Positions 1 through 64,000 of a stretch of 64,000 nucleotides of DNA are shown here, piece after piece. Source of the stretch: Taiwanofungus camphoratus. Lineage: Eukaryota; Basidiomycota; Agaricomycetes; Polyporales; Taiwanofungaceae. Position 1 is the stretch's first letter. Each line of letters begins with the position of its first letter. The notes beneath the pieces are model-generated. The model did no database searches. It saw nothing but the letters and a program-made list of their open reading frames with translations, and had not been told where the DNA came from. The translations under genes and the position numbers were made by a program. The DNA lies in NCBI GenBank assembly GCA_003999685.1, contig CP021228.1:1426001-1490000 (forward strand), given 5' to 3'.

Positions 1-721
1 TGTCGTGCTATGTACGACCTATGATGACGTTGCATCAGGGGAGTCGGGCCAATGAAAGTCCAAAAGCGACAAAGTTATGAAGCTGAAAGCACCTTAAAAA
101 TCCTTCATGCAGTCCTTGGTGTGCTAGGCCTAGGTCTATGATAAAGGTCCTGGTCATTATACCCGATTCAATGTTCATCAACGACTTGGACAAAGTCAAA
201 GTTTGCGATCGTAGATCCCTTCCCGGAATGCATGGATTGAAGAGTGATGGAGAGGAGATGGCTTGATTTTGGCACTAGCGATCCACCTTCGGAAACCGGT
301 GGTTCGTTGCGGTGACCCCACCGTGGTAATGTTGTTTACACCAACTCAATCTGTCTTACTCCACGCATGGAAATTATCATATATCTAGTCGCTCAAACAA
401 CGGTCTTTACTTCTCGATCTCGCCAGTGACACGCGAGTAAAGAAGCGCACGGACAATTACGTCTACCGCGCTGCGGTCCGCGCACTGGCAAGACGTCCTT
501 GTAAACCGTCACAAAGGATTGTATTTGCAGGACATCATATCCAATAAGTTCACATAAAGAGCAACTTCAGGCTGCTTGTATCCTTGACTCAGAGCTTGAT
601 AAGTATAAGTACGATAAGCAGTGGCTCACGAGACAGGCTGTTGTTGGACCTACTTATGCTAGATAAAGCACTAGCATCGACGGCGGATGGCGCATTGTCA
701 CTTGCTTACTAGTACTGGAAC
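1..721. other. Intergenic, no gene recognised
   Basis: I see no open frame with a recognisable domain on either strand and no plausible exon chain. It lies beyond the 3' end of the LysM gene on its right. A gene entering from the left of the window cannot be excluded. Confidence 0.5.
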
Positions 722-846
722 ACCAGGAAAAATCAGGGTAGCTCCTGATGCTACGGCAACTACAGCCAAATCTGTAGCATTATATAGTGCTATAGATTGG
801 GGATGTAGCAAATCCAGCTACATACTTACCTGCATTTTTCCTGATG
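722..846. mobile_element. MITE-like element, copy 1
   Basis: A short element with imperfect inverted ends: the left end reads CAGGAAAAATCAGG and the right end, reverse complemented, reads CAGGAAAAATGCAGG. The interior holds a small hairpin (CTACAG...CTGTAG) and is shared with a second copy at 19872-19970. Copy 1 has about 25 extra bases in the middle that copy 2 lacks. No coding capacity. The superfamily is unknown because no clear target-site duplication is visible. Confidence 0.7.
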
Positions 847-1569
847 AATGACTTGATTGAGAACCGTGACATCTCAATCCATGCGGAAACGGTCTACTGC
901 CAGATACATATGGGCTCGACAGTTTGAATGTTGAAGACGGAGGCACTCGTGACTGCCAATTCAACGAGTTGATTGGAGGTGGTGGCACGGACAAATTCTA
1001 TGTGACCATGTAAAACAAGTGCCGAATGACAGTGTACTAGCACCTCAACGGTGTTACGACTTGGGAAGGGCTGTCTGCGCCAGCAGAAACCTCGACATTT
1101 GTATCTATGCATATTTCTTACAATATGTACACTCGGCTGTCAGCATCATATTCATTAGTCAAACGTGGTATTGACCATGTTGTTCCAGATCTATCCTGAA
1201 TGGTTTCTGATTTCCTTTTGAAATTTGAAAATTCGTCTTCGAGTATGCAGGTTGGCCTTATGTCCCAGCTTTAATGTGTAGATGGCCTTGCCCAAAGGAA
1301 GCATGAAGCGCTCAGCTGCTGACTTCAAGGGATCGTTCACAGATTCGGACCAGCCTGGCTGTTAAGTACCAGAATTTCATTGGTAGCATCTTTATAAGCC
1401 CCCGACTCAATGATCCCAACTTGCATCTTTTGAGCGCGGTTACGCGGACGAACGTACAGAGCGTAGCTAGAGTTCGAGTCACACATGGATTAAATAGTCG
1501 GCACTCATCTCGCCGAAACCAAGACCGAGAAACCCTAAAAAACAATTAATCCCTATGTCGAATGATGAT
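847..1569. other. Intergenic, 3' side of LysM gene
   Basis: Only short frames without recognisable domains. This stretch should hold the 3' UTR of the LysM gene, which ends at 1570 on the minus strand. Confidence 0.45.
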
Positions 1570-4500
1570 TCATTTTGTCGAGGGGCCAGCGACACAATAC
1601 TTGATATCATGAAATAATCAGTTATTATTTCGAACCACGGTAATTCGCTGACGCACCTCGTATCCGGCTTCCAGATTAGAGCCTAGATCAGAAAGGTCAG
1701 TCAATGATGTGCAGAGAGCTTCAAGCCACCCACAATCAGAATTGAGATCCGTGTTCCATGCAAGGAACTCGGCGGACGTGATATTAAATTTGGTCTCAAT
1801 TTCAGAACAATAATCGCCGGACCTGCAAGGCACACCAATCAGTCAGATGCATGGAGGATAGTAGCTCTGAGAGCATACACTACGGTGTAATACTCTGGGA
1901 GTATTTTCGAGTTAGCAATACCTTTAAGGGTCAGAATGAAAACCTCACCTGTGCATCCGGATCTGTGAAGACCATAATCAGGTTAGTCAATACGTTCTAT
2001 GATCGGAAATCAATAAGACATACATGACTCCTGGGGCAGTCGGGCTTGCCGCAGGACTTGAAGAGGTCGGTGTCGCAGTTGTAGTTGTAGAGAGCGGAGG
2101 ACCGGCTACACAGTACTGGTATCCGAGTTCGAGGTTATCGCCTGATGTACGGCACGAGACCATTAGCGTCAATCAACATCAAGGTACTGAACTGGGGCCC
2201 ACACGATGAGTCAACGCCAGTGTTCCAAGCTAGGAATTGGGCGAGAGTGATGTTGAACTTGGCGTCAACGGATCCGCAATTGTCTCCCGATCTGAATTGG
2301 AAACACAAGGAATAAACGATTTACCCGCGCTGAATGGACGAAACGCCGATGCTTACACAACAGTATAGTATTCTAGGTTGCACAGCATATTTCAGTGGCC
2401 TAACCGGGAATAGTCAGGTGGTCACGTACGTGTGCATCCCGTGGGACTAACCGCCATACGCTCGGGGTGAGGAGCCGCTCGGTAGAATGGATTATATGAC
2501 TCACATAGTACCCGGGGCAGTAGGACTAGCTGTAGGCGTGGAACTGGTGGTAGTTGGTGAGCTTGAAACGGCCGGACCGCTCACACAATATGCGAGTCCA
2601 ACATCGATATTCGTACCTAGTTCAATCTTAGGTCAGGGACAGATGAAGTAAAAGGATCTGGCCCACAATTGGCAAAACTGAAGACATAGAAAGTTAGGTC
2701 TTGATTAGGAAGACTACTCAAAGCACGCACACTTCAGGATTCCATGCAAGAAACTGTGCTAGGGTGATTGAATAGTCTTGTTCAATGACACTGCACGAGT
2801 CTCCTGACTGCACTGTGTAGTATTCTGGAGACGGGTCATGAAAAAGGATGCATTAGACGACATTTCCAACGATGAACGTACGAGTACAGCCCGTCGTATT
2901 TGTCCCGCTTGCCACATTTGTCGGTACGCTATTCCCTGACGTGGTCGTCCCAGTCGTAGTAGCTGTGGAATTAGATGGCCAGGTGTATGTCGTCGTCACG
3001 CTTATCGTTGTAATAATCGCAGGGCCAAGTACACAGTATGACAGCCCAGGAACCAAATTGCTACAGTTGGATGCGATCTGACGTAGTCATGAGATGCGTC
3101 CTACGAGATAGTAGTGGCTGCTGACCTCGGGGTTCCATTCCATGAGCTCGTCCTCCGTGATGTCGTAAACCACCTCGATGGAGAGACAGGAGTCTCCTGC
3201 ATGATTTCTCAGTAATCAAGAAGGCTCAACCAGTTTAATGTCCTTACCTGTCTGAACCTCATAGTCTGTTACCGCCACCATTGTTAATACACGTTAAAGA
3301 TAACAGAGAAAACATGCTTACATGAGAAACAACTGCTGCTGTTGAGCGACCCAGGTGCAACGGTAGGTGTAGGTGTCGGTATGGGACTGCCCGGAGTAGT
3401 AGGCGGCAAGGCGACACTGACACTAGTCAAATTCACTGCGTCTGTCAAATAACCGGTCCCAACAGGGAAGTAACCGGCTGAGCGGATGTGGCAATTTCAA
3501 TATACACGCGTTCTATAAGCGTAACGGGCACCACATACACAAGTATTGAATCATAGCTGCTCCCGTAGAGGTCGGGGCAACAAATTCGGTGGTTGTCGTG
3601 AGATCTATACAACAAGAAGGGTGAAAATGAAACCACGATACCAGAAACCTTGCATGGACTCACTTCCATAGACCGCAACACAATAGGAGAAACCGGCCAG
3701 GAGGTTAGAGCACTTGACTGCTATTTAGCCATATCACATAACCAGGAATGTATGCGTGACTTACATCAGCGTTGACGAGTGGATTGAGCTGTTGAAAATG
3801 AGTCAGATGCGATGCAAGGGGGACCATGGTCATACCTCGTAGAATGTCTCATTCGTCAATTGGAACACCGTTATGATCTAAAGGGAAAGCAATTGAGTCA
3901 GCATAGGTGTCTGACTCCTTTAGAGTAGCAATGGACCTCCGGACAAGTATCTGTAACAATTGTTAGACTCTCAGTGAGACAAAATGTTATGAATCCGATC
4001 AACGTACCACCTGGCACAGCAACATACCACTGACCACATTGCGAACGATCGGCTCCTGGAGCAATGGGAGCAGTCGGTATCCTAGCCATACGATCAGTAT
4101 CCGAGATTAGGGCACTGAGACTGGACTGACGCAATCGCTGTTGGGCTACCTAGATACAAAAATGAGCGCTTCTAGTATACAAGATGAGAAGATAAGACCG
4201 AACCTGTAACGAAAGTCACGGTCGCAGATGGAGTGTATCCACCGCCAGGCGGACTACACGGGACGCGGTCAGATTGCTTTCAAAAGTACACGAGAGACAT
4301 CACTGACCCAACGCAGATACCTTTGCCAACTTCTAAAATGAGATTGTTACAATACGAGTTGATTTGGCTGTATAAATCGTATAAGGCATTATTTTCCAAG
4401 CTGACTTCAACGACATGAGCAACCTACGGATTCCATGACAACAATTGCGACCTTTCCAGAAGATAAGTATCCCCTGCATCTTATGAAAGAAAGACGAACG

Positions 4501-5715
4501 TACCAAGTCACATTGTGGTCTGCCGCGATTTCTACGCATGTATCGTTTGTCTGAACGGTGTACAACGAGCAAGCACCAGAAAGACAAATAGTACTGCCTG
4601 CAGGCGGGAGCATGGTGCAGTTGATGTCGAGGCCATTGATGGATATCAGCTGGTCATATGACAGGGACTTAGCAGCAGCGATGGAATCGCATGTGTCACC
4701 GCTCTGGAGAAAGATATGAAATTCTGTCAATCGGCTTTCAAACCTAAAGCATAAATGCCGAAGGCTTACTTGGACAGTGTATGAACCGAATGTACAATTT
4801 GCTGATGACGCAGGTGGCAGTGTCGGCATCCTATTACGGGGCACGTTAGGTTTGCAGATGTTAGGAGTGGAAAACAATGACTCACGCAGTCACGTTTGAA
4901 GTTGTGCCGTTTGCAGCAAGGGGGTTAGAAGCATTGAATAACAGGGAGGCAGGTATCGTATTGTTGGCTGCGAAATTACAAGTGGATTGTATGCTCTCCC
5001 AATCGGAAACACTAATAGAAGAATTGGTCACTACGATTTAGTTGTTGTGGATTGCAATGAGGCTTCACAATGTCCCATCCCAACCGAACGGGCTGGTCAT
5101 TTGCACATTTAGGCCATCCAGATTGCATGTTGTGCACAATTGCGCGGAGGGAAGTGACGTGATCGACTGATCCGTAGTGGATTCCGATGCCTATGATGAA
5201 GCATTTAGAAAGGCAAGCAGCATAGAAACTTTAAAGAAGATGGGGACCTGTTCTTCAGTAAGGCAGTATTCGGATGCGGAGGTGTCAACAAGGCACGTCT
5301 ATAACTGGGTGTAAGCATCGAAGTGAGGAAAGCGTGTGAGACGACATGCTCTGTTCCATTGATAGGCAAGGTATCTAAAAGGTAACGAAGCGATGTAACT
5401 GGTATCCTGGAGGATGAAGGGCCACCCTCCGCAAAAGCTATCGACAGTTTCTGTAATGTTGATCAAACTGTTGTAACACGCGGATGTACATAATGTTGAG
5501 AGATCTGTCGTGGTCAAGTTTGAAAGGGCCATGAACGAGGACGGGAGCGCATTCAAGATGACGGGTGGGCACTCCACGACCGACGCCAGAGCATCAGCAC
5601 ACTCTGGAGAGGAGGGAAGGGGATAGATGTCCGATGCATTGGAGTAGACACTGAATGAGGATTGAGCAAAAGCAAAGGCAGGAGAGAGCGCGACAACGGC
5701 CGCAAGAATGTGCAT
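1570..5715 (-). CDS. Secreted protein with about seven LysM domains
   Basis: Predicted secreted chitin-binding protein. The start at 5715 gives a signal peptide ([18 protein letters not shown]). An N-terminal cysteine-containing region without LysM follows (exons near 5350-5715, 5248-5298, 5080-5180 and 4890-5020). About seven LysM repeats come next, recognised by a GDxC start, a WNP or WNT centre and a YCV end: about 4570-4740 ([20 protein letters not shown]), 4360-4560, 3700-4060, 2990-3190, 2570-2830, 2090-2290 and 1570-1830. Ser/Thr-rich linkers separate the later ones. The last exon is tiny (1570-1599) and ends YCVAGPSTK-stop. The gene is very intron-rich. The apparent in-frame stop after QLLSWNP (near 4425) falls inside a 61-nt intron (4367/4428 borders). 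The intron at 5299-5349 appears to use a GC donor. Fungal LysM proteins bind chitin oligomers, and multi-LysM genes are known neighbours of killer-toxin-like (subgroup C) chitinase genes, as here. Family is sure; the LysM count and inner borders are approximate. Confidence 0.85.
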
Positions 5716-6570
5716 GGCTCAAGTTCGTGACAGAGAAAACAGCACACGCCCTAGCTTTTTGGATCTCTTTCCAAGCGCTTTTGGGGCGTAGCAGATCTGC
5801 GTACGAACGGGGATAGTACCTGCTGACAGTCTGACGGGCCTGTCATCCTTGTTTCATTGCTGGGCAGCATGACTCGTGAAACACACAAATCTAGAGCGAC
5901 GGAATCTTCCCAGCGGGAAATGATGGTGAGCGGATCCGGAACGGAGCGTCCAAGATTGATCGGATCGATAGACGCCCAAGTCCTGGTGTGCAGCCACGGA
6001 CTTGGTCGTGTTACCACTCTACGCCTGCTTCGTATCCTTACCATCTCGCCTGTACAGGAACCCAGAAAGCTTCATATAATATTTTGGGGCAGTGCTAGCA
6101 CAAGAAACTCCGCAGTTGAATGGGCAAAAGGCATCGCATTGCTCTCCGAGGTCACCGTTGTTCAAGATGGAGTTATTCGTGCCTGGTGATGGCTGGATCA
6201 CAGGTATGCCCTTAGCCTCATTGAATTGTACGTGCGTCTTTAACCAGAGTCCGTCCAGACGGTCCAGATGGAGATTAGGCTCAACAATAGCATCTTGTTG
6301 CATGCGGTGATGTCCTTCTACCCGTCCCAGACCTGTCAAATATGTAGTCCTCTTACATCAGACAAGGTTAGATGAGACGTCAAGTCTACTTTGGGAACAT
6401 CACGAGAGGCACAGCCAGCGTCCTCTGTACCGATTTTCCAGTAACGCTCGAGATCTTGCATTTCAGCCGGTGACTCGTAGACGCTGAGAATTTGCCAAAA
6501 GACGAGGATACTTGATGCTCCCGACTTTGTTTTCCTCTGAATCTGAGCACGCCTCTTTCGAATTGTCGCT
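5716..6570. promoter_or_regulatory. Shared divergent promoter of the LysM and chitinase genes
   Basis: An 855-bp gap between two head-to-head start codons (5715 minus, 6571 plus). No strong TATA box stands out. A diverged copy of this stretch is present near 18956-19472, so it was duplicated together with both gene starts. Joint control of the two genes is inferred from the layout only. Confidence 0.55.
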
Positions 6571-9500
6571 ATGAGGATCCTCATTCGCCTCCTTTGCTAC
6601 CTTGTGCTATCTCTTTTCATCGTTTCTAGTGTTACGGGAAAGGGCAATGCCTCTTCGTCAGAACGGCGAAAGAATGTCCCTCGCTCCCTCAACTTCCATG
6701 AGACAGTCAACGGTCGATCTTCTTCGTATCACGTAACCCCAGCAGTTGCTCGCCATCGCAAGCGTCTCGCGAAAGCCTACCGCGAAAAACGTGAGAGGGT
6801 TGTTCCTGCTCCACCCCCTCCTCCTACGCGTCAGTTCCGCCATTTCGATCCCAAGACGACGTTCTTGCCACAGCAAAAGGCGGTCTATGGTGACTCCCAC
6901 ATCGATGGTCATAGCGGGAATGGGCACCACCATAGGAAGAATCATTACAAGCGCCGTCTTTCGTGGGACTTGGGCGGAGTCAGCTCGAGTTTGACGAGGA
7001 GACAGCAGCAGAACGAAGCATGTGGAAACGCTACGATCACTCCTCCTGGATTCGATGGAACGTGTGCTGCTGATAGACCTTGTCCTAACGGCGCATGCTG
7101 GTAAGAGTGCAGTAAAGTCGAAATTGTATTACGCTGACGTCGATTTTCGATATAACTGTAGCGGAGCATCGAACTTTTGCGGATACGGTGATGAATATTG
7201 CGGTACTGGCTGTCAGTCGAATTGTGATGCGAAGGCGGAATGCGGTCCGAACGCACCGGCAGGCCAAGAGGAATGCCCTTTGAAAGTCTGCTGCAGTAAA
7301 TTTGGCTTTGTGAGTTATTCGAGCCAGATCTTCCATGCGGAATTTGGACTATGCCAACTCAATTTTATGTTCTCAGTGCGGTACGACGGATGATTTCTGT
7401 GGGGATAACTGCGTCGGCGATAACTGTGGGGAACCCACCATTCCGAGCGGTGCAGCCACTTCGGTCACCTCTCGCGTCATCGGATACTATGAGGTGCAGT
7501 TCCATATAGTCCCCTTTTGTCACAATTAACTGACAAGGTTCATGTCTTACAGGGGTGGGCTTCCAGTCGACCATGTGATGCATGGTAGGAACACGTTTGT
7601 CTCCGCTTTCAGGAGTCTTGACTTTCTTCTATAGGTTCCCTCAGAATATCGTAGCCCAAGGATACACGCACCTTTACTATGCTTTTGCTTCTATCGATCC
7701 TGTGAATTCTCAACCTTATGTTCTTCCTGTCTCTGTTCTGAACATGTTCATCTTCAGGATAGCTTCGCAATCACTGCGGCCAGTTCTCAGGATGTTTCGC
7801 AGTACCCGGTGTTCACGAATTTAAAGCAGGCAAACCCGAATTTGAAGACTTACATCTCTGTTGGTAAGCACAGAGCCTGCCTTACCTTGTATGTAAATCG
7901 CAAATCTCACATCAATTTAGGTGGTTGGGCATTCAATGATCCTCCGACGCAATACATCTTCAGTGAACTGGCGGCTGACCAAGGTAATAGGGTTGCGTTT
8001 GCCCAGTCTTTGGTATCGTACGTCAATTGAGCTGTCTACGTTGTTTTGGTCCTCATATCGTCCACAGATTTATGCTACAATATGCGTTCGATGGCGTTGA
8101 TATCGACTGGGAATATCCTGGTTGGTGTTTGTCTTCTTACATTCTGCATACCAGCTCATTGCACCTCCAGGCGCCTGTGACCGCGGCGGAAGTCCGGCTG
8201 ACGTTCAGAATTATCCGTTGCTCCTTTCCACTATTCGATCAGTGTTCGATGCATCCGGCCACTCTTTCGGACTTACCTTCACCGCGCCCAGTTCGTATTG
8301 GTATCTGCAAAACTTTGACCTGCCAAGTCTGCTCGAGTCTGCCGACTGGGTCAACCTAATGACGTACGACTTGCACGGAGGTAAGCCTTGATCTTTAGTG
8401 GATGGTGCAATGTGCTGAAACATTCCACCAGTATGGGACTCGAAGGACGCGTACATAGGTCCCATTGTCCAGGCTCACACTAACCTGACGGAGATCAAGG
8501 AGAGCGTGCAGCTATTCCTGAGAGTCGACGTGCCACTTGATCGAGTCGCTCTTGGACTAGGATTCTATGGCCGGTCGTTCCAGTTGAGCGACCCGACATG
8601 CACGACACCTGGATGCCCATTCAGTGGTCCTGCTCCAGCTGGGCGTGAGTCACGTTGTTGTATCGTTTGTACAATGAGCTTGACCTCCCGTCCTAGCGTG
8701 CACTGACTCGCCTGGGATTTTGTCGTGTAAGATGAGACAATTGCATATTGTCGACCGTGCTAATTACTTATGGCTGCGGCAGTCTCTGAGATTCAAAGTG
8801 TACTGAGTTCCTCCAACGCAACGCCGGTGCTCGATGTTGCGGCGGCAGTGAAGTATCTGGTTTATGATAACGTGAGTCAGCGATACAGTTTTGCTGCGGG
8901 ATCTGATCGGTCTATCTTCAGGATGATTGGATCAGTTATGATGATAATGACACGTTTGCAACTAAAGTATCATTTGCGAAAAGCGCTGGATTCGGTGCGT
9001 TCGACTACCATACTCATTTTGTTATGTTAACATGCTCGTTTTGGCAGGTGGCCTCATGGTTTGGGCTGCAGATCTGGACACATTTACGTATGTATATATT
9101 TGTTTTCTCTTGTAAGGCTTACTCACTTTCGTGACTACAGCGGAACGGTTGGTGGTCAACTGCCATGTTCTTTGCTAATAGTTCAAACATTTTTGATAGG
9201 CTTTAGATGCAGTCTTGGGAGCCAACACAAGTATGAATACTGGTGCTGACTACTTTTATATTCTGATTCCATTGCTGTCTAGCTGTATCAATCCCAAAAG
9301 CAACTGATGTAAATTCACAAGATGGGAAGCAGTGTACACAGATGGCCTGCGGGCAGTCATGTCCTTCTGGCTATATCCAGATGACAGGTTTGTACTTGCC
9401 CTTTTCCGCTTTATGGTCCATGTGGTCTGATGATCAAGGACAAGATACTACCGATGGCGAGCTGGGTATGTTACTTTCACTTTGTGTTTGTCAAATATTT

Positions 9501-12500
9501 ATTTACACACTGGTTATTGGTTTCAGCCAACCCTAAGAGTGGTGAGTCACATTGTCATATGTTACTCTCGAAACTTCATATCTGTCACAGGCTGCAGTCA
9601 TGGAGAGGGGAGACCTGTATGCTGTCCTGTTGAGTAAGGTTCAATTCCATTCTTTGAAGGTACTGTCTCAAATTCGAATAGTCAAATACCACAAGGCTGT
9701 CAATGGCGAGGATCTGGTCAGTTCGTCGAGCGTTTCGTTTACGCATTTTTTAAGCTTGGTATTTCACAGCAAATGTTTGCAACGGTGTCTGTAAAGGTCA
9801 GAGTACTGTTACCTTTTGACAAAGCAAGGCTTATACTCTAGACTGCAGCTGGAGAAATTACCCTTGCTGTTGATTCTTGTATGTTGAATTCATTCTGGGC
9901 ATTTGTTTCTTTGTTAATTATTCCATCAAAGGGGGAACTGGAAAAAAATGCACTTCTGGGCACAAAGCATTTTGCTGTCAATCTGGACTGACCACTGAAC
10001 AGATTGATTCGGCCACAGACTGTGCTTGGTGTGTATCTGGGTTATCATCTATGTTGTTTTCTGGCTAATATTATGTACAGGTGTGAGTAGCAAATACTTG
10101 TTTATCTTCGAATGATATGGCTAAGCTCGTCTTTGTTGTGGGCTATGTCTCAGATGGTATATATGGCTTGTTATAGACATGTGTCGCATACTCATAGAAT
10201 TTAACATATAGGTCATCAATCCAAAAAGTCTGTCTATCAATGTTGTTGTGTGAATCTTGGACATTCCTGATGAATCATGGCCATACAGTTGCAATGACAA
10301 TGTGAGGGTTTCAAATGTCTAGATTGGGACAGTGTCGCTGAAAGTATGTAAAGGTCTGTCCAGCGGGAACCTTTACCAGATCAACAGACTGTAAGTCAGT
10401 CATAATTGTTTCAATGAACCAATGATATAACGCCCTGATCAGACTATGGAGATACTGGTCTTGATCATGCGTGCTTCATGCAAGAAAAGTCATATTGCTG
10501 GTAACTATCATGGTTTTCTTATTCCTGATTCTAACTGATATGATCATCTGGTAGTTATCCACCTGGAAACACTACTGTCAATTCCCCGTTCAATGTGGTA
10601 TGTATCTGCACTATTTGACAGTATGTTCATGATTGCAACCTAGTGTTTGTTCAGGATGACTTGTTTTCAGATCCCTTTTCCAATGGTGATCTTACCTGGG
10701 ACCTTGAGGATGATCCCATTGATGAAGATGCGCCTGATGGTGGGCAGGGTGCAGACAACAATGGATTTGGTATGATTGCCATGGATGTATGTGTCTATTA
10801 CATTGTCAAGATATAATTTCTGATCACTGGTGGTCAGGGTCCCTCAAGCATGCTGACAACTATGGATGGATCCTCTGATTGGGTTATCACTGGCTGCATT
10901 GACACCCAAGACTTGCAGAATGTCACTGCATTCTGTAGTAAGGAAGAGAGTGATCCTGACTCTGGCTGCGGTGCTGTGTTTGAGGGTGATGCCAAAAATA
11001 CGTATGTTTTCTTATTATATGCAGTCTGCAATGACCAATTTTGAATTTGTGTAGGATTGTGAAGATGCCAAGCACATGTGGTGGCAGTCCCTATGCTCGA
11101 GTTGCATTGCTTGAGATCAACAATCACATTGCATTACCATCATCATTGGCTGCTCTGAAGCCAGAGAGCAATCCTGTCTATGAGTTTCACTTTGACTACA
11201 ATTTTCACTTGCTGTAAGCTCTCATTTTGTCACTGAAGGATTCTTTGCTGATATAAAAATCACAGATCAGAGACCAGAGATCCTTCTACAGATGGTGAAG
11301 TTCTGGTTAGAGTTGATGCCACCAATATGCCGTATGTCATGTTCTTATAGTTCTTGTACTACTCTAGACTGAAACGTGATGTTTTTTGAGATACTATTGG
11401 GCTGAGATAGACACCGCAGGTATGATCAGTACCATTTGTACTTGTGTCTAGTTCTGATCTCTCTTCAGACCCTAATTCTGCCGTCAGACGTGGTGTCATT
11501 GAGGAGCGCTGGTTTGGTGGTTTCACAGATTGGCTGTCAAGACTCAACAAGGTGGAATCAGAGAGCAGTGCTGATCTTCTGATATCCCGGTCATTCAATA
11601 AAGTGCTGTACTCTGCTAGTCAGACTTGTGGCAGTGCAGATGGCACCACCAGTTTCACAGCTTCCGTAGATCTCTCAGTCTTTGGAAATGCTAATTTGCA
11701 TGTTCGCTATGGTATGTGTATAATCATCTTGTCAACTTGTATCAGTCATAGCACTGAAGTTGTCTGCAGGGTTTTATATGCAAGGCACCATTTTCCCCAC
11801 AAATATCAATGATGCATATGTGTATGCATCCTCAGATGCATCTGCTAGTCTTGGATTTGAGTTGTCAGGGAAGGCCAAGGCCACCTACTCCAGTGGAAGA
11901 GTGCCAATTATCCCTCAGATAGCTTGGCCTGGTGTAAGTATCATCACATGATGCTGTGCTTGAGTTTAGACACTGAATTATTCCTGCTAGCTTTCATACT
12001 ATGGCATAGGTATGAAGTCATGAACCATTTTGTTTGATCGGTTTGCTGACCTCAACCCTCAGTGACTGTTGGCCCCACATTCAACATTTGTAAGTGTTTT
12101 TTAGGCCATGATCTCTGAAATGATCCTGACCTTCAATTATTTAGTTGGAGTACTTGATGGGTCTTTGACTGCATCAGGCACATTTTCTGTCACAAATTCA
12201 TACACATTCCCTGGAGGGTGAGCCTCAGTAGTTTTTCATGCTATGACAGTTCGGTTTCATGCAATGCAGGCGTGTTGCATGGGGTATTATTGGTGATCCT
12301 AATGATTCCGATGAAGGCATAAGTGGCAATGTACAGCCAACACCATTTGGTAGGCCATCCATCTATTGCATTCCAGATATTTACAAATAGCTACCTGATT
12401 TAGGTTATGAGATCACACCGCAGGCAGACATTCAACTGGGAGGATCACTCAGGTTTGTGTCTCATTATTTGGCTATTTAGATTGTTCACTTTTTGGGCAT

Positions 12501-15114
12501 CTGCAGCATTCATGTGATTCCTGAAGCTGAAGTCACAATCAATGTGTTCCCCGGAACTCCTGCCAGCCTTGGTGCTCTTGGTTTGTACAAGCTATCATGA
12601 AAGTTTCAACACACTGACTTTTTTGTCTAGCCTATATTGCAGCAGATGGTTCCATGAATGTTCAATTGAGCGCTGATCTTTCAAGTGCAGATGTGTATGT
12701 TGGTGGAAATCTGTTATTCAGTGGTGTATGTGGTTTTGCATTCCTTGAAGTCATTGCGTTACATTTTATATTTCAATGTGTTCCAGGGAGTGGACTCTAT
12801 TTCAGGCTCAACCCGAAGCCCGCTGCTGGGACCTTACACTTTCTATCAGAATGATTGGACCATCTATAAGTGAGTCGTCCAATTTAGTTTTGGTGATTGG
12901 CCTGATGCGGATTCACACCACCTAGTTATACCCTTCCCTTTGGAAGCTCTACAGCGACAAGGCGTGAATTAGACGCAAATTTCACCGATCCCACATTCGA
13001 TGATTTTGTCGCGTTCCCAGTGCATGAATTGTACTCCGATAGCCATGGCATCTCCAATAACTACCGACGCTCATCTCCGCTAGGAAGCCTCTCTTGCCCA
13101 ACCCCTGTCAACCAGACGATTTCCCTTCCATCAGAGCTAGCTGATGATGACGACAGTGATCCGGATGACGTTCAAGATGAATACACCCGTCGTTCCATTG
13201 AGATTCTGAGTCCTGGTAGGTGGTGACTTGGCATGCTTTCCCCATGAGTGATTGACATTCCTCCGTCAATAGGCGATGTACTTGTTTCGACAGGATGCTC
13301 TGGGTAAGCATATTACTTGACACAGTGAACCCGTTTCTTATGTTATCTTGTATCTAGGTTGACAATCACGCCTCCTGGATACTCGGGTACCGGGGATTTA
13401 GGATATTATGACCTCGCTGTCAGTACGGAGTACGTCTGCCTTTACAAGGAAGTCATGTAGTCTCTGATGAGTTCAAAGTCCCACGTCAATTATGGTCTTG
13501 AATTACGGTGCGGGTAATCCGCAGGTAACGAGGTTCTCTCACGAGATGACAATATCTCAATGCATCCTATATTTCTATAGTGGTGGGCAGCGTACAATCC
13601 GAACAACGGAAACCCACCGAACGGTAGAGCTACAGGCTACGGCCGGGAGCATGTTTTTGAAGCACAGGTATGTCATAATGCGGTTGGTTTTCGTCACCGT
13701 CCTAATGTTCCGGAACAAGCTGCTTACTGTGTTCATGACGGTAATGAAGTTGTCTGAAATGCATTGTCATACTGAAGGCATTGACTGTGATTTGAATTTA
13801 GGACATTATATCGCAATATATACCCCCGAATTTCACCCTTTGTACCTGGCTTCGAGCTTTCGTTTTCAGCAATTGGTATGCCTTCAACGGTGGTCTCAGC
13901 TTTGCTCAGACTTTGGCATCGAGACTGCCTCACAACCCTGGTCCAGCAGACAGCATGCCTTGTACGTAACTGCTCTACCTGTAGTTACTCATCCAGCCCT
14001 GACGCTTTTATCAGTCCTCAACCAAATTGCGAATCAGGCAAAGTAAGTGCTCTAAGTACATCATCTCTCATTGAACCCTGCTATAACCCCCTAATTGTAG
14101 AGCGGCAGTAAGCAGTCCATGTTTTTCCAAAATTGATTAATTTAGCTCACTCACTCGACCTGCCAGTTCATCGTGCAGAACAAGCGATTATTCCGCAAGG
14201 TGCGTGGTATCGACTTGTGTTGTCCCCTTGGATGTTCATAGCAACTATTAGCAAGCCACGCTTCAGAAGAGGCTCCCTGACACCGTAGTTTACCTCATGC
14301 GTCAAGTAAAACTCCTAACTTCAATTTTGTTCACGTGCTCACCCTCATGTTAGGCCGGGATGTCCATCAATTATATGAATGACAACACGTAAGGCAGTAT
14401 TGTAATTGTGTCTTCTGGGGATCTTACACCTATTCCAGAGTGCGAGGGGCTTTCATAGCCGTAGCAAATCAGGTGATCAACCCTTCTTCTCGTCAACGAT
14501 CTATGATTCCAACCTGTGTCTCCAGGTAACGCAAGACTGGGTAAACTTCTTCCAGCAGTGAGTGAAGCTTGCTTGCTCGTACACCATGTTTACCATAATT
14601 GAAACTGGCACAGGTACAATGCTGCTGCGGCACAGGCCAACATGGGAAATTATCAAGTTAATAACATCGCACAAATTCATCGGTATGTTTCCTTAGTCTG
14701 TGCCTGTCGATCGCTAACATCCGTGTCCTGTACAGCAACTGGATTAATGTAAGTACCCCTTAATGCAGTACCATCTTGGTGCTGACAGTAGTATACCGAT
14801 TGCCAGGCCAATCTCGGTGAGTTAACCTGAACTGTGCTGTCGGAAACCATTCCTGGCTTACCTAGTAACCATCAGTCGCATATGGAAATCAAGCTCAAAC
14901 ATTCCTGACCACGGCTCAGGATGTTCTCACAAATATGCTTAACAATGGACAGCTTACTATTGGTGTTCCGCTACCCGTACGTCAGACCTTCCTGCGTTCT
15001 ATGCAAAGTGAATGTGCTGTTAATCGAGGTGTTGGCTTCTAGGGAAGTCCAAATACGGCGACCATCAATACTGCGAACTTATTCAGTTACGGAAACATCA
15101 ATTGGCAATATTAG
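6571..15114 (+). CDS. Large secreted GH18 chitinase (subgroup C, killer-toxin-like) with hevein-type chitin-binding domain
   Basis: Hydrolyses chitin; predicted secreted. The start at 6571 gives a signal peptide (MRILIRLLCYLVLSLFIVSS), then a basic His/Arg/Pro-rich stretch, then a cysteine-rich hevein-like chitin-binding domain (about 7160-7440; CGYGDEYCGTGC, CPLKVCCSKFGF, DFCGDNC). The GH18 barrel runs from about 7470 (RVIGYYE) to 9060 (MVWAADLDTF). Its catalytic motif FDGVDIDWEYPG at 8087-8122 keeps all three Asp and the Glu; LMTYDLHG and GLGFYGRSF are also present. Beyond it are cysteine-rich stretches (about 9340-10070) and a long C-terminal region of unknown fold, ending INWQY-stop at 15112-15114. 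Introns are numerous and some exons are under 30 nt, so I do not give a full exon list. Fungal subgroup C chitinases resemble the alpha/beta subunit of the Kluyveromyces killer toxin and often sit beside LysM genes. Identity is firm; the 3' half of the model is approximate. Confidence 0.85.
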
Positions 15115-16224
15115 GCTGTTCATTAGTATTACTGCCATTCAGAGACTGCTCTCACTTACCCCGAATTTCGTCTTCCACGATCTCGTATGTCATTGCGAAT
15201 CATCTGTCCATCTTCTCCACTCTTTTAGGGTCTGCCAAGTCTCGTAACGGTATTGATTGGGAAATTGATGGGGTGACTATGTATTTAACTCTGGATTGGA
15301 AATCGAAAGTCAGTTCCATCACACAACGTCTGAATTTCGTTCGTAGACGTAAAAACCTTGCAAGCATCTGCCGTGAGACAGAATTCATTGCGAACGACTG
15401 GAAGAAGCTGTGCAACTTCCGTATATGCATATAAATTGGCTTTCGTCTTCTTCAACAGGTCGAAATCATCATCAATGGCGATCTAGGCCATGACCAAGTA
15501 CATAGTACCTTGTGATGGATTTGAACTCGAAACAGCGAACGATCGGTCTAATGGGCGCGCGGCTGTCACGATCGATAAGGCTGTCCTTGAGATAAGAACA
15601 TCACAGCCGTGGCCCGTCGCTGGCATACCATAATCATTTCGCTCATTACAATATGCCTGCTACTAAGCACGCCGAGAACATCATACAAGCGGCCTCAGGC
15701 TTGCAAGCGATGACTGATAAGGGACGAAAGTACGTTTCACAAGTGCAATGCGAGCACATATAGCGGAGTTTATATTCAACTTGCGCCCAAGAAATTCGGT
15801 GCTTCGGGTCTGGATGTGGGTGAGATGGCCGGTAGAGTGAGGACCATCAGTTGGACCTGGAAGTCTATAGAGCGCATTCATACCCAATTGGAACTCGAGC
15901 AAAAAAGGAAAATAAAAAATAAAAAATAGGCAAATAACGATCTCTGATTGGCGTCGGGCCTGGGACTCGAACTTGGCTGCAAGGACGCTCTAATACCACA
16001 TCCCTGCGATCTGATGGCGTTTTTCACTTTCGCGGTTTTATAACATTGCCCAAGTCTTCGTTGAATCGGCTTTACGATCACGTGCCTCCTCAAGTGGTCG
16101 AATCGTTCGAACATGGCTCGGATCAGCCTCTAAACAGCCATTTGACATCTCCTAGTATGCAGGTATGCGGGTGTTTTCCGAATTGTCCGTAGCTGAGATC
16201 CAGTGCCAGGCGGAAGAGAATCGA
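15115..16224. other. Intergenic, no gene recognised
   Basis: About 1.1 kb between the chitinase stop and elongin C. It holds scattered short frames and two TTCGA/TTCAAA B-box-like spots (near 15515-15530 and 15960-15975, minus) that do not fold into tRNAs. A run of AAAAAATAAAAAATAAAA lies near 15900-15930. Confidence 0.5.
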
Positions 16225-16773
16225 ATGCCAAGTGATTCTGATTGGGTCAGGCTTGTTAGTACGGACGGATATAGCTTCCTCGTCCGACGCAAGATGGCCT
16301 TGGGCAGTGGCACCCTCAAGAACATGCTGAGTGCTGAAAGTAAGTTCGGAGATGTATGTACCACTGCTCTATCTCGCTGAGCCCCATTTCGATCGTCAGG
16401 CAATTTTGCTGAGGCGGTGTCAAACACCTGTCCAATCAATGAGCGGCACGCCCTTTTTTCCTTCCTCCATCGAGACTGTGGCTCCGATTGACGGGACGGT
16501 GTTCTCCTAAACAGGGGTGCTGTGGTGGAGAGGCTTTGCGAGTACCTGACATACAAGGCACTCTACGCGGATGCGCCGCCCAAGGAGATCCCCGACTTTA
16601 CAGAACGCCTTATGCCTGAGATAGCGCTGGAATTGTCGGTATCCTGATCTCATACTCACGTTGTGCGTCTGATATACTTTGCTTGCAGGCTTATGGCGGC
16701 AGACTATTACGAAGGTGCATGGTTTCCGCGATTCGGCACTTACAAGTTGCTCAACAGTTTTCGTCTAGCGTGA
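16225..16773 (+). CDS. ELC1: Elongin C (Skp1/BTB-fold adaptor)
   Basis: Small BTB/POZ-fold protein that pairs with elongin A and acts as adaptor in cullin ubiquitin ligases and RNA polymerase II turnover. Exon 1 (16225-16339) begins MPSDSDWVRLVSTDGYSFLV and ends at MLSAES, matching the family's VKLISSDGHEFIVKREHAL...MLS. Exon 2 is 16400-16445 (NFAEAVSNTCPINE). Exon 3 is 16515-16634 (VVERLCEYLTYKALYADAPP). Exon 4, from 16689, begins LLMAADYYEG. Most relatives stop right after this LLMAA-DYL/C segment, while this frame continues 18 residues to a stop at 16771, so the true end may differ by a last short intron. The intron after NE fits only with a GC donor (16446). An earlier in-frame ATG at 16165 is possible, but 16225 matches family length. 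Confidence 0.88.
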
Positions 16774-17289
16774 CCTATTGTTTCGTACACGGCATGAGCG
16801 TGCTGTGGACCATGGAGTCGTGTCTTTCATCAACCAGAATGAATGTTTCTGGTGCGGGCATATTAGCACTCGCAGGTGTAGTAGCAATGGTCTATTTCCG
16901 GGCTATCACAGGTAGGAGCGGCGAGGAGATACTCGTTTTGAGGTCGTGTCGACGTCGGTAAATTCATAGACGCTCCACTGCTACCAGATCGATGTACTTC
17001 GCTTATAGTGCTCGAATAGTTTATATCTCCATAATTTCGAATCATACGAAAGTCTCAGTTGTTTCATACGCAGCTTGCCGCTCAGTGTTACAAGCCTGCA
17101 ATAAGGCGATACTTTCTAACCTTTGACTCTGTGATCTTCATGATTCAATATCAATGCACATTCAGCGCAGACCGGGTAAAATGTATATTCCTGGAATCAA
17201 CCCAACACAGGGAATCGATGCTGTATTACGTTTTCGATTGACAAGGATTTAATACACGGTATGCTGACCATAATAGCAATATCTAGTGT
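16774..17289. other. Intergenic, no gene recognised
   Basis: Short frames only and no domain. Lies between elongin C and the decayed copy that starts at about 17290. Confidence 0.45.
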
Positions 17290-18110
17290 AAAGCCGTTGG
17301 GTGAAGACGACGTCTCTAGGAACAGTCAGCACACCGCTTCTGCCATGCATGGCACTTGTCGAAGAAAACCTCGAGCGTGGTCTCCGAGTCCATCTCGTCG
17401 CTCACGAGGATTTCACGCGGTCGACAGTGGCCCGAGCCTACGCCATACTTCTGGCTTCAGGCCCGTCAAAACGACGTCGGAGTCCATGTCGCCTGACAGA
17501 GCTGGGCTGAGGCGATGCCGGCGAGCAGAGCGTCATAAACTGTGGTGGCCTGGATTATCAGGTCGTACTGGACCTGTGGTGGGCGGAAAGAGGTTCGAGG
17601 TGCTTCATGCAGTTGTTCCCGTCGCCGTTGTCGTAGACCTCCCGTATCGGCCCCGTCGTGTCCGTCATCGCCCTTATCGTTACCCATTGTGCCCTGCTGT
17701 CACTCGAATCCTATACCTTCCTTAGTGTTTTGTTGTCCTGCTTGAAGACAAACCGCTTTCGCACGCTCCCTGATCGTTTCTTCACGGCGCCCACTTTGCA
17801 GGCACTGCGGACGTTCGTCCGCCAACAGGTTGCCGCTGCAGAATCTTGGGGTCCAAATCTACTCGCGGGCACAGGAAGCCATGACGCGCGCGGGCGGTCC
17901 GAGTGCGTGCGGTACTCAAGTCGTCCGAGTCCCGATCGAACAAGAAAAATGCACGATTTGCATTTTGGTGACCAGGAAAGCTCAAGTACGCCGAGTAACC
18001 CATGAACATCCCCAGAGCATCGGTATGCAATCACATCTGGAATTGTTGACCGTCATATATTTTGCCGAGGAGACCGAGGAAGTGACGCGTTCTGTGTCAA
18101 GTAGTAGTTT
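17290..18110 (-). pseudogene. Decayed copy of the unknown gene at 20276-22573
   Basis: The plus-strand sequence lines up, in the same orientation and order, with 20380-22000. Stretch 17320-17420 matches 20390-20480 (shared ggaacag..agcacaccg and cgagcg..ctc.gagtccat). Stretch 17430-17560 matches 20690-20810 (ctacgccat, ggcttcaggcc, gagcgtcat, gacctgg or gcctgg). Stretch 17600-17650 matches 20890-20950, and 18060-18110 matches 21880-21920. Several hundred bases present in the intact gene are missing, and no long frame survives. It is therefore a shrunken, non-functional relic of the host gene. Borders are approximate, and the part between 17700 and 18050 aligns only patchily. Confidence 0.75.
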
Positions 18111-18430
18111 CCAATTCGACTGTTGGGCCAGCAAGGCAGTGCCTGAATATCATCAAAATCGATCCTTCTCCGAGCCACGATAGTCTGCTAACGCGGCTTG
18201 CTATTCAGGGCCTGGAAGTAGAGGAGAACTTCGAGTCACGGTCGGAATTGAGAATCACCTCCATGAGGGGACCTCGGTGAATGTAGCTTCAATTCAGTAA
18301 TAGCAGTCGCTGGAGCCACAAGGCTCCTCGATCGGTCAAGCACATGAACGAGATGACGCCTTTGAAAAGGCGCGCTTGTAATATTCCGAAGTTGCAAATC
18401 AAGTTAGAAGGACAATACGGAGATCTCACC
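18111..18430. other. Spacer between decayed copies
   Basis: No gene recognised. It may hold further unrecognisable remains of the duplicated block. Confidence 0.35.
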
Positions 18431-18955
18431 TGCGCGCCAGGATTTTCGAAAGCCGCGGATAGACTAGTGTGTATGATTCAGGATGATTCGACACTCATAT
18501 CAAGTACACATGATACCATGAGCAATCGGAGTGGTAGTTGTGGGAAGCGGAGGACTGGCCACAACTGGTATGCTCTGTCATTAGGCCTCGCGGAATTGCC
18601 ATCCGATGTAACGGCGTAGAACCAGAGCGTCAATCAATATAAAGGTACTGAATTACGACCCACATGCTGAATCGACGCCATTGTTCCGAGTCAGGGTCTG
18701 GTCAAGGTGATGTCGAATTCGGTGTCAGGGTTCCCGAAGCGATCCGAGGATCTGGAATAAAACATGAAGGAAGCGACAACCTCTATTCCATAGGACAAAC
18801 GGTCGCGATGGACGCCAGTGCGACGGCAATTTGGAGAGAGAGGTAAGGAGTACGTTCACGATGCGCTGGAACAGATGCTCAGGCAAGGATTGAGCGAAAA
18901 GAAGCTTATCGGAGAGCCTGCTCAGTCGGCGATGACGGCCAGGAGCAGTTGCATG
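18431..18955 (-). pseudogene. Decayed copy of the LysM gene
   Basis: Stretch 18530-18760 aligns with 2085-2310 inside the LysM gene (shared gagcgtcaatcaa or tagcgtcaatcaa, aaggtactgaa, gatgtcgaa or gatgttgaa, ggatctg or gatctg). Stretch 18880-18955 aligns with the signal-peptide start at 5650-5715; a start codon at 18955 on the minus strand still opens MQLLLAVIAD. The roughly 3.3 kb that separates these two parts in the intact gene is absent. The gene is broken and much shortened. It lies head-to-head with the decayed chitinase copy, as in the intact pair. Confidence 0.75.
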
Positions 18956-19472
18956 GATCGGGGTGCGAATAACTCTTTAGAGTGATTCAAGAAGCTGCAG
19001 AGCTGTGTCGTGAAAGCAATAGAGCCCGCCGATATCAGCTCAAATTTCCTGGGTGGACTTTGCTGGCGCCCTGCTAGTACAAGAGGAAAGAGGCGCACCG
19101 ACGGTACCAACGCGGCGGGCGCTGACGGAAGCTTTTTGAGAGATGACGATGTGGATCCGAAGCGGAGCGCCCGTGCTCGATGCTTGGGCGCTTGAACGTT
19201 TGGTAGTCCGATCACATGTGGCAAGGGTAATCTCATGTACGCCTCCCGCGCGTCATACAGGGCTGATCTACGTTCGGGACGCCTTGCAGCACAAAGTGAT
19301 GCACTTGCAACCCATTCAGCGTCAAATACATGTTTTGAATCATCACCTGAACCGTGGGCGGCATATGACCTCCATCAGGAAACCGTCACCGTCTGAACAC
19401 ACCTGAGGTCTAATCTCATATGTCTCACTGGATTTGGAGTCCCTCTTGAATCTAAGCTTTCGACTACTCGCT
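18956..19472. other. Decayed copy of the divergent promoter
   Basis: Stretch 19140-19260 aligns with 5920-6040 of the intact LysM-chitinase promoter (shared ggatccg, cggagcg, gctcgat or tcgatag, gtgttac or gtcatac patches). Similarity is low but in the right order and spacing between the two decayed gene starts. Confidence 0.55.
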
Positions 19473-19850
19473 ATGAAACATGTCTATTATGGTCTTGTAC
19501 CGTCTCTCTTCGTCGTTTATGGTGTGGTGGAAAAGGACAATGCCTCTTCGTCAGTGCGGCAAAAGAATGTCCCTCGCTTCCTGAATTTCCACGAAACAGT
19601 CAACGGTCGGTCATCTTCATACCACATTACCCCCGCAGTTGCTGCCATCGCAAGCGTCTCGCGAAAGCCTACCGCAAAAAACGCGAGAGAGTTGTTCCTG
19701 CCCCCAATCAGCTTGTATGGCGCACCTGCCCTCCATCCCTCTCATGTTAAACCCTCCCTATTCAAGACTCCTCGAACGGTGGTGCCAAAATTGGAGAAAC
19801 TACGAGATAGACTTGGCAGAACTTGTTGTTTAGACCACGAATATTACCGG
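19473..19850 (+). pseudogene. Decayed copy of the chitinase 5' end
   Basis: The frame from 19473 translates to a signal-peptide-like start, then NASSSVRQKNVPRFLNF and HETVNGRSSSYHITPAVA. This matches the intact chitinase (NASSSERRKNVPRSLNF, HETVNGRSSSYHVTPAVA) almost residue for residue. After that the frames no longer agree with the intact gene, and nothing of the chitin-binding or GH18 domains remains before 20.2 kb. It is a truncated relic of a host gene. Confidence 0.85.
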
Positions 19851-19871
19851 TAACACAGGGTACTGAGAGGC

Positions 19872-19970
19872 ATCATCATGAAAAATCAGGGTAGCTCCCG
19901 ACGCTACGGCAACCACAACCAGATCTGTAGCACATCCAGCTACATAGTTACCTGCATTTTTCGTGATGAT
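19872..19970. mobile_element. MITE-like element, copy 2
   Basis: Inverted ends ATCATCATGAAAAATCAGG and (reverse complement of the right end) ATCATCACGAAAAATGCAGG. The interior is close to copy 1 at 722-846 (gggtagctcc, gctacggcaac, tctgtagca, ccagctacat). It is 99 bp, non-coding, and sits just after the decayed chitinase copy. Its position in the block differs from copy 1, so it probably inserted on its own rather than being duplicated along with the genes. Confidence 0.75.
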
Positions 19971-20275
19971 ACCGTCGAAGGGCGTGCACTGGGGTATCAA
20001 GCATTTTGCCAGTTACAGCGAATTGAAGATATCAGCAATGTTAAGTTCTCGCTTGAGTAATTCTCAGTGTTCGAAAACCTCAGCTGTATCAGTATTCAAG
20101 GAGACCCCTTCAGAGCTGTTTCTGCACGTTCCGATCCTTTTGACTCATTGCTCCCTCCGAGTCAAACCATACTGATATACATTCAGCCCCGATAAGGTAC
20201 AACCTGATGGATGGAAAGGGAACCAGTGCAGTGAGTCGGTGTTCGATGTAGTACATTCGTAGTCCGCAGGTACCC
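19971..20275. other. Intergenic
   Basis: No gene recognised. It contains the expected 3' flank of the unknown gene that ends at 20276. Confidence 0.4.
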
Positions 20276-22573
20276 TCAAAACTCGTTGAATGCTGTGGTA
20301 ACCCTGACGGCAATAAGACCCCCATCCACATCTCTCCGCCCAACGACTTCGTATCCGCCATCATCCACAGCAGAGATGACACCCCCAGGAACAGCAAGCA
20401 CACCGTTCTCCCCCTCACCATCCATGAGAACTTTGTCAATGAGAACTTCGAGCGCAGACTCTGAGTCCATGTCGCCACTTACGAGAACGTCGCTTTCAAG
20501 CGCAGAGCGCATGATTGCGGCTGATGTGCCGGAGTCGACGGAGAAACTGCCTACAGGTTCCCATGCGTCCTCGTCCTCGTCCTCATCCCCGCTATCGTCA
20601 GTTGGGACACTTACTAAATTGTCATAGTCGACGTGGCCCGCTTGTACCCAGAGAAGGTTGATATCGCGGCGATCGTCTACGACGCGAACCACGCTACGCC
20701 ATATACCTGGCTTCAGGCCTGTGAGGACAACGTCGAAGTCCAGGTCGCTTTTGGAGAGTATAGCATCGCCCACGAGTAGAGCGTCATTAGGCGTAGCGAC
20801 CTGGTGAAGTCATCAGCTCATACAGACACATTGGTGGGAATATTGGCTTACCTCGAAGATGCGGTACGCGTTGGACGCGTTCAAGTTAGCGAGGATCTTA
20901 TTTAGGCGCTTCATGTAGCTGTCTCCATCGCCATCGCCCGTGAGCTCGCCATCCGCATTGGCCTCATGATCTCGGCTATGGCCCGCGCCAACATCTCCCT
21001 CCAATGGCACCTTACTGTCACCCGAATTCTCAACCGTCTGTTCAGGACCGTTCTTCTCGAAAACCACACCCCTCGCCTCCTCCTCCCTGATGCGCCTGTC
21101 GTCTGCGGTGCTCACGACGCCAATCCAGTAGGCACAGCGGAGATCGACTGTGAACGGGTCCGCGCTGGCGTACCTCGGGTTCCGGATCTGCGCGCGCGGT
21201 GCACTCACGTCGATCACCAAATCCGAGAGCGGGTGGCCCATGGGGTCCGTGCAGTACAGCCACTGCGTCGCAGGGTCGTACCCCCACGCGGCCGTGATCA
21301 ATTTCGCGAGCCCGAGCGCGGAGGACTGGGGCTTCGTCTTTCTGGCCTTCTTTTTGGCGGGGCCACTGGTCTCGGGTTCGGGCTCCGGGAGCGGCTCGAG
21401 CGAGTACTGGATTACGCGACCAAGCAGCGTGCGCGCTTGGGCCTCTGACAATGGCAGCGCCAGCTTGTCGGATGAGAGCACGTGGTCCGCCTCGCTGTTG
21501 TGTGCGGCGAAGGTCATGTTATTGGAAGACCATGTGCGGACGGGGATGAAGATGTGCGAGGCTACCAATGGCGGGACGGTTGTAGTTGGGAGGATGTTCC
21601 GGCCATTGCCAGGGTAGTGTAAAAGCGGTACTTTCTTGTAAGTGGTCGGTGTCGAGCCAGCGTTTGCGGTGGGGTCCGTAGGTAGCGTAGGGTGCTCATA
21701 CGACGGCGGTGCAACGGGGGAAAGCCAAGTTGAGGGGACAGGCGGAAACCACGCTGGAAGAACTCTGTCCCAAGGCACGATGGAATAAATACTGAACGTA
21801 TTGACAACCTCGAGGTTGTTGTCGTCGTTGCGAACGTACTGAATGACATTGGGCTGACCAGGGGATGTGCCTATGCGGGCGAGGACAGAGCGTACAGAAT
21901 ACGCGTCTGTGTCGTGGATGTTTATGAGCTCAGGGTCCGCAGGAGCACCCTCTTTCGGGAGCACGACATCCAAGTTGAGCGCGGGCAGAAAAGGGTGTCT
22001 GTGCTTCTTGTTGGCGCGCACCCCGAATCGCACAAACGCGTCGATGAAGAGCTCGTCAAGTCCCACATCAATCTCTTCCAACTGCCAAACGTCTTCTGCG
22101 CCAAACAATTTATGCTTGGCAGTGACATCTTGGAAGACGAGGACAGTTCTTTCCGACGTGGGAGGCGCAGATTCAGTCCACCAACGCTCCTCAACTTCTT
22201 CCGGTGAAAGCATCAAGTCCTCGTTAAATTTGGTGTGAATTACCTGAACGAGGTCACGCAGAGAGGAGTTGTTGGGGAAGGTGACCATTGTAGACGTGAT
22301 GACCGACAGTAAGTCGACCCTCTACATAGTATTATTCCCTGAGTGCGTGGACCAAAAACAGTGTGTGTGTGCTCCACCTTGGACAAGGCCCAAGACCACT
22401 TGACCTCGTCTCGGACACATTGCAGCAGCCGCATTACCTCCTACGCTCCTCAAACTCCATGAGATGATGTATGAGTATAGGAAGTACGAAGAGATCACCT
22501 CGACGTTTTTCTCAGACTTCGCCGCCACGATCGCATCATGGAGCTCGTGCGCTTTTGCGAGTCCAATAGTCAT
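20276..22573 (-). CDS. Protein of unknown function, about 690 aa, three exons
   Basis: I do not recognise the family. My model has exon 1 at 22499-22573, exon 2 at 20852-22321 and exon 3 at 20276-20800. Exon 1 (MTIGLAKAHELHDAIVAAKS, ending NVE) joins in phase to exon 2 (RVDLLSVITSTMVTFPNNSS) over a 177-nt intron. A simpler start would be the ATG at 22288. The exon 2/3 intron (20801-20851) has GTAAG and CAG ends and joins RIFE to VATPNDALLVGDAIL. Visible features are a basic KKKARK cluster that could be a nuclear signal, an acidic stretch (DSGDEDEDEDAWEP) in exon 3, and a GHPLSDLVIDVS segment. No signal peptide or membrane span is seen. A decayed tandem copy lies at 17290-18110. The intact long frame beside a ruined copy argues for selection on this one. 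Confidence 0.75.
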
Positions 22574-23741
22574 GCCCGGCTATGAATCCGGATGAGATTG
22601 AACTTGATGGTAGCTGGTAAAGCTCCTCGTCCCTCTCTCGATCAACCCATCAACAGAGCAGCGCTTGTTGAAGCGCCCGCATCTTGATATAGGCACGTCT
22701 CGAGCCAATACGGTACTATGTCGAGGCAGTGCCCTCAACGTCTAGTCTATGAGTCAATAGGGGACTATCAAGGCCTGTGCAGTTTGTGTTGTGTGCTGAT
22801 GAAATCTTTCAGGGTCGACCGGTCAACATGGGAGAACGCAAACTCGGGCTGAAAGTCCTCCAGTCCTCCTTCCGAGTGTCAAGGCTCCTGCGTTGTATCA
22901 AGCAAGTCTCGTGCCCGCCGATGGGAATCTGACTCCGGCTGAAGCGTCGTGCTATGTATGCAGCACGTATACGCTGTAGTATACAGTAGTCATCACAAGT
23001 AGCGCAAGACATCAGACAGGAGGGAGACATGAGAAGCTGCATCTTTCTCAGCTGCGAGAATTATGTATGTATGTATGTCGTTCAAGACAGTTCTCTATTG
23101 AAGACTGACAGAACGCAATACCGTATACAGTTGCTTCCCACAACTGCCAGTACTTGAAAAGCAACTGCATTGTCACAATGTCGGGAGAGCCTTTGAATTA
23201 CCTAATGGGGATTGACGCTATCGCTTTGTGACAGAACCGGATAGCCTCAGGGCACCCGACCACGACATACTACAAGTCTTTTCGTATACTTTTTTGTGTA
23301 ACATCTTGGCCCATCCTTAGGACGTTCTGGTGCCTGCGTATCATTCCGAACCTACTTGGATCTTGTATTTCCCCAAATGATAGCCGTAACCGGATCATGA
23401 CGTGCCTTCACTTGACGGCAATGTCGCTGAGCACCAAAGGAATACTCACAGGTAGTGCAATCGCCTTAAGTATACTTACGGATGCTGGTTCTCCCACACC
23501 ATCCGCCTGTGGTGCCTGTAATGATCCTGGCAGTTGACAATATGTGCGCTTATTATGCCCGAGTTCGACTTATAGTTCAGCCACTTGACATCGACGTGAT
23601 TTGATGTTCGGGTCCGTAGTTCCAAGGTCTCTTCTGGTACAGACCGGTCAGTGACACTTTGTGAACATCATCCCTTTGTATAAATGACAGCTTCATTAAA
23701 ATCGCGGTAACGACTTTCTCAGGACATTATCCGCTCTAACC
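22574..23741. other. Intergenic, no gene recognised
   Basis: About 1.2 kb between two divergent gene starts. There is a short ATGT repeat near 23061-23078. A TATAAAT at about 23678 probably belongs to the small secreted gene that starts at 23742. I see nothing else. Confidence 0.5.
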
Positions 23742-24057
23742 ATGCTCATGTATAAGTGTGTCGCCCTGGCTGCACTCACGACAGGCATGGCCTTCGCGCA
23801 GATTACGGTGCGCTTGGTCTATGTCTCCATTATGAGTCGGACTAACGGAATACGATACGGCCCAGGAAACTATGACTGTCACGCAAACGGGGACCATGTA
23901 TGCCCCTAGTACCACCTATCCGTTCACTAGTACCGTGACGGTCACACTGACCAGGACGCTTCGGTCGAGTAGCAGCGGTGCGCGCTCTCTTCCTACAGAT
24001 TGTGTCTGCTCGATGTCTTCGTATGTGTGTTTTGACTCACGCCCGGTGTGTTGCTGA
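23742..24057 (+). CDS. Small secreted cysteine-containing protein (about 85 aa)
   Basis: Two exons: 23742-23807 (MLMYKCVALAALTTGMAFAQ then IT) and 23866-24057. Exon 1 encodes a signal peptide. The intron (23808-23865) has a GTGCGC donor, a CTAAC branch site and a CCCAG acceptor, and joins in phase. The mature part is Thr/Ser-rich (TVTQTGTMYAPSTT) and ends in a cysteine cluster (CVCSMSSYVCFDSRPVCC). A TATAAAT lies about 65 bp upstream. No family is recognised; small secreted Ser/Thr- and Cys-containing proteins are common in fungi and include surface proteins and effectors. A possible second intron (GTATGT donor at 24021, TAG acceptor at 24089) would end the protein at about 74 aa and remove the last cysteines. 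Confidence 0.6.
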
Positions 24058-24530
24058 CCTCCCTCGATCTTGCTTTCCGTATTTTCTAGATAACAAACTT
24101 CTCGTTCAATGTGAGATTAGCACCAGCTGCTTGGGTTCCCGTTGTAATTTCCTCAAACATCCCAACTATTCGCATGTCGTCACCGATCGAACATAACGTG
24201 AAGATCCTCAGACCCGGGCCCTACTTCTTTCTAAGTTGGCGTCATCTCACTTACCAATTGTAAAATTGCTCTCGCGCCTTATTTCAATGATTTATCCCTA
24301 TTCGTCGATATGGGGCAACTCTTGTCTCGGTCACGACAACGATACTCCCTGTTGCAGATAAATATATTACAAATACTACCCTGATACAATATCGTGCCGT
24401 CTGGCATATCCATACAAACAAAAATCCATGCAGATTCAGACATCAAAATATTCCAGCTAGGTGTTGTCGTAACCGAAGGATGAACCGCCTCCTCTAGAGT
24501 CAATTGTACATCCACGTCGTCAGGCAGTTG
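24058..24530. other. Intergenic between convergent genes
   Basis: Holds the 3' ends of the small secreted gene and of the RING gene. No further frame of note. Confidence 0.45.
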
Positions 24531-27500
24531 TCAATTTAAGCGCCATGGCGGAGACGCGCGAAGGCGAGGAGTCTCATCGCCACTAGTGTCTTCTTCGTCA
24601 TTTTCATCCGGTTGGGTTGTAACTCCACCCCTGCGAGTAGATCCGCTCCCGCTGGGTGCAGCGACGGAGTGCAAAGTCTGCTGTGCGCGATCGGAAAGTC
24701 GCACTCTGCGTGCAGGCTGACTTGCTACGCGCCCTCGACACACGGGACAGGTCCGCGCCCCCTTCAGCCATTGCTATTCCACGTGGAGGAATTCATCATT
24801 AATGAAACAGTTCGGAACGGTGGCAGCGACGCACCTCGAGACAGCCTCCATGAAACCAATGAGAGCAGTCCGGCACTTTCAGTACAGTATCTTCTGGCTG
24901 GTACTAAAAATGCAGTAGAATAAAGTTTGTTAGATGAACCCTCTTCGGTAGACAAACAGATCATACGTCATCAAGGCAGATAGGGCACCTCTCCTCCGTC
25001 TCTCCTGTTTTAGCCCAGTCTTTGTAAAATCCTCGGGGAAGGGATACGATGACCTGTTGTGGTGTACCACGAGGCCTCGCTTCACCAAGTAGGGTCGATA
25101 ACTGCAACAAGCCCTCGTACGAAGTGTCCAAGTCTTCGTCTCTCTGGATGTGGCAGTAGAGATATGCACGAATGCAAATTAGAGAGAACCTCGCGTAATA
25201 AACAATAACACTGACCACATAGTCACCAAAATTTCTACTACGGAGCGATGCAACCCGGGGGAATGACCCACTTCGCGGTGCATCACCAGATGTGAATGGT
25301 ATGTCGGGTCCCACGGCGTCTGCCTGACGCCGACGCAACAACCGCATCCTCGCTGCCCGTTGAGAAGCAGCACGCAGTTCAGATAGTCGATCATTGTCGC
25401 GCGAAGGGCTGCGAGAATATGGACGTGTGCGATGCTCAACTGGCGGAAGAGATTCTGGAGGTTCTGGAGGTTCTGGACTACCGGACCGTGAAGCGAAATG
25501 GAATGGTGCGGTGTACCCCGGTATGTTTGTAGGACGAGGTAAGAAGCCGTTTGTACGTTCCCCACGGATACGTCTCCAACGGGCCAGTGCTTCGGGCGAG
25601 CGAAACATGGAACCCCTCATACCTGGCTCTGAAATCTCATCTTCGTCCTCAAGCTCCCCCCAGAGTCCTGTTGAATAATGCCGTTCCTCTTCTTGCTCCC
25701 GTCGTTGTTGAATGAGCTGTCGTTGGCGCCAGGAGTTTGCATTCGCGTCAGCACGCAGAGCTTGGACTCGCCAGGAACTTGGAGTTTCATTGTCATCGGC
25801 AACTCTGGATGCTTCCAGACGTGGGCGTTGCATGAAAAAGTTATGAAGCTCCGCCTCATTGCGATCAGTGTGCTGATCGTTGGAACGTTGATGAGCACGA
25901 TGATCAGGAATAGTGCGGGTGTCCGTTGTATAGGCAGAACGATCTGCGCGGGAGTGTGGGTCGGATTCCGACCATGGTGATCGTCTTCTGAGAATAGCTT
26001 GACGTAGCATTGTAACTGAATCTTGCGGTCGCTCGTCTGGCCTATCCATGATGTTGACAGGAATTGCTGGCCGTGCATCATCATTCGCAGAACTGTCCAA
26101 TTGTGAAGGTATGTCGGGGGGACCGGAAGCCCCTGACAACACAGAAATCGAAGGCTGGTCATGTAATTAGTAAGATGAAATTGTCAATGTGCAGGTACTT
26201 ACCAAACGAGGACGTGATGCTAGCTCCGTACTCGACAACGTGGACTCACGCTGGAACGAGAGGGGCGGTAAAGACGGTGGTTGGGATGAACTATCGTTAA
26301 ATCTGGAGTCTAACTGACGAACTAGCCTCCTTCTGTTCATCTCCACAGTCCTTGCTAGTGACGCTCTGAACGGACCATCATGGAATACATCCAGATCCAA
26401 GTTATAATGTCTGCCAAGGCTATTACCAGATCGGGTGGTTGCTGAACTTTCTTGAGATGACGGCGTTGATAAGGCCGGAGGGATCGGTGTAATGCCCACA
26501 GGCGACGAAGGTCTGGGAGGAGAATCGAAAATGCCAGAGGCATCCAGCGAAGAACGTAGTTCAGCTCTGGCGTCCAGTTCAAAGTTGTCTCGATCAGGAG
26601 AATGAGCATCGTCTTGATCGAAAAAGTATGTCCCAGTGGAAGTCAGCCTACGCAACCGGTCCAGTCGAGGAGGCGGCTGGTCTACAGAGGATTCCTCGGA
26701 TGTCGTCGCCAAATCGTGAAGGGCGGCCAATCTTGAAGATCTTTGACGGCGGACTGCTTCTAAGCTAGTGCTACTCAAGCGCCACGGATGCGAAGATACG
26801 GAAGAGCCTGAAGCGAGTAAAGCTGCAATTTCACCTGACAACGATAAATCGGAATCAGGACGGTGAGAGGAGCGTTGGCGTGGAAGATGATGGACAGTGC
26901 CAAGGTCGGACGAAGTAGCATAGGAGTTCAGTTCAAGCCCATTTCTCCGTCTCTGCATCGTAGAGAACAACACTTCAGGAGCTGGAGGTAACGAGGTGTT
27001 TGTTCTAGGATGTCTGAAATCATTAAACAAGGTTTGCCTCTGCCAGTCCGAAGCATTAGGGAGTTCCACGGCATTGTGACTATCAGATACGGTCCTAGAT
27101 GTACGCAAGTTGCTCCTCATTTGGTCACGGTTGCTACTTCGATCAACGCCATGGTCGCTGTTGAAGCGAGTGCGATCCAAAACGTATGAGGGGGGATGCA
27201 AAGCAGATGATAGCCTTGTGGTGAGATGCAAGGGTCGACTTATTCTATCTCTTGCACTTTGCACCCTATGATTCAAGATGTCCTCACTGTCACTACCTTG
27301 ACCGGCATTGTCCTGGTATTGATCCGAAGGAGATGGAGGCTCGATAAGTGGTCCACGTCGCCAGCTGAGGTCAGAACCACCACGAGAAGAGCGGCCTAAA
27401 TTCTCGCATCGCGTGCGGTCGGTCCAAGATTCCTCTAGATGACCAGATAGAGCCTGATCACGAGCGGTTCTTCGTCGACGTTCAGCGGCATTTTCAGACA

Positions 27501-29747
27501 TAAGCGAATTCGAAGGTGCCGGCCTCGTATTATACAGCCGAGAAGTAAAGGTAGACCTTCCTCGTCCGTCAGCGATACCGGTTAAGCGATTCTCGGAAGA
27601 ATCAAGTGGGAACAAATCTCTAGAAGAATCGCCAAAGAGCCTGTGCGATGTGTGGTCGATAGCGCTTACGTCCGCAGTTTCAGTCGGGAATGCTGATCCT
27701 GAAGTTAACATTCGAGTATCTCTTAAGAGAACAATAACGTACGAGCAGCCGGTGTATCCGTCTCGACAACACCATCGTCTCTGTGTACTATTCGTCTCCT
27801 GCTGCCAGATAGTGCACGCAGTGTAAACGTTTGCGAAACCGGCTCTACACCCAAACAGTAGACGTCAGAATGCGTGAGCATGAGAATTGCGAAAACGAAT
27901 TCACCATTGCGCACATTTGCGCCTTCTGCAGACTGGCTTGCCAAATTTGCTGCTGCTGCCTCTAAGGCATCAATACGCCTGCGAATTCCAGCCATGCCAT
28001 TGACCACTGGATCTACACCTGAGTTGTCATTGTGGACGAACTCAGGACGCCGTCTGGGACCTGAAGGCTGCCTTGTACGAGGATACGTACCAAAAGACCT
28101 ATCATTCTGGTAGGAAGGTCTTCGAGCACGAGAATGGGATCCTGGTTCAAGGGTTGACGCTAACAGAGATATAAATATCGAAACTGAAAGCCGATAGCTG
28201 TCTCTTACTGTCATCATGTCGTCTTTCAAGTTCAGAAAGGGCCTCGCGCAAAGCATCAACTTCGTCTAAAAGTACCTCGCGGGAAGGAAATCTGGTTACT
28301 CGGTTAGTGGGTTCAGTATCTGTATCTGAGTTCTCCAGCTTAATAAGGGAGATCAAGGGCTGATACAGGTCTCACATACTGGATGTCTGTGACTCTGACG
28401 GGACCGCTGTGGACACGGTGTCGTAATCAGAAGTCGTCCCAAAGCTAGGACGGAAGCGTTCAAAAGTCAAGTTATCATCGAGAGATTCCGCAGGGCGTAA
28501 TGAGCTATCACGAAAAAAGGCGTCTTGAGTCGCATGATTGTTTTCTAACTGGATATTCAGAATCGTCCGCAGGCTGCGAACTGCAACGTACCTGATACTG
28601 GGGGTGCATAGGTTCGGGGTCGAGGTATCACCCACTCATTATGTGATCCATCCACATTCTCAATTATATTCTGCCTTGAAGGAGTTGATCCACTAAGAGA
28701 ATGAGTCCAAGGGTAAATGGCAGAATGCGTGCGACTCATTTGTGTTATATTCTGGATGTTTGAAGGTCTCACACTGGAATCTCGTGTATCAGCTATCTGG
28801 AGGGATGAAGGATTGCGCTCTTGCAGTGTGCCTCTATCAGGCTGGGGCGACCTTGCTCGGGGTGAACGCCAAGGATCAATCTCTTCAGGCTCATCGTACC
28901 ACGTGCGAACACCTTCCCATGCAGCATCGAAAGAAGGCAAGACTGAAGATTCGGTATTCAGACTAGGTAATATTGGAGAAGCTCGATGCAACGCGGGTGA
29001 TTCATGAGGAGAATGAGAAGAATGGGAAGTGGATGCAAAAGAGTCGTCTCTCGACAACGAATGTATCACTGCAGGTGAAGGAGGAACGTCGTTGTTGCTG
29101 CCTACTTCCAACAAAGAACGAGATAAAGGGGGTAGAGACGGAGTTGGGAGAGGCGAGGGTGAATTGCGCAGCACGGAAATATTGCTATCAAATGTGCTGA
29201 ATCGCTCCATAGATATTCTGTAATGTTCGTTCTGAGTCGCAGGCGGAGGAGATGCTGGTAATAATATGTTTGATGTGGAGCTAGCATGCGAATCAGGAGG
29301 AGAGGGAATTGTCATGTCTATGTCTTCCGTGTGAGCTGCCGGGAGCTCGAATATGTCTGGCATAGCGTTGGACGAGGAGCCACCTGCATGAATGACAGGC
29401 GAAACTGCTCGAAGAGGCATGCCTGAAGCAACATCAGACCGCAAGCTTGCGGTAATACTGCCGCTCATCGCACTACTCGACGAGGAGATTGATGGATCAG
29501 AGGCTGGCACGAGAGGTTCACCTATGTCGCCAGCGTCAGACGAGTTGCTTCCACTCCTCGCCCTTTTGTTGCGTTCGCTGTTACCTTCGAGGCTTCCGCC
29601 ACCATGACTTCCACCTTGGCCACTGCTGCCGCTAGCCTGCGCATCAGCAGGACTGTCCAGATCAAGCCCTAGTTCATCGAATGAGCGCTTGAAAGATGTA
29701 GCACTGGTGGATAGGTTGAGCTGGAGTCGAGGACAATTACCAGCCAT
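24531..29747 (-). CDS. RING-H2 finger protein, candidate E3 ubiquitin ligase (about 1,570 aa)
   Basis: A long, mostly disordered Ser/Arg/Asp-rich protein with a C-terminal RING-H2 finger. The finger is spread over three exons (24967-25143, 24835-24903, 24531-24773): CPICLDD, then DCSHWFHGGCLE, then QWLKGARTCPVCRGRV. This gives the full C3H2C3 zinc-ligand set, so ligase function is likely; the substrate is unknown. The start at 29747 gives MAGNCPRLQLNLS; an in-frame ATG 45 nt upstream is an alternative. Exons, from the 5' end: about 28607-29747, 28380-28559, 28211-28290, 27912-28162, 27743-27842, 26203-27698, 25216-26154, then the three RING exons. All joins keep frame with GT-AG ends. A short coiled-coil-like stretch (REVLLDEVDALREALSELER) lies near 28230. 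It is divergent from ARG5,6 across 409 bp. The family beyond RING-H2 is not recognised. Confidence 0.82.
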
Positions 29748-33173
<3,426 letters not shown>

Positions 33174-33560
33174 AATGGCCCGTGTAGACTGAGAGCCACG
33201 AAGATTCGCCCATGCAGACGATCTCGAATGCAAAAAACACCCGCAGCTAGCTAACCGAAGCAATGAATATACTGGATCTATATCAATCTGATACATTCCT
33301 ATGCCATTCGAATACAATGAACACGAGCCTATCTGGACGAAAACTTTGGTACGTAAGGCGGATACAATAAAATTTGAAATGACAGCGAGAGGGTTTTATT
33401 GAATTGTCATGTAAAACAAGTAAGGCGTATCAAAATATCGTGTCTAATTACCTACCTATAGTATCATAATGATCGTATTAGATGGAATATATATCACATC
33501 TATACTTTTTCGCGCCTTTGCATTAACAACGCACTAGGAGAATCGACCCCGATTCCTACA
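33174..33560. other. Intergenic between convergent genes
   Basis: AT-rich gap holding the 3' ends of ARG5,6 (plus) and the unknown gene at 33561 (minus). No gene seen. Confidence 0.5.
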
Positions 33561-35223
33561 TTAATCATACTTGCGCATTTCCTCTTCTAATGCATCTAAG
33601 TCAAACACAAATGGCAGATCACCATAGCTCGAGTCTGCCTCAGGTGCAGGCGAGGACGACCGCCCGTCGGCAGGAACCTTCTCAGATGCTTTGGCCTTTG
33701 TGGGTGCAGCAGGCGCGCGGGGAGGGAAGTCCTGCGTAAGCAGCGCAGGGTCATTGCGTGTAGGAGTGCGGCCCGTAGAGGGTACGGATGTGGCGATGGG
33801 AGGATGCCGAGCGGGCGTTGCTGGTGGGGGGGCTTGTGGTTGTGGCTGACGGGGACGGAGAAGAGGGGACTTGAATCCTTTCTGCTTCGTCGGAAGGGTC
33901 TGCGAAGGCGTGAACGCCGAATGAACAGGAGAGTAGTTCGCGCGGCGCATGCCAAGGGGCGGCGGGCGAGAAGTCTGGCGTGGTTGTGCGGCAGAGGTGG
34001 CGGAAGCGGGATTGGCGACACGCCTAGCTGGGAAAGATTCGGAAGCAGAGAGGCCGCACCTTGGAGCGGAAGCAGTATCAACGCCGATACGTGTAGGAGC
34101 TGGCATGGGCTGAACAGGCCCTAGCTTGCGAGGAGCCGAGGCCTCGGGCCGCGTACTGTAATTAGAGTGAATCGAGCGAGCGATGATAGTCTTTGAAGCT
34201 AAGTTGGAAGAGGAACGATGGGCTGGGAGAGGCCTTGGCTCAGATAAAGGTGCTCGCGTAAAGCAGGGATTAGAAGAATCGTTTGAAAAATTGAAGTCTT
34301 TCACCATGGATGGAGATTTCGATACGACAGCAATGTCATCTGGGAAACATTCGCTATGCGCGGCGTTCACGCGTGAAGAGTGACAGTCAGGAGCGAAGGG
34401 TAAACGTGAAGGGCCTGCTACTGATCCCGCGTCTTGTGAGACCAACCCACAATTGACAGTGACATCCGTATCTACGTTCATGTCACAGTCATTCTGCTCG
34501 GATGCTGACTTGCATGAACGTTGACGTGAATTGCTCGTACCGGTGCTTGGGCAAAATTTGGCCATACTCTCAGACGGCCGAGCACTAACATTTGCGCAGT
34601 CCAGCAGCTCTTCTTGTTCTAGCACCTTGCTACGTGGCCGCTTCCTTGTTCCTACTGCTCGCCCACCCTCCCTAGCAATGGACTCGGCACGCCCTTGGGC
34701 AGCACGCTTGGCGCGCTGATGATCGAACGCACGCTTGTTCTGCTCTGCGTGAGCATTGACTTGATCACTGACAGATTGAATCATGTCCATAAAATTCTGT
34801 GGGTCTGCCACTAGCGAGAGAGAGCTTGCAGGAGTCGCCGTAGCATCAGTGTGTATAGACTCAGATTTGCGGCTAACTGAACGGGAATGGTGGAAGCGAC
34901 GGACAGTTGTAACTCCAGAAACAGAACTGGCCTCGGGCGGTATGGAGTTGGGAGTACCGAGAAAGCTCTCGTTGAGCAGCGGGCGTCGGGGAGCTAACAC
35001 TGGGAAATAAGTGGTGGCGGCTTGGTGCGGAAAAGATGAGGACGTTACCTTCTTGCAAAGGTTGTTCGGATTCACCCACAAGCTGCTCCCTTGCAACTAA
35101 AGACTGCGAGCAATCCCATCTAACGACGTCTGTGTCATGGGTGCGTACACGAACGACCCAGGAAGCTGGGTGTTGTGTGGGAGCCGGCTCAAGATCAAGG
35201 TCGATACTCATGTCGTCGTTCAT
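33561..35223 (-). CDS. Disordered basic protein of unknown function (about 537 aa)
   Basis: Two exons: 35049-35223 (MNDDMSIDLDLEPAPTQHPA...) and 33561-34999. The intron (35000-35048) has a GTAACG donor and a CAG acceptor and joins QE to VLAPRRPLLNE in phase. The protein is rich in Ser, Pro, Arg and Ala and looks largely disordered. One stretch could be helical (NFMDMIQSVSDQVNAHAEQN followed by a basic RAKRAAQGRAES), with a GTRKRPRSK cluster that may be a nuclear signal. The acidic C terminus ends FDLDALEEEMRKYD. I recognise no domain; a nuclear or chromatin role is only a guess from composition. Confidence 0.72.
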
Positions 35224-35660
35224 GCTGCATGGACATTCAGTCTTCAGTCAGGAATACTAAGTTCCGTGCAGTGGAGAGGGTGCCTGGGGAACACAGTGAG
35301 ACGTGGAACCACGAAAGATGCGAGTCGCGGAGGAATGAGACATGCGCGGGGTATTTGAATGGTCGCCACCTTGGATGTGCCCTTTGTTGAACCTTGAGTG
35401 GAGGAGACAATGGATACCAATATATCAAGATAAACCACACGTCAATGCCGCGACATTCGAACAATTAGAGTTGTTGAGTCTAACGATCAAAATAAGTCCA
35501 AAGGACAGTGTTCGAGACAATCATTGCCATATAAGATATGCCTATCTCATCCTCGATTACATCACGTGACCGTTGTCTGTCACGCTTACAGCAATTTGGC
35601 AGAGAGAAATACGAAAAAATCTATAGGCTAAAGACATAGCACATAACTCAAAATTCCGCG

Positions 35661-35703
35661 ACCATCAAACTGTGCGGAAATGACCTCTCTACAGTTTGAT
35701 GGT
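35661..35703. repeat. Perfect 13-bp inverted repeat (hairpin) followed by a T run
   Basis: Arms ACCATCAAACTGT (35661-35673) and ACAGTTTGATGGT (35691-35703) with a 17-nt loop. TTTTTT follows within about 10 bases. It could be a hairpin RNA, a MITE remnant or a protein-binding dyad. Confidence 0.6.
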
Positions 35704-35980
35704 GGCCGATTTTTTATTAAAAGCCTTCTTAGATAGTTATAAGACCATCTTGTATGGAATTGAACATGTTTGCTTAGATAAGCAACATGATACAATCATT
35801 TTAGTTTGAAGGTAGCGTTCGAGCAACTGCATTAATTATGTTTATATTCAGTACCTATCATGTAACTAATGCCTTAACAAACACTTGTCCGGCTGTTACA
35901 CGTGATGGTCACACTGTGATGATAGTAGTCGAAAATGAGATGGGCATATCTTAAGACAAGGTAGTGCCTTCGATCTCCTC

Positions 35981-35994
35981 TACTTACGTAAGTA
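35981..35994. promoter_or_regulatory. 14-bp perfect palindrome with a TTACGTAA core
   Basis: TACTTACGTAAGTA is a perfect palindrome. Its core TTACGTAA is a known binding sequence of Yap1/Pap1-type and related bZIP factors. It lies about 650 bp before the myosin start and 760 bp before the start of the minus-strand neighbour. The role is inferred from the motif only. Confidence 0.4.
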
Positions 35995-36637
35995 CTATTA
36001 GAGACTCTTATTCAAGCGCCCGTGCCCCTGCAGCTGCAGCACTGGTCGACGGTGGCAGTACAAGGTGTCCATAATAGCGAGGACTGAGCGCTGAGCTCCT
36101 GTGATATCACAGTAAGTAAGTGATTATCATGAGAGTAACTACCGTTGCGTGAGGACGCTATGTTTAAGGTCTACGTTACATAAGAAGTATGTTTCGAAAG
36201 AAAAGTATAGCGATGTGAGAGAGTAGAGCATCAGTCTGAGCTACTTGAGGATTTCTCAAACCTTTGAGGCTGGAGCAGTATAGCTGAACTAGCCCAACCT
36301 CTTGCTAGCGAAAGCAGGTGAGGCCCATAAGATTCGAACTGCGTGATGGCTCCTGACCAACATGTGAGGAGGGCACATTAAGGAATATTACGAATAATTA
36401 TAGACCTTAGATCTTCACGCTAATGAATACAAATACATAAGCTCTATAGACTTGCGAGTTAAGTAAACGCATGCGCGTATACACGTGGCGGCGTTGCAGG
36501 AAGATGGCGTCGCCCTTTGAACGCCCAAATTAGGCATCTTAGGACGCGTCTCTCTACACGCTTCGGTTGAACCGTCCAGCGCCTCCATTCTACCTCCCGC
36601 CCTGTACTCTGTCCTCACAAGTGCGGGGCGTTTCAGT

Positions 36638-39600
36638 ATGCCTGCTCCAAGACCATCACAGAGTGCAGAGGCTGCCCGTGCGGCTGCTCTTCAAGCTGAA
36701 TTTAATGAGAAGAAATGGGTGTGGGTACCAGACGACAAAGACGGCTATCTCGCCGGCTGGGTCACAAAGGAGGAGGACGATATTGGCGAAGTGGTCATTG
36801 CTTCTGGGGGAGAAGTATGTGTACCTGTTTATTAACCCATGAGCTTTCAGTGACTGACTCTGGGCCCAGATCCGCAGGCTACCTCTATACGCACTTTCCA
36901 AGATGAACCCTCCCAAGTTTGACCGTGTGGATGATATCGCGGACTTGACGTTTTTGAACGAAGCTAGTGTTGTGCACAATCTAAGACTCAGGTATGGATC
37001 TGGCGCAATATATGTAAGTTCTTCAAGTCCCTCGCGGCGCTGTGGCTTCGTTGTGTATGGAAGCGGTGTACTCCTTGGTCAAGCAGTCATTGGTCTCTTA
37101 TTCATAAATCAGGATGGGAAATGGGTCCATTCTGTCATCTGATTTTGTTCTCTGGGAGGGTGTCCGTATCCAAGTCAAGTTTCACGGTGTTCTACTATAT
37201 CTTCAACGTGGAACTTGGCGTATGGACACATGCACTAGAATTGGATGTGCATGCGCCATGACACTTCTCCTGCTAAGGCTCAGCTGCGCGGGTTCCACCT
37301 TATCCAAGAGGTCTATGATGCCGCAATGACGCCCTAAGAAGGGTGTAATATTTTTCATCTCCCCGCCTTAATGAGGTAAATACTCAATGGCCGATGCTCT
37401 GGTGGTTATTCTTAGTATGGCGTCACAAGCCGCAGCCATTGTCATTATCACTTTATGTCTACTGACGAACCCCTTCTGCTCTGACAGACATATTCAGGCT
37501 TATTCCTAGTGGCCATTAACCCTTACCAGAATCTGCCACTATACTCAGATGCCATTGTCCACCAATATCGTGGTAAGCGCCGCGACGAGAATCCACCACA
37601 CATATTTGCCATTGCAGAACGGGCATGGATCAATATGGGCGAGGAGCGCGAGAATCAGAGCATCCTCATCACGTATGATCTGAATAACATCTAATACAGG
37701 CAGACGATTTACTATGTGTTTACAGAGGAGAATCAGGTGCAGGGAAGACAGAAAGTACCAAGAAGGTCATTCAATATCTGGCTGCTATCGCAACAGATGC
37801 GCACCTACCACCATCTACACCTTCCCACTCACAATCTGCTTCGCTTGCATCGTCTTCTTCTTTTGCTGCTATCATGCCCTCCACGGGCCTCCCTCGAACA
37901 AGCTCTTTCAAGAAGCACGGCAAACACATGTCAACCATTGCATCTATCTCAGGGCTGACGGCCAAAGACCGGCTGGGTTTACTCGAACGTCAGATTCTCC
38001 AGGCTAACCCGATATTGGAAGCGTTTGGGAACGCGCAGACGCAGAGGAACAACAATTCGAGTCGGTTCGGGAAGTTTATACGTATTAGCTTTTCGCCAGA
38101 TGGGAGTATAGCAGGAGCAAACATTGATTGGTATTTACTGGAGAAGAGCCGGGTGGTGGTGAGGAGTGAAGCTGAAAGGAGTTTCCATGTGTTCTATCAG
38201 CTGATGGAAGGTGGCGGAAGCCTGAAAGGTGAGTACAATGCAATTACCGAAGTGATTCTTTCATCTGATATTCATAATGATCAGACACATTGTTGCTTGA
38301 TGGTGGCATCGAAGACTATGAATATCTAAACAAGAGCAGGCGAGAGGTTGATGGAATTGATGACAAAGAGGAGTGGGTATTACTGAAGGTATGGGCTTGC
38401 TCAACTCATTCTGTGAATCGACCTCACGTTACCACAGAACGCGTTGGATGTGGTAGGTTTCGCAGCTGCTGAACAGCTGGATCTCTTCCGTATCGTCGCC
38501 GCCATCCTCCATATCGGAAATATCACCATCAGTTCAACGCGTTCCGATGATGCAGTCATGCCAGACCCCTCGCAGGCTGAGCGTGTATGCCATCTCTTAG
38601 GCATCCCAGTCGCAGAGTTCACTAGGGCTGTTCTGCGCCCTCGAGTACTGGCCGGTCGTGAGTGGGTGACGCAGGCGAGGACCCAGCAGCAAGCACTGGA
38701 CGAGCTCTCGGCGCTGTGCAAGACCCTATATGAAAAATCATTCGGCATGCTCGTGGACCGCATTAATCGTGCATTAGACCGCCCGTCCTCTAAGTCGACG
38801 TTCATTGGGGTCCTGGATATTGCTGGGTTCGAGATCTTCGAGACCAACGGTTATGAACAGCTCCTAATCAACTTTACGAACGAGAAACTTCAACAGTTCT
38901 TCAACCACCACATGTTTGTACTTGAGCAAGAGGAGTATGCTCGCGAGGGCATCGAATGGGACTATGTTAATTTTGGGCTTGATCTCCAGCCTACGATCGA
39001 TCTCATTGAGACCAGTGGAGGTGCGATTGGAGTCCTGAGTTTGTTGGACGAGGAGTGCATCATGCCAAAGGCGACCGACCTTACTTTCACAAACAAGCTA
39101 CACGCATTATGGGGTACTGAGCCAATGCCAGGAGAGGAACCGCACCCAGGGTCCACCAAGTATGAGCCGTCGCGATTCGAACAAGGTTTCATTGTACACC
39201 ACTACGCCGGCCGGGTTGAGTACAGGACTGATGGTTGGCTGGAGAAGAATAAGGACCCCTTGAATGACAACTTGACTCGCGTTCTAGCGGCATCCCAAGA
39301 GCGGTACGTAGCGTCTCTGTTTACCGAGTACGGTAATGCACCGTCATTGGTATCTGGCTATGTCAACACTCTCTCGATAGGCAAGAAGCGAATTACCAAG
39401 AAGGGTGCATTCAGAACGGTCGGACAGCGTCATAAAGAACAACTATCGGGTCTTATGGCACAGCTGCAGGCCACTCAACCACATTTCGTTCGCTGCATTG
39501 TCCCCAATACCCTCAAGAAGCCTGGTCGTGTTGATGTGCCACTTGTGCTCGACCAGCTGCGTTGCAACGGCGTTCTGGAGGGTATCCGTATCGCTCGGTT

Positions 39601-42600
39601 AGGCTATCCTAACCGACTTCCTTTCGTCGAATTTCGACAGCGCTATGAGGTGCTCACACCTGGAGTTATCCCGCGGGGTTACATGGATGGGCGGAAGGCG
39701 TGTATGCGCATGGTGGATGCTCTCGACCTGGACAAGCTTAATTTCAGGATTGGTACATCAAAGATATTTTTCAAGGCGGGAGTGCTTGCGGACTTAGAAG
39801 AACGGAGAGATGGACTGCTGTTTGATATCTTCTCTAGGTTGCAAGCTGTCGCCAGAATGTTCACTGCTAGGAGGCAGATGAAGAAGATTCTCAATCGAGC
39901 GGTCGCGATTCGTACCATACAGCGTAATGCTCGCGTATATGGAGAGCTTCGAGACTGGCCTTGGTGGCAGCTTTACACGAAGGTCTCTCCAATTTTTTTC
40001 CTCATGGTTATGTTCATTCATCGACTGCTGGACAGGTTCGCCCGCTCCTGGCAGCCACTCGAAACGACGATGAACTGCGAAAGAAGGAAGCGGAGCTTGT
40101 GCTTGCTAAGGAGCGAGCGGAACGCGATCAAAGAGAAAAGGAGGCACTTGAAAGTTTGAAGATGCGCCTCGAGGCTGAGAAAAGTAAAGTAGAGGATGCA
40201 TTGGAGGCTGAGCGCGCCCTTGGTTTGGATAAAGATGCATTACTTGAACGGAGTAAGAAACGCGAGGCGGAACTGGAGGACGAGGTGGCAGCACTGCAAA
40301 CGGATCTTGATACACTCGACTCCCAACTTGATCGGGCCCTGAAACTGCAGAAGGAGAGCGAGGAGAAGCACGAGACCCTCAGGCAAGCTTTCGATCAAGC
40401 CGCTGAGCACCTTGTTCGGTTGGAGAGTGAACAACACGAGTGGGAGACCAGAGAGGTTGAGCTTACCGAGCATTTGGACCTTGCTCAAGAGGAGATCGAG
40501 GCGCTGAGAGCTGAGAAGGACGAACTCCAAAAGATCGGCGAAGATCTGAAGAGCCTCGTTGTTCAGCGTGAGGAGGATTTGGCCCGTGCCAAGGAACGAA
40601 TGGAGTCGACGTTGTCTGACTTAGATGGCAAACTGAGCATTGAGATGAGAAATAGGTAATATGCATATCATTATAATTGTATGTATGCTGACTCAAGAGT
40701 CTCAGAGATGTTCTTCGCGGGAAGGCAAATAGCCTGGAACAGGATGCCCGCCAAGCCAAAGAACAGCTCACTGAGATGGCAAGGACGGCGACCGAGTATT
40801 CCAACATGATCAAGAAAAAGGAAGAAGATTTAGACCGATTGGCGAATGAATTAGAATCGTCCAAAGCAGAGCGTGGGCGCCTACAGAAACAAATTACTGA
40901 GGTGCAGGGTAAGATCGATACCTTAACGTCTGACTTGGACGCACAACATTCCGACAGGCAACGAAGTGCTACTGCGCAATCGAAATTGCAGGAAGAATTG
41001 GACGAACTTCGCGCTCTACTTGAGGCGAAGACCACGGAGGAAACCCGTCGTAGCGAAGTCGAGAAGAGTAAAGAGCAAGAGTTGTCAGACTTGCGTGGTC
41101 AAGTAGGCAAGCTGTCGGAGGAGCTTGATGAAGCTCGTAGGACCGCTTTGGAGGGACAGACCAAGCTGAAGGTTGAGCTCGACACCTTCCTTCGGGAACA
41201 CAACTCTTTGCAGCAAAGTCACGTTTCTTTGTCTGAGCGCGAACGATCGGCGCAGGCTCAATTGAAGAAAACTGAAGCTGCACTCTCTGATGCCGAAAAG
41301 TCAAGGCGTACTCTCGAATCTGAGCTCCAATCTATCCGTTCTCGACAAATCGATACTGAAAGTCAACTGGCAGACCTACAGAAGACCAAGGAAGTAGGTG
41401 TTACCTGACCCCTCAGCGACGCCGACGCTAATGTGTCGCTTCAGGCTCTAGAACGCCAGCTAGCAACGGCGCAAGCGAGGTACGAGGACTTTGAAGACGT
41501 CGTACTACAGCTGGAAAGAGAGAAGGGTTCCCATGATCGGCAAATGGACGCTATCAAGAAACAGCTGGAAGCAGAATCTTTGAAACGTAGTCAACTGGAG
41601 AAAGCGGCTTCTACTCAGAAGGCTGAGATCATTAGACTGAAAGACCACAACGTCAAGCTCGATAGAGATCTGAATAAAGCTTTGTCAGACTTGAAGGCAC
41701 GCGAATGGGAAGTCAAGCAGCTCGAGGCTAGGCAAGACAAGACTATTGTGGAGCATGTCCATGTACTCGAGGAAGCCAAGCGTGTGACAGATCGCCAACT
41801 AGCCAAAGCTCAAGAGGAATTGCAGCAGAACCAGGCTTATATCCGTTCTCTAGAGAAGGCGAAGAGCAGATTCATGTCCGAGGCAGAAGACCTTGCTCGC
41901 GAGAAAGAGCAGGAACAGGTGGAATTACGCGCCAGGGAAAGGAGGATCAGAACAGAGGAGGAGAAAGCGGCTCGTATCCTCGCAGATCTCGAAAAAGAGC
42001 GGCATGCGAGAGAGGCAGCGGACCTACATGTTCGGCGCTTGCAGAATGATCTGAAGCACAGTCAAAACCAGGTCGCTGATGTCACACAGCAGCTAGCGAC
42101 GGTTCAGAAGGCAAAAGACAACTTGGACATCGAGCTTACACGCCTGGCAGATGAAACTGATGCGCCTAACTCGGTTGCTAGGCTTCAGCGACAATATGAG
42201 TCGCGCATCAATCAACTTGAGAACCAGCTAGAGGAGGCTGAACAAACGAGGTCAACTGCTTTCAGAATCAAAGAACAAGTAGATCGGCAGCACGCCGAGA
42301 TACGTCGACTCATCATGAGTGGTCCCAGAGATGAATCTTTCCGATCGCGTCTGCTGAAGGAACTTCAACTGGCGGATGAGGAGATGGAGAGGGAAATGTC
42401 CACGCGATTCCGACAGATACGCAGCAATACCGGATCCGATGTTCGCACTCTGGCAAATCTCACGCCGACGAAACGCTCTCTCAGTCAAGCGAATGGAGTA
42501 TCACGTACGCGCAAAGAGTCTCTTCCTGAAATTCCACGCACTCCAGATAGACAAGCCCAGGTAAATGCTCTCAAGCATCAGGTACAAGTCCTGGAGCTAC

Positions 42601-45027
42601 AGATGGCTGCCTCTACTCGAGTTCGGCAGTACTTGGAGGCATCTCTGCGGGACATGACAGCTGAATTGGAGAACAGTGATGGTTCGAAACAATCTCTCGA
42701 GCAGTATCGAGCCCGTCTCGCAAGAGAAAATTCTCGGCTTGCAGAACTACTGGAGGATGAGGCCGAAGCTCGCAGAGCAGCTGAAGCTGCTCAAATGAGT
42801 GGTATTCAGGCTATGTGGGATAAATTCCAGACAACCATCACGGAAGAACGAGAGAGTTATTCTCGTTTAGAGGAGTCGCGTAAAGCCCTTGTAAGCTGCG
42901 GTAAATTCTATGACTTCCTTCAACTCTGACGCCTTATTATAGGTAGTCCAGCAACGTGCTGCTCAAGTAGAGCTAGAAGACCAGCGTCGGCAACTTCAAG
43001 AACTTTCACTCACGAAGAAACAAATGCAGTCTGAAATCATTGACCTTAAAGACCGGTTAGAAGTGGAAATGGTTGCCAAAAATGAGGAAATTGGTTCGTT
43101 GCCCCTGCGTCGAGTGCCATGCCACGGACTCACTCTTCGTAGGTGCCAAACGGCAACTTCAGATGCGTTTACAGGAATTAGAGATCACATCATCTGCATC
43201 CGCCACTGTTCACTCCGGTTAGTGATGTTTTATATCACTTTACATGTCGTTATGACGTAATCTTCCCCAGAACTGCAAGAAGCAGTCGAAGCCTATAAAA
43301 TGAAGACGGAAACCTACCTCAAGAGGATGGAGGAGGCAGAAATAGCGAGGGCCAAAGCAGCGCGTGCAGAGACCTTTGGTCAGTATTGAATGACCCATCC
43401 CTCCTATATTAATCTGATAGAATTGTACAGCTCGTCGAGCACTCGCCGATGCTGAGAAAGCTCATGCTGACGCAGTGGCTGAACGAGATTCGTCTGAAGA
43501 GAGGTTGAAAATAGCGGAGGAGCGGGTACGAGATCTTGAGGCGAAGCTCGACGAGGAAGGCCGTGAATCGTCTGATCTTGAGGTATTGCGTCAACGTCTG
43601 GCTGAAGAGATGGGGGATGAGCGTAAGCAGCACCAGCAAGATCTAGCTGAGCGCGACTTCACTGCCGATCAGACCCGCAAGAAATACCAAGGTAGATTTA
43701 TATCTGTTACAGTGATTGATGAGGTACTAAGCCCCGGCTGTTCTCGTGCAGCCGAGCTGGCACAGCTTAGTGAAGGTTGGTCAGCATTCTTTGTTCATTC
43801 ATGTGTATCGTCTGATATTTTTGAAAACATAGAGCTACAGTCGCAGAGAGATACGATGAGTAGGCTACGGGAAGAGAACAGGAAGGCTCGATCAGACCAT
43901 GACGAGCTTCAACTCCGGTACGATGACGAGGTGTACAATGGGGGCTCCTGGAAGAAAGACAAGGAACGTTTAGAGACCAAGATCCAAGACTTGACCAAGG
44001 CCTATGGCTCATCTACTGCAGCTCAGGCTGAGCAGCAGTCTCAAATTGTATCTCTTCATTCTCAAGTCCGAGAGCTACGCAGCGTGTTGAACGATGCAGA
44101 AGCCGATCGAACATTGTTACAGAAGGCGCGCCGTGCCCTGCAAGCAGAGTTGGAGGCGATCAAGTTGGACTCTGTCGATGCTACTAGAATGTCGTCGGAT
44201 ACGGAGTTGCAGAAGCTCCGACTTGAGAAGCAAGATCTAGAGCGATCTTTGGAAGAACATGAGGACCGTGTCACCATGGCCTCTGAGCGGATGAAGAAGG
44301 CCGAGGGCTACGCCAGTGAGTGCCAGGTCGAACTTGGAAAAATTAGAGTGGAAAACTCAGAACTGGACAAGCTCAACGTGAGTGCCTGTCTGTCAGATTC
44401 TTTCTAATCAGTTTACAACTCAAAACATTTCAGGCAAATCTCGAAAAGCAGATAAAGGAGCTGAATGTCCGCATTGTGGACCTGGAGACTAGATCGCTGA
44501 ACTCCCCGCGGCCTGCTTCGACAACGTCTAGACGGCTCGAAAGTCGGATTGAGGAGCTTACCAACCAGCTCAACCAGACTTCCAAAGATAGCTCTCGATT
44601 ACATCGAACCGCAGACAAAAGTGCTCGCGATGCGAAGTTCCAACTTGCCGAAGCCGAACGCCAGCGTACTCGATTGGAGGAGGAGGTCAAGTCATACGAA
44701 TCGAAGATTGTCGGTATGAGGCAGGCGATGGACGAGCTAGTGAGTAACATGTCCGATCACTCAATGTAGTATCATTCTGATGGAGTTGCAATGACATGTA
44801 GCAAACTTCGGAGAACAACTTACAACTCGAGAAAAGGAGGGCGGAGCGAGAAGCCGCAGATTTGAAACAGAAGGCTCTTAAGTACGTTTCTCGGCATACT
44901 AGTCATTCATGTCTCACTGATTTGATTTTTGGCTAGCCTCGAGCGGGAGGTTGAACGATTGCGCAGTCGGCTTGAACGTCCGTCAACTGTACTAATGGGT
45001 TCCCCAGCAAGCTCTCCACGAAAATAG
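36638..45027 (+). CDS. Class II (conventional) myosin heavy chain
   Basis: Actin motor of the cytokinetic ring in fungi. From 36638 ([18 protein letters not shown]) an SH3-like N-terminal part ([18 protein letters not shown]) is followed by the motor. It shows [15 protein letters not shown], the P-loop [11 protein letters not shown] (37727 on), switch [11 protein letters not shown], switch [10 protein letters not shown] and the actin-binding [16 protein letters not shown] converter and neck ([31 protein letters not shown]) follow. From about 40060 almost everything is heptad-repeat coiled coil through about a dozen exons, ending SSPASSPRK-stop at 45025-45027. I estimate about 2,400 aa, longer than the roughly 1,500 aa S. 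pombe Myo2. The long coiled-coil tail sets it apart from class I and V myosins. Loop 1 carries a long Ser-rich insert. The intron at 37014-37487 is 474 nt, far above the usual size here. Confidence 0.93.
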
Positions 45028-45302
45028 GTTCGAGTCATGTCCTGATCTTGTCGACTTGCACGCATTTTCACGCTGCGTCACGAACTTCATGATTACGCCT
45101 CCTTTTTCATTGCGTTTTTCATTGCATTTGTCTAACCGTGTTGCACAACTATTACCTGTTTGTATCATTATCTCGGACACTGACTTTCGTTTTTGTTATC
45201 CCTTCTTGCTATCTTACCTGACCCGCTGCGGATGATATTGACTTATCAAGTCGATCTCCATGTATGTCCACGAATCTCGCACATATTATTATTGCCCCAA
45301 AC
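45028..45302. other. Intergenic, myosin 3' flank
   Basis: Short pyrimidine-rich gap after the myosin stop. No gene seen. Confidence 0.45.
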
Positions 45303-46653
45303 CGGAAGCTAGTGGTGCCGTGAGGTAAAGTACCTCAGACCTTAAGGTGAGATGAGGTGCACTGCATGCCGGTTACCTCAAGGTACCTCAAGGTAACAGC
45401 CTGGCCTGGAGGTCACATTATGCGGACGCGTCGCGACAAGTAAACCTTGAGAGCGCGTTTTTTCCTCAAGCAATGAAGGCCTGAGACCGATACACGATGC
45501 AACTGTCTTGATCCCGTAACGATGGGTATGCTTCACATTCTTATTGCCGTTTGCAGTAAAGCTAGCACGCGCGGTGACGCCACACACTTTGCTCGTTTTC
45601 AACGGTCAGGAATGATGTACCTATATCTCAAGAACGAGAGACAGGAACACCCTACATAGGGGTGATTATTGAAGCCCTGAGCGAGGGCTATTGAGCCCCG
45701 TAGATATCATCATGTTATGTGGTGATTCCATTGGTGCTGTTGTGCCCTCAGGCTGTGGGCAAAGAACTCCCTCTAGAGACAAATAAATGTACTTTATAAA
45801 GTTGTTTATTATGCCAAATGAATCCTTTTGCATGCCCAAAGTGAGCCCCAGCAAAGAGAATGGCACACAAGCAAGCATTGAAGCTGAATTGAGGGATCCT
45901 ATGAGATATATGGCACAGGTTCGGTCACGTGATTAGTCTCAGATGGTAGATCTGCAGCAAAAACCTCAATTCAGCTTCAATGCTTGCTGGGGCTCACTTT
46001 GGACATGCAAAAGGATCCATTTGGCATAATAAACAACTTTATAAAGTCCAATCATTTGTCTCCAGAGGGAGTTCTTTGCCCACAGCCTGAGGGCACAATG
46101 GCACCAATAGAATCACCACATAACATGATGAGGGGCTCAATAGCCCTCACTCAAGATCACCCCCTATGTAGGGTATTTTGGCCTCTTATTTTTGAGTTAT
46201 AGGTACATCATTCCTGACCATTGAGCAAAGTGTGTGGTGTCACCACACTGTGCCAGCTCAATAAATTCAATCTGTGGTGGGACTGCCTTACATTCACTCA
46301 AGATTGAATGCTAGACTGAGAGAAAATGTTGACATCAACATTGTGTTGGATGGTCCTCCTGGAGCATCAGAGTTATTTAAGTTGTGTTACTGTACCGCCT
46401 CCACTATATGCCATTATACTCGAGCCTGTTTGCAAAAGGAGTTTTGCGACAAGTTATTTGTTCCACGCAAATAATACCCTATACGATGGGGCATAATGAC
46501 ACTTTTGGGTTACTCACCTTCCATGTATGGGCGTAGTCTGAGCGGTGCCGGTTACCTCAGGTACCTCAAGACGCACCTTGGCTAAGGTGAAAGTAGCAAT
46601 CCCGAGACCTCAAGGTGACCTTCACCTCATCTCGAGCAGCACCGAAGGAAGCT
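45303..46653. mobile_element. hAT-like non-autonomous DNA transposon (about 1.33 kb) with target-site duplication
   Basis: Proposed element 45311-46645. Flanks are cggaagct (45303-45310) and aggaagct (46646-46653), matching at 7 of 8 bases, as expected for the 8-bp duplication of hAT elements. Ends read AGTGGTGCCGTGAGG and, reverse complemented, TCGGTGCTGCTCGAG, sharing GGTGCYG. Both sub-terminal parts carry repeated ACCTCAAGGT/GGTTACCTC motifs, typical of transposase sub-terminal sites. No transposase gene. The centre is a large foldback (see the inverted repeat at 45560-46260). The superfamily call rests on target-duplication length and end sequence and is tentative. Confidence 0.6.
45560..46260. 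repeat. Large inverted repeat inside the hAT-like element
   Basis: Left arm 45560-45894 and right arm 45964-46260 are reverse complements at roughly 85-90%, separated by a 69-bp spacer. Each arm read outward opens the same short peptide (GIINNFIK, then CPQPEGTxAPxESPHNMM), so the arms may be two copies of a fragment of some coding sequence. One arm has about 20 extra bases. The frames of about 70 codons are too short and too similar to be two genes. Confidence 0.8.
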
Positions 46654-46663
46654 GTGGTGGTGG

Positions 46664-46670
46664 TATAAAA
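46664..46670 (+). promoter_or_regulatory. TATA box of RPL38
   Basis: TATAAAA, 193 bp before the RPL38 start codon and only about 10 bp after the target duplication of the transposon on its left. Start site and strength are inferred. Confidence 0.5.
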
Positions 46671-46856
46671 TCATAACTATTCTGATATGAGAAAGCCCGT
46701 GTTTACGACACGAAGGCTTGTTTCGAGTCTTGGACATGATGACATTCAGGCTTCGGCATACTCCGAAACTATACAGCTCCAAACAGAGTTTCAGCCACAC
46801 AGTGATGGTCGTTGGTACAGCCCGTAGCTGAAGCTGTAGAAGACAAGTCGCCAGCC

Positions 46857-47318
46857 ATGGTAAGCCGCACAGTGCTGTTTTTGCGTTCACAGACTGAGAA
46901 GTATGCGTGGCATAGCCTAAGGAGATCCGTGACATCAAGGAATTCATCGCCGTCTCCCAGAGAAAGGATGCATCAGGTGCGCATGCTCCTATGCAGAGCG
47001 CTGGTGCAAATTACTGATCACAACTCGTTGCGTGCCTTGCTGGGGATGTTGTATTGCGGTTTTATTTCCCCAGAGGCGAGGATAAAGAAGATCGCCCCGC
47101 GGGTTGCTGGCGGCAAGACGAGGACGAAGTTCAAAATCCGGTGCAGGCGGTATCTGTACACCCTTGCGCTCGACGACCCCGAGAAAGCGGAGAAGTTGCA
47201 GCAGAGCCTGCCTCCAGGTGCGTCCCCCGCATGCGCCCGCTCCGCACGCCGATGTTGACTGTCCTGTTGCGCAGGCCTCACCGTGGTTGAGGTCAAGAAG
47301 ACACCAAAAAAGAAGTAG
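46857..47318 (+). CDS. RPL38: 60S ribosomal protein eL38
   Basis: Cytosolic large-subunit protein, 83 aa in this model. Exons are 46857-46859 (the ATG alone), 46916-46976 ([20 protein letters not shown]), 47074-47217 ([20 protein letters not shown] through [18 protein letters not shown]) and 47275-47318 ([14 protein letters not shown]). It matches eL38 along its whole length (family: RYLYTL, DKEKAEKLKQSLPPGL). A first exon holding only the start codon is common in fungal ribosomal protein genes and explains why no long frame starts here. All introns are GT-AG. It is convergent with the site-2 protease gene. Confidence 0.95.
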
Positions 47319-47749
47319 AGCGGTGCACAATGGCGGGTACCGCGCCGCGCCTCTGTGGCTTCACTCGGATTGTCAGGCATCTTATGGGATTGTATGCTCC
47401 AGCTAGCTTTAATATGCATGCATGCGCGCTCGACAATGCGTTGTATCATTATGACATTGCTTCAACATTGCTTTGCTTTTCAAATGCTCGCTCTTGTGGA
47501 AGCGTCGAGAGCGGCTCAAGATCAAAGGCAGTAGGCAGTGCGTAGCATGAGCATCGTCATGACTTGAATGTCCAACGGTAGTGTACATGAGGCATCGACA
47601 TCCCAAGATATGCTACAGAGATAAGTGAATCGACGTCACTAATCTTATTACAACACCAGCGTCCGCGAGACACTTTGCATTCACTGCTCTGCACAGAGCG
47701 CCCAGTCCGAGGAATTTTTTAGCTACGCGAGGACGGATAAGACAAGGTG
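47319..47749. other. Intergenic between convergent genes
   Basis: 3' flanks of RPL38 (plus) and the site-2 protease (minus). No gene seen. Confidence 0.5.
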
Positions 47750-50039
47750 TCAGCGGATCGCTGTTAGCGCACCCAGCAGAACACACAGCCCGATGAGCAT
47801 GCCAGCGAAGGCGTGCGCCGCCCTCAGCACGCGATGCTTCCACAGCACGAAGCGAGCCCCTGGCGTATGCGCATGAGGCGCGGGTGCGTGCCCGCCCTCC
47901 AGGCTGTCCAGCTCGACGTCAGTGGAGCGGGAAGCGCGCCACGAAAGAGCGAGGTCGAGCGCCGCGTCAAGGAGCTGTGCACCGTCAAGGAAGGGTAGCG
48001 GGATGAGATTGAAGAGGTACAACGAGAGGTTGAGCATCTGGAGGTACCTGTTCGCCATCGCAGGAATCGAGGGATCAGCGAGTGAATGCGCAAATTAGCG
48101 CGTGCGGGCTGCAGGAGGTGCACTCACGCGAAGAAGGCGCCGACGAGGACGGGCAGGCGCACGGGGAGAAAGCGGTGCCGCGGCAGCCATGTGCTGACTT
48201 CGACTGCGTCCAAAAAGAAAAGGGACGCCACCGCCGCCAACGTCAGCGTCGCCATCAACGTGGGCACCGCACGAACGCACCTTCCTCGAGTACCTCTTCC
48301 CGTGGCCCACCCCACAGCACGACCTTCTCCTCGGCTTGCTCCCCCTCGTCGCGTAGCCACGCGGGGAGATGCAGCGCGAGCCGGAGCAGCTCCTGGTCCG
48401 CGCGTGGGCGGGTGCAGAGGCGCGCGCTGCCGCAGTCAACGGGGGCGTGGCAGCGCTGGACGCTCGCCCCGGCGACGGGCGAGGATGCGGACAGGAGGGG
48501 AAGCGGGTCAATGCACCGTTCCAGATCGAACGGCTCGGAGAGGGCGGCAGGAGGTGAGGTGAAGCAGAAGAGGGGAGCGGGAGAGGAGCCAAGCGAGGCA
48601 CAGCAGGACGTTGGCTGGTCTGTGTGGAAGGATGAAGGAGGAGAGGGGAGGAAAGGGAAGGAGTGACACACCTATGAACCACGCACGGTCCACGCACCAG
48701 CCCAAGGCATGATCTTGCAGCGAGGACTCCGGCGCGGAGGAGAGGTACGATGTCCACACGTCTGCTGTGCCGCCGCCGGTGGCGAGGGACGTGTCGTCGA
48801 GCCGCGTGACGACCGCGCCGGGCGGGAGGTGCGCGCGCAGCGGCGAGTCCTAGGTGCGCGGCTCAGTCAGGCGGGGAACGAGAAGTAGAGGGCAACGCCA
48901 CCTGTGCGACGCGCGCGATGACGCGGCCCCATGCGCGCGTGTCGGTGTAGCCCGCAGCACGCCATAGGGCGCCCGGAGCGCCCGCGGACGCAAGGAGGGC
49001 GAGGAGCAGGTAGAGGAGCAGATTGTGGAGGGCGCCGGCGGAGACGACGCGCAGCCGCGCTGGCGGGGGAAGTGCACGGAGGGCGGCAGAGGGGAGCGCG
49101 ACGAAGGCGGAAGGGAAGACGAGCGTGAGGGCTACGCCGGCGGAGAGGAGGGGGAGGGCGTCGCTGCGGGAGTGTCAGTGCTCGTTTGGGCGGTAGGGGG
49201 AGAGGTGGGGCTGGGAGGGGAGAGAAGGGACGTGGACGTACAGTGCGGCTGTGAGCGCGTGCCCGGCTTCGTGGATGACTTGGCTGAAGAGGAGGGCGAG
49301 GAGGAGGAGCGGGAGATGTGAGAGTGGGACGGTGATGCCTGGGATCTTTGGAAGGAGGGCAGCAGTCAGTGTATGGCGTACTGGCAACTGGTGTTATGAA
49401 CGGAAGTGGACGGGACATGCCATGCCATTGCTGTATTCGTTGGCAAGACAGCGGCAGACGTACGCTGATCTACGTGTGCCTGTTCTACCTGACTTTGGCA
49501 TGCAATGGCTCAGAGTGTCCCATACTTACGATGAGCTGCACGGGCACCCCGTCGCCCGGCGAGAGTCCACTCCCGCCCTCGTCCCCGCCCGCATTCAGAC
49601 CGCGCTTCACGACTCCCCGCGCATCCATGCTCGAGCCGCCTGGCACGTCGGCCCAGAGTCGTAGCGCGGTGTACGACAGCAACGCGAGCGCGCCGAGCAT
49701 GCCGAGCACACCGAGCACACTGCCTGCGTCGTACAGCCGCACGAGCGCGCCGCGGCGGGGGACCGTGTGGAGGGCGGCGGCGAGCGCGTCGTGCGGGGCG
49801 TTGAGGGCGGTGGTGTGCACGCGCAGGGTGCATACGCGCAGGGTCACCTGGGTGTGCGCGTGTGCGAAGAGGCGCGGCGGGCGGGGGGAGTGGGCACGGG
49901 CGTGTGAGGGGAGGAGCGAGGAAGACGAACGGCGTGCGGGGACGAGGGCGAGGGCGAGGCAGTGCGCGAGGTGGACGAATGCCCAGAAGAGGGAGACGGC
50001 GAGCAGGGCAGAGCGCAGCGGCGCTAGGGAATGGAGCAT
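47750..50039 (-). CDS. Site-2 protease (M50 intramembrane zinc metalloprotease)
   Basis: Cuts membrane-anchored transcription factors such as SREBP within the membrane of the Golgi/ER. The start at 50039 (MLHSLAPLRSALLAVSLFWA) opens with a hydrophobic segment. Exon 1 is 49530-50039. The next exon, ending at 49345, carries the catalytic HEAGH in LFSQVIHEAGHALTAALY. Further exons give AGVALTLVFPSAFVALP and SAGALHNLLLYLLLALLASA, then a luminal cysteine-containing region. The last exon holds the second zinc motif NLIPLPFLDGAQLL (near 47950-48000) and closing membrane spans (AFAGMLIGLCVLLGALTAIR). HExxH plus the N-x2-P-x4-DG motif define the family. The region is very GC-rich, which creates long false frames on the other strand. 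In basidiomycetes such as Cryptococcus S2P acts in the sterol/hypoxia response; that is expected, not shown, here. Confidence 0.88.
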
Positions 50040-50243
50040 GGACGCCTCTCTGAGTATGGCTGAGGCGAGGGGACGACGAGTGGTGTGACGTGACGACCTA
50101 GGTGTCACGTGTGACGTGCTCTGGACAAGCGGGCATACAGCTGATTGCGACCGCCAGCAGTACCTTGCTTCGTCTTCCCCATCCTCCCATCTCCTACGCC
50201 CCATCTCCCGCCTCACCGCTCGCACACACCGATCCACCTCAGC
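50040..50243. promoter_or_regulatory. Shared 204-bp promoter of the site-2 protease and YKT6
   Basis: Head-to-head start codons at 50039 (minus) and 50244 (plus). CACGTGTGACGTG-like repeats lie near 50085-50120 (tgtgacgtgacg and gtcacgtgtgacgtg), giving CACGTG and TGACGT cores for bHLH or bZIP factors. Confidence 0.5.
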
Positions 50244-51766
50244 ATGAAGCTCTTCTCGCTCTCCGTCGTGCGCGCGCCGCCGGGCCAGTCGTGCACCGTA
50301 CTCGCGACCGCGGCCGATCTCTCGGGCTTCTCGTTCTACCAGCGCGGCTCCGTCAGCGAGTTCATGGCCTTCTTCTCCAAGACCATCGCCGAGCGCACTC
50401 CCGCGGGCCAGCGGCAGAGCGTGCAGGAGAACGCGTACACGGCCCACGTCTGGAACCGCGGCGACACGGAGCAGCTCGCCGGTGAGTGCGCGCGTGGTGT
50501 GCCGTGACGAGCGCGTCTAACTGCTGTGTGGGTGCGATTTCGTTTTCGATTGGGATTTGGACTGGGTTTGTGATTGTCGGTCGCGATGGGCGTGCCTGCA
50601 GCGGTGATCATCACAGACCAGGAGTACCCCGTGCGCCCCGCGTTCTCGCTGCTCACGAAGCTCCTCGACGACTTCACCGCCAAGGTGCCCGCCTCCGCGT
50701 ATGCCAACGCCACGCCCGCCGCTCCGCCATTGGTCAGCTTCCCGGAGATCAGCGCGTACCTGCAGAAGTACCAGGACCCCCGCCAGGCGGACGCGATTAT
50801 GAAGGTGCAGCAGGAGCTCGACGAGACGAAGATCATACTGGTGAGTCGTCCCCTGTGCAGTGTGTCGTTTGCTTGCGGGAGGGGTGCTGGGCGAGAGTGG
50901 CCCGTTGAAGCACAGCCCCGGCCTTGGTCCCCTCCTACCATCGCGCTGTCCCAATGCAGCTCTCCTGGTCCATCTGTGCTCTATGAAAGGTTCCGTAATG
51001 CGCAGGAGGGCACGAGTCCGTGATTGGATCGGATGGACGTGGACTGAGCGCCATGACGGACATAGGGACGAGATGGGGGACGACGGAGATGGCAATGGGA
51101 TGGCGGCTCGCTCGCGTCTCGTCGCGCCGCGGTGCACACGACCTGGTCTTCCCGTAGTTCTGTATTCTGTGCGCATGTGCACAGACGTCTATTGCTGCCC
51201 GCGCTGCCGTTCTGATGCCTCACCGGTGCTCTTACTGTTCTCGCCATCCCCCCCCCCCCCCCGGGCGTTGCCGCGCTGTGGGCTTGTAATGGCGCATGGC
51301 CGACGTCTGCGTGCGCGATGCTGACCTGCGCAGGCGCGTACGTGCTCGTTCCCGATACGGCTGCTCGTGCGCGCCCTAATGCTCACATGGATGATGATGT
51401 TTGCGCTAACACCGGCACTCACGCTCATACTCGCTCACTCACGCGGACGCTGACGCGCGCGCACACAGCACAAGACGATCGAGAGCGTGCTGCAGCGCGG
51501 GGAGAAGATCAACGACCTGGTCGACCGCTCGAACGCGCTGAGCGCGCAGAGCAAGATGTTCTACAAGACCGCGAAGAAGGTGCGTGCATGCCCCGCCGTC
51601 CGCCTCTGTTTTCCCTTCGCCCTCTCTTCGCCTCCCGCGTGTTTCTACTCCCCGGTCCCCGCCTCCTTCTCTCCCTTCTCGGATAGCTCTTCGTCCTGCG
51701 AACATTGTCTGACTGGCGCGGCCGCGCTTTTGTGCACAGCAAAACTCGTGCTGCGTGGTCATGTAG
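50244..51766 (+). CDS. YKT6: v-SNARE YKT6 (longin domain, prenylated)
   Basis: R-SNARE for ER-Golgi, endosome and vacuole fusion. Four exons: 50244-50481, 50602-50840, 51469-51579 and 51740-51766, 204 aa, the usual length. A longin domain ([57 protein letters not shown]) is followed by the SNARE helix ([20 protein letters not shown] with the central Arg). The C terminus QNSCCVVM is a CCaaX box for palmitoylation and farnesylation, coded by a 27-nt last exon. The third exon follows a 628-nt intron (50841-51468) holding a run of about 14 C near 51247; long introns are rare in this window. Confidence 0.95.
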
Positions 51767-52303
51767 GCGCTGCGGGCCTGGCGACGGCTGTAGGCGAACG
51801 GACGAGGGACGGGCGGTCGAGACGCGCGGCGCGAGCGTGGTGTATAGGATGGGGTAGGCGCTACGCGGTGGCGTCCTGCGCGCCACTTGTTACGTCGTGC
51901 TTTGTACATCGTATGCTTAGCTTGTTTGCGCCGTTGCGGAGCCGCTGGCGCGTCGCGGTGCACGTCGCGGCCGGTTTTGACGCGGATGTGGGTGTGGGGC
52001 CGGGGCTGCGCGGGCGCGTGTGTAATGATACTTATGGATTACTTATTATGTGAATGGGGTTGATCTTGGATGCTTTGTGCTGGATATTGAGTACTGAGTG
52101 TTGATTGTTGAGCTTGGCGCAGGATGTAGCTGTGCGGGGATGCAGTGATGGCATAATGGTGGTGATCAATGAGTGAATGATTGAATATTGAAGATTGGTC
52201 AATGCTTGATGAGGGAGACTACAATGTTCCTACAGTTGTGGACAAGCAAAGTCAACCAAATTATCGATCGGATTTTGTAGCTATACTATGCCTCACCGGG
52301 GAG
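51767..52303. other. Intergenic, no gene recognised
   Basis: YKT6 3' flank. Composition shifts here from GC-rich to AT-rich. Confidence 0.45.
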
Positions 52304-53027
52304 TCGGCACCCAAGGGGCAGGCATTGGAACTTGCCGTGACTCCAACCCCACTTGTTGTGGTATCAAACTGGTGTACTGGGTCCTGATTTTCACTTTTTG
52401 ATGCTGTTTCGCTCAACTTTCTTCCTGTCTATCCACATCCTCATTTCATAAAAAGTGTAGTACATCATTAATGAACTTGAATACATACTTTCATGTGGTT
52501 ATTATGCATATCAGTTTTGAATAGAGTGTTTCAGACACTTGAAATTCATGTAATTCTAATCATGATCAAGATGGCCTTGTTCACTGCTTATCATTGCTCA
52601 CAATGTCTGTTGCCCTCACCAGCATCACTGATGATCATCACTTATATTGTTGTTTGCTCTCACTGAGATGTCTGACCAGCCAACTTGTAGCCACAGTCTT
52701 CCATCTATTAAAATTTAACTTGAAAATGGCAGACAGCTCTCCACACATTTCAATTCAGATGCAGGATAACATGAAATCACCTGTGATCTCTGTGAGATCA
52801 GTATTATTATTCTGACAAAAAAAGGTCATCCACATCCACTTTTGGATCATTGGAACTCAAAGAGGTGCAAGAATAACCAATAGCCTCAGCGGAAAGCAGC
52901 ATGAACTCGTTCATAGATCAGCGTTATCTTATCCTGAAGGTGCTGTGGTGCTAATCTGGTGCCCGGGGTCTTAGTGTTCACTTTTTGAGGGCGCGCATTT
53001 TCAGAGTGCCTGCCCCTTGTCGGCACC
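52304..53027. mobile_element. hAT-like non-autonomous element (708 bp) with perfect target duplication
   Basis: The element at 52312-53019 has perfect 13-bp inverted ends, CAAGGGGCAGGCA on the left and TGCCTGCCCCTTG on the right. It is flanked on both sides by the identical 8 bp TCGGCACC (52304-52311 and 53020-53027). An 8-bp duplication with short inverted ends is the hAT signature. The interior is AT-rich with no transposase. The perfect ends and duplication point to a fairly recent insertion. Confidence 0.85.
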
Positions 53028-53397
53028 CACATGATATCTGACTTAGGCACTGGATGACTTTCCATAAGAATCTGCAGCTTTCCGCAGACCTGCAGACGTC
53101 CGTAAACCCATCAGCCGAAATGCCGAGAAAGTTTCAGACACCGCTGATGGAGAAAGCCCCATTCTAAACGTCTGTCGCCAGGGAATCTAGCAAGGGGGTC
53201 TGACCCCCCTTCCTAGCAGCCCGATTTTGCGCTAAGTAAATCTTTCCACGCCCCTTCTGGGACACGTGATGTACGTTTACAGGCGTTACGAGCTGGCGCG
53301 TTATGCTCGCACTAAATTACTTCAGCCTCCGCTCGGCTATTTACGAACGTCCACAAGTCTGCGGAAAGCTGCAGACTCTTATGGAAAGTCATCCACT
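53028..53397. mobile_element. MITE of 343 bp with about 55-bp inverted ends
   Basis: Arms at 53052-53106 and 53340-53394 are inverted copies (GGATGACTTTCCATAAG.. CTGCAGCTTTCCGCAGAC..), with only a few mismatches. Both sides are flanked by ACT (53049-53051 and 53395-53397), a possible 3-bp target duplication. No coding capacity. It lies 20 bp to the right of the hAT-like element and about 125 bp before the proposed SPF1 start, so it is part of the SPF1 upstream region. Confidence 0.75.
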
Positions 53398-53521
53398 GAT
53401 GCGCAAGACCCAACATGTGACAGGATGTACGTGTCCGTATTTCGTTCTTACGAGTGTACCCAAATTTCGTACCTAGTCTTCGCCTCAACGAACATTCCTC
53501 TTAGGCGCACATTACAAGTGC

Positions 53522-56500
53522 ATGAACGGCTGTCCATCCAATACTCGAAGTATAGTTATAAGTCTTATTTGGGCTAAGTACAAGCGCATATAATGTGAGG
53601 TTGTGCTATTGTCTTGTTCTTCTCTTAACTCATTCATGTCAGGGTCTCTGTGCAAGTACAGTCGTCCGAAATCTCGGCTGCTACCCTGCATATTGCGCTG
53701 CCTTGGTATCTGCATATCTATGCCATCCCTTGTCTCGCCTTGTATCCACTCCTTGCATACGCGTACTATGTCAGATACGACGACTGGCTTCAGAGCGAAG
53801 AATGGACGTTCTTAGCATGTGTTACTGTGGGCGTTACGCACGCTCTCAGTTTCCTAGCCACAAGATGGCACACAGGCGCCAAGGCTTGGATCACTACTCG
53901 AAAGGTATGTATACCTCCACCTGCCTCTGCCAGTGCTACTAACCCGGGAGACCACGAAGACCCAATCCCTTGAGCAAGCGGATTGTATTCGTCTTATTTC
54001 AGCTCCTCACCGGGGGCATGGGGATATAGTTCGGCTCGTCAAGAAGGTCGCCTCCGATCCCAGTACATATTCGTTCAGCTACCAGCGTGACACCTATATT
54101 CTTACTTCAACTTCGCCGGCGACTTTCTCACTTTTACCTTATCCTTCTTCCGGTCACCCAGCATTGGCTGCCTACCATTCGCCTCCTGCCTTAGCGTCTA
54201 CAACCGTTCCTGACCTTTTCTCACTGTATGGCAAGAACGAATTTGATGTTCCTATACCCTCATTCTCAGAGCTGTTTGCAGAGCATGCCACAGCTCCATT
54301 CTTTGTATTTCAAGTCTTCTGTGTTGCTCTCTGGTGCCTGGACGAATACTGGTATTACAGCCTATTCACGCTTTTCATGCTCGTAGTGTTTGAATGCACG
54401 GTTGTTTGGCAGGTGCGCTTTGTTCTGCGAGGCCTTCCTATGACTATTGATCTCAGTTTTTCAAGCGTTTGAGGACATTGACTGAGTTCAGGACCATGTC
54501 TGTCGCGCCCTATCCTATTCAATGCAAGCGGGATGACAAGTGGTCGACCGTTCAGACCGATGAACTCCTTCCAGGTGACGTTGTCTCAGTCGGTAAGCCT
54601 CGCAACAATGGGCAAGCATGTGTCATGGTGATTGAATTTTTCGCAGTCAGAAGTCAAGCAGAGACCAACATACCTGCTGATATTCTCTTGGTCCGAGGTA
54701 CATGTATTGTCAACGAGGCTATGCTTTCTGGTGAATCTACGCCATTGTTAAAGGAATCCATTGCCTTGCTCGACGGAGATGAACGACTTGATGTTGATGG
54801 TGTACATAAGAACGCCGTCGTATTTAGTGGCACTAAGCTCTTGCAGGCAGCAGGTGATGGTGAGTTGTATTTTTGCTGGAATTGACTAACCGGTTAACGA
54901 TTATAATACTCTAGCTGGAACCCCAGATGGAGGTTGCCTTGGTGTTGTCCTACGCACCGGGTTTGGTACCGCTCAAGGCCAACTAGTCCGCACAATGATA
55001 TTCTCAACCGAGCGCGTATCTGCGAACAATTTCGAATCATTTTTGTTCATCGGCTTCCTCCTAATCTTTGCTATTGCGGCGAGTTGGTATGTGTGGGTGA
55101 AAGGTTAGCAATCACAGTTCCGTCAAAATCAAGCTATCTGCGGGATCTTATGAAGATTGTGTGTAGGTATTGAACGCGGGCTGAAAAAGTCAAAACTACT
55201 CCTTGATTGTGTTCTCATAATCACTAGCGTGGTTCCGCCTGAGTTGCCCATGGAATTATCGTTGGCTGTCAACGCATCTTTAGTCGCCTTGTCGAAATTT
55301 GGTAATAAACTAATTCCATCAACATCCTACCTGTCGTCTCATTATGACATCTACCTGTTCCAGCCATCTTCTGTACCGAACCTTTCCGTATCCCATATGC
55401 AGGCAGAGTAGACGTGTGTTGCTTCGACAAAACCGGAACGATTACTGCTGAAAACTTGGTGGTAGAGGGTGTAGCCGGTATTGAGCAAGTTGTGCCTCCT
55501 CCTTTGGCTCATCTCGTCCTCACTGCCGCTCTCCAGTCCTCAAGATCGTCTCAAGCTTATTGACGTAAAAGAAACGGGGAGGGAGACGATCTTCACTCTT
55601 GCTTCGGCTCATGCGCTAGTCCGTCTTGACGATGGCACTATCGTTGGAGATCCAATGGAGAGAACAACTCTGGACGCCCTGAAATGGCAATTGAATCGAG
55701 GTAGGTGTTGACTTCATTCGCTCATTTAGGTGTGTTAATCTCGAAATAGGGGACGTCGTCGCGCCCATGGAATCGGGTACTTACTATCGTGGTCCGCTCA
55801 ACATACGACGACGTTTTCAATTTTCTTCTGCGTTAAAACGAATGTCAACGGTGTCGTATCTGCCTGGAAACAAAACCGTCGCCGCGGTCAAGGGTGCACC
55901 CGAAACGATCAAGACCATGTTGGCGCATGTCCCAGAGTTCTATGACGAGACGTACAAATGGTATACACGACGGGGCAGTCGCGTTTTGGCACTTGGGTAT
56001 AAGGAAATGGACAGTATGTCTCAGGATAAGGTCCGGTATCTTTATCTCCAACCGAAGTTCACACGCTTAACATTGCGTTCATGGGAGCAGATCAACAAGC
56101 TGGCTCGTGACCAAGTAGAGAGTTCCCTCGTCTTTGTCGGGTTTCTGGTTTTTCACTGTCCGCTGAAGCCGGATGCGGTTGATGCTTTGAAAATGCTTGC
56201 GGACTCATCCCATCGAGTGAGGTTTCCTAAATCTTTACTTGTCTCATGTTTGCTTATCCACTCAATATCAAGTGCGTCATGATCACTGGAGACAATCCTC
56301 TTACTGCAGTGCACGTAGCACGTGATGTAGAAATTGTTGACCGTGAAGTTCTAATACTCGACTTGAGGGAAAATCCAACGCATGAAGGGGGTGAGTATAC
56401 CAAGTTTCTTGCTTGAACTGGTGTTCATCGAGTGTAGATCTGGTCTGGCGTACGGTGGACGAGAGCAAAGTCTTTTCAGTTGATCCAGCCGAACCTCTGG

Positions 56501-58188
56501 ACCGATCGCTCTTCGACGAGTACGACATATGCATCACGGGAGCTGCTTTGAAACAATTCGAAAACAGTCCTAACTGGAATGCTTTGGTGCAGAACACTTG
56601 GGTTTACGCGAGGGTTTCACCGTCTCAGAAGGAATCCATTCTAACCAGTTTGAAGACGCTCGGATATACAACTCTCATGGCCGGTGATGGTACTAATGAT
56701 GTGGGAGCTCTAAAGCAAGCCCACGTAGGTGTCGCTTTACTGGATGGCACTCCAGAGGATCTGCAAAAAATTGCGGAGCATCAAAGAAACGAGCGGGTGA
56801 AGAAGGTTTACGAGAGTCAGCTGAATATCTCCGCACGTTTTGGCCAGCCTCCACCGCCTGTTCCTCCCATCATTGCGCACTTATATCCCGATGTTGTTGA
56901 AGCTCAGAAGAAAGCTGCCACGGACTTGCAGAATGCTAGGAAGAGGAATCCTATGGAGAAGGTTGTTTTTTTGCTCCTATCTCGGTCAAGAGGTCACTAT
57001 TGACAACGTCCCAGTTTGATTTGACCTCTATTACTGACAAATTGGCGAATATGGAAGACGAAGATGAGGTCCCAAAAATCAAGCTTGGCGACGCATCATG
57101 CGCCGCCCCTTTTACGTCAAAACTCTCGAACGTGTCAGCTAGTGAGTACTGTGGCTATCTTACCCGCGCGATGAACTAACAATTGGCGTGTTAGTCACGC
57201 ATATCATACGACAAGGACGCTGTACTCTTGTTGCTACAATTCAAATGTACAAGATTCTCGCCTTGAACTGTCTTATAACAGCGTATAGTTTGAGTGTGCA
57301 ATACCTCGATGGGATCAAATTCGGTGACTATCAAGTGACTATCAATGGCATGTTGATGTCTGTGTGCTTCCTATGTATTTCTCGTGCAAAGGTCTGACAA
57401 TCTGTCTTGCGTGTTTCATTCTGCTAATGCCATGCTGTATTAGCCAGTGGAGAAATTGTCAAGAGAACGACCCCTGGGGAACATCTTCAACCTTTATGTC
57501 CTCCTATCAGTGTTGATCCAATTTGCTCTCCATATCATATCTCTGGTATACATTACGCAACTATGTCGTCAGTACGAGGAGTGAGTCGCACCTTGAATCC
57601 GACTGTCTAGTATTCTTAAATTATTCGTCAATGCAGCAGAGGTCCCATCGACCTTGATGCTAAATTCGAACCCAACCTTCTAAATACAGCTATCTATCTG
57701 TTGAGCCTGTCACAACAGGTTTCGACGTTTGCAATCAACTATCAAGTGTGTTTCCATGTTCTGATCTTGTATAATAAACCTTATCGTACACCCATACTAG
57801 GGCCGCCCATTCAGGGAAGGAATTCGGGAAAATCCTGCGTTGTATTGGGGACTTGTTGGTGCCGGGGCCGTTGCTTTCAGTGGCGCGACTGATTTTGTCC
57901 CGGAATTGAATCGATGGCTACAAATCGTTGAAATGGAAACAGGGGTGAGATCTAACAAATTATCATATTAACGGACGCGCACTGACCAATCTACAGTTCC
58001 AATTCAAACTGACTGCTACGATGATCGTCGACTTCGTCGGGTGCTGGTTTATAGAGGTTGTGTGCAAGTGGCTGTTTGCAGATCTGGAGCCCAAATCGAT
58101 GATCACGCGAGGGAGGGAACGAAGAGATGCGCGAAGAAAGCAGCAAAATCAAGATTCAGAGGAACGGCAAGCAGACAAGAAGCAGTGA
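53522..58188 (+). CDS. SPF1: P5A-type ATPase of the endoplasmic reticulum (Spf1)
   Basis: ER P5A-ATPase, a transmembrane-helix dislocase that affects manganese, sterol and protein-insertion homeostasis. Family marks are the P5 signature PPELPMELS (55235 on), the phosphorylation site DKTGTIT (55426 on), MLSGES and the hinge AGDGTNDV (56679-56700). The N-terminal membrane part reads [20 protein letters not shown] and the actuator part [21 protein letters not shown]-terminal spans run to about 58090 and the protein ends in a charged tail (EERQADKKQ-stop, 58186-58188). There are about 15 exons. The start is the weak point: a tiny exon at 53522-53577 joins in phase to the exon at 53643, but another first exon is possible. 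The intron at 55485-55536 appears to use a GC donor. The frame is otherwise intact. Confidence 0.92.
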
Positions 58189-58519
58189 CGCTCGTATCAT
58201 ACATGATTGCCATCCATGCATCGGCTAATACTTTGGTGATGAATAAATAATACGAGGTTCAGCTCGCATATGCACTGTTATAGGCTTTCCTAGGCCATGT
58301 GGATACGAGTTGTGCGGTGAATGCTTACTTCATGGTGTAATTGCCGCACAAACCCAACTATCTCAAGTAGTCGGATTCATCAAAAGTAGTTACGATGGTA
58401 TAGGACAATATTCATACGTGACGAGAAGACCGGATACACGAGTGTGTAGAGAGGGCGATAAATTTACGTACTGTTGGCATTGATTCACCTTTTTCGGAGA
58501 TTGTTACTTTTCGCTAGAA
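58189..58519. other. Intergenic between convergent genes
   Basis: 3' flanks of SPF1 and the Ppo gene. No gene seen. Confidence 0.5.
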
Positions 58520-61500
58520 CTAGACAGAATACTGGCCGTAATCTCAATATGTAGATAGATAAGACGGATCCTATTATGAGATCGTACCTGCACAATCATT
58601 GACGTGGGCCAAGGAGTCAACTGCCCCTTCGAATTAAGATAGTAATGTTGCTTGACTCCAAAGAGATCTTCGGTGATTCTGCAATGAAGGTGAAGGTATG
58701 AGCGATGCTGTCTCCGACCCTGCAATCTCCAGTCTCTGAACGTACTGGTTGAGTGAACCCGGTTTATCAGCTCTTCGCAAATTGCCCAAGGAAAATATTT
58801 CTCGGAGGACTTGGCACCCCGTCTGCAGCGAATGCCGCCAATCAGTGGTGCTCGAGCGTACAAAGGAAACAGAACAACTCGTACCTGCTCGAGAAAATTG
58901 GTGTTCAAAAGACTGTAGTAGTAGAGGGAGCCGTCAGGCGGTCTAACAATGTCGTTGAGCATTACACCTTACCCGATCCCATCCGGAACCAGTGCATGAG
59001 GCGACTGCGCCTGGCCATTATAAACGGGGGAACACTGGTCTATGTACCAGGACAGCTCAGCAACGACAACGTGGGTCAGCAGCGAGAATCCACCCACTCA
59101 GCGCCTCACGGATGCACGCCAGCGTCTGCGCCTCAGAGTCCTTGCCGGTGACGGCGCGGACGACACGGTCCTGCCTGTCCCCGGCCAGATAATAGTCCAC
59201 CACGTTCGTGAGCGCCCTTGAGTAGAGAGCGGCGGTGGCAACGACCTCGGCAAACAGCCCCGCTGCCAGCTGGTCTTCTTGCGCCCGGCCGCGACCGGCT
59301 GCCAGAACACCCCTGAGGAACTCGTCGCAGTGCTCGTTGCGCCCCGCGACCAAGTCTACCGCGACGTCTTTGATGCCGCTGATCGACAGCTGCGTCTGGC
59401 GTTAGAGGGGGGCTGGACGTGAGCAGGCAGGCCGAGGATGACCCACGTGAAGACTGGCGAAATGCCCCTTGAGACACTCGACCACCACTCTCGCGGTGTC
59501 TGATGCGCCCTCGCGGAGCACCCACTCATGGACTGGCAGAGAGTTCACGTAGACATAACTGCCCACGGCGCCGATTCAGCAGACGAACGAGGCGGTAGAG
59601 AGAGATTGGGGCCTACTTTGCAGCGACGGCAAACTTTTCGAACAGCTCGTGCTCTCGGTACACCCCTCTACTGTTCTCTGCCGTCTTCATGGGTAGTCCC
59701 ACCTAAAAAAAAAAAGCCACGCCACGCGCGTCGGTCACTGGGGCGACGGAAGCCTGGGCAGACGTACAATTTCGTTCGCGATCCAGTACACGGGGACCAG
59801 GTTGATGACATTCTTGACAACATCGACGTACCTCACGCCGGCGCCACCGTATCCCACCGACTTGCTCGCGATAAGCTGCCGCGTGATCTGGGAGAACGAG
59901 CGGCACCACTTCGTCACCGCCGCGTCCTCGAACAGCACGCTGCACACCTGGACGCAGCCCCGTCAGCGCACCGCGGCGGACATCGCCACGCGGACAACGA
60001 CGCACCGACACGCGGTCCGGGACCGCCTTTGTGACGTGCATCAAGCGCGTCTCGTACACCGACTGCGCGCGGCTCTTATCGCCCAAGACCCGCACCAGCG
60101 CCGTCGTCGTCGTCGGGCCCGGCATAGCGGCGCCCTCAGGCGCGGGCACCGGCGGGGGGCGGGTCCACGTGTACTCGTCCACGGGGCTCTCGGGCAGCCG
60201 CGCGAGGTAGCCGCGCATCGTCGCGGGGACCATGAACGGGAAGTGCGCGTACGCGGAGCGGGCGGGGTAGTGCGCGGGGAGCGTGCGGAAGAGCAGCTTC
60301 GTGAGCATCCCGCCGTACGAGCCGTCGTCCGCCTGCACCGCGCAGTCCTGGAAGCCCCACGCGGTGAGGTTGTGCGCTGCGGGCGGGGAGCGGTCAGCGG
60401 TCAGCGGCGCCGGGCGCGTGAGAGGGGGGAGGGGGAGGGCGCGCACGCGTAAAGTCGACGGTCAGGAAGCGGTCGCCGCGCGTGAGGCAGACGGCGTCGG
60501 CGAGGATCGCCCTGGAGATCGTGTACCCCGGGCACAAGCCCGCCCCAGGCATGGGCACCTTGGCCTCCTCCGCCTGCAGACCGACCTGTGAACGTCTCGA
60601 TGAACCAACGACCAAAAGCAGCAGTCGGCCACCGACACTCACGTAGAGCTCCAAGTGGTCGATGTCGTGGTACAGGGATTCGGCGGCTTTCTGCAGGACG
60701 CGAGTGGGTGAGAGACCGGTGTCGCAGAAGGAGAGAGATCCGCGCACGTACATGGATCGCCGGGTCCGGGTTCCACTCCGCGAACGTGCTGTACGCTGCT
60801 TATGCGTCAGTCCGCCGCCGCCCGCAGATGCACAAGACGACCTACGCCTGAGCCCCATGAAGCTCCGAAACTCGTTCAGCTGCAGCCCGCACCGGTGAGC
60901 GCGCCGCCCCGCCGCACGGAACACGGAGGAAGAGCCGACGCACCGAGCACGCGCCCCACTGCCTTGCCTGCATGATGCCCAGCACCTCGATCACGCGGAA
61001 CACCTCCGGGATGCCGCGTGCGCGGAACGCACTCGCGGGGCTCTCTGTCGCGTTGTGCAGGATGTTCGCGAGGTCCGCTGCGCGTGCGCGGAGTCAGCGT
61101 ATGCTGCTCATGCATGGATTGCCGCGGGAAAGAGATGCTCACCGTCATGGTAGCGCCCGTCCGGCCCGCGCTTGAGCCTGTGCGAACTGCACGTCAGAGG
61201 GCGGGGAGTGGGGAAGAGGAAGGGAAAGGGGCAAGCACGTACTCGTCGAACGTCCACGCGCGCACGTCCGCGGGCGGCTGCAGCGCGGCGGACACCTCCT
61301 TCCTAAAGTCCGCGACCGTGATCTGCGCCGTGCGGTCAGTGCGGGGGGGGGGGGGGAGAGCAGCGGCGGGAGCGGGGGCGGGACGTACCTGGCCGGGGTC
61401 CTTCCCGCCAAAGACCTTGCGGAAGAGCGCCTCGATCCAGGCGGTGTCCGCCTGCGAGGCGGTCGCGTGCCAGCGGTACATGAGGTTGAACTCGACCGAG

Positions 61501-63197
61501 ACGGCGTTGCCCTGGCCGAGCGGGGACACCTCGTGATCCAGCTCGCGCATCGCCTGCCGCCCCGGCGCACAACCGACGACGACGCACCGTCCCCAGGATC
61601 AGCGACGGGCCGAAGCGAGACCATCGAGTGCGCAGAATACACGGGGAAAGAAAAGGGGCGCAGCCCGTCAGCGTCCCGTATGGAAGCGCGCGCGCGGCAC
61701 GCACCTCGAGCGGGTTCAGGCGCCAGGCGAGGCCGTCGCGCACGAGGCCGAGGATCGCGCCGACGTAGTCGCCGAGGACGACGCGCATGAAGAACGCGGC
61801 GTTCACGAGGCGCGCGCGCGCGAAGAGCTCGTCGTCCTGCGCGGCGCGCGGTGCGGGCGCGAGCGTGTCCGGGGCGGCGAAGGTGCCGCGCTCGTTCAGG
61901 GCGAGGATGCGCTGCGCTACGTACTGCGGAGGGGAGGGGGTGCAGAGGGGGAGGGGCAGAGGACCGACAGGGCACGCGGTCGAGAAACGAGGCACCGGGG
62001 GTAGGCAAAATCAGACCATATCAGCGCAGGCGCCAAAGCGAAGGACTCACGTTGTGGTTGCGGCAGAAGAGGATGAGCAGAGCGCCGACGGCGGGCGGCA
62101 TGAGGAGGAGGCGGCTGTCCGCGAAGACGTCCTCCCAGAGGCGGCCGGTGCCGTCCTTGCCTGTGGGGCGGGGTGGAGCGAGCGTCAGTCGCAGCAGGGG
62201 CGCGCACCGCCAACGGGCACTCACGTCTGACGGCGTCGACCTGCTGCTCGGTGCTGCCGTAGAGGGGGCTGAGGTCGAGGTAGGAGCTGGCGTCGTTGCA
62301 CGTGCCGTCGCGCGGGCGCGTGTTGAAGATGCTGTGGATGACGAGGTCGGCAAAGGCGAAGAAGAGGCTCGCGAGCCCGCCTGTGGGCGCAAGGGGCGTG
62401 AGAAGGCAGGCGGTCAGCGGGCAGGGGACGCGTGGGTGAGCTCACCGGGGTGCTCTGCCTCGTCCTGCCTCTTGAGGAGCACGTCAAAGACGACGGCGGG
62501 GTCGGGGAGGAAGGATGTGGGGGGCAGGCGGGCGCCGGGGACGCTGCGGGCGTAGGGGGCGCCGGCCATGCCGAGGGCGGGCTGGAGGATGTTGTAGAAG
62601 GAGCCGTCTGGGGTGCGGAAGGGGTATGGGACGGGGGCGGGAGAGGGCGGGGGCGGGGGCAGGAGGGCGAGGAAGCTGGCGGGCGGGTGGGGGAGGTCCT
62701 TGTAGACTGTGCGCGCGCGGGGTCGGGGCGTTAGAGCGAGGGGCGGAGGGAGGAGGGGACTCACGGACGTCGATGACGACCTGCTGGAGGGAGTGGGAGA
62801 ACTTGCTGTCGGTGGGGAGGCGGGCCATGAGGGTGAGGAGCTTTTCGAGCTGGGGGCCGGTGAGCAGAGAGTGGATGAGGGCGCGATCGGAGGACTCACG
62901 AGGAACAAGCGGTCGTCGATGCCGGGGCCGTTGAGGCCCTTGGCGGCATTCACGAACGCGGGCTGGACGGGGATGAGCACACGAAACCGGGATGCACGGA
63001 GTACGTACGAGATCGTCGAGGGTAAAGGCGGGGCCGTTGTGGATCTCCTGCGCGAGGTCAGCAATGTCGGCGGCGAGGATGGAGACTCTGGGATGCGCGC
63101 CGCCAGTGGCGAGGGGAGCGGCGCTGGTGGCGAGGGCCTGGACATCGTGCTGGATGGAGGCGAGCTTGCGGTCGATGGAACCGATGGCGGCAGACAT
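58520..63197 (-). CDS. Psi-producing oxygenase (fatty-acid heme dioxygenase fused to P450-like domain)
   Basis: Oxidises linoleic/oleic acid to hydroperoxy fatty acids (oxylipins) that steer sexual versus asexual development in fungi. The start at 63197 gives MSAAIGSIDRKLASIQHDVQ. Successive exons show KDLPHPPASFL, PYARSVPGARLPPTSFLPDP, KDGTGRLWEDVFADSRLLLM and FARARLVNAAFFMRVVLGDY. The peroxidase-half motif YRWH (61467-61478), with the catalytic Tyr and proximal His, and PGAGLCPGYTISRAILAD are intact. The C-terminal half is P450-like: an I-helix stretch (LFAEVVATAALYSRALTNVV), then REAL near 59110, VLREIFSLGNLRRA near 58800 and a final LTPWPTSMIVQ-YSV-stop (58520). No ExxR arginine or Cys-ligand loop is evident. 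The hydroperoxide isomerase step may therefore be missing, as known for some Ppo enzymes. Many introns; very GC-rich; inner borders approximate. Confidence 0.88.
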
Positions 63198-64000
63198 GGC
63201 AGCGCGCGGGGATGGCTTGTCGCGGGAGACATCGATGGCTGTATATAAGCCAGGACGGCCAGTGCACCGGACGTGATCGTGCGCCGGAGAGCTGCAACCA
63301 GTGCACGTCCGTCATCGCTGATCGTGATCACCAGATCCGATCGCGCGGCGCGAATCGGCACACAGCGCCCATTGACAGTTTCCCGCTCTAGATCCACAGC
63401 CCAACCCCATCCGCACACAGTGCGACGCCGATCTGCCATCCATGGCACTCCCCGCCCCTCCCACATCCTGCCAGGAAGGCCATCTTCTCGTGCCCCGGCT
63501 TAATAAAACCCTCCCGCTAGAAGCCCCGTCGACCACACTTCGCCTTCTGCCTTCCCTGCGAGAACACACTCAGTGAGCAGGTGCTACAGCCTCCGACCAG
63601 TGCCTGACGCTCAGCGCGTGCTCAACAGGCGAGAACACAGCCCCCAGCGTTAGCCCTCTTCGCGCACCTCGAGGCGCCAGCGCTCGCAGACAGCGATACA
63701 CGGAGCGCCGGCGCTGCTATCTGCCTCCGAGCCCAGTCGTATCCTGCACTCAGCACCCAAAGCGTATCTCGCGTCTAACGGCCACCTCGACCCCGTCAGC
63801 GACATGACAGCCCTCCACAGCCATCGGCCCCCGCATGCCCGTCTACAGGACCATGGCAAGTCTCCCTCATCGTGCATTGATCAAGCTTCAATCTCGATCA
63901 CCTCCGCCATCATGCCATCACTGCATCCCCGCACAGCTATATCCCTGCACCGCTTCCGCGCCAAGCTCAGCGCCCAACGCTCATCAGCCACTACGCAACA
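63198..64000. other. Upstream region of the Ppo gene, no other gene recognised
   Basis: GC-rich, with short frames on both strands and no domain. It contains the Ppo promoter; a gene starting beyond the window edge cannot be judged. Confidence 0.45.

What the first reader, a model, noticed from the sequence alone, without database searches (positions are those of the whole stretch)
1570..22573. Tandem duplication of a LysM-chitinase-unknown-gene block with reciprocal loss
Order along the window: intact LysM, intact chitinase, elongin C, decayed unknown gene (17290-18110), decayed LysM (18431-18955), decayed promoter, decayed chitinase start (19473-19850), intact unknown gene (20276-22573). 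All copies keep orientation and order. The simplest reading is one tandem duplication of [LysM-chitinase ... unknown gene], after which the left unit kept LysM and chitinase and the right unit kept the unknown gene. Elongin C would be lost from, or inserted into, one unit. The alignments were made by eye.
Basis: partly seen in the sequence, partly recalled or inferred. Interest (0 to 1): 0.75.

Follow-up and report, generated by a model that had tools for sequence, protein, structure and literature searches.

The report
Tandem gene-block duplication, staggered decay
A block of neighbouring genes in a wood-rotting mushroom was copied once in tandem, and the spare copies have since rotted away at different times; this is ordinary genome evolution, but unusually easy to read here.

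Summary
In Taiwanofungus camphoratus (or a very close relative) three relics between 17305 and 19704 match intact genes of the same locus, in order and orientation, above shuffled and real-sequence controls. Corrected limits: unknown-gene relic 17305-17915, LysM relic 18092-18959, chitinase relic 19431-19704. Genome searches with the relics return only themselves and window partners. One direct tandem duplication of LysM, chitinase, probably elongin C, and the 3' part of the unknown gene explains this; neutral-like divergence is alike in the three pairs (about 32%, p 0.37). 'Reciprocal loss' needs revising: the left unknown-gene copy ends inside the gene 176 bp before LysM homology begins and shows no constraint, so it was probably truncated at birth; the right chitinase copy shows past purifying selection and probably died later, in a deletion that may also have taken elongin C. 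LysM-chitinase neighbours are known from Trichoderma; locus tags show the pair in other Agaricomycetes, and Phlebia brevispora has a second chitinase beside its pair. Ordinary in kind.

The parts
1570..5715 (-). Intact LysM gene (left unit)
   Evidence: T. camphoratus P0007 (AcV7_007610) maps exon by exon from 5100 down to 1573; seven LysM stretches in P0007; start at 5715 from the rough gene model
6571..15042 (+). Chitinase gene (left unit): two chitin-binding type 1 (CBM18) stretches, GH18, long C-terminal part; 3' end approximate
   Evidence: T. camphoratus P0036 maps at 6571-13960, F. radiculosa P0037 matches on to 14383; end from the rough model; GH18 E 1e-69 in P0036
16165..16635 (+). 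Elongin C gene (exons within these limits; full gene model not made)
   Evidence: 16516-16635 matches solved elongin C chains, E 0.002-0.012 in 20 of 22 hits; 16165-16338 Skp1_POZ E 0.003, below the curated cut-off; first exon found once in the genome
17113..17232 (-). 3' flank of the unknown-gene relic, pairs with 20129-20257
   Evidence: 1 and 2 of 200 shuffles as good; 0 of 1000 shuffles, but 14 of 988 random real pairs
17305..17915 (-). Relic of the unknown gene (left unit): C-terminal part only
17916..18091 (.). Junction of the two units: no recognisable match to the unknown gene or to the LysM flank; 17890-18130 finds only itself in the genome
18092..18959 (-). Relic of the LysM gene (right unit); 3264 bp of the intact gene's middle are absent between 18772 and 18806
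19124..19181 (.). Remnant of the shared LysM-chitinase promoter, pairs with 5898-5960
19431..19704 (+). Relic of the chitinase gene (right unit): upstream bases and start of exon 1 with a frameshift; the rest of the gene not found
19874..19969 (.). MITE-like element inside the deletion scar of the right unit
20129..20257 (-). 3' flank of the intact unknown gene, pairs with 17113-17232
20276..22573 (-). Intact unknown gene (right unit and beyond); P0001 = AcV5_003081, 710 aa; no Pfam family over its cut-off

Best explanation
A single direct tandem duplication copied about 16.4 kb (present left unit). Its left end lay close behind the LysM stop codon (near 1550), its right end inside the unknown gene (near 21257). 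The outer genes therefore stayed whole (LysM on the left, unknown gene on the right). The inner left copy of the unknown gene was born as a 3' fragment without promoter and drifted from the start. The right LysM-chitinase pair was born with both gene starts and the LysM end; its chitinase was kept by selection for a good part of the time since, then lost through a frameshift and a large deletion (equivalent to about 6813-17113, elongin C inside), and its LysM gene lost 3.26 kb of its middle. Shown: the homologies, their order, the divergence patterns. Inferred: one event, the breakpoints, the order of losses, and that elongin C was in the unit.
For: Collinear relics above controls. Relics find only themselves and window partners in the genome (insensitive: one search missed even the intact LysM gene). 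Unknown relic shares 128 sites with the local gene only, 47 with the C3 paralog only (p 7e-10). Third-position plus non-coding differences: chitinase 31/117, LysM 142/426, unknown 69/219, p 0.37. Unknown relic has 120 changes of its own against 47 in the intact copy, 46/40/28 at codon positions 1/2/3: no sign of constraint. Chitinase relic differs at 16/156 first+second but 22/76 third positions (p 6e-4), fewer than the unknown relic's own first+second changes (86/377, p 7e-4); behind the frameshift 1/20, 0/21, 3/20. Relic chitinase piece 40/56 identical to the own chitinase, 22/55 to Fibroporia radiculosa, own to Fibroporia 25/54: duplication after that split.
Against: Breakpoints are not sharp: 176 bp match nothing, and most of the promoter is unalignable too, so the left end could lie further left. 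Truncation at birth cannot be told for certain from a full copy that soon lost its 5' part. The flank match that puts elongin C in the unit is weak (14 of 988 random real pairs score as high). Tests of the chitinase's late death are not all significant: 16/156 against half the third-position rate p 0.14 two-sided at 0.145, 0.03 one-sided at 0.16; position pattern behind the frameshift p 0.10; with Fibroporia as outgroup the relic has 4 own amino acid changes against 1, with Phlebia 2 against 0 (4 v 1 p 0.38), the opposite direction. The intact unknown gene shows little codon-position bias itself (12/16/16). Local alignment favours matching bases.
Confidence: 0.65

Rival explanations
1. One reading: tandem duplication of complete LysM, chitinase and unknown genes, then reciprocal loss, all three extra copies decaying from full-length genes.
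For: Same homologies; a later deletion of about 1.3 kb could have removed the front of the left unknown gene.
Against: Needs an extra deletion ending within about 180 bp of the LysM end; the unknown relic shows no phase of constraint.
Confidence: 0.22
2. The relic block (unknown-LysM-chitinase) is one piece copied in from an older arrangement with the unknown gene left of LysM, or from elsewhere, not one half of a tandem pair.
For: The three relics lie next to each other in that order.
Against: No unknown-gene match (blastn, tblastn) and no LysM match (blastn only) in the 20 kb left of the window; no other source found in the genome; the intact unknown gene sits where the right unit predicts it.
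Confidence: 0.06
3. Separate duplications of the three genes at different times.
For: Overall identity differs: 82.8% chitinase, 68.6-78.6% the others.
Against: The difference lies at first and second codon positions; neutral-like sites agree (p 0.37), and order and orientation are kept.
Confidence: 0.05
4. Compatible with the duplication, about the relic only: the chitinase relic is still a live short secreted-protein gene (open frame 19434-19853).
For: Open frame of 139 codons; low first and second position divergence.
Against: Behind the frameshift the few changes fit the old frame (p 0.10); no homology to the rest of the chitinase was found after 19704. No expression data.
Confidence: 0.07

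Closest known systems
Tal6-tac6 pair of Trichoderma atroviride (LysM protein gene next to a subgroup C chitinase gene; PMC4392113, passages seen)
   Same: A gene for a protein with seven LysM domains beside a gene for a large GH18 chitinase with chitin-binding domains.
   Different: Basidiomycete; no LysM hit in the chitinase; a decayed second pair beside it. Orientation of the Trichoderma pair was not in the passages seen.
LysM-chitinase neighbours in other Agaricomycetes: Fibroporia radiculosa FIBRA_02618/02619, Ganoderma sinense GSI_05258/05257, G. adspersum V8D89_004813/004812, Phlebia brevispora NM688_g426/g427 (and g429)
   Same: Consecutive locus tags for LysM and chitinase; in P. brevispora a second chitinase two tags on, 53/57 identical to the first in the stretch compared.
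   Different: Their DNA, orientation and any relics could not be examined.
Tandem duplication with a breakpoint inside a gene (general mechanism, recalled)
   Same: A gene cut by the end of the unit leaves one whole and one truncated copy.
   Different: Here a cut gene and a whole gene of one event show different fates side by side.

Membership tests
Direct tandem duplication | Two copies adjacent, same order and orientation | tested here: met
Direct tandem duplication | Pairs of one age | tested here: met
   neutral-like divergence not different, p 0.37
Direct tandem duplication | Single-copy ancestor with the predicted order in a relative | not testable with these tools
   no DNA of fungal relatives held; only locus tags for LysM-chitinase neighbours
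Unprocessed (DNA-level) pseudogene | Intron and promoter sequence copied along | tested here: met
   LysM relic aligns through non-coding stretches (112 mismatches of 337 sites); promoter remnant
Repeat-induced point mutation (RIP) | C-to-T excess in the duplicate | tested here: not met
   no excess of C/G to T/A changes in the relics, at CpG or elsewhere
Subgroup C fungal chitinase (as defined in PMC4392113) | Large GH18 protein with CBM18 and CBM50 (LysM) modules | tested here: not met
   GH18 and CBM18 found in P0036 and P0037, LysM not listed at E up to 5; may work like one with its LysM neighbour
Tal6-tac6-type neighbour pair | Multi-LysM gene beside a large chitinase gene | tested here: met
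   divergent, starts at 5715 (-) and 6571 (+)
Elongin C | Sequence match to elongin C / Skp1 fold | tested here: met
   20 of 22 chains at E up to 1 are elongin C, E 0.002-0.012; Skp1_POZ E 0.003 for the first exon, below cut-off; the genome search with PF03931 did not list this place

The most novel reading that the evidence does not exclude
The divergent LysM-chitinase pair is a cassette that Agaricomycetes duplicate in tandem again and again and then lose (here and, independently, the chitinase in Phlebia brevispora), as in a birth-and-death arms race with other fungi; the late death of the second chitinase here would be one turn of that cycle.
Probability: 0.2. Interest if true: 0.45.

Novelty: new member of a known kind. 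Interest (0 to 1): 0.25.

Why it matters
It is a small natural experiment: one event, one gene probably truncated at birth that drifted, one whole gene that was kept for a time and then lost. The truncated copy is a built-in neutral yardstick for the life span of the second chitinase, and the case bears on why LysM-chitinase pairs change in number among mushroom-forming fungi. It does not change what is known about duplication.

Tried and rejected
Repeat-induced mutation as cause of decay: no C-to-T excess. Repeat-mediated unequal crossing over: 1-1570 against 22574-26000 shows nothing (25 of 60 shuffles as good), and the MITE-like copies at 722-850 and 19874-19969 belong to a dispersed family (54 matches listed, 40 of them near full length; 40 of 83 candidates scored). 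Junction as a transposon: 17890-18130 finds only itself. A second LysM-chitinase pair in the genome as source: of 5 LysM matches 2 are this gene, and the other 3 lie 63 kb or more from any listed GH18 match. Segmental copy on C3: in 40 kb only the unknown gene matches beyond 26 bp (apart from the 44 bp relic match to that same gene). Structure of the unknown protein: mean pLDDT 43.6, not used. A recalled resemblance of its C-terminus to DUF4241 was not borne out (no Pfam hit at E 10). Rfam and tRNA scans of the window: nothing. First count of neutral-like sites (31/117, 186/567, 72/225, p 0.41) had taken 141 sites of the LysM first exon as non-coding; recounted. Papers: PMC4392113 passages; PMC8865532 passages (LysM, CBM50 and pseudogene do not occur in its main text). 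Searches were seen as listings and starts of abstracts; this duplication was not seen in them.

Full report
Source. The window lies in a genome of 33,194,378 bases in 15 contigs at C9:1426001-1490000. The searched part of the unknown gene is 99% identical to Taiwanofungus camphoratus AcV5_003081, and the LysM and chitinase genes map to the T. camphoratus proteins P0007 and P0036; the species is a polypore.

Observation. Gapped local alignments score 146 and 88 (unknown gene), 152 and 65 (LysM ends) and 310 (chitinase) against maxima of 38, 47 and 39 in 200 shuffles each; in six tests 0 of 150 real-sequence controls each reached the observed score. Limits after closer alignment: unknown relic 17305-17915 (pairs with 20374-21257, 20486-20659 missing), LysM relic from 18125, or 18092 with looser scoring, to 18959 (pairs with 1553/1583-2312 and 5577-5720), promoter remnant 19124-19181, chitinase relic 19431-19704.

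One event. The order is that of a direct tandem pair: LysM, chitinase, elongin C, unknown(relic), then LysM(relic), chitinase(relic), unknown. In 597 columns the unknown relic agrees with the local gene at 382, with the C3 paralog at 301 (local-C3 374); 128 sites are shared with local only, 47 with C3 only (p 7e-10). Genome searches with the relics return only themselves and window partners; the LysM relic returns only itself, so these searches are insensitive. Third-position plus non-coding differences are 31/117 (chitinase), 142/426 (LysM) and 69/219 (unknown), p 0.37; pooled 242/762, Jukes-Cantor 0.41. The chitinase relic piece is 40/56 identical to the own chitinase and 22/55 to Fibroporia, own to Fibroporia 25/54, so the duplication is younger than that split.

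Two fates. The unknown relic has 120 changes of its own against 47 in the intact gene (p 2e-8), 46/40/28 on the three codon positions, as in DNA without function. It stops within the gene, 176 bp before LysM homology begins, and nothing of the remaining 1.3 kb is seen: what a duplication ending inside the gene would leave. The chitinase relic differs at 7/78, 9/78 and 22/76 of positions 1, 2 and 3 (p 6e-4); the unknown pair at 59/187, 49/191 and 59/190. Chitinase first and second position differences of both branches together (16/156) are fewer than those of the unknown relic alone (86/377, p 7e-4). Behind the frameshift 3 of 4 changes are at old third positions (p 0.10). I read this as selection for a good part of the time since duplication. 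Against it: measured against half its own third-position rate, 16/156 is not clearly low (p 0.14 two-sided at 0.145; 0.03 one-sided at 0.16), and with Fibroporia or Phlebia as outgroup the relic has 4 against 1, and 2 against 0, amino acid changes of its own, too few to decide (p 0.38 for the first). LysM is intermediate (47/185 first+second, 30/89 third, p 0.15).

Elongin C. The 40-residue piece 16516-16635 matches elongin C chains (20 of 22 listed, E 0.002-0.012). The 3' flank of the unknown gene matches in both units as far left as 17113/20129 with looser scoring (for 17122/20139 0 of 1000 shuffles but 14 of 988 random real pairs). If real, the right unit lost what corresponds to 6813-17113, elongin C included; the scar holds a MITE-like element. 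The first exon of elongin C was found once in the genome.

Known context. Trichoderma has multi-LysM genes beside subgroup C chitinases (PMC4392113, passages). Of 29 LysM proteins listed, 4 have locus tags consecutive with a chitinase listed (FIBRA, GSI, NM688, V8D89); 4 more stand on a contig of the same length as a listed chitinase of the same species (T. camphoratus, Flammula alnicola, Trametes cingulata, Peniophora sp. CBMAI 1063); 5 are from species whose listed chitinases stand on contigs of other lengths (Mycena filopes, M. sanguinolenta, M. rebaudengoi, Mycena sp. CBHHK59/15, Exidia glandulosa); for 16 no chitinase of that source is listed. Only 120 of 866 chitinase hits were listed. 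Phlebia brevispora has a second chitinase two tags on, 53/57 identical in the stretch compared.

Odds. The tandem duplication itself I hold at about 0.9.

Verdict.

Noticed in passing
45560-46258: Near-palindrome of about 700 bp (76% self-complementary) that belongs to a dispersed repeat family (35 matches listed for its left half).
   Followed up: partly
722-850, 19874-19969: MITE-like element of about 125 bp with inverted ends; 54 matches listed, 40 near full length at 91-100% identity, a lower bound; another copy in L028 about 1177-1285.
   Followed up: partly
48001-52000 and 59001-64000: GC of 0.62-0.71 per kb against 0.42-0.50 in the stretch between, with overlapping open frames on both strands.
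   Followed up: no
20276-22573: Unknown protein of 710 aa with 6 hits, itself included, among the candidates scored: T. camphoratus (2), Postia placenta, Amylostereum chailletii, 2 unnamed; no Pfam family over cut-off; paralog (58-76% identical by segment) at C3:942986-945256.
   Followed up: partly
9087-10553: The public chitinase model P0036 skips this part although stretches matching other species' chitinases lie in it: the public model is probably incomplete.
   Followed up: no
15500-16050: Two stretches between chitinase and elongin C look to the eye like tRNA 3' halves; ARAGORN finds no tRNA.
   Followed up: no
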